Below the pieces are notes generated by a model. That model searched no databases and was not told where the DNA came from. It saw only the letters and a program-made list of their open reading frames with translations. A program made the translations under genes and the position numbers. DNA of 64,000 nt from assembly GCF_013340205.1 (NCBI RefSeq), contig NZ_BJTG01000009.1, forward strand, positions 186,001-250,000, read 5' to 3'. This DNA comes from Anaeromyxobacter diazotrophicus (GTDB taxonomy: Bacteria > Myxococcota > Myxococcia > Myxococcales > Anaeromyxobacteraceae). Positions 1-64,000 of this stretch are shown here, one piece after another; positions within the stretch are counted from its first letter, which is position 1; each line of letters opens with the position of its first letter.

Positions 1-764
1 GCCAGCGGGACGTCCCGCACCAGCGTCGCCAGGCGCCGGTAGAGCCCCGCCGCCTCGCGCTCCGCCTCGAGCTGCCGCGCGAGCTGCGCCGCGCCCCGGA
101 CGCCGGCGGGCCAGGCCGCGGGATCGCGCGGGATGTGCTCGAGGTGGAGGTGCTCCGCCAGCAGGGCCGAGGCGGTCCGCTCGCCGAAGCCGGCCAGGCC
201 GGGGATCCCGTCGGCGTCGTCGCCGACCAGCGCCAGCCAGTCGGGGACGCTCTCGGGCCGGATCCCGCGCCGGGCGAGCAGCGCCGCCTCGTCGAGCACG
301 CGCCGGCGGATGCGGTCGACCTGCACCACCCGCTGCCCCGCCAGGCACTGCCCCAGGTCCTTGTCCGGCGTGAGGATCCGCACCTGCGCCGCGGCCTCGC
401 CGAACCGCGCCGCGCCGGTGGCGAGGGCGTCGTCCGCCTCGACCTCGCGCATCGACCACACCACCACCCCGAGCGCCCGGGTGGCCTCCTCCGCGGCGTC
501 GAACTGCGCCCGGAGCTCCGGCGGGACGCCCTCGTCCGACTTGTAGCCGGGCCAGAGCTCGTTCCGGAAGGAGCGGATGGGGTTGTCGAACGCCACCGCC
601 AGGTGCGTGACCGCCTCGCCCTCGTCGTGGAGGAGCGCCAGGAGCGACGCGGCCAGCCCCACGGTGGCCTTCGCGTCCCAGCCGCCCGGCGCGCGGTGTG
701 GGGGCCGCTTGGCGTGGTGGGCCCGGAACAGCTCGAAGGTGCCGTCGACCAGGTGCAGGCGCAT
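1..764 (-). CDS. 5'-3' exonuclease (Pol I N-terminal-type flap nuclease), cut at its 3' end
   Basis: The reverse-strand frame runs from ATG at 764 to the window edge without a stop, giving about 254 residues, so the C-terminus is missing. It begins MRLHLVDGTFELFRAHH, the first-aspartate strand of the 5'-3' exonuclease/flap endonuclease fold. It then shows GYKSDE, the acidic pair EADD, TPDKDLGQCL and GDDADGIPGLAGFGERTA, which are the metal-binding acidic residues followed by the helix-hairpin-helix DNA-binding loop. Free-standing family members have roughly 280-310 residues, so little is lost. They remove RNA primers or flaps and act in the cytoplasm. A GTG at 779 lies in the same frame and overlaps the stop of the upstream gene, so it is an alternative start. 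The family assignment is firm; whether this is a free-standing protein cannot be seen. Confidence 0.85.
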   Translation of the reverse strand, partial: MRLHLVDGTFELFRAHHAKRPPHRAPGGWDAKATVGLAASLLALLHDEGEAVTHLAVAFDNPIRSFRNELWPGYKSDEGVPPELRAQFDAAEEATRALGVVVWSMREVEADDALATGAARFGEAAAQVRILTPDKDLGQCLAGQRVVQVDRIRRRVLDEAALLARRGIRPESVPDWLALVGDDADGIPGLAGFGERTASALLAEHLHLEHIPRDPAAWPAGVRGAAQLARQLEAEREAAGLYRRLATLVRDVPL

Positions 765-775
765 CGGCCCCTGGC

Positions 776-1072
776 TCACGCGCTCGGCCAGGCCTTCAGG
801 GTGAGGAGCACGCGCGGGGCGCCCTCCGCGGTCGCGGGCGGCCACGCCTCGCTCCGCACGAGCTCGTACAGCCCGCGCCCGGCCACGTACAGCACGTCGC
901 CGGCGTCGGAGAGGGCGCCCTCCACCACCTGCACGGTGATCACGTCGCCGCGCGTGGACACCAGCACCACCTCCAGGTCCGGCACCTCGAGCTGCTCGAG
1001 GGCCACGCGGGCGGCGATGTCGGGGCCGACGCCCCGGTCGAACGTCCACACCTTCAGGGCGTCGTTGAGCAC
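776..1072 (-). CDS. Small conserved-looking protein of unknown function (98 aa)
   Basis: The start is GTG at 1072, preceded by a strong purine-rich ribosome site (AAGGGAGGGAGC). The stop lies 11 bases before the exonuclease ATG, or overlaps its alternative GTG, so the two genes are probably co-transcribed. The product is a mixed alpha/beta sequence with an acidic, hydrophobic middle (LEVPDLEVVLVSTRGDVITV). It has no signal peptide, no membrane span, no cysteines and no motif I recognise. Codon use matches the neighbours. No function is proposed. Its tight spacing to the nuclease gene is the only clue. Confidence 0.6.
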   Translation of the reverse strand: MLNDALKVWTFDRGVGPDIAARVALEQLEVPDLEVVLVSTRGDVITVQVVEGALSDAGDVLYVAGRGLYELVRSEAWPPATAEGAPRVLLTLKAWPSA

Positions 1073-1115
1073 GCTCCCTCCCTTAACCCCGGGCGCGCCG
1101 GGCGGCCCGGCTCGT

Positions 1116-3335
1116 TCACGGCGCGGGGGCGTCCAGCGCCCGCCTCACGGCGGCGAGGAGCGCGGCCGGCGTGAACGGCTTCGGCAGGAAGGGGGCGCTG
1201 GCGGGGAGCTCGGCGCCGAGCGCGTCGCCGGTGTAGCCGGACATGAAGGCGAGGCGCACCCCCGGCCGCAGGGCGCCCACGCGGCGCGCGAGCGCGGGCC
1301 CGTTCTCGTCCGGCAGCAGCACGTCGGTCAGGAGTAGGTCGATGGGGCGGGGGTGCTCGGCGGCGATCGCCAGCGCGGCGGCCGCTGCGGACGCGTCGAG
1401 CACGGTGTAGCCGCGCTGCTGCAGCGCGCGGCGGGCGACCGCGCGCAGGGCGTCGTCGTCCTCCACGAGCAGGATGGTCTCGTGGCCGCCGGAGCCGCCC
1501 CCGGCGGCCGGGGTGACCGCCGGCGCCGCGGCGCACGGACCGTCGTGGTGCGGCAGGTAGACGATGAACTCCGACCCCTCGCCCGGCGCGGAGCGGACGC
1601 GGATGGCCCCGCCGCTCTGCGCGACGATGCCGTAGACGGTCGAGAGGCCGAGGCCGGTCCCCTTCCCCGCCGCCTTGGTGGTGAAGAACGGCTCGAAGAT
1701 GCGGGCCTGGAGCTCGGCGTCCATCCCGGCGCCGGAGTCCTTCACCGACAGCACCGAGAGCGGGCCCGCCGGCAGCCCGGGGTCGTGGCCGCTCGCCGGG
1801 ACGGCCCCCTCGCGCTCGCTCACGGTGATGGTGAGCCGGCCGCCGCCGGGCATCGCGTCCCGGGCGTTCACCGCCAGGTTCACGATCACCTGCTCGAGCT
1901 GCCCGGGGTCCGCGGAGGCGCCGCCGCGCGCCTCGAGCACCACCTCGAGCGCCACCGCCTCGCCGAGCAGGCGCCGCAGCATCTTCTCCAGGCCGCGCAC
2001 CACGTCCGCGAGCGCGATGGGCTGGGGCGCGAGCCGCTGGCGGCGGCTGAAGGCGAGGAGCTGCCGGGTGAGGGCGGCCGCGCGTTCGCTGGCCGCCACG
2101 ATCTCCGCCGCGTCCTGGCGCGCGGGGTGTCCGTCCGGCAGCTCGCCCTCGATCATCCGGGCGCACGACAGGATGGCGGTGAGCAGGTTGTTGAAGTCGT
2201 GGGCCACGCCGCCGGCGAGCTGGCCGACCGCCTCCAGCTTCTGCGCGTGGCGGAGCTGCTCCTCCAGCCGGCCCCGCTCGGCCTCCTGCCGCTGGAGCGA
2301 GTCGGCCATCTCGTCGAACGCCCGGATGAGCTCGCCGAGCTCCTCCTGGCCCGGCACGAGCCCGGTGCGCGCCCCGGCGTCGCCCGCCGAGAGGCGCCGC
2401 GCGGCCGCGATGAGCGCCTTGAGCTTGCGCACCAGGAGGAGCTCGCCGGCCCAGCTCGCCGCGAGGAGCGTCAGCGCCGCCACCAGCCCGAACGCGAGCA
2501 GGCTGAGCGCGGTGATCCGGTTCACCGGCGCGAGCACGGCGGCGGTGGGGAGCGCCGCCACGACCTGGATCACGGGCTCGCTGCCGCTCCCGAAGACGGT
2601 CTGGAGCGCGTGGATGCGGGGGACCCCGTCCACCCCGGGGAAGTCGAGCGGCGCGCGCGCGCGGGCGAGGAGCGCCAGGCGAGCCGCGTCGTAGGGCTGC
2701 CCCGCGCGCTCGGGGTGGCCGCGTGCCGTGATGATGACGCCCCGGCGGTCGAGCACCTGGACGTCGGCCCCCTCCGGCAGCGCCAGCGCGTCGAGGCGCC
2801 GCTGCAGGTAGCCGACGTCGAGCGAGGCGAAGGCGACCGCCCGCAGCGCCCCGTCGGCGCCGAACACCGCCTGGCCGAACCCGAGCGAGCCGGCGCCGAC
2901 GATCCGCGAGACGACGTACTCCCCGACGCCGAAGTCGCGGGTGGCCAGCGCCTCGCGGAAGAAGCGGCGGTCCCCCAGGTTGACCGGCCCCCGCTGCGGC
3001 GCGGCGCTGCAGAAGACGTCCCCGTCGAGGTCGATGGCGCCGATGTTGAGGTGGATGGGGTCGCGGGCGAGCAGCGGCGCGAGCTGCGCGCTGCAGCTCG
3101 GATCCCGGGAGACCACCCGGTCCATCCGGGAGACCGCCAGCAGCAGCCCCCGCGCGCCGTCCGCGGGCCGCTGGTGGATCTCCGAGACCAGCCGGGCGAG
3201 CTGGTCCGCCTCGGCGCGGGCGTCGCTGACGAGGAGCCGCCGGTGCGCGAGGGAGGCGAAGGCGAGCACGCCCAGCGCCGGCAGGAGCGCGACCACCACC
3301 AGCGCGAGCAGCCTGAGGCGGAGACTGGAGAGCAC
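1116..3335 (-). CDS. Membrane-bound hybrid sensor histidine kinase with C-terminal receiver domain
   Basis: I place the start at GTG 3335, giving 739 residues, because AGGGGGAA sits about 6 bases upstream and the first membrane helix follows at once. A TTG at 3407 would add 24 residues. Order of parts: membrane helix (about 6-28); periplasmic Cache-like sensor (about 30-270); second helix (about 274-295); HAMP (about 300-353); HisKA with the phospho-accepting His in HDFNNLL (about residue 379); HATPase with NLAVNARDAM, DSGAGMD and GKGTGLGLSTVYGIV; then a receiver domain with VEDDD, LLLTDVLLPDE and FLPKPF. This is the PAS-less NtrB-like hybrid type, which senses a small extracytoplasmic ligand and passes phosphate inward. 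No response-regulator gene lies beside it. It diverges from the ABC transporter operon at 3621, so a role in controlling uptake is possible but unproven. Confidence 0.9.
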   Translation of the reverse strand: MLSSLRLRLLALVVVALLPALGVLAFASLAHRRLLVSDARAEADQLARLVSEIHQRPADGARGLLLAVSRMDRVVSRDPSCSAQLAPLLARDPIHLNIGAIDLDGDVFCSAAPQRGPVNLGDRRFFREALATRDFGVGEYVVSRIVGAGSLGFGQAVFGADGALRAVAFASLDVGYLQRRLDALALPEGADVQVLDRRGVIITARGHPERAGQPYDAARLALLARARAPLDFPGVDGVPRIHALQTVFGSGSEPVIQVVAALPTAAVLAPVNRITALSLLAFGLVAALTLLAASWAGELLLVRKLKALIAAARRLSAGDAGARTGLVPGQEELGELIRAFDEMADSLQRQEAERGRLEEQLRHAQKLEAVGQLAGGVAHDFNNLLTAILSCARMIEGELPDGHPARQDAAEIVAASERAAALTRQLLAFSRRQRLAPQPIALADVVRGLEKMLRRLLGEAVALEVVLEARGGASADPGQLEQVIVNLAVNARDAMPGGGRLTITVSEREGAVPASGHDPGLPAGPLSVLSVKDSGAGMDAELQARIFEPFFTTKAAGKGTGLGLSTVYGIVAQSGGAIRVRSAPGEGSEFIVYLPHHDGPCAAAPAVTPAAGGGSGGHETILLVEDDDALRAVARRALQQRGYTVLDASAAAAALAIAAEHPRPIDLLLTDVLLPDENGPALARRVGALRPGVRLAFMSGYTGDALGAELPASAPFLPKPFTPAALLAAVRRALDAPAP

Positions 3336-3620
3336 GCGGGGCTTCCCCCTGGAGACGACGCCCGTGTCCCCGAGGCGGGGAACGCTACCCTTACCGCAGG
3401 CGCCCAACCCCGGGTATCCCGTATTTCGGCGCGCACCCAGGGCCCGCCCGCCGCCCGGGTCCGCGCCGCCTCCGGCGGCGGAGCGCGCCCGCGAGCGTCC
3501 CCTCCGACGCCGATTGCGCCCCCCGGGGGTGTCGAGCTAGCTTTGCGCCTTTCCGCCCATCTCCGCCGCCCTGGCACGGCGCCCCGTGCAGCCCTGCCTC
3601 CGGCCCCAGCGGACTCGAAC
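3336..3620. other. Intergenic region between divergent kinase and ABC transporter genes
   Basis: This stretch of 285 bases between two outward-facing genes must hold both promoters. A slightly less G+C-rich patch around 3413-3426 (tatcccgtatttcgg) is the best place for a leftward or rightward promoter, but no clear -35/-10 pair or operator can be defended. No convincing small reading frame or RNA gene is visible. Confidence 0.4.
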
Positions 3621-5162
3621 GTGATCACCCCCCGCCTCCAGCTCGAACACATCACGAAGCGGTACGGCGCGGTGGTCGCGAACGCCGACGTGGCGCTCAC
3701 CGTGCAGCCCGGCGAGATCCACTCGGTCCTGGGCGAGAACGGCGCCGGCAAGTCCACGCTGATGAAGATCATCTACGGCGTGGCCCGGCCGGACAGCGGC
3801 GAGATCCGCTGGAACGGCGCGCCGGTCCACATCCGCACTCCGCACCAGGCGCGCGAGCTCGGCATCGCGATGGTGTTCCAGCACTTCTCGCTCTTCGAGA
3901 CGCTCACGGTGGCGGAGAACGTGTGGCTGGGCCTCTCCCGCAAGGTGAAGCTGCGGGAGGTCACGGCGGGCATCCGCGCCAAGGCCGCCGAGTACGGGCT
4001 GGAGCTGGACCCGCTCCGCCCGGTGCACACCCTCTCCGTCGGCGAGCGCCAGCGGGTCGAGATCGTCCGCGCCCTCCTCGCGAACCCGCAGCTCCTCATC
4101 CTGGACGAGCCGACCTCGGTCCTCACGCCGAACGCGGTGGAGGCGCTCTTCGTCACGCTGCGGCAGCTCGCCTCGACCGGCTGCTCCATCCTCTACATCA
4201 GCCACAAGCTCGACGAGATCCGCGCCCTCTGCCACCGCTGCACGGTGCTGCGCGGGGGCCGCGTCTCGGGCACCTGCGACCCGACCCAGGAGACGACCGC
4301 CAGCCTGTCGCGGCTCATGATCGGCGCCGATCCCCCGCGGCTGCTGCGCCGGGCGCCGAAGCTGGGCCAGCTCGCGCTCCACGTGCGCGAGCTGAGCCTC
4401 CCGCCGCACGACCGGTTCGGCGTGCCGCTCGAGCGCGTCTCGCTCGACGTGCGCGAGGGCGAGGTGGTGGGGATCGCCGGGGTCTCCGGCAACGGGCAGC
4501 AGGAGCTCCTGGCGGCCCTCTCCGGCGAGGATCCCCGCGCCGAGGTGGACGCGGTGCAGCTCTTCGGCCGCGGCATCGGGCGCCTGCGCGCCGGGCAGCG
4601 GCGGCGGCTCGGGCTGCACTTCGTCCCGGAGGAGCGGCTCGGGCGCGGGGCGGTCCCGCTGCTCTCGCTCGCCCACAACCTGCTCCTCACCCGCCGCGAG
4701 TCGCTCCGCGCGCTCGGCTGGATCGACCGGGGGGCGCTGCGCGAGCAGGCGGTGGGCATCATGGACCGGTTCGGGGTGAAGGCCTCCGGGCCGGCGGCGA
4801 CCGCCAAGAGCCTCTCGGGCGGGAACCTCCAGAAGTACATCGTGGGCCGCGAGATCGACGCCGTCCCCAAGGTGCTCATCGTCTCCCAGCCGACCTGGGG
4901 AGTGGACGTGGGCGCCGCGGCGCAGATCCGGACCGAGCTCGTGGCGCTGCGCGACGACGGGTGCGCGGTGCTCGTCATCTCGGAGGAGCTCGAGGAGCTG
5001 TTCGCGGTGACCGACCGGCTGTACGTCATGGCGAAGGGGCGCCTCTCCCCCTCCGTCCCCACCTCCGAGGCGACGGTGGAGCAGATCGGGACCTGGATGA
5101 GCGGCCTCTGGTCGCCGCCCGCGGACGGGACGGCGTCGTCCACCACCGGGGAGTCGCGATGA
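3621..5162 (+). CDS. ABC transporter ATP-binding protein, duplicated type (BMP/nucleoside family), system 1
   Basis: The start is GTG 3621 (VITPRLQLEHITKRYGA), giving 513 residues; the same frame stays open far upstream, but that part has no homology-like content. Two ABC domains lie in tandem. The first has Walker A GENGAGKST, signature LSVGERQRVE and Walker B LLILDEPTSVLTP. The second keeps GVSGNGQQE and signature SLSGGNLQKYIVGREI, but its Walker B is degenerate (VLIVSQPTWGVDVGA). This is the layout of RbsA and of the YufO/NupA ATPases that serve BMP-dependent nucleoside uptake. Its stop overlaps the next gene by 4 bases (ATGA). It energises import through the two permeases that follow. A purine-type substrate is inferred from the gene neighbourhood. 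Confidence 0.92.
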   Translation: MITPRLQLEHITKRYGAVVANADVALTVQPGEIHSVLGENGAGKSTLMKIIYGVARPDSGEIRWNGAPVHIRTPHQARELGIAMVFQHFSLFETLTVAENVWLGLSRKVKLREVTAGIRAKAAEYGLELDPLRPVHTLSVGERQRVEIVRALLANPQLLILDEPTSVLTPNAVEALFVTLRQLASTGCSILYISHKLDEIRALCHRCTVLRGGRVSGTCDPTQETTASLSRLMIGADPPRLLRRAPKLGQLALHVRELSLPPHDRFGVPLERVSLDVREGEVVGIAGVSGNGQQELLAALSGEDPRAEVDAVQLFGRGIGRLRAGQRRRLGLHFVPEERLGRGAVPLLSLAHNLLLTRRESLRALGWIDRGALREQAVGIMDRFGVKASGPAATAKSLSGGNLQKYIVGREIDAVPKVLIVSQPTWGVDVGAAAQIRTELVALRDDGCAVLVISEELEELFAVTDRLYVMAKGRLSPSVPTSEATVEQIGTWMSGLWSPPADGTASSTTGESR

Positions 5163-6235
5163 CGCTGAGGCTCGAGCCCCGGACCGTCCCCTCGCCGTGG
5201 ATGGGCATCCTCTCGCCGGTGATCGCCCTGGTGGTCACCGTCCTGGCGGGCGGCACCCTCTTCTTCGCGCTCGGGAAGGACCCCGGCAGCGTGCTCTCGG
5301 TGTTCCTGCTCGAGCCCTTCCACGGCGTGCGCGCCCTGACCGAGCTCGGGCTCAAGGCCACCCCGCTCATCCTGTGCTCGGTGGGCCTGGCGCTGTGCTT
5401 CCGCTCCAACATCTGGAACATCGGCGCGGAGGGCCAGTTCCTCGTCGGCGCCATCACCGGCGGCGGCCTGGCCCTGTGGGTGACCGCCGCGCGGGTGCCG
5501 CTGTCCCCGTGGGCGTTCTTCCCGCTCGTCGTCCTGGCGGGCGCGGCGGGCGGCGCGGCCTGGGCGGCGATCGTCGCCTTCCTGCGCGACCGGTTCCACG
5601 CGAACGAGATCCTCGTCAGCCTGATGCTCGTCTACATCGCGAACCTGCTCCTCAACTGGCTCGTCTTCGGGCCGTGGAAGGACCCGAAGGGCTTCAACTT
5701 CCCGCAGACGATGAGCTTCTCCGCCGCGACCGCGCTGCCGCGCGTCTTCCCCGGCCTGCGGCTGCACTGGGGCGTCGCGGTGGCGCTCCTGGCGGCGTTC
5801 GCCATGTGGCTGTTCGTCTTCCGCACCTACCGCGGGATGCAGCTCCAGGTGGGCGGCCCCGCCCCGGCGGCGGCGCGCTACGCGGGGTTCTCGTCCCGCG
5901 CGGCGCTGTGGACGGCGCTCCTCATCTCGGGCGCGCTGGCCGGCATCGCCGGCGCTTTCGAGGTGGCGGGCCCCATGGGCCAGCTCACCCCGTACGTCTC
6001 GAACGGCTACGGGTTCACCGCCATCATCGTCGCCTTCGTGGGGCGGCTCCACCCGCTCGGCTGCGTGCTCGGCAGCGTGCTGCTCTCCATGATCCTCATC
6101 GGCGGCGAGCTGGCCCAGTCGCGCGTCGGCCTGCCCTCCGCCGTGAGCGGCGTGTTCCAGGGCGTGCTCCTCCTCGCCCTCCTCGGCTGCGACACGCTCA
6201 CCCTCTACCGCCCGCGCTGGAGCTCCTCGCGATGA
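5159..6235 (+). CDS. ABC transporter permease, YufP-like, system 1
   Basis: The product is 358 residues of mostly hydrophobic helices, with the family hallmark FRSNIWNIGAEGQFLVGAI near residue 80-98 and a second conserved loop around YAGFSSRAAL. It belongs to the BPD_transp_2 permeases (RbsC/LivH/YufP group) and forms half of the membrane channel. It overlaps the ATPase stop and the next permease start by 4 bases each, so translation is coupled. The insertion between helices (about 180-210, FGPWKDPKGFNFPQ) is typical of YufP-type permeases of BMP systems. Substrate specificity cannot be read from the sequence. Confidence 0.9.
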   Translation: MTLRLEPRTVPSPWMGILSPVIALVVTVLAGGTLFFALGKDPGSVLSVFLLEPFHGVRALTELGLKATPLILCSVGLALCFRSNIWNIGAEGQFLVGAITGGGLALWVTAARVPLSPWAFFPLVVLAGAAGGAAWAAIVAFLRDRFHANEILVSLMLVYIANLLLNWLVFGPWKDPKGFNFPQTMSFSAATALPRVFPGLRLHWGVAVALLAAFAMWLFVFRTYRGMQLQVGGPAPAAARYAGFSSRAALWTALLISGALAGIAGAFEVAGPMGQLTPYVSNGYGFTAIIVAFVGRLHPLGCVLGSVLLSMILIGGELAQSRVGLPSAVSGVFQGVLLLALLGCDTLTLYRPRWSSSR

Positions 6236-7152
6236 ACGAGCTCGCCCTCCTCGTCGGCGCCACGCTGAGCGCCGGGACGCCCCTCGCCATCGCCGGGATG
6301 GGCCTGCTCGTGAACGAGCGCGTCGGCGTCCTCAACCTCGGCGCCGAGGGCACGATGCTGGTCGCCGCGGTGTCGGGGTTCGCGGTCGCCTTCCACACCG
6401 GCAACACGGCGCTCGCGCTCGCCGCCGGGGCGCTCGCCGGCGCGGCGCTGGCCGCCCTGTTCGGCTGGCTCGTCATCTGGCTCAACACGAACCAGTACGC
6501 CACCGGCCTCGCGGTGAGCCTGTTCGGCGCGGGCTTCTCCGCCTTCGTCGGGATCGACTACGTCGGCCGCCAGCTCGTGCAGCACGGGGCGCCCTCGATC
6601 CCGGTGCTGCGCGACCTCCCCTTCCTCGGGCCGGCGCTCTTCCAGCAGCACCCGGTGGTCTACCTGACCATGCTGCTCGCGCCGCTCACGGCCCTCTTCC
6701 TCTACCGGACGCGCGCCGGGCTCGTCCTGCGGTCCATCGGCGAAGCCCCCGACGCCGCGCACGCGCTCGGCTACCCGGTGCGGCGGATCCGGCTGGCGGC
6801 CGTCATGGTGGGGGGCGCGCTGTGCGGCGTCTCCGGCGCCTACCTCTCCGTCGTCTACACGCCGCTGTGGGTCGAGGGGATGGTGGCGGGGCGCGGCTGG
6901 ATCGCGCTCGCCCTGACGGTGTTCGCCACCTGGCGCCCGGCGCGCATCCTCCTCGGCGCCTATCTCTTCGGCGGGGCGACCATGCTCCAGTTCCACCTCC
7001 AGGCACAGGGCGTGCAGGTGGCCAGTCAGTTCATGACGATGCTGCCGTACGCGGCTACCATCGTCGTCCTCGTGCTGATTTCCCGCAACGCGGCCTGGAT
7101 CCGGCTCAACATGCCGGCCTCGCTCGGCAAGCCGTTCTTCCCCGGCTCATAG
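6232..7152 (+). CDS. ABC transporter permease, YufQ-like, system 1
   Basis: The product is 306 residues and the second membrane partner of the importer. Conserved features are NERVGVLNLGAEGTMLVAAV near residue 27-46 and GEAPDAAHALGYPVRRIR near residue 165, the coupling-helix region that docks on the ATPase. Helices are spread over the whole length and there is no separate signal peptide. It starts on ATG overlapping the previous stop. A short gap of 53 bases with an AAGGAG ribosome site then leads to the binding-protein gene. Confidence 0.9.
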   Translation: MNELALLVGATLSAGTPLAIAGMGLLVNERVGVLNLGAEGTMLVAAVSGFAVAFHTGNTALALAAGALAGAALAALFGWLVIWLNTNQYATGLAVSLFGAGFSAFVGIDYVGRQLVQHGAPSIPVLRDLPFLGPALFQQHPVVYLTMLLAPLTALFLYRTRAGLVLRSIGEAPDAAHALGYPVRRIRLAAVMVGGALCGVSGAYLSVVYTPLWVEGMVAGRGWIALALTVFATWRPARILLGAYLFGGATMLQFHLQAQGVQVASQFMTMLPYAATIVVLVLISRNAAWIRLNMPASLGKPFFPGS

Positions 7153-7205
7153 CAGCGCGCCAACCCGGCCAGCGCACCTGGCCTCAACCAAGGAGCACCG
7201 CACCC

Positions 7206-8345
<1,140 letters not shown>

Positions 8346-8363
8346 CCTGACCTGCCGCACCGG

Positions 8364-8401
8364 GGGCCGGGAGCGGGCCGCGCAGGCGGCCCCCCCGGCC
8401 C
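8364..8401. terminator. Nested G+C hairpin between convergent genes
   Basis: An outer stem GGGCCGGG (8364-8371) pairs with CCCGGCCC (8394-8401). A separate inner stem GGGCCGC (8375-8381) pairs with GCGGCCC (8386-8392) around a GCAG loop. The element lies between the end of the BMP gene and the end of the leftward deaminase gene, so it can serve both directions. There is no T-run. Confidence 0.6.
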
Positions 8402-8406
8402 TTGGC

Positions 8407-9798
8407 CTATCCGCCGGCGACGAGCGCCAGCGCCAGCTCGCCGTGGCGCCGCACCACCGGGTCGAGGTCGAACGAGGTGAGCCGCCCCTGGCGCACCCGC
8501 ACCTGGCCGTCGACGACGGTGTAGGCCGCGCCGGGCGAGGCGCACAGGAGCAGCGCGCCCACCGGGTCGTGCACGGCGGCGCCCGAGAAGGCGACGCCGC
8601 CGAGGTCGAAGAGCGCCAGGTCTGCGCACATCCCGGGCGCGAGGTGCCCGATGTCCGGGCGGCCGAGCACCTGCGCGCCGCCGCGGGTGGCGAGCGCCAG
8701 CGCGTCGCGGACGGTCATGGCGGCCGGGCCGCGGTCGCAGCCGAACGGCTCGAGCGCGAGGCCCACCCGCTGCAGGAGCAGCGCCTGCCGCGCCTCCGCC
8801 ACCATCTGCGCCCCGTCGTTGCTGGCGCTCCCGTCGACGCCCAGGCCCACCCGCACCCCCGCCCGGCGCATGGCGAGCACCGGCGCGATCCCGCTCGCGA
8901 GCCGCATGTTGCTCGACGGACAGTGCGCGACCCCGGTGCCGGTGGCCGCGAAGCGCGCCAGGCCGGCCGCGTCGAGCTTCACGCAGTGGGCGTGCCAGAC
9001 GTCCTCGCCCAGCCACCCCAGCTCCTCGGCGTACTCGGCCGGCGTGCAGCCGAACTTCTCGCGGGTGTAGGCGACGTCGTGGTCGTTCTCGGCGAGGTGC
9101 GTGTGCAGCCGCACGCCGTGCTTGCGCGCCAGCGCCGCCGAGTCGCGCATGAGCTCCCGGCTCACCGAGAAGGGCGAGCAGGGCGCGACCGCGATCTGGA
9201 GCATCGCCCCGCGGGCGCGGTCGTGGTACCGCCCGATGAGCCGCTCCGTCTCCCGCAGGACGTCGTCCGGGCGCTCCACCACCTCGTCGGGCGGGAGCCC
9301 GCCCTGACTCCGCCCCACCGTCATCGAGCCGCGGGTGGCGGTGAAGCGCATGCCGGCGGCCCGGGCGCCCTCGATGCTGTCGTCCAGCCGGACGCCGTTC
9401 GGGTAGATGTAGAGGTGGTCGCTGGTGGTGGTGCAGCCGGACAGCAGCAGCTCGGCCATCGCCACCTGGGTGGCGACGCGGATCATCTCCGGCGTGAGCC
9501 GCGCCCAGATCGGATAGAGGCCCGAGAGCCAGGAGAACAGCTCGGCGTCCTGCACCGCCCGCACCGCGCGCGTGAGCGACTGGCACATGTGGTGGTGCGT
9601 GTTGACGAGGCCCGGCAGGACCAGGTGGCCGCGCGCGTCGATGACCTCGTCGGCGGTGCGCGGCAGGCTGGCGGCCGGCCCGACCGCCTCGATCACGCCG
9701 TCGCGGGCGAGGAGCGAGGCGTCCGTGAGCTCGCGGCGCGCGTCGTCGAAGGTGGCGATGACGGCGGCGTCGCGGATGAGGAGGGTCTTCGAGGTCAC
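8407..9798 (-). CDS. Amidohydrolase-family deaminase, 8-oxoguanine deaminase type
   Basis: From GTG 9798 the product has 463 residues; an in-frame ATG at 9852 would add 18 untypical residues and has its best ribosome site too far away. Metal ligands are seen in NTHHHMCQSLTR, HTHLAENDHD, HAHCVKLD and the catalytic aspartate of VDGSASNDG. This is the COG0402 aminohydrolase subgroup that includes 8-oxoguanine deaminase and the triazine hydrolases. The NTHHH...LTR version fits 8-oxoguanine deaminase best, which would turn 8-oxoguanine into urate and feed the purine route encoded alongside. Isoguanine or another purine is an alternative substrate. It diverges from the deaminase-gpt-mocA-xdhC operon. 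Confidence 0.8.
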   Translation of the reverse strand: MTSKTLLIRDAAVIATFDDARRELTDASLLARDGVIEAVGPAASLPRTADEVIDARGHLVLPGLVNTHHHMCQSLTRAVRAVQDAELFSWLSGLYPIWARLTPEMIRVATQVAMAELLLSGCTTTSDHLYIYPNGVRLDDSIEGARAAGMRFTATRGSMTVGRSQGGLPPDEVVERPDDVLRETERLIGRYHDRARGAMLQIAVAPCSPFSVSRELMRDSAALARKHGVRLHTHLAENDHDVAYTREKFGCTPAEYAEELGWLGEDVWHAHCVKLDAAGLARFAATGTGVAHCPSSNMRLASGIAPVLAMRRAGVRVGLGVDGSASNDGAQMVAEARQALLLQRVGLALEPFGCDRGPAAMTVRDALALATRGGAQVLGRPDIGHLAPGMCADLALFDLGGVAFSGAAVHDPVGALLLCASPGAAYTVVDGQVRVRQGRLTSFDLDPVVRRHGELALALVAGG

Positions 9799-9896
9799 GG
9801 GAGCGTGCGGTCCGGGGGGAGGCGTGTGGTAGCTTCCCGCGGATATTAGCATCCAGGCGCAACCGCCTCCGCGCGACCGGAGCTCGACCCCACCCG

Positions 9897-10400
9897 ATGA
9901 GCACGCCCACCAGCCCCTCCTCCGCCGCCGACGCCGCCTTCCTGCGCCGCGCCTTCGAGGTGGCGCGCCGCGCGCGCGAGCACGGCAACCACCCCTTCGG
10001 CGCCCTCCTGGTCGGCCCGGGCGGCGAGGTGCTCCTGGAGAGCGAGAACGGCTACCTGCCCGATCGCGACATGACCGCCCACGCCGAGCGGCTCCTCGCC
10101 ACCCGCGCCTCGCGCGCCTGGCGGCCCGACGTCCTGGCCCGCTGCACCCTCTACAGCTCGGCCGAGCCGTGCGCGATGTGCGCCGCCGCCGCGTACTGGG
10201 CCGGAGTCGGGCGGGTCGTCTACGCGCTCTCCGAGCGCCGCCTCAAGGAGGTGACCGGCGCCCACCCCGAGAACCCGACCCTCGACCTGCCTTGCCGCGC
10301 GGTGTTCGCGGCGGGCCAGCGGCCGGTCGAGGTGGTGGGGCCGCTGCTCGAGGACGAGGGCGCGGCGCTCCACGCCGGCGCGTGGGCGCGCACGCCCTGA
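9897..10400 (+). CDS. Nucleoside/guanine deaminase of the cytidine-deaminase fold
   Basis: The product has 167 residues. The zinc site is intact: HAE in MTAHAERL (about residue 60-67) and PCAMC in SAEPCAMCAAAAYW (about 88-101). This is the CDA-fold family that includes bacterial guanine deaminase GuaD and the tRNA deaminase TadA; the length and the C-terminal half fit a free-purine deaminase better than TadA. The likely reaction is guanine to xanthine, supplying the next gene, a xanthine phosphoribosyltransferase, and the xanthine dehydrogenases of the island. It starts 98 bases from the divergent deaminase, so both promoters are in that gap. An AT-rich ggatattagc at 9841-9850 may be part of one. 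Confidence 0.82.
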   Translation: MSTPTSPSSAADAAFLRRAFEVARRAREHGNHPFGALLVGPGGEVLLESENGYLPDRDMTAHAERLLATRASRAWRPDVLARCTLYSSAEPCAMCAAAAYWAGVGRVVYALSERRLKEVTGAHPENPTLDLPCRAVFAAGQRPVEVVGPLLEDEGAALHAGAWARTP

Positions 10401-10436
10401 CCGCCCCTCTCCCCACTCCCGCCCGAGGATCTCCGC

Positions 10437-10964
10437 ATGTCCACCGAGCCCAAGCCCCCCGCCACCGCCAACCCGTACCGGGACGAGATCGTCATCTCGT
10501 GGCCCGAGCTGCACCGCGACGCGCGCTACCTCTCCCACGTGCTGCACCAGCTCGGCGAGTGGAAGGGGATCATCGCCATCACCCGCGGCGGGCTCGTGCC
10601 GGCGGCGCTGGTGGCGCGCGAGCTCGACATCCGCCTCATCGACACGGTGTGCGTGGTGAGCTACGGCGCGGCCGAGGGCGGCGGCGCCGAGCAGCGCCAG
10701 GGCGAGCTGCGCTGGCTGAAGACCGTCTCCGGCGACGGCGCCGGCTGGCTCCTCATCGACGACCTGGTCGACACCGGCCGCACCGCCAAGGCGGTCCGGG
10801 AGACCTTGCCCAAGGCGCACTTCGCCGCGCTCTACGCCAAGCCGCTCGGGCGGCCGGTGGTGGACACCTTCGTGAAGGAGTTCAAGCAGGAGAAGTGGAT
10901 CTACTTCCCGTGGGACATCGACTACCAGTTCGTCTCGCCCATCAAGAGCCGTCGCGGGAAGTGA
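10437..10964 (+). CDS. gpt: Xanthine (guanine) phosphoribosyltransferase
   Basis: The product has 175 residues. The PRPP loop LLIDDLVDTGRTAKAV (about 104-119) and the early ITRGGLVPA loop (about 46-54) match bacterial XGPRT closely, as does the C-terminal WIYFPWDIDYQF. It converts xanthine or guanine with PRPP to XMP or GMP in the cytoplasm, which is the salvage branch competing with breakdown. The stop overlaps the mocA GTG (GTGA), so the two are translationally coupled. Confidence 0.93.
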   Translation: MSTEPKPPATANPYRDEIVISWPELHRDARYLSHVLHQLGEWKGIIAITRGGLVPAALVARELDIRLIDTVCVVSYGAAEGGGAEQRQGELRWLKTVSGDGAGWLLIDDLVDTGRTAKAVRETLPKAHFAALYAKPLGRPVVDTFVKEFKQEKWIYFPWDIDYQFVSPIKSRRGK

Positions 10965-11563
10965 GCGTCGCGGCCGTCCTCCTGGCGGCCGGCGCCTCCT
11001 CCCGCCTGGGCGAGAACAAGCTGCTCGCGCCCTTCGCCGGCGAGCCGCTGCTGCGGCGCGCGGCGCGCGCGGCGCTCGACGCCCGCCTCGACCCGGTGCT
11101 GGTGGTGGTCGGCCACGAGGCGGCGCGCGCCGAGGAGGCGCTCGCCGGCCTGGCCTGCCGGGCGGTGCCGAACCCGCGCCACGCCGCCGGGATGAACACC
11201 TCGCTCGACGCCGGGCTGGCGGCGGTCCCGCCGGACGCCGAGGCGGCGGTGGTGCTGCTCGCGGACATGCCCTTCGTCGGCGCCGGGATGATCCAGGCGC
11301 TGGTGGCGCGCTTCCGCGAGACCGGCGCGCCGCTCGTGGCCTCCCGCTACGGCGCGGTGCTCGCGCCGCCGACCCTCTACGCCCGCGCGCTCTTCCCCGA
11401 GCTGCGCGGAGGCGCGGGCGACGGGCGGGGCCGCGAGGTGACGCGCCGCCACCTCGCCGAGGCGGCCTTCGCCGACTGGCCGGCCGAGGCGCTCGCCGAC
11501 GTGGACGTGGCGGAGGATCTGGCGGCGGCGCGGGCGCGGCTGGGCGAGGAGGAGCCCCGGTGA
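10961..11563 (+). CDS. mocA: MobA/MocA-type molybdenum cofactor nucleotidyltransferase
   Basis: GTG start, 200 residues. The N-terminal nucleotide-binding motif LLAAGASSRLGENKLLAPF and LLADMPFVG with a metal-binding Asp define the MocA/YgfJ family, which adds CMP to Mo-molybdopterin to give the cytosine dinucleotide form used by xanthine-oxidase-type enzymes. Its place between gpt and an XdhC-type factor, and near two Mo hydroxylases, supports a role in maturing those enzymes. The short overlaps on both sides (GTGA) show one transcript. I separate it from MobA (GMP transfer) by context only. Confidence 0.88.
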   Translation: MSVAAVLLAAGASSRLGENKLLAPFAGEPLLRRAARAALDARLDPVLVVVGHEAARAEEALAGLACRAVPNPRHAAGMNTSLDAGLAAVPPDAEAAVVLLADMPFVGAGMIQALVARFRETGAPLVASRYGAVLAPPTLYARALFPELRGGAGDGRGREVTRRHLAEAAFADWPAEALADVDVAEDLAAARARLGEEEPR

Positions 11564-12576
11564 GCGAGCAGGCGGAGGTGCTGGAGCGGCTGGCGGCCTG
11601 GGCGGACGCGGGGCTGGGCGTGGCGCTGGCAGCGGTGATGCGCACCTGGGGCTCGGCGCCGCGCCGGCCGGGCAGCCTGCTGGGTGTGAACGCCCGCGGG
11701 GAGTTCGTGGGCTCGGTCTCGGGCGGCTGCGTCGAGGCGGCCGTCATCGAGGCCGCGCTGGAGGTCATCGCCGGCGGAGGACCGCCGCGCGTCCTCGACT
11801 ACCGGGTGACGGACGAGCGGGCCTGGCAGGTCGGGCTCGCCTGCGGCGGCGCGCTGCAGGTGTACGTCGAGCGGCCCGGGCGAGAGCTCGTGCGCGAGCT
11901 GCTCGCCGCGCTCGCGGCGAAGGAGCCGGTGGTGCTCGCGACGGAGGTCGCCACCGGCGCGCCGCGCCTCGTCCGGCCGCACGCCCCCGACCCCGGCCTC
12001 GACCCCGCGCTAGCGCAGGCGGCGCGCGAGGCGTCGCTGCGCGATCGCACCGGGGTGGTGGAGACGCCCGGCGGGGCGCTCTTCCTGCGCGCGTTCAATC
12101 CGCCGGTGCGCGTCGTCCTGGTGGGCGCGGTGCAGATCGCGCAGGCGCTCGCGCCGATGGCGCGCCTCGCCGGCTACGACGTGCTCGTGATCGACCCCCG
12201 CCGCGCCTTCGCCACCGAGGAGCGCTTCCCCGGGACGGCGCTGGCCGTCGAGTGGCCGGACGCCGCGCTCGCGCGCGCCGGCCTCGACCGGCACACGGCG
12301 GTGGTCACGCTCACCCACGACCCCAAGCTCGACGACCCCGCGCTCGCCGCCGCCCTGCGATCCGAGGCGTTCTACGTGGGCTGCCTGGGGAGCGCGCGCA
12401 CCCAGGCCGGACGCCTGGAGCGGCTCGCGGCCATGGGGTTCGGCCCGGGCGACCTGGCGCGGCTGCGCGGTCCCGTCGGGCTCCCCATCGGCGCGGTATC
12501 CCCCGGCGAGATCGCGGTCTCCATCCTGGCGCAGCTCGTGGCGGCGCTGCGGCGGCCGGAGCCTCCGGCGACGTAG
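11560..12576 (+). CDS. XdhC/CoxI-family molybdenum hydroxylase maturation factor (first copy)
   Basis: The product has 338 residues. The N-terminal XdhC/CoxI domain has TWGSAPRRPGSLLGV, SGGCVEAAV and GLACGGALQVYVE (about 30-110). The C-terminal Rossmann half has VVLVGAVQIAQALAPMA, VVTLTHDPKLDD and YVGCLGSARTQAGR, ending in the conserved GLPIGAVSPGEIAVSILAQL. XdhC proteins hold the sulfurated cofactor and deliver it to xanthine-oxidase-type apoenzymes. A second, shorter XdhC is at 31764 in the xdhAB operon. This copy, coupled to mocA, probably serves the XdhD-like enzyme at 15247. The end of the operon falls into a repeat-rich non-coding stretch. Confidence 0.9.
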   Translation: MSEQAEVLERLAAWADAGLGVALAAVMRTWGSAPRRPGSLLGVNARGEFVGSVSGGCVEAAVIEAALEVIAGGGPPRVLDYRVTDERAWQVGLACGGALQVYVERPGRELVRELLAALAAKEPVVLATEVATGAPRLVRPHAPDPGLDPALAQAAREASLRDRTGVVETPGGALFLRAFNPPVRVVLVGAVQIAQALAPMARLAGYDVLVIDPRRAFATEERFPGTALAVEWPDAALARAGLDRHTAVVTLTHDPKLDDPALAAALRSEAFYVGCLGSARTQAGRLERLAAMGFGPGDLARLRGPVGLPIGAVSPGEIAVSILAQLVAALRRPEPPAT

Positions 12577-12633
12577 CGCGTGCGCGACAGGCACGGGGGA
12601 TCGTCCGCGAGGCAGCGGTTCCGAGCGGGCGTC

Positions 12634-12838
12634 GGGGTGGCCCTCCGGCGTCGCTCCGGACGACCTTCCGGCCTGGTACGGCGGCCGGCCGAGAAACGCT
12701 CGAGGCCGAGCAACGCAACGTGCCACGCCGGCGTGGCGCACGAGGTCCTCGCGTCGGCGTGGCACCGGCGTTGCTGGCGGCGGTACGGCGGGCGGGAGCC
12801 TCACGCAGGTCGCCTACGCTCCTTCGGAGGGCCACCCC
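12634..12838. repeat. Long-range inverted repeat with central palindrome
   Basis: GGGGTGGCCCTCCG at 12634-12647 is the exact reverse complement of 12825-12838. Between them is a perfect 16-base palindrome, GCCACGCCGGCGTGGC, at 12722-12737, and GGCGTGGCAC recurs at about 12756-12765, so alternative hairpins are possible. It may be a terminator or the remnant of a small mobile repeat. No terminal duplication or transposase is seen. Confidence 0.55.
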
Positions 12839-12912
12839 GCCGCCCGTCCGCGGCCGGTTCCGTCCGCAGGGCGGTCGCGGGGCGGGGCGGGCGCGGGCGC
12901 GGGCGCGGGCGC

Positions 12913-12981
12913 GATCGAGGTCGCGGTCGCGGTCGCGGTCGCGGTCGAGGTCGAGGTCGAGGTCGTCGCAGTCGCGGTCGA
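12913..12981. repeat. Hexanucleotide tandem repeat (GGTCGC/GGTCGA)
   Basis: About eight in-register units run from 12913 to 12966: GATCGA, then four GGTCGC, three GGTCGA and one GGTCGT. An imperfect unit follows to 12981, after a GGGCGC-rich lead-in at 12889-12912. The array ends 15 bases before the stop of the leftward ygfK-like gene. Confidence 0.8.
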
Positions 12982-12996
12982 GTAGGGCGCGGGCCT

Positions 12997-15042
12997 TCAG
13001 GCAGGCTGCGCCAGCGCCGCGCTCACGTAGTTCACGGCGCCGGGGGCGGTCACGCCGGCCCGCAGGAGCTCCATGATCCGGAGCGGCGCGAGGTCCACCG
13101 GGCCCGCGGCCTGGCCCTCGGCGGTGCGGGCCGGATCGGCGAGGTCGAGGGCGAGGTCGAAGCCGTCGCCGCGGTAGCGCACCCGCGCCCCGCCGCTCTC
13201 GACCACGTAGGCGCGGCCGCCGAGGCGGCCGTGCATGCGGAGGCCGCCCGGCATCGGTTCGAGCGCGAAGCCGTCGAGGCCGGCGGCGGCCTCCCAGGCG
13301 GCCACGCTGCCGAAGAAGCGCGGCTTCACGACGTAGGGGCCGCCGTCCTCCGGGCACATGACGTCGCAGTTCCCGCATTCGTTGCAGGCGTCGGCGAAGT
13401 TCGCGATCTGCCGCGGCTTCGCGAGCGAGAGGACTCCGGCCGGCTCGGCCCGGAAGCCGCCCGCGATCGGCACGAGCCGCTCGAGCGCCACCTCGCCGCG
13501 CGGGACCGGGATGGTGAAGTTCGCGTCGTTGGGGCAGACCGGGATGCACTTGTCGCAGGTGAGGCAGTCGAAGAGCGCGAGCTGGCTGCCGACCTTCTTC
13601 GGCGGGGTGCTGTTCCGCGGCAGCGCGTAGCGGGGGTCCGCGAGCACGCGCTCGCAGTAGGTCTCGGTGTCGAGGAGCCGCGCCGCGGAGACCCAGCGCG
13701 GGAAGCCCTCCCCGGCCGCGGCGCGGAGGTCCGCGCCGCTCGCGAGCGCGGTGCGGCAGGCCGCAGCGGCCTCGGCCGGGAGCCCTGCCTGCGCCAGCGC
13801 CGCGGCGGCATGCCCGTAGGCGAGGAGGGTGAAGGTGTCGAGATCGCGCGCCCCCACCGCGTCCATCCGGCGCGAGAGCTCCGCGAAGTAGCCCCGGGCG
13901 CGGCCGTACCCGGCCGGCTTCAGGAGGTCGCTGCAGACGCTCACGGGCTTGAGGCCCAGGGCGACCGCGTCGGCGAAGTTGCCGGCGTCGATCCCGGCCG
14001 AGAAGGAGATGGGGAAGCGGTCGCCGAAGGCGCGGCGGAAGCGACGCACGAGCGCCATCGCCAGCACGTGCAGCGGCGGGCCGGAGAGGTACATCTCCTT
14101 CTCGGTCGGCGGGAAGAAGCTGCGGTGGTTCCGGACGAGCAGCGTGTTGGTGAACTTCACGCCGAAGCCGCGGCCGGCCTCCGCCGCGACCGCCCCGAGC
14201 CGCTCCACGAACCCCACCACCTGCTCCCACTTCGCGTCCTTCTCGAACGCGCCCTCCGGCACCACCAGCTCCCGGTAGCCGAGCCGCTCGTGGAGGATGG
14301 AGCTCACGCCCTCCTCACCGAGGAGGGTGGGGTTGAGCTTCACCACCACGTGCAGCCCCACCTCCCGCAGGAGGAAGGCCGCGATGCGCTCGATCTCGTC
14401 CGGCGGGCAGCCGTGGAAGGTGGAGAGGGTGAGGGTGTCCGAGACGCGGGTGGTGAAGGGCAGGTCGCGCAGGTGCGCCCACGGCGCGGGGATCTGCGCG
14501 CGCAGCCGCTCCACGATGGGGCGGGCGTCGAGGAGGCCCGCCATGAAGGCGCGCACCCGCTCCGAGCGGATGCCCGCCAGGTCGTAGCCGACGCTCATGT
14601 CGAAGACGGTGTCGCCGAAGCCGGGCGCCATCCCCGAGGCCTTCAGCAGCTCGATGAGCATCGACGCCTTCACGTACTCCTCGAGCGACTGCTCGAGCGA
14701 CAGCTCCTGCGACCACTCCACGTTGAAGCCGACGGTATGCAGGTCGATGCAAGGCCGGGGGATGACGAGGTCGTCCTTCACCTGGACGGTCTTGAGCTCC
14801 AGCACGCGGCTGCCGGCGAGCCAGGCGAGGACGAGGTTCTGGGCGAGCTGGGTATGGGGGCCGGCCGCGGGCCCGAACGGGCTCGAGGCGCGGTGGCCGT
14901 GGATGGACACCGACAGGTCGCGCGCCGGGTCGCCCAGGACGAAGCGCGCCGCGGGGAGGTCGAAGGCGGCCTGCTTCTCGGCGAGCTCGCGGAAGAGGCG
15001 CGCGACCAGCACGCCGAACGGGATGGGGGTCAGCTCGGCCAT
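12997..15042 (-). CDS. ygfK: YgfK-like iron-sulfur flavoprotein (dihydroorotate-dehydrogenase-like), short form
   Basis: The product has 681 residues. The N-terminus (PIPFGVLVARLFRE ... GPAAGPHTQLAQN ... ELKTVQVKDDL ... CIDLHTVGFNVEWSQE) matches E. coli YgfK nearly motif for motif. A DHOD-like barrel runs to about residue 440, then two ferredoxin-type cysteine groups: CLTCDKCIPVCPND (about 500-513) and CNECGNCDVMCPEDGG. E. coli YgfK, as I recall, continues for some 350 residues more with an FAD/NADPH unit; here the chain ends soon after the second cluster, so an electron partner must be supplied elsewhere. YgfK is part of the anaerobic purine-degradation gene set and is thought to act with XdhD on a purine or urate ring. 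It diverges from the XdhD-like gene. Confidence 0.85.
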   Translation of the reverse strand: MAELTPIPFGVLVARLFRELAEKQAAFDLPAARFVLGDPARDLSVSIHGHRASSPFGPAAGPHTQLAQNLVLAWLAGSRVLELKTVQVKDDLVIPRPCIDLHTVGFNVEWSQELSLEQSLEEYVKASMLIELLKASGMAPGFGDTVFDMSVGYDLAGIRSERVRAFMAGLLDARPIVERLRAQIPAPWAHLRDLPFTTRVSDTLTLSTFHGCPPDEIERIAAFLLREVGLHVVVKLNPTLLGEEGVSSILHERLGYRELVVPEGAFEKDAKWEQVVGFVERLGAVAAEAGRGFGVKFTNTLLVRNHRSFFPPTEKEMYLSGPPLHVLAMALVRRFRRAFGDRFPISFSAGIDAGNFADAVALGLKPVSVCSDLLKPAGYGRARGYFAELSRRMDAVGARDLDTFTLLAYGHAAAALAQAGLPAEAAAACRTALASGADLRAAAGEGFPRWVSAARLLDTETYCERVLADPRYALPRNSTPPKKVGSQLALFDCLTCDKCIPVCPNDANFTIPVPRGEVALERLVPIAGGFRAEPAGVLSLAKPRQIANFADACNECGNCDVMCPEDGGPYVVKPRFFGSVAAWEAAAGLDGFALEPMPGGLRMHGRLGGRAYVVESGGARVRYRGDGFDLALDLADPARTAEGQAAGPVDLAPLRIMELLRAGVTAPGAVNYVSAALAQPA

Positions 15043-15246
15043 GCTCGATCGGTCGAAAGGGTGAGCGGCGATCCTGCCGCAGCACCCTCTGCCGAAGCAA
15101 CTGGACTCATCGCGTCCGATTGATCGGCGCGCGCGGCTGCGTTACCGTCCAGAGCGTAACCGCCCCGTTCGACGCGCCTTTTTCACGAGGAGCGCGCGCC
15201 GGGGCGCCCCGCCCCCGGGGCCGCCGCCACGAGAGGCCGCACGCCG
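15043..15246. promoter_or_regulatory. Divergent promoter region of ygfK-like and xdhD-like genes
   Basis: These 204 bases drive two functionally linked operons in opposite directions. They include the spaced inverted repeat GTTAC (15141-15145) - 10 bases - GTAAC (15156-15160), which looks like a dimeric regulator site, plus a T-tract at 15179-15183. The regulator itself is not evident in the window. Confidence 0.45.
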
Positions 15247-17886
<2,640 letters not shown>

Positions 17887-17905
17887 GCGCCGACGGAGGA
17901 ACCGC

Positions 17906-19138
17906 ATGACGAACGACCCGAGGATCGACGGCGAGCGCCTCTCGCGGCGCCTGGCGGAGCTGGCCCGGCACGGCGCGCTCCCCGGCGGCGGCGTGTGCCG
18001 GCTCGCGCTCACCGACGAGGACAAGGCGGGCCGCGACCAGGTGGTGCGCTGGATGCGCGAGCTGGGGCTCACCGTCACCGTCGACGGCATCGGCAACGCG
18101 GTCGGGATCCGGAAGGGCCAGGAGGACGGCCCGCCCGTCATGGTGGGGAGCCACATCGACACCGTCCGCACCGGCGGGCCCTACGACGGCAACCTGGGCG
18201 TCATGGCCGGGCTCGAGGTGGTCGCGGCGCTGAACGACGCGAAGGTCGTCACGCGACGGCCGCTGGCGGTGGCCTTCTTCACCAACGAGGAGGGCTCGCG
18301 CTTCCAGCCGGACATGATGGGGAGCCTGGTGTACGCCGGCGCCCTGCCGCTCGAGCGGGCGCTCGCCACGGTGGGCATCGACGGCACGACGGTGCGGGAG
18401 AACCTGGCGCGCATCGGCTACGCCGGGGACGGCCCGCTGGGCGGGCCCGGCAAGGTCCACGCCTACGTCGAGCTGCACGTGGAGCAGGGCCCGGTGCTCG
18501 AGGAGGAGGGCTTCACCATCGGCGCGGTGGAGGGGGTGCAGGGCATCTCCTGGACCGAGCTCACCCTCACCGGCCAGTCGAACCACGCCGGCACCACGCC
18601 CATGCGGCTCCGCCACGACGCGGGCTACGTCGCGGCGGAGATCGCCGTCTTCGCCCGCCGGCTGGCGCGCGAGCTCGGCGGCCACCAGGTGGCGACGGTG
18701 GGGGCGCTCACGCTCTTCCCGAACCTCGTCAACGTGGTGGCGAACCGGGTGGTGATGACGGTGGACCTGCGCAACACCGACGAGGCGCGGCTCCAGGAGG
18801 CGGAGCGCCGCCTGTTCGCCTTCGTCGAGGAGACCGCCGCGGCCGAGGGGGTGAAGGTCGCGCGCCGCTCGCTGGCGCGGTTCAAGCCGGTGGCCTTCGC
18901 GCCGGCGCTGGTGGCGCGGGTGGAGGCGATCGCGAAGGAGCTGCGCCTGTCCGTGAAGCGCCTGCCGAGCGGGGCCGGGCACGACGCGCAGATCCTGGCC
19001 GCCGTCTGCCCCGCCTGCATGATCTTCGTCCCGAGCGTGAAGGGCGTGAGCCACAACGTGGAGGAGTTCACGAAGCCGGCCGACCTCGCCGCCGGGGCCG
19101 AGGTGCTGCTCCGGCTCGTCCTCGAGCTGGCGCGGTGA
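17906..19138 (+). CDS. M20-family amidohydrolase, allantoate amidohydrolase / N-carbamoylase type
   Basis: The product has 410 residues. Zinc and catalytic residues are visible in [20 protein letters not shown] (about 79-98), [10 protein letters not shown] (about 125) and [14 protein letters not shown] (about 190), and near the C-terminus [12 protein letters not shown] and [10 protein letters not shown]. The lid motif [15 protein letters not shown] marks the AllC/HyuC/beta-ureidopropionase branch. The enzyme removes a carbamoyl or ureido group from a small acid, giving CO2 and ammonia. In this cluster it could act after ring opening by the hydantoinase at 22391. It overlaps the next gene by 4 bases. 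Exact substrate (allantoate, ureidoglycine, N-carbamoyl amino acid or 2,3-diureidopropionate) is undecided. Confidence 0.88.
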
Positions 19139-20781
19139 GCCGCCAGCTCGTCCGCGACGCGCTCCTCGTCCTCGGCGACGGCCAGACCGCGCCGTTCGCC
19201 GGCGACGCCCTCCTCGACGGCGACCGCGTGGCGCGGCTGGGCTCGGTCTCGCGCTCGGAGGCGCTCGGCGCCGAGGTGATCGAGGCGCGCGGCCGCGCGC
19301 TCGCGCCGAGCTTCGTCGACACCCACAACCACGGCGCGCTGGGCGGCACGGCGCTGGGCGAGCACGGGCTCCCCCGCGCCTGCGAGCTCGCGCTGCGCGG
19401 CGGGGTGACGAAGCGCATCTGCGGGGTGGACGGGCTCTCGCCGGCCCCGGTGACCGAGGCGCAGCGCTCGCAGTACGCCGCGCAGCTGAAGCCGCTCGAC
19501 GGCGCCGTCGACGGGCCCTGGACCTGGAGCTCGGTGGCCGAGTTCCTCGCCTGGCACCGCGGCCGGTCCGTCACCGACCTGGGCCTCCACCTGGGCCACT
19601 CGGCGGTGCGGCGGGTGGTGATGCACAACCTGGCCCGCGTCGCCACCGACGCGGAGATCGCCGCCATGGCCGAGGTGGTGCGGCGGGAGGCGCCCGCCAC
19701 GCTCGGCCTCTCCACCGGCCTCGTCTACAACCCGGCCGTCTACTGCGACCAGCGCGAGCTGACGGCGCTCGTCCGCGCCTTCAACGAGGTGAAGCCGGGC
19801 GCGCTCTTCCCGCACCTGCGCTCCGAGAGCGACAACGTGGTGGCGAGCCTCAAGGAGGTCGTCGCGGCGGCGGTGGACGGGGGCGGCGGGTACTGCAACG
19901 AGCACTCGAAGATCGCGGGCGCCGACAACTACGCCAAGATCGGGGAGCTCGAGGCCGTGCTGCGCGACGCCGCCTCGCTCGTCCCGACCATGGAGAACAT
20001 GTACCCGTACACCGCCGGCTCGACCACCGGCGACGCGATCTTCCCGCCCGAGGCGCGGGCCGGCTCGCGCGGCGAGTTCCTGGCGCGGCTCCGCGACCCG
20101 GGGGCGCGGCGCGCGCTGGCGGACAAGATGCGCCACGACTCCCGCAGCTGGGACAACTTCATCCACTTCTGCGGCGGCCTGGGTGGCATCCAGCTCGCCG
20201 GGGTGAAGCCCGGCGTGGGCGACGCGTTCCTGGGCAAGCGCCTCGCGGACGTGGCGCGCGCCGCCGGGGCCGCCGACCCCGCCTCGGACGCGGCCTACGA
20301 GGCGGTGTTCGACTTCTTCGTCGCGAACGAGGGCGAGGTGGCCATCATCAGCCACTACGGGAACGAGGCCACCGTCGAGCGGTTCTTCCGCCGGCCCACC
20401 ATGGCGCTCTGCACCGACGGCCTCATGCCCGGGCCCGGGCAGAAGCCGCACCCGCGGGCGCTCGGCGCCTTCCCCAGGGCGCTGCGCATGGGGCGGGAGC
20501 TGGGGATCCCGCTCGAGCAGCTGGTCTGGCGGCTCGCCACCCTCCCCTGCCGCTTCCTCCACCTGCCGGATCCGGCGCTCCGCGAGGGCGCCGACGCGTC
20601 GCTCGTGCTCTTCGACCCGGCGACGGTGGGCGAGCGGAACGACTACCTCGACCCGCTCGTCCCGCCGGCCGGCATCGACGCCGTGTGGGTCCACGGCCAC
20701 CGCGTCCTCGACCACGGCACGTTCACGGTGCCGCGGCCGTTCCCCGGGCGCGTGCTCGCGAGCCCGGTCCGCGCGGGCTGA
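19135..20781 (+). CDS. D-aminoacylase / N-acyl-D-amino-acid deacylase family amidohydrolase
   Basis: GTG start overlapping the previous stop, 548 residues. The metal-dependent amidohydrolase barrel shows FVDTHNHG (about 60-67), [30 protein letters not shown] and [16 protein letters not shown] followed by LCTDGLMPG with the catalytic aspartate. D-aminoacylases and related ring-opening deacylases have this size and order. No D-amino-acid racemase lies nearby, whereas every other gene around belongs to purine or ureide metabolism, so a ureido or formyl intermediate is a sensible alternative substrate. This gene has no counterpart that I know in the enterobacterial ygf cluster. Confidence 0.82.
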
Positions 20782-21020
20782 AGGCCGCGAGCGATCGAAG
20801 CTCCGCGACGACCTCTCCCGACCTCCGCCGCCACGCGCCCATCTGCATACCCGATGTGCGCGGAGCCGCGGTGAGCCGCGGTCGCACCTTTCACCCTACG
20901 TCGAGATCGTCCTGTTCACGCTGGGTTGAGGTACCGCGTTCGCCTGACGCTCATTTGCCTGTCAGCCGTTCACGGGACGGAGTAGCGTCACCCTCCGTTC
21001 AGCTCACCCCGGAGGACTCC
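20782..21020. promoter_or_regulatory. Intergenic region ahead of the collagen-like gene
   Basis: 239 bases without a gene. CCGCGG-TGAG-CCGCGG at 20866-20881 can form a 6-bp hairpin and may end the upstream operon. The segment 20911-21000 is clearly less G+C-rich than its surroundings and probably carries the promoter of the collagen-like gene. The ribosome site GGAGG at 21011-21015 is strong. Confidence 0.45.
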
Positions 21021-22331
21021 ATGAGAGTGATCCTCGCCTTGGCCCTGGTCCCCTCGTTCGCGCTCGCCTCGATCCCGGCGGCGGACGGCACGTTCACCGG
21101 CTGCGTCCAGGAGCACGCGCACGAGCTCCGGCTCATCGACGCCAGCCGCGAGAGCTGCCGGAGGCGCGAGCTCGAGGTGAGGTGGAACACGAAGGCTCCG
21201 GCCAGCGCCTCGGCCTCCATGACGGCGATCCCGCTCCCGGTCGGCGACCCGGCCTGCCCGGCGGGCGGGACCAAGTTCGTCGTTCAGGGCGCGACGGCCT
21301 ACGCCTGCAACGGCGCGGCGGGGCCGCAGGGCTCGACGGGGCCGCAGGGTCCGCAGGGCATGATGGGCTTCATGGGCCCCGGCGGCCCCCCCGGCCCGAT
21401 GGGCCCGAGCGGTCTGCCCGGTCCGACCGGCGCCGCCGGCCCCGTGGGCCCGACCGGCGCGATGGGCCCGCAGGGACCGCAGGGCCCGATGGGAATCCCG
21501 GGCCCGATGGGCCCCTCCGGCGTGGACGGCCTGCCGGGGCTCCAGGGGCCGCAGGGGGCGACGGGGCCCGCGGGGCCGCAGGGCGCGACCGGCGCGGCGG
21601 GGCCGCAGGGTGCGCAGGGCGCGCGGGGCGAAGTCGGCCCAGTGGGGCCGCAGGGCCCGGCTGGCCCACAGGGTTCCGCCGGCCAGTCGGTGACGCTCAC
21701 GCCGCTGGCGACCGGTGACGTGAACTGTCCGAACGGTGGCGCCGCCCTCGACGCCGGCGGCTCGACGGCCTACGTGTGCAGCGCGGCGCAGACCCCGCCG
21801 CCGCTCGTGGACGCGGCGGCGATCCAGCAGATCACCAGCTGGGCGGGGCTGGCCTCGAACACGCCGTGGTCGCTCTGCTACAAGGCCACCCGGGACAACG
21901 TGGGCTTCTCCTTCGGGACGTCCAGCGCGCTTGCGTTCCACAACCGGTGCGACCGGCGCGGGCGCACCTTCTTCGTCGCGAAGAGCACGACGGGAGCCCT
22001 CTTCGGCGGATACACCTCGCTCCCCTGGGGCGAAAAGGCCTGCGACTGGAAGCCGGATTCGTCGGCCTTCCTCTTCTCGCTCACGAACGCGTTCAAGCAC
22101 GGGCTCGTCAGCAGCACCTCGGGGTACGCCGTCTACGACTGCGTGAACTACGGCCCCGGGTTCGGGGGCGGCCAGGACTTCCTCACCAACCTGAAGGACC
22201 AGGTGGGCCTGGCGCTCGGGCGTACCTACGCGTGCCGGGTCGGGGCCGCCGCCTCGGCCCAGTGCGACGCGGACTACGCCGGGGCGACGTACCCCGTGCT
22301 CACGGATCTCGAGGTCTACGCGGCGCCTTAG
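21021..22331 (+). CDS. Secreted collagen-repeat protein with C-terminal TLDc domain
   Basis: The product has 436 residues. A Sec signal peptide ([17 protein letters not shown]) is followed by a short region with [19 protein letters not shown] and two cysteines, the N-terminal head often seen on bacterial collagen-like stalk proteins. Residues 98-223 are 42 uninterrupted Gly-X-Y triplets rich in Pro and Gln. The rest (about 250-436) reads as a TLDc domain: [62 protein letters not shown] and a final LEVYA. TLDc domains are best known from eukaryotic oxidation-resistance proteins. The base composition is slightly lower in G+C than in the flanking enzymes, and its function differs from all neighbours, so it looks like an insertion into the purine island. 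Confidence 0.85.
21312..21689 (+). repeat. Coding repeat: 42 Gly-X-Y collagen triplets
   Basis: These 378 bases encode an unbroken series of Gly-X-Y units inside the gene at 21021, dominated by GPQ, GPM, GAT and GPT. The codons are varied (ggg, ggc, gga), so this is an old protein-level repeat, not a recent DNA expansion. Confidence 0.9.
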
Positions 22332-22356
22332 CTCGGGAGCCGCCGGCGTAGTAAAT

Positions 22357-22386
22357 CCTCCACGGGCCACCGGCGGCCCGTGGAGG
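22357..22386. terminator. Perfect 12-bp hairpin between convergent genes
   Basis: CCTCCACGGGCC (22357-22368) pairs without mismatch with GGCCCGTGGAGG (22375-22386) around a 6-base loop. It lies between the stop of the collagen-TLDc gene and the stop of the leftward hydantoinase gene. It is therefore a likely bidirectional terminator. Confidence 0.8.
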
Positions 22387-22390
22387 ACCG

Positions 22391-23797
22391 CTACCCGATC
22401 GCGCCCTGGTACACCGGCCCGAACGGCGCCCGCGGCAGGTATCTCCCGGAGCCGGCCTCCGCCCGCAGGTCCCCGTCGGCCCAGACGTGCCGCCCGCGCG
22501 CGAGGGTGTGGACCACCACGCCGCGCACCTCCCGGCCCTCCCAGACGGAGAAGTCGGTCCGCTGGTGCTGGGTGCGGGCCGAGAGCGTCTTCGTCCGCGC
22601 CGGATCGAGCACCACCACGTCGGCGTCGGCGCCCACCTCGAGCGAGCCCTTCCGCGGCCAGAGGTTGAAGGCGCGCGCCGCGTTCGAGGACGTGAGCGCG
22701 ACGAACCGCTCCGGCGTGAGGCGCCCGCCGTTCACGCCGAGGTGCCACAGCACGTGCAGGCGATCTTCCACCCCGCCGCAGCCGTTCGGGATGCGGGTGA
22801 AGCGGTCGGCGCCGGCGCGCTTCTGGGCGGTCGTGAAGCAGCAGTGGTCCGTGCCGGTGGTGCTGAGCGCGCCCGCCTCGAGCGCCCGCCAGAGCGCCTC
22901 CTGGTGCCCCTTCGGCCGGTAGGGCGGGCTCATGACGTGCCCAGCGGCGACGTCGAAGTCGGGGTCCGCGTAGACCGAGTCGTCGATGGCGAGGAAGCCG
23001 GGCAAGGTCTCGCCGACGATCTTCACGCCGCGCTGCCGCGCCCGGCCGATGGCCTCGGCAGCCTCGGCGGCCGAGACGTGCACGACGTAGAGCGGCACGC
23101 CGACCACCTCCGCCATGGTCACCGCGCGCAGGGTGGCCTCGCCCTCCAGCTGCGGCGGCCGCGAGAGCGGGTGGCCCTCGGGCCCGGTGACGCCGCGCGC
23201 CAGGAGCTCCTGCTGGAGATACGCGATGAGCTCGCCGTTCTCGGCGTGGACCTGCGGCAGCGCGCCGAGCTCGCGGCAGCGGACGAAGCCCTCGACGATC
23301 TGCTCGTCGGGGAGCATGAGCCCGCCCTTGTAGGCGAGGAAGAACTTGTAGCTCGTGACGCCGTGCTCGCGGACGAGCGGCGCCATCTCGGCCGCGAAGC
23401 GCTCGCCCCACCACGACACCGTCATGTGGAGCCCGTAGTCGACGGTAGAGCGCGCCGCCCACGCCTGCCACTGCGCGAGCGCCTCGAGCGGGGACTGGCC
23501 GCGCTCGGGCCCGACGAAGTCGAGCAGCGTGGTCGTCCCGCCCGCGGCGGCGGCCGCCGTCCCGGAGAGGAAGTCGTCCGCGACCACCGTGCCCATGGTC
23601 GGCAGCTGCAGGTGCGTATGGGGATCGACCCCGCCCGGCAGGACGAAGCAGCCGCCCGCGTCGACGATCTCGGCGCCCGGCGACGCCTCGAGCGCCTCGC
23701 CCACCGCCGCCACCCGCCCGTCCCGGCACAGCACGTCGGCCCGCCGCTGGCCCGCCTCCGTCACCACCGTCCCGCCGCGAACCAGGGTCTCCGCCAT
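22391..23797 (-). CDS. hyuA: Dihydropyrimidinase / hydantoinase
   Basis: From ATG 23797 the product has 468 residues; another ATG sits 9 bases upstream, and the frame is open beyond without homology. Metal ligands and the carboxylated lysine are present: [41 protein letters not shown] and TGTDHCCF. The loop [14 protein letters not shown] and the [15 protein letters not shown] tail are standard for dihydropyrimidinases and D-hydantoinases. The enzyme opens cyclic ureides; in the E. coli purine cluster the equivalent is HyuA (YgeZ). It is divergent from the ssnA-led operon, with only 116 bases between them, suggesting a shared control region. Confidence 0.9.
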
Positions 23798-23913
23798 GGC
23801 CGGCATTGAAGCACGCGGCGCGTCACGGAGGTCAAGCGCGGGCTCGCGGCGAGGCCCCGGCGTGGCGCCGGCGGACGCTTGAACGGGCCCGGGCTTCCGC
23901 TGATACTGGGTCG

Positions 23914-25098
23914 TTGACTTCATCGCTCGTCATCGGCCCGGACCGCGCCGGGCGCACCGTCGCGATCGCCGGAGGTCTCGTCGTCGCCGCCGCGCCGGAG
24001 GGCGCGCGCCGCCTGCCCTGCCCGGACGGAGAGATCGGGCCGGGCGCGGTCTGCGCCCACACGCACCTCTACAGCGGGCTGGCGCGCCACGGCATGCCGC
24101 CCCCGGTCCCGCCGCCGCGGACGTTCCTCGAGATCCTCGAGCGGGTGTGGTGGCGGCTCGACCGCGCGCTCGACGCCGACGCGCTGCGGGCGGGCGCGCG
24201 CGACTACCTCGCCCGCGCGCTCCTCGCCGGCACCACGGCGGTGGTGGATCACCACGAGTCGCCCCGCTTCATCGAGGGATCGCTCGCTCTCCTGGCCGAG
24301 GAGTGCCAGCGGCTCGGGATGCGGGCCCTCCTCTGCTACGGGGCGACCGAGCGCAACTCCGGGCCGGACGAGGCGCGGCGGGGCCTCGACGAGTGCCGGC
24401 GCGTCCCCGCAGGGCCGCTCGTGCGCGGGCTGGTGGGGCTCCACGCGAGCTTCACGGTCTCGGACGCCACGGTCCGCGCCGCCGGCGAGCTCGCGCGCGA
24501 GCTCGGCACGGCCCTGCACGTCCACGTGGCCGAGGACGGCGCCGACGTGGCCGACGCGCGGGCGCGCGGCGCCGAGGGCCCGCTGCAGCGCCTCGCGGCG
24601 CTCGGCGCGCTCGCGCCGGGGTCCATCCTCGCCCACGGCGTCCACCTCGGGCCGGACGAGGTCGCCCTGGCCGACGCGCGCGGCTGCTGGTTCGTCCAGA
24701 ACCCGCGCTCCAACGAGGCGAACCGCGTCGGCTATCCGCGCGCCCTGCGGCACGCGCGGCGGGTCGCGCTCGGCACCGACGGCTTCGAGGCGGACATGGC
24801 GGTGGAGGAGGCGGCGCTCTTCCGGCTCGCCGCCGCCGCGGACGACCCGGGCCCGGCGGGCCGGCTCGCCGCCGGCCACGCGCTCGTGGCCGAGCGCTTC
24901 GGCGCGGCGCCGGAGCCGCTCGCCCCCGGGAGCCTCGGCGACGCGGTGGTGCGGGAGCGCGGCCGGGTCCGCCACGCGGTCGTGGGCGGGCGGGTGGTGG
25001 TGGAGGACGGCCGGCTGGCCTCGGAGGACCTGGAGCTCATCTCGGCGACCGCGCAGCGCGAGGCGGCGCGCCTCTGGCAGCGCATGGCGAAGATCTGA
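23914..25098 (+). CDS. ssnA: SsnA-type amidohydrolase of the anaerobic purine pathway
   Basis: I choose TTG 23914 ([10 protein letters not shown]), giving 394 residues; the open frame before it has no family resemblance. It matches E. coli SsnA in several blocks: [55 protein letters not shown], the [12 protein letters not shown] block and [10 protein letters not shown]. The zinc ligands (HTH, HVH, HG and the catalytic Asp) are complete. SsnA proteins sit in the same cluster as ygfK, xdhD and hyuA in enterobacteria and gut anaerobes and are needed there for purine or urate breakdown, probably as a ring deaminase or hydrolase. The N-terminus is shorter than in E. coli SsnA (about 440 residues). 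Confidence 0.88.
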
Positions 25099-25144
25099 CT
25101 GGACCGGCGGCGGGCACGCCCCGCCCCGCGGGAAGGAAGGCACG

Positions 25145-27936
<2,792 letters not shown>

Positions 27937-27946
27937 GCAGGGAGCC

Positions 27947-29419
27947 ATGAGCGACCGCATCCGCTTCGTCCTCGATGGGAAGGTCCGGGAGCTCGCCGGG
28001 GTGGACCCCACCCTCACCGTCCTCCGCTGGCTGCGCGAGGTCGAGCACCGCACCGGGACGAAGGAGGGGTGCGCCGAAGGGGACTGCGGCGCCTGCACGG
28101 TGGTGCTCGCCGACCTCCGCGCCGGCGAGGTGCGCTACCGCGCCGTGAACGCCTGCCTCCTCTTCCTCCCCGCGCTCGACGGGAAGGCGCTCCTCACGGT
28201 CGAGGACGCCCGGGGCGCGGACGGCGGGCTCCACCCCGTGCAGGAGGCGATGGTGGCGTGCCACGCCTCGCAGTGCGGCTTCTGCACGCCGGGCTTCGTC
28301 ATGTCGCTCGTCGCGCTGTACGAGAGCGAGCCCGCGCCGTCGCGCCGCAGGCTCGACGACGTCCTCGCCGGGAACCTCTGCCGCTGCACCGGCTACCGCC
28401 CCATCGTCGCCGCCGCTCGGCAGGCGTACGCCTCGGGCGAGCGCTCCGCCCTGGCGGCCCAGCAGGCGCAGCTCGCCGCCCTGCTCGCGTCCGTCCGGCG
28501 CGAGGGCACCCTCGCCCTCGAGCACGGCGGGCGGCGGTTCTTCGCCCCGCGCACCCTCGCCGCGCTCGCCGAGATCCTGGAGCGCCACCCGGGCGCGCGC
28601 CTCGTCGCCGGGGGCACCGACGCCGGGCTGTGGGTGACGAAGCAGCACCGGACCCTCGAGACGCTCGTCTCGCTCGCCTCGGTCGAGGAGCTCCTCCGGG
28701 TGACCGTGACCGACACGCACCTCGAGCTCGGTGCAGCGGTGACCTACGCCGACGCCCACGCGGTGCTCGCGGCCCACCACCCCGATCTCGGCGAGCTCGT
28801 CCGGCGCATCGGCTCGCAGCAGATCCGGAACATGGGCACCCTCGCCGGCAACGTGGCGAACGCCTCGCCCATCGGCGACACCCTCCCCGCGCTCCTGGCG
28901 CTCGACGCCACCCTCGTGCTCCAGCGGGGCGGCGCCCGCCGCGAGCTCCCGCTCGACGGCTTCTTCACCGGGTACCGCCAGACGGCGCTCCGCCCGGGCG
29001 AGCTCATCGCCGCCATCCGGCTGCCGGCGCGCTCGCCGGACCGGGCGTTCCGCGCCTACAAGGTCTCGAAGCGCTTCGACCAGGACATCTCGGCGGTGTG
29101 CGGCGCCTTCGCGGTGACGCTCGCCGGCGACCGCGTGCGCGACGTGCGCCTCTGCTACGGCGGGGCCGCCGCGACGCCGCTGCGGGCCCGCGCCGCGGAG
29201 CGCGCGCTCCTCGGCCGCCCGTGGGACGAGGCGGCGGTGGCCGCCGCCCTGCCGGTGCTGGACGGCGAGCTCGCCCCCATCTCCGACGCGCGCGCCACCG
29301 CCGGCTACCGGCGCCTGGTGGCGAAGAACCTGCTCCGCAAGTTCCAGCTCGAGACCGCCCCCGGCCGCGCCGCGCCGCCGGCCGGGACGCGCGTCCTGGC
29401 CGCGCCGGAGGAGGCATGA
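27947..29419 (+). CDS. xdhA: Xanthine dehydrogenase small subunit: [2Fe-2S] plus FAD domains
   Basis: The product has 490 residues. The first cluster motif is GCAEGDCGACTVVL (about 43-56) and the second is CGFCTPGFVM with LCRCTGYRP. The FAD-binding half begins at about residue 195 with LVAGGTDAGLWVTKQ and has IGSQQIRNMGTLAGNVANASPIGD, the canonical flavin loop. It carries electrons from the Mo subunit (next gene) to NAD+ through FAD, unlike the XdhD-like enzyme at 15247, which has no FAD. Overlap of 4 bases with xdhB shows coupling. Confidence 0.95.
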   Translation: MSDRIRFVLDGKVRELAGVDPTLTVLRWLREVEHRTGTKEGCAEGDCGACTVVLADLRAGEVRYRAVNACLLFLPALDGKALLTVEDARGADGGLHPVQEAMVACHASQCGFCTPGFVMSLVALYESEPAPSRRRLDDVLAGNLCRCTGYRPIVAAARQAYASGERSALAAQQAQLAALLASVRREGTLALEHGGRRFFAPRTLAALAEILERHPGARLVAGGTDAGLWVTKQHRTLETLVSLASVEELLRVTVTDTHLELGAAVTYADAHAVLAAHHPDLGELVRRIGSQQIRNMGTLAGNVANASPIGDTLPALLALDATLVLQRGGARRELPLDGFFTGYRQTALRPGELIAAIRLPARSPDRAFRAYKVSKRFDQDISAVCGAFAVTLAGDRVRDVRLCYGGAAATPLRARAAERALLGRPWDEAAVAAALPVLDGELAPISDARATAGYRRLVAKNLLRKFQLETAPGRAAPPAGTRVLAAPEEA

Positions 29420-31767
29420 GGCGCGCCCGCGAGAGCAGGCCGGAGGCGGCGGGCGCGGTCGGCGCGCCGCTCGGCCACGACAGCGCGCGGCGGCACGTGA
29501 CGGGCGAGGCGCGCTACGTCGACGACTTGCCCGAGCCGCGCGACCTCCTGCACGCCTTCCTGCGCCTCTCCGAGCGGGCGCACGCGCGGGTGACCCGGCT
29601 CGACGTGACCGGGGTGGCCGCCGCGCCCGGGGTGGCGGCGGTCCTCACCGCGCGGGACCTGCCGGCCGAGAACGACATCGGGCCGGTGCTGCCGGGCGAC
29701 AAGGTCTTCGCCGACGGGCTCGTCGAGTACTGGGGCCAGTCGCTCTTCGCGGTGGCGGCGGAGACCCTCGACCAGGCGCGGGCGGCGGCCTCCCGCGCCG
29801 GGATCGCCTACGAGGACCTGCCGGCCGTCCTCACCGTCGAGGAGGCGCTGGCGCGCAGGTCCTTCGTGCTGCCGACCCAGGTGCTGCGGCGCGGCGCCTC
29901 CGCCGCCGCCCGCGCGCGCGCGCCGCACCGGCTCTCCGGCCGGCTCGCCATCGGCGGCCAGGAGCACTTCTACCTCGAGGGCCAGGTGGCGATGGCGCTG
30001 CCGCGCGAGGGCGGCACCTTCCTGGTCCACAGCTCGACCCAGCACCCGAGCGAGGTGCAGCACCTGGTGGCGAAGGTGCTCGGGATCCCGGCCAGCGCGG
30101 TGACGGTGGAGGTGCGCCGCATGGGCGGCGCGTTCGGCGGCAAGGAGACGCAGGCGGCGCCGGTCGCCTGCGTGGCGGCGCTGCTCGCCTGGCGCACCGG
30201 CCGCCCGGTGAAGCTCCGGCTCGACCGCGACGACGACATGATCTTCACCGGCAAGCGCCACGACTTCCTCGCCGAGTACGAGGTCGGCTTCGACGGCGAG
30301 GGGCGGATCCGCGGCCTCGACCTCACGTTGGCGTCGCGCTGCGGCTTCTCGCCGGACCTGTCGGGCGCCATCAACGATCGCGCCATGCTGCACGCGGACA
30401 ACTGCTACCACCTGCAGGACGTCACCATCACCTCGCACCGGTGCAAGACGAACACCGTCTCCAACACCGCCTTCCGCGGCTTCGGCGGGCCGCAGGGGAT
30501 GATGGCGATCGAGCAGATCGTGGACGAGATCGCGCGGGCGCTCGCGCTCGATCCGCTGGAAGTTCGCCGCCGCAACTTCTACGGCCGCGGCGAGCGGGAC
30601 GAGACGCCCTACGGGATGAAGGTCGAGGACCACCTCCTGCCGGAGCTGGTGGCCGAGCTCGAGCGGAGCTCGGACTACCCGGCGCGGCGGCGCGCCATCG
30701 CCCGCTTCAACGCGCAGAGCCCGTGGCAGAAGCGCGGGATCGCGCTCACCCCGGTGAAGTTCGGCATCTCCTTCACCGCCACCGAGATGAACCAGGCCGG
30801 CGCCCTGGTCCACGTGTACACGGACGGCAGCGTCCACCTGAACCACGGCGGCACCGAGATGGGCCAGGGGCTCTTCATCAAGGTGGCGCAGGTGGTCGCC
30901 GACGAGCTCGGCGTGGGCGTGGACCGGGTCCAGATCACGGCCACCACCACCGACCAGGTGCCGAACACCTCCCCCACCGCGGCCTCCTCCGGCAGCGACC
31001 TCAACGGCCAGGCGGCCCGGGCGGCCGCGCGCACCATCAAGAAGCGGCTCGCCGCCTGCGCCGCGGCCGCGCTCGGCGGGAAGCCGGAGGAGGTCGTCTT
31101 CGCCGGCGGCCAGGCGCGGCTCGGCCGGCGGGCGCTCGGCTTCGCCGAGCTGGCGGCGCTCGCCCACCGCGAGCGCGTCTCGCTCTCGGCCACCGGCTAC
31201 TACCGCACCCCCAAGCTCCACTACGACCGGCGGCGGCAGCGGGGGCGCCCCTTCTACTACTTCGCCTGGGGGGCGGCCGTGGCCGAGGTCCAGATCGACA
31301 CGCTCACCGGCGAGTACCGGGTGCTCCGCGCCGACCTCCTCCACGACTGCGGCAGCTCGATCAACCCGGCTGTCGACCTGGGCCAGGTCGAGGGCGGGTT
31401 CGTGCAGGGCATGGGCTGGCTCACCACCGAGGAGCTGTGGTGGGACGCGGCGGGGCGGCTCGGCACGCACGCACCGTCGACCTACAAGATCCCCGCCTGC
31501 GGCGACGTGCCGGAAGACTTCCGGGTGACGCTGCTCCACGCCCCCAACCGGGAGGCGTCGGTCCACCGCTCCAAGGCCGTCGGCGAGCCGCCCCTCATGC
31601 TCGGCATCTCGGTGTTCCACGCGCTGAAGGACGCCGTGGCCGCGGTGGGGGACCACCGCCTCTCCCCGCGGCTCGACGCGCCGGCCACCCCGGAGCGCGT
31701 GCTGCTCGCGGTGGAGGAGCTGCGGGCGCGGCGGGCGCCGGCGGAGCTCGAGGAGGCGGCCGAGTGA
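29416..31767 (+). CDS. xdhB: Xanthine dehydrogenase large, molybdopterin-binding subunit
   Basis: The product has 783 residues. Diagnostic segments are GEARYVDDLPEP, the cofactor loop RRMGGAFGGKE, NTAFRGFGGPQGM, GQGLFIKVAQV and VGEPPLMLG, where Glu724 is the catalytic base. The arrangement of separate A (FeS/FAD) and B (Mo) polypeptides follows the Rhodobacter-type xanthine dehydrogenase. Substrate oxidation (hypoxanthine to xanthine to urate) takes place here; the cofactor is supplied by the XdhC encoded directly downstream, whose GTG overlaps this stop. Confidence 0.95.
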   Translation: MRRARESRPEAAGAVGAPLGHDSARRHVTGEARYVDDLPEPRDLLHAFLRLSERAHARVTRLDVTGVAAAPGVAAVLTARDLPAENDIGPVLPGDKVFADGLVEYWGQSLFAVAAETLDQARAAASRAGIAYEDLPAVLTVEEALARRSFVLPTQVLRRGASAAARARAPHRLSGRLAIGGQEHFYLEGQVAMALPREGGTFLVHSSTQHPSEVQHLVAKVLGIPASAVTVEVRRMGGAFGGKETQAAPVACVAALLAWRTGRPVKLRLDRDDDMIFTGKRHDFLAEYEVGFDGEGRIRGLDLTLASRCGFSPDLSGAINDRAMLHADNCYHLQDVTITSHRCKTNTVSNTAFRGFGGPQGMMAIEQIVDEIARALALDPLEVRRRNFYGRGERDETPYGMKVEDHLLPELVAELERSSDYPARRRAIARFNAQSPWQKRGIALTPVKFGISFTATEMNQAGALVHVYTDGSVHLNHGGTEMGQGLFIKVAQVVADELGVGVDRVQITATTTDQVPNTSPTAASSGSDLNGQAARAAARTIKKRLAACAAAALGGKPEEVVFAGGQARLGRRALGFAELAALAHRERVSLSATGYYRTPKLHYDRRRQRGRPFYYFAWGAAVAEVQIDTLTGEYRVLRADLLHDCGSSINPAVDLGQVEGGFVQGMGWLTTEELWWDAAGRLGTHAPSTYKIPACGDVPEDFRVTLLHAPNREASVHRSKAVGEPPLMLGISVFHALKDAVAAVGDHRLSPRLDAPATPERVLLAVEELRARRAPAELEEAAE

Positions 31768-32603
31768 CGGGCTGGGTCGCGGCGCTGGCGGAGCTCGCGG
31801 CGGCGGAGCGGCCGGCCGCGCTGGTCACCCTCCTGCGCGTGGCCGGCTCGACCCCGCGCGAGCCGGGCGCGAAGCTGGTGGTGACCGCGGAGGCGCTCCA
31901 CGGCACCATCGGCGGCGGGCACCTCGAGCTCACCGCGGTGGAGACCGCCCGCGAGCTGCTGGCGGCCGCGGCCCGCGACCCCGGCGCGGCCGGCCCCCTC
32001 GTCCGCGAGCTCCAGCTCGGGCCCACGCTCGGCCAGTGCTGCGGCGGCGTGGCGACGCTCCTCTTCGAGCTCGTCCTGCCGCCCCCGTGGCAGGTGGCGG
32101 TGTTCGGGGCCGGCCACGTGGGCAAGGCGCTCGTGAAGCTGCTCGCGGACCTGCCCTGCCGCGTGAGCTGGGTCGACGCGCGCGAGGGCGAGTTCCCGGC
32201 CGCCCTGCCCGCCAGCGTCCGGCGCGTGGTGACCGACGCGCCCGAGGACGCGCTGGCCGCGCTCCCCGCGGGCGCGGACGTGGTGGTCATGACGCACAGC
32301 CACGCGCTCGACTTCCAGCTGGTGGAGGCAGCGCTGCGGCGCGGCGACCTGGGCTACGTCGGCCTCATCGGCTCTCGCACCAAGCGCGCCCGGTTCGTGA
32401 GCCGGCTCGCCAGCCGGGGCCGGACCGAGGCGGAGCTCGCGCGGCTCACCTGCCCCATCGGCCTGCCGGGGGTCGGCGGCAAGCTGCCCGCCGAGATCGC
32501 CCTCGCCGCGGCGGCGCAGCTCCTCCAGCGGAGGACCGCGGCGGCAGCGTGCCTCGAGAGCGAGCAGGCCCCTGCCCGTTCCGGAGGCAGCCACCAGGGC
32601 TGA
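31764..32603 (+). CDS. xdhC: XdhC, xanthine dehydrogenase accessory protein
   Basis: GTG start overlapping xdhB, 279 residues. It has RVAGSTPREPGAKLVV, IGGGHLELTAVE and LGPTLGQCCGGVATLLFE with the CC pair thought to bind sulfurated cofactor, then the Rossmann part VAVFGAGHVGKALVKLL and VGLIGSRTKRARF, ending in CPIGLPGVGGKLPAEIAL. It binds sulfurated molybdenum cofactor and loads it into XdhB. It is shorter than the XdhC/CoxI paralogue at 11560, and its CC motif contrasts with the single cysteine there, supporting different clients. Confidence 0.93.
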   Translation: MTGWVAALAELAAAERPAALVTLLRVAGSTPREPGAKLVVTAEALHGTIGGGHLELTAVETARELLAAAARDPGAAGPLVRELQLGPTLGQCCGGVATLLFELVLPPPWQVAVFGAGHVGKALVKLLADLPCRVSWVDAREGEFPAALPASVRRVVTDAPEDALAALPAGADVVVMTHSHALDFQLVEAALRRGDLGYVGLIGSRTKRARFVSRLASRGRTEAELARLTCPIGLPGVGGKLPAEIALAAAAQLLQRRTAAAACLESEQAPARSGGSHQG

Positions 32604-32689
32604 GCCCCCGCTCCGGCGGCCCCCGCCTGGTCCCCCCTTTGCAGCTCCGCTAGAGTTCCACGCCTCCGCCCCCTCACCAGGAGCCGCCC

Positions 32690-33685
32690 ATGAGGAACAC
32701 GCTGTTCGCGCTCGCCGCGCTGCTCTTCGCGTTCGACGCCTCGGCCGCCGCGCCCAGGGCCAAGGTCCGCATCGCCCTCATCGTCGAGTCCACGGTGGAC
32801 GACAAGGGCTGGTGCCAGTCCATGCACGACGCCATCACGGCGGTGCAGAAGAAGTACGGCCCGGCCGCGGTCGAGTACAGCTACAGCGAGAAGATGAAGC
32901 CGGTGGACGCCGGCTCGGCGGCGCGCCAGTACGCCTCGAAGGGCTTCGACATCGTCATCTGCCACGGGGCCCAGTACAAGAACCTGGTCCTCGAGATGGC
33001 GGACGAGTTCCCGAAGACCACCTTCGCGTTCGGCACGAGCGCCGAGGTCGGCCCGAAGAACGTCTTCACCTACATGCCCCAGAGCGAGGAGACCGGGTAC
33101 CTGAACGGCCTCATCGCCGGCCTGGCCACCAAGGCCAACGTGGTGGGCGTGGTCGGCCCCGTCGACGGCGGCGATGCCGCCCGCTACGACCGCGGGTTCG
33201 TGCTGGGCGTCCGGGCGGTGAACCCCAAGGCCGAGGTCAAGGTCGCGCACACCGGCAGCTTCGGGGACTTCGTGAAGGCCTCCGAGCTCGCCCACACCCA
33301 GGTCAAGGCGGGCGCCGACGTCCTCACCGGCTCGTCGCAGCAGGCGCTCGGCGCGCTGCGGGCGGTGGCCACCTACCACGACAAGCCGATCTGGTGGCTC
33401 GGGCAGGACGTCGCCCAGCTCGCGACCCCCGAGCGGAGCAAGGTCGTCGCGGCCTGCAGCTACGACTATGTCCCGGTGATCGAGACGCTCGTCGCGAAGC
33501 GCCAGGCGGGCGTGCTCGGCGGCGAGAACCTGCCCCTCAACTTCAAGAACGGCGGGTTCGTCTTCAAGTACAACGACGCCGTGGGGCCGGTCCTCACGAA
33601 GGAGATCCGGGGCAAGGTGGACGCCGCCCGGGCGAGCCTCGCCGCCGGCAAGCTCCCGCTCGACTGGAAGAGCGTCAAGTTCTGA
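32690..33685 (+). CDS. BMP-family periplasmic substrate-binding protein, system 2
   Basis: The product has 331 residues with a Sec signal (cleavage after about DASA, residue 19) and no lipobox, so it is probably a free periplasmic protein, unlike the lipoprotein of system 1. The BMP fold shows STVDDKGWCQSMHDAI, VICHGAQYKNLVLEMA, FAFGTSAEVGPKNVF and GSFGDFVKASELA. Relatives in purine-catabolic clusters are often annotated as BMP proteins for nucleosides or nucleobases. It is the first gene of a complete importer operon and directly follows xdhC, after an 86-base gap. Its stop overlaps the ATPase ATG by one base (TGATG). Confidence 0.9.
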   Translation: MRNTLFALAALLFAFDASAAAPRAKVRIALIVESTVDDKGWCQSMHDAITAVQKKYGPAAVEYSYSEKMKPVDAGSAARQYASKGFDIVICHGAQYKNLVLEMADEFPKTTFAFGTSAEVGPKNVFTYMPQSEETGYLNGLIAGLATKANVVGVVGPVDGGDAARYDRGFVLGVRAVNPKAEVKVAHTGSFGDFVKASELAHTQVKAGADVLTGSSQQALGALRAVATYHDKPIWWLGQDVAQLATPERSKVVAACSYDYVPVIETLVAKRQAGVLGGENLPLNFKNGGFVFKYNDAVGPVLTKEIRGKVDAARASLAAGKLPLDWKSVKF

Positions 33686-35319
33686 TGCGGCCAGCGCCCA
33701 CGCACGCCCCCGGGCCGGCGCGCGAGGCGCGCGAGGCGCGGGGGCGCGCCGCCGCGCCGTCCTCTTCCTCGGCCGGGGACGCCGCTCCGGGCGCCCTGGC
33801 GTCGGGGCCCATCGGCGAGCTCAGGCTGGAGGGGATCACCAAGCGCTTCCCGGGCGTGGTCGCCTGCGACGGGATCTCGCTCGCGGTGCGGTGCGGGGAG
33901 CCGCTCGCGCTGGTGGGCGAGAACGGCGCCGGCAAGTCGACGCTCATGAACATCCTGGCCGGGCTCTACCAGCCGGACGAGGGGCGCATCCTCCTCGACG
34001 GCGAGCCGGTCCACTTCCGCTCCCCCGCCGACGCGTACGCCCGCGGCGTGGGGATGGTGCACCAGAACTTCATGCTGGTGCCGAACATGACGGTGGCCGA
34101 GAACGTCGCGCTGGGGATGAGATCGCTCCACGACGGGCTGCGGCTCGACCTGGCCCTGGCGCGCCGCCGGGTGGCGGAGGTGGCCGAGCACCACGAGCTG
34201 CCGGTGAACCCCGACGCCCAGGTGTGGCAGCTCTCGGTGGGCGAGCAGCAGCGCGTCGAGCTCGTGAAGACGCTCTGCCTCGGCGCGCGGCTCCTCATCC
34301 TCGACGAGCCCACCTCCGCGCTCACCCCGCAGGAGACCGACGACCTCCTGACCCGGCTGAAGCGGATGACGGCCGAGCTGTCCATCATCTTCATCAGCCA
34401 CAAGCTCCAGGAGGTGAAGGCGCTCTCCGACCGCGTCACAATCCTCCGGCACGGCGCGGTGGTCTTCAACGGCCACACCGCCGATCACTCCACCGCCGAG
34501 CTGGCGGCGCTCATGACCGGCCGCGAGGTCACGGTCCCGCGCAACGCCGGCGGCGCCGCGACCGGACCGCCCATCCTGGCGGTGCGCGGGCTGCGCGTGC
34601 GGGGCGACCGCGGCCACCTCGCCCTCGACGGCCTCGACCTCGAGCTGCGGGCGGGGGAGATCCTGGGGCTGGCGGGGGTGTCGGGCAACGGCCAGCGCGA
34701 GCTCGCCGACGCGCTGGCGGGGCTGCGCCCGGCCGAGGCCGGGACCATCCACCTCGACGGTCAGGACCTCACCGGCTGCGGGCCGAGGGAGGTCATCGCC
34801 CGCGGCATGGGCTACGTCCCGGAGGACCGGCACCACGAGGGCATCGTCCCCTCCTTCTCCATCGCCGAGAACCTCGTCCTGAAGGACTTCGCCACCGGCC
34901 GCTTCAGCCGGGGGCCCCTGCTCCGGCTGGGCGAGATCGCGCGCCACGCGCGCGCGCTCCGCGAGCGCTTCGACATCCGCTGCTCCTCCACCGGGGTCGC
35001 CGCCGGCTCGCTCTCGGGCGGCAACATCCAGAAGGTCATCCTGGCGCGCGAGCTGGCGCGCCGGCCGCGTGCCCTGGTGGCCGTGTACCCCACCCGCGGC
35101 GTGGACCTGGGCGCGAGCGAGTTCATCCACCGCCAGCTCCTGGCGCTGCGCGAGGCCTCGGCCGGCATCCTGCTCGTCTCGGAGGAGCTGGAGGAGATCC
35201 TGAACCTCGCCGACCGCGTGGCCGTCATCTGCAAGGGGCGGATCCTGGCCGTGCTCCCGGCGCGCGAGGCGACGCGGGAGCAGCTGGGCCTGCTCATGGC
35301 CGGGGTGGCGCGTGCCTAG
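33685..35319 (+). CDS. ABC transporter ATP-binding protein, duplicated type, system 2
   Basis: The product has 544 residues. A 40-residue Ala/Pro/Ser-rich N-terminal extension precedes the first ABC domain (GENGAGKSTLMNIL, signature LSVGEQQRVELVK, Walker B LLILDEPTSALTP). The second domain has GVSGNGQRELADAL and SLSGGNIQKVILAREL; as in system 1, its Walker B is changed (ALVAVYPTRGVDLGA). It pairs with the permeases at 35312 and 36436. A later internal start is possible because the extension is low-complexity, but no better ribosome site decides it. Confidence 0.92.
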   Translation: MRPAPTHAPGPAREAREARGRAAAPSSSSAGDAAPGALASGPIGELRLEGITKRFPGVVACDGISLAVRCGEPLALVGENGAGKSTLMNILAGLYQPDEGRILLDGEPVHFRSPADAYARGVGMVHQNFMLVPNMTVAENVALGMRSLHDGLRLDLALARRRVAEVAEHHELPVNPDAQVWQLSVGEQQRVELVKTLCLGARLLILDEPTSALTPQETDDLLTRLKRMTAELSIIFISHKLQEVKALSDRVTILRHGAVVFNGHTADHSTAELAALMTGREVTVPRNAGGAATGPPILAVRGLRVRGDRGHLALDGLDLELRAGEILGLAGVSGNGQRELADALAGLRPAEAGTIHLDGQDLTGCGPREVIARGMGYVPEDRHHEGIVPSFSIAENLVLKDFATGRFSRGPLLRLGEIARHARALRERFDIRCSSTGVAAGSLSGGNIQKVILARELARRPRALVAVYPTRGVDLGASEFIHRQLLALREASAGILLVSEELEEILNLADRVAVICKGRILAVLPAREATREQLGLLMAGVARA

Positions 35320-36439
35320 GTTCCGGCTCTTGTACGCGGGCGCGGTGGTGCTCCTGGCCGCGCTGGCGGCGGCGGGCGCGGGCGCGCTCGTCCTCGCCGC
35401 CATCGGGAAGAGCCCCTGGGCGACCTACGCGGTCATCCTGACCGGGCCGCTGCAGGACCTGTTCGGCGCGACCGAGATCCTGGTCCGCGCGGTGCCGCTC
35501 ATCCTGGTGGCGCTCGGCATCGCGATCTCCTTCCGGAGCGGGATCCTCAACATCGGCGCCGAGGGGCAGCTCATGGTGGGCGTCCTCGCGGCCACGGCGG
35601 TGGCGCTGGCGCTGCCGGGCCTCCCCCGGCCCGCGCTCCTGCCGCTGTGCCTGGCGGCCGGCGCCGCGAGCGGCGCGCTCTGGGGCGGGATCGCCGGGGT
35701 GCTGCGGGCGTGGCTCGGGGTGAACGAGATCCTGAGCACGGTGATGCTCAACTACATCGCCGCCCAGCTCTACACCTTCCTCCTGCGCGGGCCGATGATC
35801 GACCCGGACGAGCTCATGACCGGCTCGGGCACGCCGCAGTCGGTGCGGCTCCCGCGGTCCGCCTGGCTCGACCGGCTCGTGCCCGGGACGCGGCTCCACG
35901 CCGGGCTCCTGCTCGCGCTCGCCCTCGCGGCCTGCGTCTGGCTGCTCCTGTGGCGGACGACGCTCGGCTACCGGATGCGCGCGGCCGGGGCAGGGAGCAA
36001 GGCGGCGCGGTACGCCGGCATCCGGGTCGAGCGCTCGCTCCTGGTGGCGATGCTGTTCGCCGGGGGCTTCGCGGGGCTCGCGGGGGCGGTCGAGGTGCTG
36101 GGGGTCCACCACCGCGCCATCGAGGGCATCTCCTCCGGGTACGGCTTCGCCGGGATCGTGGTGGCGCTCTTCGGCGGGCTCCACCCGGCCGGCATCGTAC
36201 CGGCGGCGGTGTTCTTCGGGCTGCTCCTCGTCGGCGCCGACATGACCCAGCGCTCCGCCGGCGTGCCCGCCAACATGATCCTGGTGCTGCAGGGCGTGAT
36301 CATCCTCGCCATCGTCTCGGCGCGCATGGCGCTGCGAGACGCCTACGCGCAGGAGCGCGCGGCCCGGCTCGTGCGCCGGCTCTTCCCCGCGCGCGGCGCG
36401 ACGCCGGCGCGCGCGGCCCCGGGCGACCCCGCGCCATGA
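35312..36439 (+). CDS. ABC transporter permease, YufP-like, system 2
   Basis: GTG start within the end of the ATPase gene (8-base overlap), 375 residues. The family hallmark FRSGILNIGAEGQLMVGVL (about 70-88) and YIAAQLYTFLLRGPM (about 148) are clear, with about ten hydrophobic helices and a charged, Arg/Ala-rich tail. It forms the inner-membrane pore with the next gene product. Same family as the permease at 5159 but only moderately alike, so the two systems are old paralogues, not a recent copy. Confidence 0.9.
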   Translation: MPRFRLLYAGAVVLLAALAAAGAGALVLAAIGKSPWATYAVILTGPLQDLFGATEILVRAVPLILVALGIAISFRSGILNIGAEGQLMVGVLAATAVALALPGLPRPALLPLCLAAGAASGALWGGIAGVLRAWLGVNEILSTVMLNYIAAQLYTFLLRGPMIDPDELMTGSGTPQSVRLPRSAWLDRLVPGTRLHAGLLLALALAACVWLLLWRTTLGYRMRAAGAGSKAARYAGIRVERSLLVAMLFAGGFAGLAGAVEVLGVHHRAIEGISSGYGFAGIVVALFGGLHPAGIVPAAVFFGLLLVGADMTQRSAGVPANMILVLQGVIILAIVSARMALRDAYAQERAARLVRRLFPARGATPARAAPGDPAP

Positions 36440-37386
36440 GCCTCGCGCACCTGCTCCAGGACGTCCTCTCGCTGGGGGTGTTCTTCTCGGTGGCGCTGCT
36501 GCTCGCGGCGCTGGGGGAGATGTTCAACCAGCGCGCCGGGGTCTTCAACCTCGGGTGCGAGGGCATCATGTGCATGGGGGCGTTCCTCGCCTTCCTGCCG
36601 CCCTACCTCGTGCGCACCGGCCCGCTCGCGCCCTGGGCGAACCTCGCCGGCTTCGCCCTCGCGATGGCAGCCGGGGTGCTGCTCGGGCTCCTCTTCGCCG
36701 TCGTCACCGTGACCTTCCGCGCCTCGCAGGGCATCGCCGGCATCGGCCTGCAGATGCTGGGCTGGGGCGTGGCGGGCACCCTCTTCCGCAGCCACATCGG
36801 CGGCGTCACGGGCGTCGAGGGCGTGGCGGCCTGGCGCGTCCCGGGGCTCTCCCGGCTGCCGCTCCTGGGGCCGGTGCTCTTCAACCAGAACCCGCTCGTC
36901 TACGCCGCGTTCCTGGCGGTGCCGGCGAGCTGGTACCTGCTCCACCGCACGCCCTGGGGCCTGCGGGTCCGCGCCGTCGGCACGCACCCGCGCGCGGCGG
37001 ACTCCATGGGCATCAGCGTCGTGCGAGTGCGGTACCAGGCGCTCGCGCTGGGCGGCGCGATGGCGGGCCTCGGCGGCGCCTACCTGTCGCTCTGCCAGGC
37101 GAAGATGTTCGCGGACGACCTCGTCGCCGGGCGCGGCTTCATCGCGGTGGCCCTGGTGTACTTCGGGCGCTGGAGCCCCTGGGGCATCGTCGGCGGAGCC
37201 CTGCTCTTCAGCCTGGCGCAGGCCTTCCAGCTCTCGCTCCAGGTGGGCGGGATCAAGTTTCCCTACGAGTTCGCGGTGATGCTGCCGTACGCGCTCGTGA
37301 TCGTGGTCCTCGCCCTGGCGCGGCGGTCGCGGGTGGTCGGGCCGGCCGCGCTCGGCAAGCCCTACGACCGCGAGCTGCGCGTCTGA
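36436..37386 (+). CDS. ABC transporter permease, YufQ-like, system 2
   Basis: The product has 316 residues. It contains NQRAGVFNLGCEGIMCMGAF (about 31-50) and the coupling region GTHPRAADSMGISVVRVR (about 190-207). Last gene of the second importer; its stop is only 9 bases from the stop of the convergent BrkB gene, so no room is left for a separate terminator. Confidence 0.9.
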   Translation: MSLAHLLQDVLSLGVFFSVALLLAALGEMFNQRAGVFNLGCEGIMCMGAFLAFLPPYLVRTGPLAPWANLAGFALAMAAGVLLGLLFAVVTVTFRASQGIAGIGLQMLGWGVAGTLFRSHIGGVTGVEGVAAWRVPGLSRLPLLGPVLFNQNPLVYAAFLAVPASWYLLHRTPWGLRVRAVGTHPRAADSMGISVVRVRYQALALGGAMAGLGGAYLSLCQAKMFADDLVAGRGFIAVALVYFGRWSPWGIVGGALLFSLAQAFQLSLQVGGIKFPYEFAVMLPYALVIVVLALARRSRVVGPAALGKPYDRELRV

Positions 37387-37395
37387 TCGCGGGAT

Positions 37396-38886
37396 TCACT
37401 TCGCGTCGAGCACCGGCGGGCTGCGCGGCGGGGCGGCAGCCATCGCCGCCGCGGCCGGGGGCGCGGCGCCGGGCCGAGCCGCCGCGGCCGGCTCGGGCAC
37501 CCCCGCGCCGCCGACCCTCCCGGCGAGCTCGCGCAGGGTCACGTTGAGCGGCGAGCCGCGCCGCTCCTCCTCGGCCGCGTCGAGCACCTGCCGCAGCCCC
37601 GGCTCGAGGTGCCGCTCCACCTCGGCCCGGACCCGCTCCGCCTGCGCCTCGCGCCGGAGCGCGTCCCGGACGTCGCTGACGCGGATCCGGTCGAGGTCCC
37701 GGGTCGGGAGGTAGCGGACGCCTCGCCCGGAGGCGGCCTGCGCCAGGAGGCCCGCGCGCACCAGCGCGTCCAGGATCTCCTGCACGGTGAGGGCGGGGAC
37801 GTGGACGAGCTCCGCCAGCGCGGCCGGCTCGCTCGCCGGGGCGCCGGACAGGAAGTCCCGCGCGACGTGGGCGGCGACGACCACCGCCAGCGTCTCCCGG
37901 AGCTCCTGGTCGGCGTGACGCGCGCGGAAGCGCTGCCGGACGAGCCGCTCGTTCTGGTGGCTCGCGGCGACCTGCGCCCCCACCAGCACCACCACCCACG
38001 AGACGTAGGTCCAGACCAGGAAGATCGGGATCGCGCTCAGCACCGAGTAGAGCGCGTTGTAGCTCGACACGCCCACCTGCAGCCGCACGTACAGCACCAG
38101 CGCGAGCTGCCAGAGGACCGCGGCCACCGCCGCCCCCAGGGCGGCCGACAGCGGCCGGATCCGCACGTTGGGGAGGATGATGTAGATGACGAAGAACGCG
38201 ACCGCGACCACCGCGAGCGAGGTGAACTGCAGCAGGAAGTCGATGACCCCGCCGAGGTCGAGCGCGTCGCGCAGGAAGAGCACGAAGCGCGAGCTCTGCG
38301 CCGCGGTCGCCACCGCCCCCGCCGCCACCACCAGGAGCGGGGTGGTGACGAGGAGGGTCACGTAGTCCGTCACCTGGCGCAGGAACGAGCGCCGGGTGGT
38401 GGCGCCCCAGATCTCGTTCAGCGTGTCCTCGACGCTCGAGAGGAGGCTCACGCAGGTGTAGACGAGGATGACGAGCCCCAGCGCGCCCAGCGTCGACACG
38501 TTGGTGTGGTCGACGAACTGGAGGATCCGCTCCAGCGAGCCGAGCAGCGCCGGGTTGCCGCCGAAGGTCTGGTGGAGGTACGGCCGCACCGTCGTCTCGA
38601 TGAAGCTGGCGTACGCCCCGAACCCCTTGAGGAGCGCGAAGGCGAAGGCGAGGAACGGCACGACCGAGAGGACGCTGTAGTACGTCAGCGCCGCGGCGCG
38701 GACGGTGAGGCGGCTGACGAAGAAGCCGCGGACCGTCGAGTAGCCGACGCGGCTCGCCCGGTACAGCAGCGCCTGGCCACGCTTGAGATCCGCCACGCGG
38801 ACCGCCCAGATCTCCTCGGCGAAGAAGTCGCGCAGGCGCTCGCGCCAGGGCTGACCCGGGGCGGACGGCGCGTTCGCGCGTCGCAT
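37396..38886 (-). CDS. YihY/BrkB-family inner-membrane protein with winged-helix-like C-terminus
   Basis: Start ATG 38886 with GGGAAGAG upstream, 496 residues; the frame is open much further upstream but without protein-like content. About residues 55-315 hold the six-helix UPF0761 region: ALTYYSVLSVVPFLAFAFALL, LVILVYTCVSLLSSVEDTLNEIWG, and LSAIPIFLVWTYVSWVVVLVGAQ. After it comes a soluble segment (about 340-460) whose pattern LAELVHVPALTVQEILDALVRAGLL looks like a winged-helix (Rrf2-like) fold, and a Pro/Ala-rich tail. The family was once linked to tRNA processing (RNase BN) by mistake; its true role is unknown, perhaps transport. No link to the flanking systems is evident. Confidence 0.88.
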   Translation of the reverse strand: MRRANAPSAPGQPWRERLRDFFAEEIWAVRVADLKRGQALLYRASRVGYSTVRGFFVSRLTVRAAALTYYSVLSVVPFLAFAFALLKGFGAYASFIETTVRPYLHQTFGGNPALLGSLERILQFVDHTNVSTLGALGLVILVYTCVSLLSSVEDTLNEIWGATTRRSFLRQVTDYVTLLVTTPLLVVAAGAVATAAQSSRFVLFLRDALDLGGVIDFLLQFTSLAVVAVAFFVIYIILPNVRIRPLSAALGAAVAAVLWQLALVLYVRLQVGVSSYNALYSVLSAIPIFLVWTYVSWVVVLVGAQVAASHQNERLVRQRFRARHADQELRETLAVVVAAHVARDFLSGAPASEPAALAELVHVPALTVQEILDALVRAGLLAQAASGRGVRYLPTRDLDRIRVSDVRDALRREAQAERVRAEVERHLEPGLRQVLDAAEEERRGSPLNVTLRELAGRVGGAGVPEPAAAARPGAAPPAAAAMAAAPPRSPPVLDAK

Positions 38887-39126
38887 GCTCTTCCCGTACC
38901 GCCCGGGCGCGGTGGCCGCACGGTGCGTGCACCGGCCACGAAGGGGCGGCCGCCGTCCCGGCCGGCGGCCCGGCGCCCCGCGACCGCGCAGGCGGCCGGG
39001 CGATCCCTCGCCGCATGAGGCGCGGCGCGAAAGGCCCCCACGCGCGTCGCCTCGCGTGCGACAACCCTGGTGGCGGCGGGCGCCGGGCCGGCACGGCCCG
39101 GGCCGCGCGGCCCCCGGGAGCTCGCC
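38887..39126. other. Intergenic region between divergent BrkB and small unknown gene
   Basis: 240 bases of very high G+C. An imperfect inverted repeat pairs GTGGCCG plus GGTGC (38912-38926) with GCACCGGCCAC (38929-38939). No gene or defensible promoter elements are visible; the start of the rightward gene is marked by GGGAG at 39116-39120. Confidence 0.4.
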
Positions 39127-39564
39127 TTGACCTTCTCGCCGCGCGTCCCCCACCTCTTTCCGCGGAAGACCCTGGCGCGGCTCCTCGCGCCCACCTACGC
39201 GGCCGCCATGAGCGTCGACGAGGAGGAGGCGCACGAGCGGCTCCTCCAGGCCCTGGAGGCGCCGGGCGTCGTCGAGGCGCTGCAGCGCGGGGTGTCCGCC
39301 GCGCTCGAGCTGAAGCAGGGGCCCCGCACCCCCGCCGACAAGCTCCTCGACAAGGTCTCGAAGGGGATCGAGAAGCACGGCGGCCACGTGCGGCCCGCCG
39401 AGAGCACCCCGGCCGTCTCGGCGGTGCTGGTCCGGCTCAACCTGGAGCTCGGGCTCGCGCCCGAGCCGATGCGCGCCACGCTCGCCACGCCGCGTGGCGC
39501 CGCCGCGCTGGAGCAGGGGCTGGCCTCCCTCGGGGCGCACCTCGTGAAGGAGCTGCTCCGGTAG
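39127..39564 (+). CDS. Hypothetical protein (145 aa)
   Basis: I choose TTG 39127 (LTFSPRVPHLFPRKTL) because GGGAG lies 6 bases upstream; in-frame starts further up are embedded in repeat-like DNA. The product is amphipathic and helical, with no signal peptide or membrane span. It contains DEEEAHERLLQALEAPGVVEALQRGV and an Ala/Leu-rich C-terminal half with two similar helical hairpins. It faces the protease gene, 20 bases from its stop. I do not recognise the family. Confidence 0.55.
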   Translation: MTFSPRVPHLFPRKTLARLLAPTYAAAMSVDEEEAHERLLQALEAPGVVEALQRGVSAALELKQGPRTPADKLLDKVSKGIEKHGGHVRPAESTPAVSAVLVRLNLELGLAPEPMRATLATPRGAAALEQGLASLGAHLVKELLR

Positions 39565-39584
39565 CGGTGCGGCCCTCCGCTCGT

Positions 39585-41471
39585 TCACTCGCGCCAGGCG
39601 CGCGGGATGGACGCGGAAGACGCCTGCCGCTCGAGGTCCTGGAGCGCGTCGCGCGCCTTCGCGAGCCGGCCCTCCACCTCGGCGAGCTGGCGGCGCGGAT
39701 CCTTCGGGTCGCTCGTCGGGACCGAGTTCGCGACGGCCTCCTTCAGCTGCTCCCGCCGGGCCTCGAGCGCGCCGACCTCGCGCCGGAGTCGGCGGAACGC
39801 GCCGCGCCAGTCCGCCTCGGCGCGCGCCTCCTCCTGCTCCTCGCTGGCGCGGCGCGCCCGGCCCTGCGCCGCCGCGAAGCGCACGCTCGCCTCGAGGTCG
39901 CTGGGCTTCGGCATGCGGATGGGGGAGTCCGCCTCGTCTCCACCGCGGACCACCAGCACCGCCGAGGCGGGCACCTCGGCGAGCGCGCAGCGTCCGAGGT
40001 CGAGGGGCAAGGTCCCGGCGTAGACGTCGCGCAGCGTGTGGTTCTCGGAGGCCCAGACCAGCCGCGGCTGGTCCGGCGCGTCGCGGAGCGCCTTCTCGAG
40101 CGCGTCCTCGACCTTCTCCCACCCCGTCACGGACCCCTCGGCGGTGCAGAGCGTCTTGCCACCCGCCTGGACGTCGACCGTGACCGCGAGGCGGCTCGGG
40201 CCGCTGGGCCACCGCCGCAGCACCATGGCGTGGAGGCCCCCCTCTCCGGTGCCCACCGCGACGATCGCCGGCTGCTGGTACTTCCGGCGGTACCGCTCGA
40301 CCTCGGCGGCGTCCTCGCGCTGCACCTGGTCGAGCGTCGCCTGCCAGCGCGCCTGCGCCTCCGGGGTCGCCGGCGACAGCCCCGCCGCGAACGGGCGGAG
40401 GTACTCGATCGGCAGCGCGAGCCCGATGCCGTCTGCGCCGGTCACCTTCATCGAGACGATGCCCACCGCCCTGCCGCGGCCGTCGAGCAGCGGACCGCCA
40501 CTGTTGCCCGGGTTCACGCTGGCGTTCACCTGGACGTAGGCGTGCCCGAGCAGGTTGCGGCCGACGAAGCTCACCTTCCCCTCGTGCACGGTGAAGGCGA
40601 GGCCGTGCGGGTTGCCGACCAGCACGATGCCGTCCCCCGGCACGAGCGCGGTGGAGTCCCCCAGCTCGAGCGGCTTCGCCCCGGCGCCCGGAACCTCGAT
40701 CACCGCCAGGTCGAGGCGCTTCTCGAGGACGACCGTCTTCCCGACCAGCTCGCTCCCGTCCTGGAACCGCAGCCGGAGCGGCGTGTCCTTGTCGCACACC
40801 ACGTGGGCGTTCGTGGCCGCGCGCTCCGGGGCCACGAAGAAGGCGGTGCCGAGGTTCCCGCCGCAGGAGACCTCGGCGACGCTCCCGAGCACCCGCTGCG
40901 CGAGCTCCTGGGTGGTGAGCGCTCCCGCGGGCGCCGCGGATGGCGGAATCGGGGCGGCCGCCGCCGGCCGCCCCGCGGCAGGATCGCCCGGCGACGCGTC
41001 GGCCTGGGGCAGCGCGGGCGTCGCGGCCGGGGGCGCGGCCGACCGGGGCGCGCGCGAGGAGAAGAGGAGCGCCCCCGCCAGCACGAGCGCCGCCGCGCCG
41101 CCCGCGATGGCCGCGATCGCCGCGGACGGGAAGGCGCGGCCGGGCCGCGGGCCGGCGGGCCGGGCGCTCGCCCCGATCCCGTGGCGCCCCAGCACGTCGA
41201 TGGCGGCCCGGGCCGCCGACCTCGGGAGGGCCACCGCCAGGGGCACCGCGGGGCTCGCGAGGGCTCGCTTCAGCTCCGAGAAGCTGCCGCCGGGTAGGCC
41301 CAGCGCCGCGAGCCCTCGCGCCGCCAGGAAGCGCGCGCGCTCCTCCGGCACCGGAGCGTCGAGCCAGAGGTCCACCCGCAGGTTCGCGCCGCAGCGCGTG
41401 CACCCGGAGTCGGAGTCGCTCTGCTGGCCGCAGGCGTGGCAGAGGTCGAGCTGCGGAGCGCTGGCGGTCAT
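39585..41471 (-). CDS. Membrane-anchored trypsin-like serine protease with N-terminal zinc ribbon
   Basis: Start ATG 41471 (AGGGGAT upstream), 628 residues. CHACGQQ and CTRCG near residue 10-30 form a zinc ribbon; a single membrane helix (about 117-137) follows, then an Ala/Pro linker. The S1C-like protease domain (about 185-360) has the catalytic triad: His in ATNAHVV, Asp in RLDLAVIE, Ser in NPGNSGGPLL. No PDZ domain is visible; instead a beta-rich region and a coiled-coil C-terminus (about 540-620, rich in Glu, Arg and Ala) follow. Topology suggests a cytoplasmic zinc ribbon and an extracytoplasmic protease. The role is probably envelope quality control or signalling; no substrate is evident. 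Confidence 0.85.
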   Translation of the reverse strand: MTASAPQLDLCHACGQQSDSDSGCTRCGANLRVDLWLDAPVPEERARFLAARGLAALGLPGGSFSELKRALASPAVPLAVALPRSAARAAIDVLGRHGIGASARPAGPRPGRAFPSAAIAAIAGGAAALVLAGALLFSSRAPRSAAPPAATPALPQADASPGDPAAGRPAAAAPIPPSAAPAGALTTQELAQRVLGSVAEVSCGGNLGTAFFVAPERAATNAHVVCDKDTPLRLRFQDGSELVGKTVVLEKRLDLAVIEVPGAGAKPLELGDSTALVPGDGIVLVGNPHGLAFTVHEGKVSFVGRNLLGHAYVQVNASVNPGNSGGPLLDGRGRAVGIVSMKVTGADGIGLALPIEYLRPFAAGLSPATPEAQARWQATLDQVQREDAAEVERYRRKYQQPAIVAVGTGEGGLHAMVLRRWPSGPSRLAVTVDVQAGGKTLCTAEGSVTGWEKVEDALEKALRDAPDQPRLVWASENHTLRDVYAGTLPLDLGRCALAEVPASAVLVVRGGDEADSPIRMPKPSDLEASVRFAAAQGRARRASEEQEEARAEADWRGAFRRLRREVGALEARREQLKEAVANSVPTSDPKDPRRQLAEVEGRLAKARDALQDLERQASSASIPRAWRE

Positions 41472-41643
41472 CGAGATCCCCTGCGTTCGAGCGAGCGGCG
41501 CGGAGGAGTGTACGTGATCGTCGCGCCGGGGCGCGGGCGCGCCTGGCCCCGGCTCGCCGCCGGGCGCCGACCTTTCTCGACACCCGCGCACCTCGGATCG
41601 CGAGCCGCGGCGCGGCGCGGGTGGCGCGCCCGGTGCAACGCCC

Positions 41644-42558
41644 CTGCGCATCGACCTCCGCGACGTCCACCTGCGCGCCCGCGCCGCCTTCCACGGCCTC
41701 GCCCTCGGCGACGCGCTGGGCGCGACCGTCGAGTTCCTCCTCCCGCACGAGATCCGGGCCCTCCACGGCGTCCACCGCGAGGTGGTCGGGGGCGGGTGGC
41801 TGCGGCTCCGGCCGGGCGCGGTCACCGACGACACCGAGCTGTCGCTCTGCGTCGCGCGCGCGCTCGTCGAGCGCGGCGAGCTCTCGCGCCGCGCCATCGC
41901 CGAGCGCTTCGCCGCCTGGCTCACCGGGCGGCCGACCGACGTCGGCAACACCTGCCGCCGCGGGATCCGGTCCTACCTCCTCGACGGCACGCTCGAGGTC
42001 CCCCCCAGCGCCGGCGACGCCGGCAACGGCGCCGCCATGCGCATGCTCCCGGTGGCGCTCTTCACCCTGGGCGACGACGCGCTCCTCGCCCGCTGCGCGG
42101 TGGCGCAGGCCCACCTCACCCACCACCACCCGCTCTCCGACGCGGCCTGCCTCCTGCTCGGCCGGCTCGTGCACGCCGCCTGCCGGGGGGAGCCGCTCGC
42201 CGCCCTGCGCGCCCTCGTCGGCCGGACCGTCGCGGAGCACCCCGCCTTCCGATTCGAGCCCTACCCCGGGCTCGCCAGCGGCTACGTGGTCGACACGCTC
42301 CAGACCGTCTTCCACCACCTCTTCTCCACCCGCAGCTTCGAGGAGACGCTCGTCGCCACGGTGAACCAGGGGGGCGACGCAGACACGACCGGCGCCATCG
42401 CCGGCATGATCGCGGGGGCGCTCCACGGCCCGGCGGGCCTGCCCCCGCGCTGGCTCCGCCGCCTCGACCCGCGGCTCCTGGCCGAGCTGGCGGCGCTGGC
42501 GGACGGGCTGGTGGACCTCTCGCCGCTCGCGGTCAGGCAGCGAGCACCTTCACCCTGA
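41644..42558 (+). CDS. draG: ADP-ribosyl-[dinitrogen reductase] hydrolase
   Basis: The conserved N-terminal block FHGLALGDALGATVEF lies upstream of the first GTG (41782), so the gene must start near 41644, where CTG opens LRIDLRDVHLRAR; 304 residues result, close to the family size. Magnesium-binding residues are in TDDTELSLC, NTCRRGIR, GNGAAMRM and NQGGDADTTGAIAGMIAGA. DraG removes ADP-ribose from the arginine of NifH and so reactivates nitrogenase. It is the third-strand partner of draT: the two genes run toward each other and overlap by 26 bases. No strong ribosome site is seen before the CTG, so the start is uncertain. Confidence 0.88.
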   Translation: MRIDLRDVHLRARAAFHGLALGDALGATVEFLLPHEIRALHGVHREVVGGGWLRLRPGAVTDDTELSLCVARALVERGELSRRAIAERFAAWLTGRPTDVGNTCRRGIRSYLLDGTLEVPPSAGDAGNGAAMRMLPVALFTLGDDALLARCAVAQAHLTHHHPLSDAACLLLGRLVHAACRGEPLAALRALVGRTVAEHPAFRFEPYPGLASGYVVDTLQTVFHHLFSTRSFEETLVATVNQGGDADTTGAIAGMIAGALHGPAGLPPRWLRRLDPRLLAELAALADGLVDLSPLAVRQRAPSP

Positions 42559-43339
42559 GCTCGCCTCCCACGACGAGCACCTCGCGCTCGCCCTTGAGGA
42601 TGCTGTGCGGGAGGAGCTCGCTCGCGAAGAAGACGCGCGGCACCGGCACCCGCGCCTCGAAGACGGTCGAGCCGAACTCCCACGCCCGCTCGCGATCCTG
42701 CGTGAACGACGACAGGTTGTTCATGCGGACGAGCCAGTCGCGGCGGCCGGTCCGCTCCAGCACCTCGTGCTCCTGCACGTCGTGGACGCCGCGCCACAGG
42801 GTCAGCCAGCGCTCGCCCGGGCTCCGCCGCCCGAGCTCGTACTGGGTGAACGTGTAGAGGAGGTCGAGCTGGGAGTCGATGGCGTTGGTCCGGGCGTGAC
42901 CCCGGACGCGGTCGGCGGCGTAGCCCTGGTACGCCTCCGAGTCCGGCCCGTCGATCCGGCCGCGGTGCCAGGTCGGCGGGAGGCCCATCCGGCTCTCCAC
43001 CCACCCCTTCAGCACCGCCCCCTCCACCGAGCTCGAGTCCACACCCCAGCCGCGCAGGAAGCGCAGGTAGCTGTTCTTGAGGCTGCGCCGCGCGCTGTCG
43101 GTCGCCTCCCGCTGCCACTGGTGGAGCTGGAACTTCACCGTGACGAAGCTGTCGAAGCGGCGGGCGCGCTCGTCGGGATCGGCGAGGCCATCGAGCATCT
43201 CGAAGAGGAACCGGTTTCCCCCGCGGACGCCCTGGACCTCGATCGGCCGCGGGTCGGCCGCGAACTCCCGCGACGCGATGGCCCACGGCGGCAGGTTGCA
43301 GAGGTTGAAGGAGGTGCCCGGGTCGCGCGGCTCGCCCAT
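42533..43339 (-). CDS. draT: NAD+-dinitrogen-reductase ADP-D-ribosyltransferase
   Basis: The product has 268 residues. It follows known DraT sequences through most of its length: FNLCNLPPWAIASREF, VKFQLHQWQREATDSARR, SLKNSYLRFLRGWGVDS, GAVLKGWVESRMG, RTNAIDSQLDLLYTFTQYEL, and RMNNLSSFTQDRERAWEFGST. DraT transfers ADP-ribose from NAD+ to one arginine of NifH when ammonium or darkness/energy limitation signals it, switching nitrogenase off. It begins 10 bases after nifB stops, so it is made with nifB. Its 3' end overlaps draG on the other strand. Confidence 0.95.
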   Translation of the reverse strand: MGEPRDPGTSFNLCNLPPWAIASREFAADPRPIEVQGVRGGNRFLFEMLDGLADPDERARRFDSFVTVKFQLHQWQREATDSARRSLKNSYLRFLRGWGVDSSSVEGAVLKGWVESRMGLPPTWHRGRIDGPDSEAYQGYAADRVRGHARTNAIDSQLDLLYTFTQYELGRRSPGERWLTLWRGVHDVQEHEVLERTGRRDWLVRMNNLSSFTQDRERAWEFGSTVFEARVPVPRVFFASELLPHSILKGEREVLVVGGELRVKVLAA

Positions 43340-43349
43340 GGACGGCTCG

Positions 43350-44837
43350 TCAAGGGGCGCCGAGCGCGCGCTCGCCGCCCACCGCCCGCTCGCGCTCTGC
43401 CAGGCCCCCGAACCAGGCCAGCAGGGCCGCCTCGATGGGCTGGAAGGCGTGCTCCACCACCGGGGTGATCCCCGCGCCGGCGAGGCGCTCCCGCGGGCAG
43501 CGACCGACCTTCGCCACCAGCACGGCGCGGCAGTCGGAGAGGGCGGCCAGGACCTGCTCCAGCTCCGCGTCGTCGCCGTCGCCGCCCGCGCAGTACTGGC
43601 CCACCTTGCGGTGCCCCACCAGGCGCGCGCCCCGGCGATCCACGTCGTAGACGAGGAACTCGCGGGCGTGCCCGAAGTGCTGGTTCACGAGGCCACCGCC
43701 CTTGCTGGCGACGGCGACGCGCGCCGCGCGCGCGGGCGCAGCGACCGCCAGCCGGGCCAGCGCCTCCGCGCGCGCCGCGGCCTCCCCGCGGCGCGCCCGC
43801 TCCACCGCGCCCCGGTGCGCCGCCCGCGCGGCGCTCGCGTCCGCGGCCGGCGCCGCCGGCAGCGCGGCCAGCGCGAACTCCGCGTGGCGATCCTGCCCGA
43901 GGAGCCCCACCGCGTCGGCGCGACACTGCCGGCAGTGCTTCATCACCCTCGCCCCGCCCTCGCAGGCGCGCTGCACCGCCTCCAGCTCGGCCGCCGTCGG
44001 CCCGCGCTGGCCGGTGAGCCCGTAGTGCGTACCGTGCTCCGGCGCGGAGAGGAGCGGCATCACGTTGTGGAGGAAGGCCCCGAGCCGCCGGACGGTCCGC
44101 CCCACCTCGACCAGGTGCTCGCCGTTCACGCCCGGCACGAGCACCGAGTTCACCTTGCACAGGATGCCCCGGCCGGCGAGCGCCGCCAGCCCCTCGAGCT
44201 GCCGCTCCGAGAGGAGCCGCGCCCCGTCCTCCCCCCGCACCTTGCGGCCCCTCCACAGCACCCACGGGTGGATGCGCGCCCCGACCTCCGCGTCGATCAT
44301 GTTGACCGTGACCGTCACGTGATCGACGCCGAGCGCGGCGAGGCGCTCCACGTGCTCGGGCAGCGCGAGGCCGTTGGTCGAGAGGCAGAGGCGCAGGTCC
44401 GGCGCGGCCCGGCGCACGAGCTCCAGCGTCTCGAACGTCGGGCCGGGGTTCGCGAGCGGGTCGCCGGGGCCGGCGATGCCCACCACCGAGAGCTGGGGCA
44501 CCTCGGCCGCCACCGCCAGCACCTTGCGCAGCGCCTGCTCGGGCGTGAGGCGCTCGCTCACCACCCCCGGGCGGCTCTCGCTGGCGCAGTCGTACCTCCG
44601 GTTGCAGTAGTGGCACTGGATGTTGCACGCCGGCGCGACCGCCACGTGCATGCGCGCGAAGTGATGGTGCGCCTCCTCGCTGTAGCAGGGGTGGTTCGCG
44701 ATCTTCGCCTGCACCTCCGGCGGAAGCGGCGCCGGCTCCCCGCACCCGCCGCCGAACCGGCAGTTGGCGGGCGCCGGCCTGGCCGCTCCTGCGAGGTCCG
44801 CGATCGGAAGGGCTGGGCGGGCGCGCGCGATCGTCAT
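43350..44837 (-). CDS. nifB: Nitrogenase cofactor biosynthesis protein NifB with NifX-like C-terminus
   Basis: The product has 495 residues, with AAGGAGCG before ATG 44837. The radical-SAM motif is CNIQCHYC (Cys71, 75, 78), preceded by HPCYSEEAHHHFARMHVAVAP and followed by GIAGPGDPLANP, the SAM-binding GGE-like strand. Cys-rich segments for the accessory clusters include KHCRQCRADAVGLLGQD. From about residue 375 a NifX/NafY-type domain (VAVASKGGGLVNQHFGHA) is fused, as in many NifB proteins. NifB makes NifB-co, the 8Fe-9S-C core of FeMo-co. It heads the leftward nifB-draT operon and is divergent from nifH. Confidence 0.96.
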   Translation of the reverse strand: MTIARARPALPIADLAGAARPAPANCRFGGGCGEPAPLPPEVQAKIANHPCYSEEAHHHFARMHVAVAPACNIQCHYCNRRYDCASESRPGVVSERLTPEQALRKVLAVAAEVPQLSVVGIAGPGDPLANPGPTFETLELVRRAAPDLRLCLSTNGLALPEHVERLAALGVDHVTVTVNMIDAEVGARIHPWVLWRGRKVRGEDGARLLSERQLEGLAALAGRGILCKVNSVLVPGVNGEHLVEVGRTVRRLGAFLHNVMPLLSAPEHGTHYGLTGQRGPTAAELEAVQRACEGGARVMKHCRQCRADAVGLLGQDRHAEFALAALPAAPAADASAARAAHRGAVERARRGEAAARAEALARLAVAAPARAARVAVASKGGGLVNQHFGHAREFLVYDVDRRGARLVGHRKVGQYCAGGDGDDAELEQVLAALSDCRAVLVAKVGRCPRERLAGAGITPVVEHAFQPIEAALLAWFGGLAERERAVGGERALGAP

Positions 44838-44948
44838 GGGGCGCTCCTTTGCAGCGAGCGTTCCAGCGCCGGGCACGCCCGCCCGGCGCGGCGGCACACG
44901 CCCGCGCGCCGCGGGCGCGGCGGGCGGGCGCGCTGGGTTTGCGCCGAT

Positions 44949-44964
44949 TGTCCGGTTCCTCACC
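44949..44964 (+). promoter_or_regulatory. Candidate NifA upstream activator site 1
   Basis: TGT-10 bases-ACC, close to the NifA consensus TGT-N10-ACA, at about -140 relative to the predicted nifH start. It shares a TGTC..GGTTCC core with the second site 23 bases downstream, so both may bind NifA. Confidence 0.45.
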
Positions 44965-44971
44965 TGAGCCG

Positions 44972-44987
44972 TGTCGGGTTCCGGACG
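44972..44987 (+). promoter_or_regulatory. Candidate NifA upstream activator site 2
   Basis: TGT-10 bases-ACG, one mismatch from the NifA site consensus. It lies about 90 bases upstream of the -24 element, a normal distance for an enhancer of a sigma-54 promoter. Confidence 0.45.
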
Positions 44988-45075
44988 CGGCCGGCGGCGC
45001 CAGCGCGCGGCGCGCCGCCGGCCACCGCGCTGGAAGCGCTGCGCCCCAGGGCCGGGGGCGCGGTCCTTCGCGGGC

Positions 45076-45089
45076 GGTACGCCCCTTGC
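45076..45089 (+). promoter_or_regulatory. Sigma-54 (-24/-12) promoter of nifH
   Basis: GGTACGCCCCTTGC has the required GG-10 bases-GC spacing and the TTGCT right half of the consensus TGGCACG-N4-TTGCW. Transcription would begin near 45101, which rules out the ATG at 45099 and supports the nifH start at 45132. Confidence 0.8.
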
Positions 45090-45092
45090 TGA

Positions 45093-45995
<903 letters not shown>

Positions 45996-46035
45996 TCCGC
46001 TCGTCGTTCAACGCAGGGAGAGAAGGAGCCGCGGC

Positions 46036-47481
46036 ATGGGACGCGAGGTCAAGAAGGTCGAGGGCATCACCAAGGAGTCGACGCAGCAGATGATCGACGA
46101 GGCCCTCCAGGCCTACCCGGAGAAGGGCAAGAAGAAGCGCGCCCCTCACCTGGCCCCCAACGACCCGGCGGGCGCCAGCGCCTGCGTGCGGTCGAACCGA
46201 AAGACGGTCCCCGGCGTGATGAGCGCGCGCGGCTGCGCCTACGCCGGGGCCAAGGGGGTGGTGTGGGGGCCCATCCGCGACATGGTCCACGTCTCCCACG
46301 GCCCGGTCGGCTGCGGCTGGTACTCGTGGGGCACCCGCCGCAACCTCATGTCCGGCAAGAACGGCGTCACGAACTTCGCGATGCAGTTCACCTCCGACTT
46401 CCAGGAGAAGGACATCGTCTACGGCGGGGACAAGAAGCTGGCGGTGCTCCTCAAGGAGGCGAAGGAGCTCTTCCCGCTCGCCAAGGGCATCTCGGTCCTG
46501 TCCGAGTGCCCGGTCGGCCTCATCGGCGACGACATCAACGCGGTCGCGAAGAAGATGACGAAGGAGCTCGAGCTGCCGGTCATCCCCTGCAACTGCGAGG
46601 GCTTCCGCGGCGTCTCGCAGTCCCTCGGGCACCACATCTCGAACGACACCATCCGCGACTACATCATCGAGACGCGCACCTTCGCCGAGCCCGCCGGCCC
46701 GTACGACATCGCGCTCATCGGCGACTACAACATCGGCGGCGACGTGTGGTCCGCCAAGGCGCTCCTCTCGGAGATCGGCCTCAACGTGAAGGCCACCTGG
46801 ACGGGCGACGGCGAGATGGAGCGGATCGCCGCCACGCACGAGGTGAAGCTCAACCTCATCCACTGCTACCGGTCGATGAACTACATGTGCAAGGTGATGG
46901 AGGAGAAGTACGGGATCCCCTGGCTCGAGTTCAACTTCTTCGGACCGACCAAGATCCGCGAGAGCCTCCGCAAGATCGCCGAGCGGTTCGACGATCGCAT
47001 CCGGGAGAACGTCGAGAAGGTCATCGCCAAGTACGACGTGCAGATGAAGGCCGTCGTCGACCAGTACCGGCCCCGCCTGGAGGGCAAGAAGGTCATGCTG
47101 TACGTCGGCGGCCTCCGCCCCCGCCACACCGTCGGCGCCTACGAGGACCTCGGGATGGTGGTGGTGGGCTCCGGCTACGAGTTCGCGCACGGCGACGACT
47201 ACGAGCGCACCATGCCGGAGATGCCCGAGGCGACCGTCATCTACGACGACGCGTCGGAGCACGAGCTGGAGCGCTTCGTGCACCAGCTCAAGCCGGACCT
47301 CATCGGCAGCGGCATCAAGGAGAAGTACGTCTTCCAGAAGATGGGGCTGCCCTTCCGGCAGATGCACAGCTGGGACTACTCCGGCCCGTACCACGCGTAC
47401 CAGGGCTTCCCGATCTTCGCGCGGGACATCGACATGGCCGTGAACAGCCCCACCTGGAAGCTCGTGAAGCCGCCGTTCTAG
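46036..47481 (+). CDS. nifD: Nitrogenase molybdenum-iron protein alpha chain
   Basis: The product has 481 residues. P-cluster cysteines are Cys67 (RGCAYAG), Cys93 ([11 protein letters not shown]) and Cys158 ([11 protein letters not shown]). The FeMo-co ligands are Cys277 ([10 protein letters not shown]) and His444 ([17 protein letters not shown]). These residues and the separate nifEN genes mark a molybdenum nitrogenase; there is no VnfG/AnfG gene. The [16 protein letters not shown] block contains the valine that lines the substrate channel. SD GAGAAGGAG precedes the ATG after a 40-base gap from nifH. Confidence 0.98.
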
Positions 47482-47549
47482 CCAGCCTCAGCCTCAGCCT
47501 CGCCTCACCACCGTGGGCCAGCTTGGGCCCCGGACAGGAGACGTCCGTC

Positions 47550-49019
47550 ATGTCGAACAACCTCGGCCTCACCGTGAAGCCGGTCACCCCCACCTCGCCG
47601 GAGGAGGAGGCGCGCGTCGCCGCCTGGATCGACACCCAGGAGTACCGGGAGAAGAACTTCGCCCGGCAGGCCCTCGTCGTGAACCCGGTGCACTGCTGCC
47701 AGCCGCTCGGCGCCGAGCTGGCGGCGCACGGCTTCCAGGGCACCCTCCCCTTCGTCCACGGCTCCCAGGGCTGCGCCTCGTACTACCGGTCGACCCTGAA
47801 CCGGCACTTCCGGGAGCCGGCGCCGGCCGTCTCCGACGCCATGACCGAGGACGGCGCGGTCTTCGGCGGGCAGGCCAACCTCCACGAGGCGCTCGAGAAC
47901 GCCTACGCGCTCTACAAGCCCAAGATGATGGCCATCTTCACCTCCTGCATGCCGGAGGTGATCGGCGACGACCTCGGCGCCTTCCTCAAGAACGCCCGGG
48001 CGAAGGGGCACATCCCCAAGGACTACCCGCTCCCCTACGCCAACACGCCCAGCTTCAGCGGCTCGCACATCACCGGCTACGACGCGATGGTGCTCGCGAT
48101 CCTGCAGGTCCTCACCGAGGGCAAGAAGGTGGAGGGGCGCTGCACCGGGAAGCTGAACCTGCTCCCGGGCTTCGACACCAACACCGGCGACTACCGGGAG
48201 TACAAGCGCATCCTGGACGCCTTCGGGATCCCGCACACCGTCCTGGCCGACATCTCCGAGACCTTCGACTCGCCCAACGACGGCACCTACCGCCAGTATC
48301 CCGGCGGCACGCCGCTCGACGAAGCGGCCGACTCGATCAACGGCAAGGTGACGATCACCGTCGGCCCCTACGCGACGGCGAAGACGTTCGCCTGGGTGAA
48401 GGAGAGCTACGCGGGCCGCCACGCCGCGCTGCCCTTGCCCATGGGGATCGCGAAGACCGACGCGTTCCTGATGAAGCTCTCCGAGCTCTTCGAAAAGCCG
48501 GTCCCCGCCGCGCTGCGCGCCGAGCGCGGCCGGGCGGTGGACGCGATGACGGACGCCCAGCAGTACCTGCACGGCAAGCGGTTCGCGGTCTACGGCGACC
48601 CGGACCTGCTCCTCGGCTACGTCTCGTTCCTGCTGGAGATGGGCGCCACGCCGCACCACGTGCTGTGCAGCAAGGGGTCGAAGAAGCTGGAGAAGGAGCT
48701 GCAGGCGCTCCTCGACGGCTCTCCCTACGGCCGCGGCGCGGGCATCTACATGAACCGCGACCTGTGGCACCTGCGCAGCCTGCTCATGACGGACCCCGTC
48801 GACGCGATCCTGGGCGACACGCACGGCAAGTTCGCCGCCCGCGACGCGAAGATCCCGCTCTTCCGCTTCGGCTTCCCCATCTTCGACCGGGTGAACAAGC
48901 ACCGCCTGCCGCTCATCGGGTACCAGGGCGTCATCCACATGCTCACCGAGATCTGCAACCGGTTCCTCGACCTCCGGGACGACACCTGCGAGGACCGCTT
49001 CTTCGAGATGATGCGGTAG
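47550..49019 (+). CDS. nifK: Nitrogenase molybdenum-iron protein beta chain
   Basis: The product has 489 residues. P-cluster cysteines are visible in NPVHCCQPLGAE, HGSQGCASYYRS and FTSCMPEVIGDD, and the serine-type ligand region follows FGGQANLHEAL. It is shorter than the Azotobacter beta chain because the N-terminal extension is reduced, as in several anaerobes. With NifD it forms the alpha2-beta2 tetramer that reduces N2. The 68-base gap after nifD includes three copies of CAGCCT, with AGGAG near 47537 as the ribosome site. Confidence 0.97.
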   Translation: MSNNLGLTVKPVTPTSPEEEARVAAWIDTQEYREKNFARQALVVNPVHCCQPLGAELAAHGFQGTLPFVHGSQGCASYYRSTLNRHFREPAPAVSDAMTEDGAVFGGQANLHEALENAYALYKPKMMAIFTSCMPEVIGDDLGAFLKNARAKGHIPKDYPLPYANTPSFSGSHITGYDAMVLAILQVLTEGKKVEGRCTGKLNLLPGFDTNTGDYREYKRILDAFGIPHTVLADISETFDSPNDGTYRQYPGGTPLDEAADSINGKVTITVGPYATAKTFAWVKESYAGRHAALPLPMGIAKTDAFLMKLSELFEKPVPAALRAERGRAVDAMTDAQQYLHGKRFAVYGDPDLLLGYVSFLLEMGATPHHVLCSKGSKKLEKELQALLDGSPYGRGAGIYMNRDLWHLRSLLMTDPVDAILGDTHGKFAARDAKIPLFRFGFPIFDRVNKHRLPLIGYQGVIHMLTEICNRFLDLRDDTCEDRFFEMMR

Positions 49020-49031
49020 GCGAGGAGCGCC

Positions 49032-51785
49032 ATGGCTCGCCCCGACTTCTACGACGCCCCCGACTGCGACACCCACGAGCGGGGCGCGCCCAAGTTCTGC
49101 AAGAAGTCCGAGCCGGGCGAGGGCGCGGAGCGCAGCTGCGCCTACGACGGGGCGCGGGTGGTGCTCATGCCCGTCACCGACGCCATCCACCTCGTACACG
49201 GGCCCATCGCCTGCGCGGGCAACTCCTGGGACAACCGCGGCGCGCGCTCCTCCGGGGCGCAGCTCTTCCGTCGCGGCTTCACCACCGAGATGCTGGAGAA
49301 CGACGTGGTGTTCGGCGGGGAGAAGAAGCTCCACCGCGCCATCGTCGAGCTCGCCCAGCGCTACCGCGGCGAGGCGAAGGCCATCTTCGTCTATGCCACC
49401 TGCGTCACCGCCATGACCGGCGACGACGTGGCGGCGGTGTGCCGGGCCGCCGGGCCGGAGGTGGACATCCCGGTCATCCCGGTCAACACGCCCGGCTTCG
49501 TCGGCGACAAGAACATCGGCAACCGGCTGGCGGGCGAGATCCTGCTCGAGCACGTGATCGGCACCGCCGAGCCCGCGACGACCACGCCCTACGACGTGAA
49601 CCTCATCGGCGAGTACAACATCGCCGGCGACCTGTGGGGCATCCTCCCGCTCTTCGAGCGGCTCGGGATCCGCCTCCTCTCCTGCATCAGCGGCGACGCC
49701 AGGTTCGAGGAGCTGCGCTGGGCCCACCGCGCCCGCCTCAACGTCATCATCTGCTCGAAGAGCCTCACCAACCTCGCCCGCAAGCTGCGGAGGCAGTACG
49801 GCATCCCGTACCTGGAGGAGTCGTTCTACGGGATGACCGACACCGCCCGGGCGCTGCGCGACATGGCGCGCGAGCTCGACCTCGCGAACGGCGGTCCGCC
49901 CGTCATGCAGGAGCGGGTCGAGCGGCTGGTGGAGGAGGAGGAGGCGCGCTGCCGCGCGCGGCTCGCGCCGTACCGGGCGCGCCTCGAGGGCAAGCGGGCG
50001 GTGCTCTTCACCGGCGGCGTGAAGACCTGGTCGATGGTGAACGCCCTCCGCGAGCTGGGGGTGGAGATCCTCGCCGCCGGCACCCAGAACTCCACGCTGG
50101 AGGACTTCCACCGGATGAAGGCGCTGATGCACCGCGACGCGCGCGTCATCGAGGACACCTCCACCGCCGGACTGCTCGGCGTCATGGCCGAGAAGCAGCC
50201 CGACCTCGTCGTCGCCGGCGGCAAGACCAAGTTCCTCGCGCTCAAGACGCTGACGCCCTTCCTCGACATCAACCACGGCCGCGCCCACCCCTACGCCGGG
50301 TACGAGGGGATGGTCACCTTCGCCCGGCAGCTCGATCTCACCGTCAACAACCCCATCTGGCCGGCCCTCCACGCCCCGGCGCCCTGGGAGCTCTCACCCG
50401 CGGCGCGGGAGGAGGCGCGCGCCGCCGCCGCCGGCCACGCCCGGACCTTCCTCGCCGAGGACCTCTCTCGCTCGCGGGTCAAGGTGCCGGCCAAGGCGGC
50501 GACCGTGAACCCGCAGAAGAACTCGCCCGCGCTGGGCGCGACGCTCGCCTACCTCGGCGTCGACGGGATGCTGGCGCTCCTCCACGGCGCGCAGGGCTGC
50601 TCCACCTTCATCCGGCTGCAGCTCTCCCGGCACTTCAAGGAGTCGATCGCGCTCAACTCGACCGCGATGAGCGAGGACGCCGCCATCTTCGGCGGCTGGG
50701 AGAACCTCCAGGCGGGCGTGAAGCGCGTCATCGAGAAGTTCCACCCCGGCGTCGTGGGCGTCATGACCTCCGGGCTCACCGAGACCATGGGCGACGACGT
50801 GCAGAGCGCGATCGCCCACTTCCGGAAGGCGAACCCCGCGCTGGCGGGGACGCCCATCGTCTGGGCCGCAACGCCCGACTACTGCGGCTCGCTGCAGGAG
50901 GGGTACGCCGCCGCGGTCGAGGCCCTGGTGGGCACGCTGGCCGAGGGTGGCGCGACCATCCCGGGGCAGGTGAACCTGCTGCCGGGCGCCCACCTCACGC
51001 CGGCCGACGTGGAGGAGGTGAAGGGGCTCGTCGAGTCCTTCGGCCTGACCGCCCTCACCATCCCGGACCTGGCCAACGCGCTCGACGGCCACATCGACGA
51101 GGAGGTCTCGCCGCTCTCCACCGGCGGCGTGGCGCTCGGCGAGCTCCGCCGGGCCGGGCGGAGCGCCGCCACCTTCTACGTCGGCGACTCCCTCGCCAGG
51201 GCGGCGCTGCGGCTCGAGGCGTCGTTCGGGGTCCCGGCCTACGGGTTCGGCTCCCTCACCGGACTCGCCGAGGTGGACCGCTTCGTGGCGACGCTCTCCG
51301 CGCTCTCCGGCCGGCCCGTGCCGCCCGCGCAGCGCCGCTGGCGGAGCCGCCTCGCCGACGCGATGGTGGACTGCCATTACCAGTTCGGCGGGAAGAAGGT
51401 CGCGCTGGCGCTGGAGGCGGACCACCTCGCGGGGATGACCCGCTTCCTGGCCGGGATGGGGTGCGAGATCCAGGTCGCGCTCGCCGCCACCCGAACCCGC
51501 GGCCTCGACGCGCTGCCCTGCGCGACGGTGGCGGTGGGGGACCTCGAGGACCTCGAGTCCGCCGCGTCCGGCGCCGATCTGCTGGTGGCGAACTCGAACG
51601 GCCGCCAGGCAGCGGCCCGCCTCGGCGTGAAGGCGCACCTGCGCACCGGGCTGCCCGTCTTCGACCGGCTCGGCGCGCACCACAAGACCTGGGTCGGCTA
51701 CCGCGGGACGACGAACCTCGTCTTCGAGGTGGCGAACCTGTTCCAGGCGACGTCCTCGGAGGCGCAGAAGCTCGCGCACAACTGA
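49032..51785 (+). CDS. nifEN: Fused NifE-NifN, FeMo-cofactor assembly scaffold
   Basis: One frame of 917 residues covers both scaffold subunits. The NifE part (1 to about 450) has CAYDGARVVL, GPIACAGNSWDNRG, YATCVTAMTGDDV and IGEYNIAGDLWG. An Ala/Glu-rich linker (about 455-480) leads into the NifN part, from about residue 491 (NPQKNSPALGATLAYLG) with HGAQGCSTFIRLQ, SGLTETMGDDV and VDCHYQFGGKKVALALE. No stop or frameshift lies between, so the fusion is real. NifEN receives NifB-co, matures it with Mo and homocitrate, and passes FeMo-co to NifDK. Fusion guarantees 1:1 subunits. Starts 12 bases after nifK. Confidence 0.96.
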   Translation: MARPDFYDAPDCDTHERGAPKFCKKSEPGEGAERSCAYDGARVVLMPVTDAIHLVHGPIACAGNSWDNRGARSSGAQLFRRGFTTEMLENDVVFGGEKKLHRAIVELAQRYRGEAKAIFVYATCVTAMTGDDVAAVCRAAGPEVDIPVIPVNTPGFVGDKNIGNRLAGEILLEHVIGTAEPATTTPYDVNLIGEYNIAGDLWGILPLFERLGIRLLSCISGDARFEELRWAHRARLNVIICSKSLTNLARKLRRQYGIPYLEESFYGMTDTARALRDMARELDLANGGPPVMQERVERLVEEEEARCRARLAPYRARLEGKRAVLFTGGVKTWSMVNALRELGVEILAAGTQNSTLEDFHRMKALMHRDARVIEDTSTAGLLGVMAEKQPDLVVAGGKTKFLALKTLTPFLDINHGRAHPYAGYEGMVTFARQLDLTVNNPIWPALHAPAPWELSPAAREEARAAAAGHARTFLAEDLSRSRVKVPAKAATVNPQKNSPALGATLAYLGVDGMLALLHGAQGCSTFIRLQLSRHFKESIALNSTAMSEDAAIFGGWENLQAGVKRVIEKFHPGVVGVMTSGLTETMGDDVQSAIAHFRKANPALAGTPIVWAATPDYCGSLQEGYAAAVEALVGTLAEGGATIPGQVNLLPGAHLTPADVEEVKGLVESFGLTALTIPDLANALDGHIDEEVSPLSTGGVALGELRRAGRSAATFYVGDSLARAALRLEASFGVPAYGFGSLTGLAEVDRFVATLSALSGRPVPPAQRRWRSRLADAMVDCHYQFGGKKVALALEADHLAGMTRFLAGMGCEIQVALAATRTRGLDALPCATVAVGDLEDLESAASGADLLVANSNGRQAAARLGVKAHLRTGLPVFDRLGAHHKTWVGYRGTTNLVFEVANLFQATSSEAQKLAHN

Positions 51786-51786
51786 A

Positions 51787-52152
51787 ATGAAGATCGCGTT
51801 CACGAGCAGCGACGGCACGCAGGTCGACCAGCACTTCGGCAAGGCCTCGCACTTCGACGTCTGGGAGGTGGGGCCGGCCGAGGCGCGCTTCCTGGAGCGG
51901 GTCCCCGCCCCCGTCCTCGTCGGCGACGAGGAGGATCGGACCACCGCCCGCGCCGAGGCGCTCGCCGGCTGCGCCGTCGTCTACACGGTGCAGATCGGCG
52001 GCCCGGCCGCGGCGAAGCTCGTCGCGCGGCGCATCCATCCCATGAAGACGCAGACCGAGGTGCCGGTGGCGGACCTCGTCGGCCGGCTCCAGGCGGTGCT
52101 GAAGGAGCGGCCACCCCCCTGGCTCAAGAAGGCGATGAACGGAGGAGCATGA
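51787..52152 (+). CDS. nifX: NifX, nitrogenase cofactor carrier
   Basis: The product has 121 residues, starting one base after the nifEN stop. MKIAFTSSDGTQVDQHFGKA is the typical NifX opening with its QHFG motif, followed by a Rossmann-like alpha/beta fold and VYTVQIGGPAAAKLV. NifX binds NifB-co and the VK-cluster intermediate and moves them between NifB and NifEN. The C-terminal 15 residues are basic (RPPPWLKKAMN). Confidence 0.93.
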   Translation: MKIAFTSSDGTQVDQHFGKASHFDVWEVGPAEARFLERVPAPVLVGDEEDRTTARAEALAGCAVVYTVQIGGPAAAKLVARRIHPMKTQTEVPVADLVGRLQAVLKERPPPWLKKAMNGGA

Positions 52153-52154
52153 CC

Positions 52155-52418
52155 ATGGCGTACCTGACCGGCCTCACGCGCGGCAAGCGCGCGTGGACCC
52201 CGAAGTTCGTGAAGTCCATCGACGACGAGCGCTGCATCGGCTGCGGCCGCTGCATCAAGATCTGCGCGCACGGCGTCCTCGCACCCAAGGAGGTGGACGA
52301 GGAGGAGTCCGCCAAGATGTTCGTCACGGTGGCGAACCCCGAGGACTGCATCGGCTGCGAGGCGTGCGGGCGCACCTGCAAGAAGGACTCGTTCACCTTC
52401 GAGGCGCTCGTCGCCTGA
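52155..52418 (+). CDS. Nif-specific 2[4Fe-4S] ferredoxin (ferredoxin III type)
   Basis: GGAGGA at 52141-52146 is 8 bases from ATG 52155 and only 2 from the ATG at 52149, which overlaps the nifX stop; I therefore choose 52155, giving 87 residues. Two cluster motifs are present: CIGCGRCIKIC (about 27-37) and CIGCEACGRTCKK (about 63-75), with an acidic loop (KEVDEEESAKM) between. Proteins of this type (FdxB) sit beside nifX in most nif clusters and supply electrons for cofactor assembly or to NifH. Confidence 0.93.
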   Translation: MAYLTGLTRGKRAWTPKFVKSIDDERCIGCGRCIKICAHGVLAPKEVDEEESAKMFVTVANPEDCIGCEACGRTCKKDSFTFEALVA

Positions 52419-52430
52419 GCAGGGGGACCG

Positions 52431-52769
52431 ATGCGACACCCTCCCCAGGAGGACGCGCCGGGGCGCACGCTCGAGCAGCTCGCGCACCTCTCCCGCGCCG
52501 AGGACTTCTTCCGCTTCTTCGGGCTCGACTACGACCCGCGGGTGCTGGCGGTGCACCGGCTGCAAGTGCTGAAGCGCTTCGGCCTCGACGTGGCGGCGCT
52601 CGAGGAGCAGCGCCCGCTCCCCTCCGAGGAGGAGCGGCTGCGCCTCTACGGTCAGGCGCTGCGGCGCGCGCACGACCTCTTCGCCGGGCCGCCCGCGCCC
52701 GCGCAGCGGGTGTTCCGGCTGCTGCAGGGCGGCCTCGTCCAGCTCGGGCCTCCCCGGCCGGCGCGATGA
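52431..52769 (+). CDS. nifW: NifW, nitrogenase stabilising/protective protein
   Basis: The product has 112 residues. The family signature is clear: HLSRAEDFFRFFGLDYDP, then VHRLQVLKRFGLDV and a helical second half ending FRLLQGGLVQL. NifW binds the MoFe protein and helps protect it or mature it under oxygen stress. It follows the ferredoxin by 12 bases and overlaps the GNAT gene by 4. Confidence 0.92.
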   Translation: MRHPPQEDAPGRTLEQLAHLSRAEDFFRFFGLDYDPRVLAVHRLQVLKRFGLDVAALEEQRPLPSEEERLRLYGQALRRAHDLFAGPPAPAQRVFRLLQGGLVQLGPPRPAR

Positions 52770-53227
52770 CGTCCGGCCTCAACGTCCGCCGCGCCGCGGA
52801 GGCGGACCTCGACGCGCTGGTCGCGCTGCTCGGCGCGCTGTTCTCGATCGAGGCCGACTTCCAGCCGGCACCCGAGCGGCAGCGGCGCGGCCTGGCGCTC
52901 CTGCTCGGCTGCGGGGCGCGGGCGGCCGTGCTGGTCGCCGAGCGGCAGGGCGCGGTGGTGGGGATGGTCACCGCCCAGCTGGTCGTGTCCACCGCCGAGG
53001 GCGGCCTCTCCGCCTGGCTCGAGGACCTGGTGGTCCTCGCGACCGAGCGGGGCCGCGGTGCAGGCCGGGCGCTCGTCGAGGCCGCCCGGGCCTGGGCGGC
53101 GGAGCGCGGCGCGGCCCGCCTGCAGCTCCTGGCCGACCGCGAGAACACCCCAGCGCTCGCGTTCTACCGGCGGCTGGGGTGGGCGGGCACGCAGCTCGTC
53201 TGCCTGCGGGCACGGGCCCATCCGTAG
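52766..53227 (+). CDS. GNAT-family N-acetyltransferase in the nif operon
   Basis: The product has 153 residues. The acetyl-CoA site reads TERGRGAGRALVEAA (about 93-107), preceded by WLEDLVVL; the C-terminal strand has NTPALAFYRRLGWA. It overlaps nifW, so it is translated with the nif genes. GNAT genes next to nifW occur in some other nif clusters, but no function is established. The target could be a nif protein or a small metabolite. Confidence 0.85.
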   Translation: MTSGLNVRRAAEADLDALVALLGALFSIEADFQPAPERQRRGLALLLGCGARAAVLVAERQGAVVGMVTAQLVVSTAEGGLSAWLEDLVVLATERGRGAGRALVEAARAWAAERGAARLQLLADRENTPALAFYRRLGWAGTQLVCLRARAHP

Positions 53228-53255
53228 GCGGAGCTCCTCCCCCGCCGCGGCGCCA

Positions 53256-54839
<1,584 letters not shown>

Positions 54840-55052
54840 GGTGAAGGCAGGAGCAAGGCGAGTGCCATCCCGGTGGTGGCGGTCCAGCGCCGCGAAGGCC
54901 TCCGGGCGCGCCCCACCCGCCGGCGCCCCGGGTCACCTGCGTCCCCACCCTCCGCGCGTGCACGGGGGCGAGGCACGGCCCTGCCCATTCGATCGGCACG
55001 CCCCACCCCGGCCGGGCCCGGGCCGAGGTGCGCCCGTGGTATCTGGAGCCGC
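54840..55052. other. Intergenic region between divergent nifA and DUF4337 genes
   Basis: 213 bases. No classical sigma-54 or NifA site stands out, and I see no clear -35/-10 pair for nifA. No gene can be supported here. Confidence 0.35.
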
Positions 55053-55634
55053 ATGCCCGAAGGACCCGAGGTCGAGACCGAGAAGCTGCACGAGGCCATC
55101 CACGAGGAGCTGGAGCGGGAGGGGGGCGGGTTCCTGCGCAACATCGCGCTCACCACCGCGCTGCTGGCGGCGCTGGCCGCCATCGCCTCGCTGCGCGCGG
55201 GCGGCACCGTCAACGAGGCGCTCCGCCTCGAGACGGCCGCCACGCGGCTCCAGGCGGAGGCGTCCGACCAGTGGGCGTACTACCAGGCGAAGGGCGTGAA
55301 GGGCGCGGTGGCCGAGGCCGCCCGCGCCGCCTGGCTGGCCGCCGGCAAGGAGCCGCCGGAGGAGCACGGCGCGCGCAAGGACCGCTACGCCGAGGAGCAG
55401 CAGGAGATCCAGGACAAGGCTCGCGAGCTGGAGCGGGAGCGCGACGCGAAGGAGCGCGAGGCCGAGCACCTCATGCACCTCCACCACCGCTTCGCCGGGG
55501 CGGTGGCGCTGTTCCAGGTGGCCATCGCGCTCGGGGCGGTCGCGGCGCTCACCCGCAAGCGGCTCGTCTGGCTGGCCTCCGTCCTCCTGGGCGCCGGCGG
55601 CGCCGTCTACTTCGCGGTGGCGCTGCTGGGCTGA
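55053..55634 (+). CDS. DUF4337-type membrane protein
   Basis: The product has 193 residues. An acidic N-terminus ([16 protein letters not shown]) is followed by a membrane helix (about 28-48), a charged coiled-coil stretch (about 95-145, many Glu/Arg/Lys) and two closing membrane helices (about 148-190). This three-helix-plus-coil layout, with [18 protein letters not shown] after the first helix, is that of DUF4337 proteins, whose function is unknown. It is divergent from nifA. Confidence 0.8.
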
Positions 55635-55686
55635 GGCGGCTCGCCCGCGCATGCCTCGCCGGTTATGCGTGGCCGGGGAGGTCCCC

Positions 55687-56088
55687 GTGGCGAGCGAGAT
55701 CGAGGTCTTCTACGACGGCGCCTGCCCGGTCTGCTCCCGCGAGATGGCCGCCGTCCGGCGGCGCGACCGCCGCGGGCGCATCCGCTTCGCCGACTTCACC
55801 GCCGAGGGGTTCGACCCCGCCGCGGTGGGCGTCACGCGCGAGGCGCTCATGGACCGCATCCACGCCCGCCTGCCCGACGGCTCGCTCGTCGAGGGCGTGG
55901 AGGTGTTCCGGCGGATCTACGCCGCGATCGGCTTCGGCCCGCTCGTCGCGCTGACGCGGCTCCCTGGCGTCGCGCACCTCCTCGACGTCGGGTACCGCCT
56001 CTTCGCCCGGAACCGGTTGCGCCTCACCGGGCGATGCCACGACGGCGCCTGCGAGCTCCCGCCTCCGCCGGCGTCGCGGCACGCCTGA
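55687..56088 (+). CDS. Thiol-disulfide oxidoreductase of the DCC family (DUF393)
   Basis: GTG 55687 is chosen because GGGGAGG lies 5 bases upstream; ATG 55651 is in frame but lacks such a site. 133 residues. [14 protein letters not shown] contains the CPxC pair and the DxxC start that names the family; [11 protein letters not shown] and the later [13 protein letters not shown] complete it. Members are thioredoxin-like, with unknown redox partners. Confidence 0.87.
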
Positions 56089-56351
56089 CCCGCTGGTGGG
56101 CCAGCGCTCCGTCCCGACCGAGCCCGTCCGGAACCCCCACCCCGACGGCCGACCACGAACCCAACCGGGCGCGCATGCCGGGTTGCGGGTGATCGCGGTC
56201 CGGGCGTACGGTCTGACCTGGATCAATTGCTGGTGGACAGGGGAGATCGTTGACTCACCGTCGCAGACGCTCCTGGTCGCGGCACCTCGACTGATTGCAC
56301 TGATCCGGCTCTCCGCGCCCTGCTGCAGCCCACGAACGGCAGGAGGCGCAC
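56089..56351. promoter_or_regulatory. Promoter region of the cytochrome/cupredoxin/complex III-like operon
   Basis: 263 bases, noticeably less G+C-rich between 56205 and 56300. It includes an FNR/CRP-type site at 56214 (separate entry) and a TTGACT at 56249-56254 that could serve as a -35 box, though no matching -10 is convincing. AGGAGG at 56341-56346 is the ribosome site of the first gene. Confidence 0.5.
56214..56225 (+). promoter_or_regulatory. FNR/CRP-type binding site
   Basis: TGA-CCTGGA-TCA is a perfect TGA-N6-TCA core; the wider context CTGACctggATCAA is close to the FNR/DNR consensus TTGAT-N4-ATCAA. It lies about 130 bases before the operon start codon. Oxygen- or nitric-oxide-dependent control would suit the respiratory genes that follow. 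Confidence 0.5.
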
Positions 56352-57773
56352 ATGACTCGCAGGACTCTCCGGGCCGCCGCGGCGCTCGTCGCCGCGTCGG
56401 TCCTCGCCGTCGCGCCGCGCGCGCTGGCCATCCCGGCGTTTGCCCGCAAGTACGGCACGAGCTGCGTCACCTGCCACACCGTCTACCCGCGCCTCACGCC
56501 CTTCGGAGAGGCCTTCCGCCGGAACGGTTACCTGTTCCCCGGGGTCGACTCCGACTTCATCAAGCAGGAGACGGTCCCCCTCGGCCAGGACGCCGCCAAG
56601 AAGGCGTTTCCCAACGCCGTCTGGCCGGCCTGGGTGCCGTCCATCCCCGGCCTCGCCATCGGCGCCAACGGGACCGTCGTCACCCATCCGACCAAGGGCT
56701 CCGACGCGGCCAGGGCCGACAGCAACGGTCAGTTCCAGCTCGACAACCTCGTCGCCGAGGGGCACCTGTGGGGCGGCTGGTCCATCGACGACAGCACCAC
56801 GCTCTGGTTCGAGTTCACGGTCGCCCCCGGCACGGCCGACCTCGAACGCGCGCAGATCCTCTTCAACAGCCTGTTCGGCCCGAAGCACGCGTTCAACCTG
56901 GTGGTCGGCCGCGGCATCCCCACCCTCTCCAGCTTCGGCCCCCACTCCTCGTACCTGTCGGACACGCAGTTCGTGTCGTTCGCCGTGAGCGACGTCTACG
57001 GCGGGACGGGCGCGAGCTGGCAGCTCGTCGACAACTTCAGCATGGTCGAGCTGAACGGCGTCCTCGCCGGCCGCCTCGAGTACGGGGTGGGCATGAACGC
57101 CGGCAGCCACCTCACGCCGCGCGGGACCGAGAACGTCTACGGTCACCTCGGCGTGAAGCTGGGCGGCATGCGCCTCGACGGCGAGGGCTCCACCGGCTCG
57201 ACCGACACGGCGGCGCCGTGGGCCGAGACGGCGCTCACCGTCCACGGCTTCGCCTCGCACGCCAACTCGCAGTTCAACAACGCCGCCTTCGTCGACGCGG
57301 CCGGCGCCCCGCGCAGCCTGCAGGACGTGTCCAACACCTTCGGGGTGGGCGCGCGCGCCCAGTACGGCTCGCTGGAGCTCAACGCCGAGGCCTACTGGGA
57401 CAAGCACGATCACGCCACGGCGGTGGCCGGCGCCGACGGCCGGCCCGGCGAGGTGAAGGCGACGGTGGTGTGGGGTGAGCTCTCCTACATCCTCTACCCC
57501 TGGCTCGTGCCGGCGGTCCGGGTCGAGCACGTCGTCCTCGATCCGACCGGGGGCGTCAGCACGAACTACACCCGCCTCCTCCCGGGCGCCGCCCTCCTGA
57601 TCCGGCCGAACGTGAAGCTGGTGCTGGTGGCCACCTTCGAGACCGCCAGCGGCGCGCCCGATCAGGGCGGCAGCTGGGCCGGCGTGGGCAGCGCGCTCGT
57701 CCCGCCCGACCCCAACACCTCGGAGTCGCTCCAGTTCGCCTCGCTCAACGCCGTGCTCGGCTTCGTCTTCTAG
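56352..57773 (+). CDS. Outer-membrane-barrel-like protein with one N-terminal haem c site
   Basis: The product has 473 residues. A Sec signal (about 1-26) precedes KYGTSCVTCHTVYPRLTPFGEAFRRNGY, summarised as a single CVTCH haem-binding motif followed by the conserved FGEAFRRNGY. The remainder is beta-rich with alternating aromatic strands and ends on FVF, a C-terminal aromatic residue typical of outer-membrane beta-barrels. Such proteins are found beside multihaem cytochromes and copper proteins in delta-proteobacteria; they may carry electrons or ligands at the outer membrane. It is first in the operon, and the cupredoxin follows 20 bases after it. Confidence 0.82.
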   Translation: MTRRTLRAAAALVAASVLAVAPRALAIPAFARKYGTSCVTCHTVYPRLTPFGEAFRRNGYLFPGVDSDFIKQETVPLGQDAAKKAFPNAVWPAWVPSIPGLAIGANGTVVTHPTKGSDAARADSNGQFQLDNLVAEGHLWGGWSIDDSTTLWFEFTVAPGTADLERAQILFNSLFGPKHAFNLVVGRGIPTLSSFGPHSSYLSDTQFVSFAVSDVYGGTGASWQLVDNFSMVELNGVLAGRLEYGVGMNAGSHLTPRGTENVYGHLGVKLGGMRLDGEGSTGSTDTAAPWAETALTVHGFASHANSQFNNAAFVDAAGAPRSLQDVSNTFGVGARAQYGSLELNAEAYWDKHDHATAVAGADGRPGEVKATVVWGELSYILYPWLVPAVRVEHVVLDPTGGVSTNYTRLLPGAALLIRPNVKLVLVATFETASGAPDQGGSWAGVGSALVPPDPNTSESLQFASLNAVLGFVF

Positions 57774-57793
57774 CTCCGCCCACGAGGACTCCC

Positions 57794-58390
57794 ATGCGCG
57801 CGCAGCCCACCCGGCAGCTCCGTCTCACCCTCGCGCTGGCCGCGCTCGCCGCGGCCGGCCTCGCCCGCGCCGAGGGCGGCACCATCAAGGGCAAGGTCGA
57901 CGCCACGCCGCCCAAGTGGCTCGAGGAGACGGTCGTCTACCTGAAGGAGGTGCCCGGCACCTACCCGCCCAAGTCGCACGCGCTCGACCAGAAGGGCATG
58001 CGGTTCGTCCCCCACGTCATGACCGTCGTGGTGGGAGACACCGTCAAGTTCCTCAACCACGACAGCCTGGTCCACAACGTGTACTCGCCCGACGGCGAGG
58101 GCTACAACCTCGGCTCCTTCAAGCAGGACGAGGAGCGCACCTACACCTTCAGCAAACCGGGGGTCTACTCGCAGCTCTGCAGCATCCACCCCGAGATGCT
58201 GGGCTACGTGTTCGTGGGGCAGAACCCGTACGCCTCCCCGGTCGACAAGAAGGGCGCCTACGAGATCAAGGGCGTGCCGCCCGGCACGTACAAGCTCTCG
58301 GTGTGGAACTCGCACCTCAAGGCGCCCGACAAGACGGTCGCGGTGGCGGCGGGGAAGACGCTCGACGAGAGCTTCTCGGTCAAGCGCTGA
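57794..58390 (+). CDS. Periplasmic cupredoxin-domain (blue copper) protein
   Basis: The product has 198 residues with a Sec signal (about 1-26). The copper ligands are one histidine in NHDSLVHNVYSPDG, Cys and His in LCSIHPEML, and the Met of the same loop, giving the usual His-Cys-His-Met set. A short carboxypeptidase-regulatory-like strand region (YEIKGVPPGTYKLSVWN) closes the protein. It is probably a soluble electron carrier between the complex-III-like enzyme below and a terminal reductase. The pentahaem gene starts 7 bases later. Confidence 0.87.
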   Translation: MRAQPTRQLRLTLALAALAAAGLARAEGGTIKGKVDATPPKWLEETVVYLKEVPGTYPPKSHALDQKGMRFVPHVMTVVVGDTVKFLNHDSLVHNVYSPDGEGYNLGSFKQDEERTYTFSKPGVYSQLCSIHPEMLGYVFVGQNPYASPVDKKGAYEIKGVPPGTYKLSVWNSHLKAPDKTVAVAAGKTLDESFSVKR

Positions 58391-58397
58391 GGCGGAG

Positions 58398-58922
58398 ATG
58401 CGCCTCCCGTTCCCCCGCCCGGCCGCGATCGCTGGCGCGGTGGCGGCGCTCGCGCTCGGCTGCGCGGCCGCGGCGCCGCCCGAGCAGCCGTTTCGCTTCA
58501 GCCACAAGGTGCACGCGGGGGACGCGCGCATCGGCTGCACCGCGTGCCACGCCTACGCGGAGCGCGGGCCGGTGGCGGGCGTGCCCTCCATGGCGCGCTG
58601 CCAGGGCTGTCACAAGTTCGTGAAGGAGGACAAGGAGAACCCCCAGCTCGACCAGGAGCTCAAGGCCCTGCGCAAGGTCCTCGACGAGGGGAAGCCGGTC
58701 GCGTGGGCGCGCGTGCACCGCGTGCCCGACCACGTGTTCTTCACGCACCAGCGCCACGTCGTGACGGCCGCGCTCGCCTGCCGGGAGTGCCACGGCGAGG
58801 TGGAGAAGATGGAGGTGGTGCGCCAGGTCGCGCCGCTGACGATGGGCTGGTGCCTCCAGTGCCACCAGCTCCCGAAGAACCGGGGCAGGGCGCCCACCGA
58901 CTGCTGGGCCTGCCACAAGTGA
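58398..58922 (+). CDS. actA: Pentahaem cytochrome c, ActA-like
   Basis: The product has 174 residues with a signal ending around ALGCAAAA (a lipobox-like GC may make it a lipoprotein). Five CXXCH sites: CTACH, CQGCH, CRECH, CLQCH and CWACH, with distal histidines in FSHKVHAGD and FFTHQRHVV. A multihaem c-type protein ahead of the molybdoprotein/ferredoxin fusion, NrfD and DUF3341 genes is the standard order of alternative complex III (ActABCDE). It would take electrons from the iron-sulfur subunit and pass them to the periplasmic carriers. Confidence 0.87.
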   Translation: MRLPFPRPAAIAGAVAALALGCAAAAPPEQPFRFSHKVHAGDARIGCTACHAYAERGPVAGVPSMARCQGCHKFVKEDKENPQLDQELKALRKVLDEGKPVAWARVHRVPDHVFFTHQRHVVTAALACRECHGEVEKMEVVRQVAPLTMGWCLQCHQLPKNRGRAPTDCWACHK

Positions 58923-58929
58923 GGACCGC

Positions 58930-61830
58930 GTGCCCGACCTGAGCCGCCGCACGTTCCTGCGCTTCGCCGCCGCCAGCGTCGCCGGCGCCGCCTGCTCGCC
59001 CCGGGCGCTGCCGCAGAAGCTCATCCCGTTCCTCGTCCCGCCGGACGAGATCGTCCCCGGCCGCCCGCTCTTCTACCGCACCGTCTGCCGCGCCTGCCCC
59101 GCCGGCTGCGGCGTCACCGCGCGGACGCGCGAGGGCCGGGCCGTGAAGCTGGAGGGGAACCCGGAGGACCCCATCGGCCGGGGCGCCCTCTGCGCGCGCG
59201 GCCAGGCCGAGCTCCAGCACCTCTACGCGCCCGACCGCCTCGCCGGACCGCGCCGGCGCGGAGCGGACGGCCAGCTCGCGCCGGTCGGCTGGGACGAGGC
59301 CGAGGACGCGCTCGCCGCCGCCCTCTCCGCCGCCGCCGCCAAGGGGCCGGGGCGCATCCGGATGCTCACCCGCGCCGAGCCGGGCAGCGCCGGCGCGGTG
59401 CAGAAGGCGCTGCTGCGCGCGCTGGGCGGGCGCGACGAGGACCGCCTGGTGTTCGAGCCGCTCGACCCCATGCCGCTGCGCGCCGCCGAGGAGGCGCTGT
59501 TCGGCGCGCCGCAGCTCCCGGTGCACGATCTCTCCGCCGCCCGCACCGTGGTCGCCTTCGGGGCGGACTTCCTCGAGACCTGGCTGTCGCCGGTGGAGCT
59601 GACCCGGCAGCTCGCCGAGGGGCGCGGCCGGGCCGGCCCCGAGCGGACGCGCCTGTGGTGGGTGGGGCCGCGGCTCTCCGCCACCGGCATGAGCGCCGAC
59701 CGCTGGCTGCGCGCCCGGTCCGGGGGCGAGCTCGCGCTGGCGCTGGCGCTCCTGCGCTGGCTGTTCGAGCCGGGGCACCTGGCGGCGCTCCCGCCCGAGC
59801 TGGCGCCGCTGGCGGGGCGGGTGGCCGCCCTCGACGCCGCCGCCCTGCTGCGGCGCGCCGGCCTCGCCCGCGAGGACCTCGAGGCCCTCGGCCGCGAGCT
59901 CGCCGCCCGGCGCCCGTCGGCGCTGCTCGGGCCCGGCGCCGCGAGCCAGGGGGGCGACGCGACGCAGCTCGCGGCGGTGCTGCTCCTCTGCAACCTCGCC
60001 CTCGGCAACCTGGGCCGGACGGTGCTGCACGGCCTCGATCCGCTCGAGGACCCGCCCGCCCCCTTCGCGGAGGTGAACGGGCTGCTCGGCGAGTGCGCCG
60101 CCGGCGCGGTGGACGTGCTGCTCCTCCACCACGCCGACCCGGTGGGCGCCCTGCCCGCCGCGCTCCGCGCCGGCGACGCGCTCGCCAGGGTCCCGCTCGT
60201 CGTCACCTTCGCCAGCCGCCCGGACGCGAGCGGCGCCCGCGCTCACCTCCACCTCCCGGATCACCACCCGCTGGAGGCGTTCGGCGAGATCACGCCGCGG
60301 CGCGGGGTGGTGGCGCTGGGGCAGCCGGCCATGACGCCGGTCGGCGACACGCGGGCCGCGGCGCAGGTGCTGCTCGAGCTCGGCGGCCGCCTCCCCCAGC
60401 CGGCGGCGCACTTCCCCTTCGGCGATCTCTGGGAGCTGCTGCAGGCGCGCGCCGAGCTGTTCCTCCGCCCCGTCGCCGCCGGCGCCACCGACCTCGGGCC
60501 GGTGCTGCACGCCGCCCAGGAGCGCGGGGGCGTCTACTCCGAGGCGTCGCCCGCCCCGGTGACGCTCGACGCGGCCGCCGCCGCCCGCTTCCTGACCGCG
60601 CCGGCCGAGCCGCCGGCCGCCGCCGCGGCGGGCGCAGGCGCGCTCGACCTGGTGCTCTTCCCCACCGCCTTGCGCGGCGACGGGCAGGGGCCGCGGCCGC
60701 CCTGGCTCGACGAGGTCTCCGACACCGTCACCACCCTCTCGTGGACGGCCTGGGCCGAGCTCTCGCCGGCCACCGCGGCGAGGCTCGGGCTCGCCGCGGG
60801 CGACCTCGTCGCCGTCTCGACCGGCGCCGGCCGCGCGGAGCTGCCGGTCTACCTGTACCCCGGCCTGCGCGACGACGCGGTGGCCGTCCCGCTGGGAGGC
60901 GCGGAGGCGCTGGCGCTCCTCCCCGCCGGCGTCGACGCCGCCTCGGGGGCGCTCGCCTTCGCGGGGCAGCGCGCGGCGGTGGCGCGGGCCGGCCGCCGGG
61001 TGGCGCTGCCGGTGCTGGAGGGCAGCCCCTACCAGGAGGGCCGCGCCATCGTGAAGAACGTCAGCGCGGCCGCGCCGGCCGTGAAGCGGCCCGACCTCTC
61101 GGCGACGATGTACGAGGAGCCGAAGCACCCGGTGCACCGCTGGGCCCTGGCGGTGGACCTCGACAAGTGCACCGGCTGCGACGCCTGCGTGGTGGCCTGC
61201 TACGCCGAGAACAACGTGCCGGTCATGGGGCGCGAGGCGGCGGTGATGGGCCGGCAGATGGGCTGGATCCGGATCGAGCGCTACCTGGGCGAGGTGCGCG
61301 GCGGCCGGCTCCGCATCGACCTCATGCCCATGATGTGCCAGCAGTGCACCAACGCGCCGTGCGAGCCGGTCTGCCCGGTCTACGCCACCTACCACACGCC
61401 CGAGGGCCTCAACGCGCAGGTCTACAACCGCTGCGTGGGGACCCGCTACTGCTCCAACAACTGCCCGTACAAGGTGCGCACCTTCAACTGGCGCGACGCC
61501 CAGTTCGCGCGCCCCCTCGACTGGCAGCTCAACCCGGACGTCACCGTCCGCTCCAAGGGCGTGATGGAGAAGTGCACCTTCTGCGTGCAGCGGATCCGCT
61601 ACGCCGAGGGCGTCGCGAAGGACGAAGGCCGCCCGGTACGCGACGGCGAGATCACGCCCGCCTGCGCCCAGACCTGCCCCGCCCAGGCCATCGTCTTCGG
61701 CGACGCGAACGACCCCACCTCGCGGGTCTCGCGGCTGGCGGCGGCGCCGCGCGGCTTCGCGGCGCTGGAGGAGGTGAACACCCTCCCCGCCGTCACCTAC
61801 CTGGCGCGGGTGCGCGAGGAGGACCTGTGA
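58930..61830 (+). CDS. actB: Molybdoprotein/ferredoxin fusion subunit of alternative complex III type (ActB-like)
   Basis: GTG start, 966 residues. A Tat signal (SRRTFLRF) ends at a cysteine (Cys22) that could be lipidated. Domain 1 (to about 700) is of the DMSO-reductase superfamily and, unusually for an ActB, keeps Cys53, Cys56, Cys60 and Cys88 (CX2CX3CX27C) for a [4Fe-4S] cluster. Domain 2 (about 735-960) is a four-cluster ferredoxin: CTGCDACVVACY (from Cys747), CQQCTNAPCEPVCP, CVGTRYCSNNCPYK, and CTFC with CAQTCPAQA. In studied alternative complex III the first domain has no Mo and, as I recall, no cluster, so this one is either ancestral or still catalytic. It overlaps the NrfD gene by 4 bases. 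Confidence 0.88.
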   Translation: MPDLSRRTFLRFAAASVAGAACSPRALPQKLIPFLVPPDEIVPGRPLFYRTVCRACPAGCGVTARTREGRAVKLEGNPEDPIGRGALCARGQAELQHLYAPDRLAGPRRRGADGQLAPVGWDEAEDALAAALSAAAAKGPGRIRMLTRAEPGSAGAVQKALLRALGGRDEDRLVFEPLDPMPLRAAEEALFGAPQLPVHDLSAARTVVAFGADFLETWLSPVELTRQLAEGRGRAGPERTRLWWVGPRLSATGMSADRWLRARSGGELALALALLRWLFEPGHLAALPPELAPLAGRVAALDAAALLRRAGLAREDLEALGRELAARRPSALLGPGAASQGGDATQLAAVLLLCNLALGNLGRTVLHGLDPLEDPPAPFAEVNGLLGECAAGAVDVLLLHHADPVGALPAALRAGDALARVPLVVTFASRPDASGARAHLHLPDHHPLEAFGEITPRRGVVALGQPAMTPVGDTRAAAQVLLELGGRLPQPAAHFPFGDLWELLQARAELFLRPVAAGATDLGPVLHAAQERGGVYSEASPAPVTLDAAAAARFLTAPAEPPAAAAAGAGALDLVLFPTALRGDGQGPRPPWLDEVSDTVTTLSWTAWAELSPATAARLGLAAGDLVAVSTGAGRAELPVYLYPGLRDDAVAVPLGGAEALALLPAGVDAASGALAFAGQRAAVARAGRRVALPVLEGSPYQEGRAIVKNVSAAAPAVKRPDLSATMYEEPKHPVHRWALAVDLDKCTGCDACVVACYAENNVPVMGREAAVMGRQMGWIRIERYLGEVRGGRLRIDLMPMMCQQCTNAPCEPVCPVYATYHTPEGLNAQVYNRCVGTRYCSNNCPYKVRTFNWRDAQFARPLDWQLNPDVTVRSKGVMEKCTFCVQRIRYAEGVAKDEGRPVRDGEITPACAQTCPAQAIVFGDANDPTSRVSRLAAAPRGFAALEEVNTLPAVTYLARVREEDL

Positions 61831-63188
61831 GCGCCGCTCCCCCCGTCACCATGGGCCGGCTCCAGGAGGCGGTGGCGGCGGTCCCGCGCCGCCTCGGGCG
61901 CGGCTACTGGCTCCTCGTCGCGCTGGCCGGCGCCTTCGTCCTCTTCGGCGGCTTCTGCTACACCCTCATCATCCGCAACGGGCTGGTCATGACCGGCCTG
62001 CGTCGCCCGGTGATGTGGGGCAACCTCATCACCGACTTCGTCTTCTGGGTCGGCATCGCCCACTCCGGCACGCTCATCAGCGCGGTGCTGTTCCTGTTCC
62101 GGGCCCGCTTCCGCACCGCGGTCTACCGGGTGGCGGAGATGATGACCGTGTTCGGCGTGCTGACCGCGGGCCTGTTCCCCATCTTCCACCTCGGGCGGCC
62201 CTGGTTCGCCTACTGGCTGTTCCCGTATCCCAACCAGCGTCAGCTCTGGGTCAACTTCCGCTCGCCGCTGGTCTGGGACGTCTTCGCGGTCTCCACCTAC
62301 CTCACCGTCTCCACCATCTTCCTGCTGGTGGGCATCGCGCCCGACGCGGCCGCCCTGCGCGACGCCGCCAGCGGCTGGCGGCGGCGCGCGCTCTCCCTGC
62401 TCTCCCTCGGCTGGCGGGGCACCGACCTCCAGTGGCGCCACTACACCCGCGCCTACCTGTTCTTCGCGGCCTTCGCCACGCCGCTGGTCGTGTCGGTGCA
62501 CAGCGTGGTGTCCTGGGACTTCGCCGTCTCGATCACGCCCGGCTGGCACTCGACGCTCTTCCCGCCCTACTTCGTGGCGGGCGCCATCCTCTCCGGCGTG
62601 GCGATGGTGATCACGCTCGTCATCCCGCTGCGCAAGGCGCTCGGGCTCGAGGCCCTCATCACCCCCCACCACCTCGACATGCTGGCGCGGCTGGTCCTGT
62701 TCGTCTCGCTCATCGTGGCCTACGCCTACGCGGCCGAGATCGTCCTCTCCCTGCGCGCCCCGCCCTCCGACCCGGAGCGCTCGACGCTCCTCTGGCGCGC
62801 CACCGGCCCGTACGCCCCGCTCTTCTGGACCATGATCACCTGCAACTGCGCCGGGCCCATGCTCCTCGCGCTCCGCCGCGTGCGCGCCTCCGTGCCCGCC
62901 CTGCTCGCCATCTGCCTGGCGGTGAACGTGGGCATGTGGCTCGAGCGCTTCAACATCGTGGTCACCTCGCTCGCCCACGATCGGCTCCCCTTCTCCTGGC
63001 GCCTCTACGCGCCGACCTGGGTGGAGTGGGGGATGACCTTCGGCTCCTTCGGCTGGTTCTTCTTCTGGTTCCTGCTCTCGCTCAAGCTCTTGCCGGTGGT
63101 CTCGGTGGCCGAGATGAAGGAGGAGCTGGCGCACGCGGCGCGCGCCCTGCACGGCGGGCGCGGCGGGGAGGCCGTCCATGCCGGCTGA
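61827..63188 (+). CDS. actC: NrfD-family integral membrane subunit (ActC-like)
   Basis: GTG start, 453 residues. About ten hydrophobic helices, with the conserved WVGIAHSGTLISAVLFLFR (about 72-90) and HLGRPWFAYWLFPYPNQR (about 122-139), then HHLDMLARLVLF, and ERFNIVVTSLAHD near the end. NrfD subunits hold the quinol site and a possible proton path; in alternative complex III, ActC does so. The stop lies 8 bases inside the next gene. Confidence 0.92.
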   Translation: MSAAPPVTMGRLQEAVAAVPRRLGRGYWLLVALAGAFVLFGGFCYTLIIRNGLVMTGLRRPVMWGNLITDFVFWVGIAHSGTLISAVLFLFRARFRTAVYRVAEMMTVFGVLTAGLFPIFHLGRPWFAYWLFPYPNQRQLWVNFRSPLVWDVFAVSTYLTVSTIFLLVGIAPDAAALRDAASGWRRRALSLLSLGWRGTDLQWRHYTRAYLFFAAFATPLVVSVHSVVSWDFAVSITPGWHSTLFPPYFVAGAILSGVAMVITLVIPLRKALGLEALITPHHLDMLARLVLFVSLIVAYAYAAEIVLSLRAPPSDPERSTLLWRATGPYAPLFWTMITCNCAGPMLLALRRVRASVPALLAICLAVNVGMWLERFNIVVTSLAHDRLPFSWRLYAPTWVEWGMTFGSFGWFFFWFLLSLKLLPVVSVAEMKEELAHAARALHGGRGGEAVHAG

Positions 63189-63669
63189 GGTGCTCGGGAC
63201 GTTCGCCGATCCGGCCGCCGCGGCGGCCGCCATCCGCGCCCTGCGCGGCGCCGGCTGCCGGGTGCGCGCCGCGATGCCGGCGCCCTTCCCGGAGGTGGTG
63301 GCGGCGCTGGGCCTCCGGCGGAGCCGGCTCGGCTTCGCCACCTGGCCCGGCGCGCTCCTGGGCCTGTGCGTCGGGGTGGCGCTGCCGGTGGCCACCTCGC
63401 TGGCCTGGCCGCTGGTGGTGGGGGGCAAGCCGGTCGTGTCGCTGCCGGCCTTCGTCGTCATCATCTTCGAGCTGACCGTGCTCGTCGGCTCGCTCACGAA
63501 CCTGGTGGCCTCGATCGCGCTCGGCTGGACGCGGGGAGGCCTCCGTCCGCTGCCGGGGGGACGCAGCTTCCACGGCGACCGCATCGGCGTGCTCGCCAGC
63601 GCGGAGGACGGCGCCCTCGCCGAGCGGCTCCTCGCGGCGGCGGGGGCGGAGGAGGTGTCGCGTGCCTGA
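63178..63669 (+). CDS. actD: DUF3341-family membrane subunit (ActD-like)
   Basis: The product has 163 residues. A soluble N-terminal half (EVLGTFADPAAAAAAIRALRGAG ... MPAPFPEVVAALGL) precedes two membrane helices (about 56-75 and 88-115) and a short tail with HGDRIGVL. This is the DUF3341/ActD pattern, a small structural subunit of alternative complex III. It overlaps actC by 11 bases and actE by 8. Confidence 0.9.
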   Translation: MPAEVLGTFADPAAAAAAIRALRGAGCRVRAAMPAPFPEVVAALGLRRSRLGFATWPGALLGLCVGVALPVATSLAWPLVVGGKPVVSLPAFVVIIFELTVLVGSLTNLVASIALGWTRGGLRPLPGGRSFHGDRIGVLASAEDGALAERLLAAAGAEEVSRA

Positions 63670-64000
63670 AGGCCGCCGCCCTCGGTCGCGCGCTCCGGCC
63701 GTGCTCGCCGCCGCGGCTCTCGCCGCGCTCCTCGCCGGCTGCGACAACTCCTGGCGCACGGACATGTGGTACCAGCCGTCGCGGCGGCCGGAGGACCTGC
63801 CGCGCCCCGAGCCTGAGCACGCGGTCCCGCTCGGCGCCGCGCCCCGCTACGAGAGCCGCGACGACACCGAGGACCTCCGGAACCCCGTCGCCGCCGCCCC
63901 CGCCTCGCTCGAGCGTGGGAAGGCGATCTTCACCGCCCGCTGCGCGCCCTGCCACGGCCCCGAGGGCCACGGCGGCGGTCCGGTCTCGCGGTTCTTCCCG
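63662..64000 (+). CDS. actE: Monohaem cytochrome c lipoprotein (ActE-like), cut at the right edge
   Basis: GTG start; 113 codons are visible and the gene runs off the window. A lipoprotein signal ends in LLAGC (Cys27), followed by a Pro-rich stretch with SWRTDMWYQPSRRPEDLPR, a motif common to ActE proteins, and one CAPCH haem site followed by GPEGHGGGPVS. It should be anchored to the membrane and receive electrons from the pentahaem subunit. The remainder, and any actF or cytochrome oxidase genes, lie beyond the window. Confidence 0.88.
   Translation, partial: MPEGRRPRSRAPAVLAAAALAALLAGCDNSWRTDMWYQPSRRPEDLPRPEPEHAVPLGAAPRYESRDDTEDLRNPVAAAPASLERGKAIFTARCAPCHGPEGHGGGPVSRFFP

What the first reader, a model, noticed from the sequence alone, without database searches (positions are those of the whole stretch)
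12997..17886. FAD-less molybdenum hydroxylase divergent from a YgfK that lacks its NADPH/FAD half
The XdhD-like protein has Fe-S and Mo domains but no flavin, and the YgfK-like protein has DHOD-like and ferredoxin parts but ends before the pyridine-nucleotide domain. They share a promoter region. Either they form a two-protein redox complex fed by a ferredoxin, or a third subunit is encoded elsewhere. It may be a minimal form of the purine/urate reductase system.
Basis: partly seen in the sequence, partly recalled or inferred. Interest (0 to 1): 0.65.

Follow-up and report, generated by a model that had tools for sequence, protein, structure and literature searches.

The report
Urate-reduction enzyme pair lacking NAD(P)H modules
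A soil bacterium carries a complete-looking set of genes for breaking down uric acid by reduction, in which both reducing enzymes lack the part that takes electrons from NAD(P)H; this stripped-down set turns out to be common in environmental bacteria and probably runs on ferredoxin or flavodoxin.

Summary
ORF 15247-17886(+) is a [2Fe-2S]+Mo hydroxylase without a FAD subunit; it belongs to TIGR03311 (EF2570/XdhAC type), not XdhD proper. ORF 12997-15042(-) is a YgfK (39% identity to the E. coli DHOD domain) that does not simply end early: the ~475-residue GltD-like FAD/NAD(P)H domain is missing from the middle, and the C-terminal double [4Fe-4S] domain is kept (8 cysteines invariant in 53 homologues). 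The pair sits in an apparent reductive uricolysis cluster (SsnA, HyuA, M20, UacY-like, two PLP enzymes, XDH, Mo-cofactor genes, ABC transporters). Short YgfK is widespread: 80 loci from Myxococcota, Acidobacteriota, Planctomycetota, Elusimicrobiota, SAR324, Alpha- and Betaproteobacteria. In Myxococcota it tracks the FAD-less XDH (16/17 genomes versus 3/178 others). No GltD- or YgfM-type partner is consistently encoded beside it. By precedent (ferredoxin-dependent PydAc; FAD-less D. gigas aldehyde oxidoreductase; proposed ferredoxin-linked C. difficile XdhD/UacX) the pair most likely takes electrons from ferredoxin/flavodoxin: urate to yanthine, then to dihydroyanthine. A direct complex is untested. 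Verdict: a new architectural variant of a recently described pathway; the donor is inferred, not shown.

The parts
12997..15042 (-). Short YgfK (681 aa): FMN/DHOD-like domain + linker + 2x[4Fe-4S] domain + C-terminal beta domain; no FAD/NAD(P)H domain
   Evidence: TIGR03315 387.7 bits (cut-off 835.3) to profile 4-412 and 913-963; BLASTP to E. coli YgfK 5-417 and 905-995; AF2 model pLDDT 93.5
13819..15042 (-). DHOD-like (FMN) domain, residues 1-408, with invariant HGCPP-type cysteine C212
   Evidence: 39% identity to E. coli YgfK; model residues 40-465 superpose on pig DPD 530-933, Z 26.6, 2.7 A over 290 residues; C212 invariant in 53 sequences
13309..13575 (-). Two [4Fe-4S] cluster motifs (C493 C496 C499 C503; C553 C556 C559 C563)
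   Evidence: Pfam Fer4_17 28.3 bits over cut-off; all eight Cys invariant in 53 homologues
13000..13308 (-). C-terminal beta-rich domain, residues 579-681, function unknown
   Evidence: Models; no clear PDB match
15043..15246 (.). Shared divergent intergenic region (204 bp) with an imperfect direct repeat CTGCCGCAGCA/CTGCCGAAGCA at 15074-15099 (possible operator, untested)
   Evidence: Sequence, repeat scan; divergent adjacent arrangement also in 6 of 40 homologous loci with gaps of 75-396 bp
15247..17886 (+). FAD-less molybdenum hydroxylase (879 aa; [2Fe-2S] x2 + Mo domains), TIGR03311 / EF2570-XdhAC type; inferred urate-to-yanthine reductase
   Evidence: TIGR03311 905.6 bits over cut-off; Pfam domains; closest full-length solved relative D. 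gigas aldehyde oxidoreductase 1sij
17906..19138 (+). M20 carbamoylase/allantoate-amidohydrolase family (candidate for the YgeY-type ureido hydrolysis)
   Evidence: TIGR01879 414 bits over cut-off
19135..20781 (+). Amidohydro_3 protein resembling UacY/N-acyl-D-amino-acid deacylase
   Evidence: PF07969 41 bits over cut-off 29.7; NF006560 78 bits, below cut-off
22391..23923 (-). HyuA: D-hydantoinase/dihydropyrimidinase
   Evidence: TIGR02033 563.9 bits over cut-off; 38% identity to E. coli HyuA
23806..25098 (+). SsnA-like aminohydrolase, below the SsnA model cut-off; true start probably downstream of 23806
   Evidence: TIGR03314 251 bits (cut-off 455.5); E. coli SsnA 33% identity, E 2e-60
25145..26647 (+). 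PALP1, PLP-dependent fold-type II enzyme; candidate replacement of YgeX
   Evidence: PF00291; in 34 of 80 loci, never together with YgeX
26644..27936 (+). PALP2, threonine-synthase-like PLP enzyme conserved beside PALP1
   Evidence: PF00291 120.8 bits; in 24 of 80 loci
27947..29419 (+). Xanthine dehydrogenase small subunit ([2Fe-2S] + FAD) of the separate NAD-type XDH
   Evidence: TIGR02963 640 bits over cut-off; only FAD_binding_5 in the genome
29416..31767 (+). Xanthine dehydrogenase Mo subunit (exact start not fixed)
   Evidence: TIGR02965 1252.7 bits over cut-off
31821..32525 (+). XdhC maturation factor (region matched)
   Evidence: TIGR02964 283.6 bits over cut-off
11560..12576 (+). XdhC-like maturation factor
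   Evidence: NF045664 186 bits, below cut-off; not YqeB
10961..11563 (+). MocA-like Mo-cofactor cytidylyltransferase
   Evidence: TIGR03310 117 bits, below cut-off
10437..10964 (+). Xanthine phosphoribosyltransferase
   Evidence: NF006613 235 bits over cut-off
8407..9852 (-). 8-oxoguanine deaminase family
   Evidence: NF006055 702 bits over cut-off
52149..52418 (+). nif-specific ferredoxin III: one possible low-potential carrier in the cell, no evidence that it serves this pathway
   Evidence: TIGR02936 93 bits over cut-off

Best explanation
The pair are the two reductases of a reductive uric-acid degradation pathway. The FAD-less molybdenum hydroxylase (15247-17886) would remove the C6 oxygen of urate to give 2,8-dioxopurine (yanthine); the short YgfK (12997-15042) would then dearomatise yanthine at its FMN site so that SsnA can open the ring. 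Neither protein can take electrons from NAD(P)H by itself. Electrons most likely arrive one at a time from a soluble low-potential carrier (ferredoxin or flavodoxin) at the [2Fe-2S] clusters of the hydroxylase and at the two [4Fe-4S] clusters of YgfK. Shown here: domain content, internal absence of the GltD-like domain, conservation of the ligands, gene context, co-occurrence, lack of a consistent NAD(P)H partner gene. Inferred: substrates, direction and electron donor.
For: Anatomy. Context: SsnA, HyuA, M20, UacY-like, PLP enzymes in the same 20 kb and SsnA in 40, FAD-less XDH in 40 of 80 homologous loci. In 195 Myxococcota genomes the FAD-less XDH is present in 16 of 17 short-YgfK genomes and 3 of 178 others (Fisher 1.5e-19; by genus 13/13 versus 3/77). 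GltD-type sequence lies near only 2 of 80 short YgfK genes. Precedents: PydAc, a DPD without FAD/NADPH domains, reduces uracil with reduced ferredoxin but not NAD(P)H (PMC7332683); Li et al. propose ferredoxin for the FAD-less XdhD and UacX of C. difficile (PMC12507026); the closest full-length solved relative of the hydroxylase is the FAD-less D. gigas aldehyde oxidoreductase, whose usual partner is flavodoxin (own knowledge; PMC10223205 and PMC3565340 discuss the pair, seen only as search results). No uricase PF01014 in the genome, in line with a non-oxidative route.
Against: No dedicated ferredoxin or flavodoxin gene is linked to the cluster. Co-occurrence is fully explained by membership of one pathway and does not by itself identify a shared donor. 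FAD-less XDH also occurs without short YgfK (G054, G163, G171), and E. faecalis and C. sporogenes are described with FAD-less XDH plus YgfK (PMC2276186, PMC12990295), so the two architectures are not strictly coupled. A trans-acting NAD(P)H flavoprotein cannot be excluded.
Confidence: 0.6

Rival explanations
1. A trans-acting GltD/PreT-like flavoprotein encoded elsewhere in the genome supplies NAD(P)H electrons to both proteins, as PreT does for PreA.
For: Many bacterial PydA enzymes are split into a FAD/NADPH ORF and an FMN ORF (PMC7332683); the genome has GltA/NfnB-like and PRK12771-like ORFs; the Propionivibrio locus L076 has a GltD-type ORF near the cluster, next to a pyruvate:ferredoxin oxidoreductase-like gene.
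Against: Such a gene lies near only 2 of 80 loci, one of which is a complete long YgfK. The two PRK12771-like ORFs do not follow the cluster in the family: 76-79% identical orthologues in eight relatives without it and none full-length in G044, which has it; the other occurs in G033, G034, G045 and G046, which lack it. None reaches the AegA or YgfT cut-off.
Confidence: 0.17
2. The two proteins form a stable complex and pass electrons directly between the Mo/[2Fe-2S] protein and the [4Fe-4S] domain of YgfK, for example coupling a purine oxidation to a purine reduction.
For: Conserved adjacency: divergent in 6 and co-directional in 5 of 40 loci with both genes, strong co-occurrence, and absence of a flavin entry point in both.
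Against: In 29 of 40 loci the two genes are not adjacent. Successive steps of one pathway give the same linkage. No complex could be predicted with the tools available.
Confidence: 0.08
3. The pair acts on another substrate (another purine, or selenate as the old model name 'putative selenate reductase' suggests) rather than on urate/yanthine.
For: The TIGR03315 name; 8-oxoguanine deaminase and xanthine phosphoribosyltransferase nearby; no substrate assay in this subfamily; SsnA of the window scores below its model cut-off.
Against: Neighbours match the published uricolysis steps one by one (SsnA, HyuA, YgeW/UacY/CN-hydrolase, YgeY/M20) in many phyla; E. coli XdhD and YgfK were assigned to urate and yanthine experimentally (PMC12507026).
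Confidence: 0.1
4. Gene decay: a YgfK that lost its flavin domain and is non-functional.
For: Score below half of the family cut-off.
Against: Intact 628-711 aa ORFs in 53 aligned homologues from many phyla, with invariant cofactor residues and conserved linkage.
Confidence: 0.02

Closest known systems
E. coli YgfK (Q46811; TIGR03315) of the reductive uricolysis pathway
   Same: DHOD-like FMN domain (39% identity) and C-terminal double [4Fe-4S] domain (30%), beside a Mo hydroxylase and SsnA
   Different: E. coli YgfK has about 475 extra residues in the middle (GltD-like FAD/NAD(P)H domain); the window protein scores 387.7 against a cut-off of 835.3
C. difficile FAD-less XdhD + UacX (PMC12507026)
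   Same: Same design: Mo hydroxylase without FAD subunit plus a DHOD-type reductase without FAD domain; UacY-like instead of YgeW; ferredoxin proposed
   Different: UacX is described by PF01180 (DHO_dh); the window protein does not reach PF01180 (12 bits, cut-off 27) and is a YgfK by sequence. No UacX sequence could be compared here
PydAc of Clostridium chromiireducens (PMC7332683)
   Same: DHOD-family ring reductase with FMN and [4Fe-4S] domains but no FAD/NADPH domain; shown to use reduced ferredoxin
   Different: Acts on uracil; has two ferredoxin domains (four clusters) against one in short YgfK
E. faecalis EF2570 / C. sporogenes XdhAC (TIGR03311)
   Same: Single-chain [2Fe-2S]+Mo hydroxylase without FAD; window protein is above the TIGR03311 cut-off
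   Different: Those are linked to selenium maturation (yqeB, selD); no YqeB was found in this genome
D. gigas aldehyde oxidoreductase (1SIJ/1VLB)
   Same: Closest full-length solved relative (E 2.8e-85); also lacks the flavin domain and works with a soluble carrier
   Different: Different substrate (aldehydes) and no YgfK partner

Membership tests
YgfK equivalog TIGR03315 | Whole-protein score of at least 835.3 bits over DHOD, GltD-like and Fe-S parts | tested here: not met
   387.7 bits, profile 4-412 and 913-963 only
YgfK-type DHOD domain (broader family) | N-terminal YgfK-specific DHOD-like domain | tested here: met
   39% identity over E. coli 5-417, E 1e-84 for the pair; TIGR03315 E 7.8e-116
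YgfK-type Fe-S domain (broader family) | C-terminal double [4Fe-4S] domain with eight Cys ligands | tested here: met
   Match to E. coli 905-995; eight Cys invariant in 53 sequences
UacX (C. difficile yanthine reductase) | PF01180 DHO_dh domain above gathering score, no FAD domain | tested here: not met
Selenium-dependent xanthine dehydrogenase TIGR03311 | Score above 830.45 bits over the full profile | tested here: met
   905.6 bits, profile 3-846
Selenium-dependent molybdenum hydroxylase trait | YqeB (TIGR03309) in the genome | tested here: not met
   No match in G000 while E. coli control is above cut-off; selD is present
Selenium-dependent molybdenum hydroxylase trait | Labile Se on the Mo cofactor | not testable with these tools
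   Needs biochemistry
XdhD-YgfM enzyme of E. coli | FAD_binding_5 partner subunit | tested here: not met
   Only FAD_binding_5 in the genome belongs to the separate XDH
Reductive uricolysis gene cluster | Mo hydroxylase + yanthine reductase + SsnA + HyuA + ureido-cleaving enzymes + DAP lyase | tested here: inconclusive
   All but YgeW and a recognisable YgeX present by homology; SsnA below its cut-off, UacY-like and PLP enzymes assigned by context
Ferredoxin-dependent reductase (PydAc-like) | Activity with reduced ferredoxin and not with NAD(P)H | not testable with these tools
   Only the domain content agrees

The most novel reading that the evidence does not exclude
Short YgfK defines a broad branch of yanthine reductases outside current annotation. 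It pairs with FAD-less XDH in a ferredoxin/flavodoxin-driven reductive uricolysis pathway in soil, groundwater and marine bacteria of phyla not listed in the published survey (Myxococcota, Acidobacteriota, Planctomycetota, SAR324), with interchangeable later modules: three alternatives for ureido cleavage (YgeW, UacY, CN-hydrolase) and a PLP enzyme pair in place of YgeX.
Probability: 0.5. Interest if true: 0.65.

Novelty: new variant of a known kind. Interest (0 to 1): 0.52.

Why it matters
The reductive uric-acid pathway was described in 2025 in gut bacteria, and a commentary on it names the physiological electron donor of the FAD-less first enzyme as an open question (PMC12990295). Here is a large natural set of clusters in which both reductases lack an NAD(P)H entry point, so the donor question can be tested with the same carrier on both enzymes. 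The short YgfK and its SsnA fall below the cut-offs of the models used to find the pathway (TIGR03315, PF01180, TIGR03314), so this branch may have been missed in surveys. If right, urate and purine breakdown without oxygen extends well beyond the gut.

Tried and rejected
Third subunit elsewhere: GltD-like ORFs in the genome were identified and two were traced through 24 family genomes; not co-distributed. Conserved flavoprotein neighbour: unbiased clustering of ORFs in 80 loci found none; an 8-locus cluster beside YgfK was a Ser/Thr kinase read from its sequence, and SAR324 neighbours were a secretin and LpxK. Gene decay: rejected. Sigma-54 promoters as for E. coli YgeV: 7 matches, 6.9 expected by chance. 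Riboswitch (for example the xanthine-sensing class, PMC7373994): no Rfam family reached its gathering score in the window. Selenium dependence: not supported, no YqeB. Known fold for the C-terminal beta domain: no convincing match; best VIA Z 3.8 (Polo-box), Fe-S part weakly like PsaC, so it stays undefined. Trees: both builds included one wrong-strand row of mine (L034, then L032), which sits alone on a branch of length about 10 and should be ignored; apart from it the ten true long forms make one clade (100/99), and the direction of change (domain gained or lost) is not resolved because there is no outgroup. A complex prediction was not possible with single-chain folding only.

Full report
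Setting. The window is G000:C9:186001-250000 of a 4.83 Mb, 74% GC genome; its nearest relative carrying the cluster is an Anaeromyxobacter MAG. Gene calling by GC3 supports both ORFs of the finding.

The hydroxylase. ORF 15247-17886(+) has two [2Fe-2S] domains and the Mo domains, no FAD_binding_5. It is above the cut-off of TIGR03311 and far below that of the XdhD-type model TIGR03313. The only FAD_binding_5 match of the genome is in the separate XDH small subunit at 27947-29419, so no free YgfM-like subunit was found. Its closest full-length solved relative is the FAD-less D. gigas aldehyde oxidoreductase. The model name says 'selenium-dependent', but YqeB, which C. difficile needs for growth on urate and xanthine (PMC11448449), is not found in this genome; selD is present. 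I therefore do not call it selenium-dependent.

The reductase. ORF 12997-15042(-) matches the YgfK model at 4-412 and 913-963 of 1012 positions and E. coli YgfK at 5-417 and 905-995. The GltD-like FAD/NAD(P)H domain between these is absent and replaced by a linker of 41-108 residues in 53 homologues. All eight [4Fe-4S] cysteines and C212 are invariant. The AlphaFold model is confident (pLDDT 93.5); residues 40-465 superpose on the FMN domain of pig dihydropyrimidine dehydrogenase (Z 26.6). The C-terminal beta domain has no clear match. The protein misses the cut-offs of both TIGR03315 and PF01180, and the SsnA misses that of TIGR03314. Li et al. surveyed with SsnA IPR017700, YgfK IPR017701 and UacX PF01180, so such loci could easily escape that survey (inference).

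Cluster. Around the pair lie an 8-oxoguanine deaminase, a deaminase, xanthine phosphoribosyltransferase, MocA-like and XdhC-like proteins, an M20 carbamoylase, a UacY-like Amidohydro_3, HyuA, SsnA, two PLP enzymes, a complete XDH with XdhC, and BMP-type ABC transporter genes. This follows the published pathway urate - yanthine - dihydroyanthine - ureidomethylhydantoin - diureidopropionate - diaminopropionate - pyruvate (PMC12507026, PMC12990295), most like the C. difficile form. No uricase PF01014 was found; other urate oxidases were not searched.

Distribution. In 195 Myxococcota genomes 17 have short YgfK and 12 have long YgfK (G107 both). FAD-less XDH over 750 bits occurs in 16 of the 17 and in 3 of the other 178 (Fisher 1.5e-19; by genus 13/13 against 3/77, 3.4e-13), against 2 of 12 long-YgfK genomes (p 0.33). 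These tests ignore deeper phylogeny. A scan of one genome per species returned its 80 best loci, all with a short YgfK, from seven or more phylum-level groups; the list is ranked by similarity, so it gives breadth, not frequency. In these loci FAD-less XDH is present in 40, SsnA in 40, PALP1 in 34, M20 in 27, a CN-hydrolase in 22, YgeW in 17, UacY in 7. GltD-type sequence is near only two: a tandem long+short YgfK in L101 and a separate GltD-type ORF in L076 beside a pyruvate:ferredoxin oxidoreductase-like gene. A FAD-subunit-type match lies in 5 of the 40 loci with FAD-less XDH; in four it sits with another XDH or at a distance, and one (L063) is probably a match to the hydroxylase's own Fe-S part.

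Origin. In the DHOD tree the window protein groups with Alpha- and Betaproteobacterial sequences (99/100 for the set of eight) and away from most Myxococcota, and only 2 of 24 family genomes carry it; this suggests horizontal transfer. The ten valid long forms are one clade. Each tree contains one faulty row of mine, see Tried and rejected.

Mechanism. Neither protein has a known NAD(P)H site. PydAc shows that a DHOD-family ring reductase without FAD/NADPH domains can take electrons from reduced ferredoxin and not from NAD(P)H (PMC7332683). Li et al. propose the same for C. difficile XdhD and UacX and note that yanthine reduction looks thermodynamically unfavourable and may need coupling to SsnA; a low-potential donor would help (inference). 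The donor of FAD-less XdhAC is stated to be unknown. I commit to a ferredoxin/flavodoxin-fed pair of sequential reductases, about 60%, with a trans NAD(P)H flavoprotein as the main rival. A direct complex was not testable.

Noticed in passing
window 25145-27936: Two PLP-dependent enzymes (PALP1 cysteine-synthase-like, PALP2 threonine-synthase-like) are conserved beside short YgfK (34 and 24 of 80 loci) and never occur with YgeX in those loci; candidate non-orthologous diaminopropionate ammonia-lyase.
   Followed up: partly
L115:13467-14426 and 21 other loci: A CN_hydrolase (nitrilase superfamily) gene appears in 22 of 80 loci and is nearly exclusive with YgeW (2 shared) and UacY (0 shared): a possible third way to cleave a ureido group in the pathway.
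   Followed up: partly
L101:7043-12851: A Thermoanaerobaculia contig carries a long YgfK (1194 aa) directly followed by a short YgfK (686 aa), downstream of SsnA; G107 also has both forms.
   Followed up: partly
window 45099-52769: nif genes: nifH, nifD, a NifEN fusion (917 aa), nifX, nif ferredoxin III, nifW. A nitrogen-fixation locus lies about 15 kb from the purine cluster.
   Followed up: partly
window 20685-22331: A collagen-repeat protein with a TLDc domain sits between the UacY-like and HyuA genes.
   Followed up: no
window 12865-12980: A tandem repeat of period 6 (GCGGTC, 18 copies) lies just downstream of the ygfK stop codon.
   Followed up: no
L138 (G000:C2:35154-36080): The selD match in this genome contains one in-frame TGA, as expected for a selenocysteine-containing SelD.
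   Followed up: no
window 15074-15099: Imperfect direct repeat CTGCCGCAGCA/CTGCCGAAGCA in the divergent promoter region, a possible operator.
   Followed up: no
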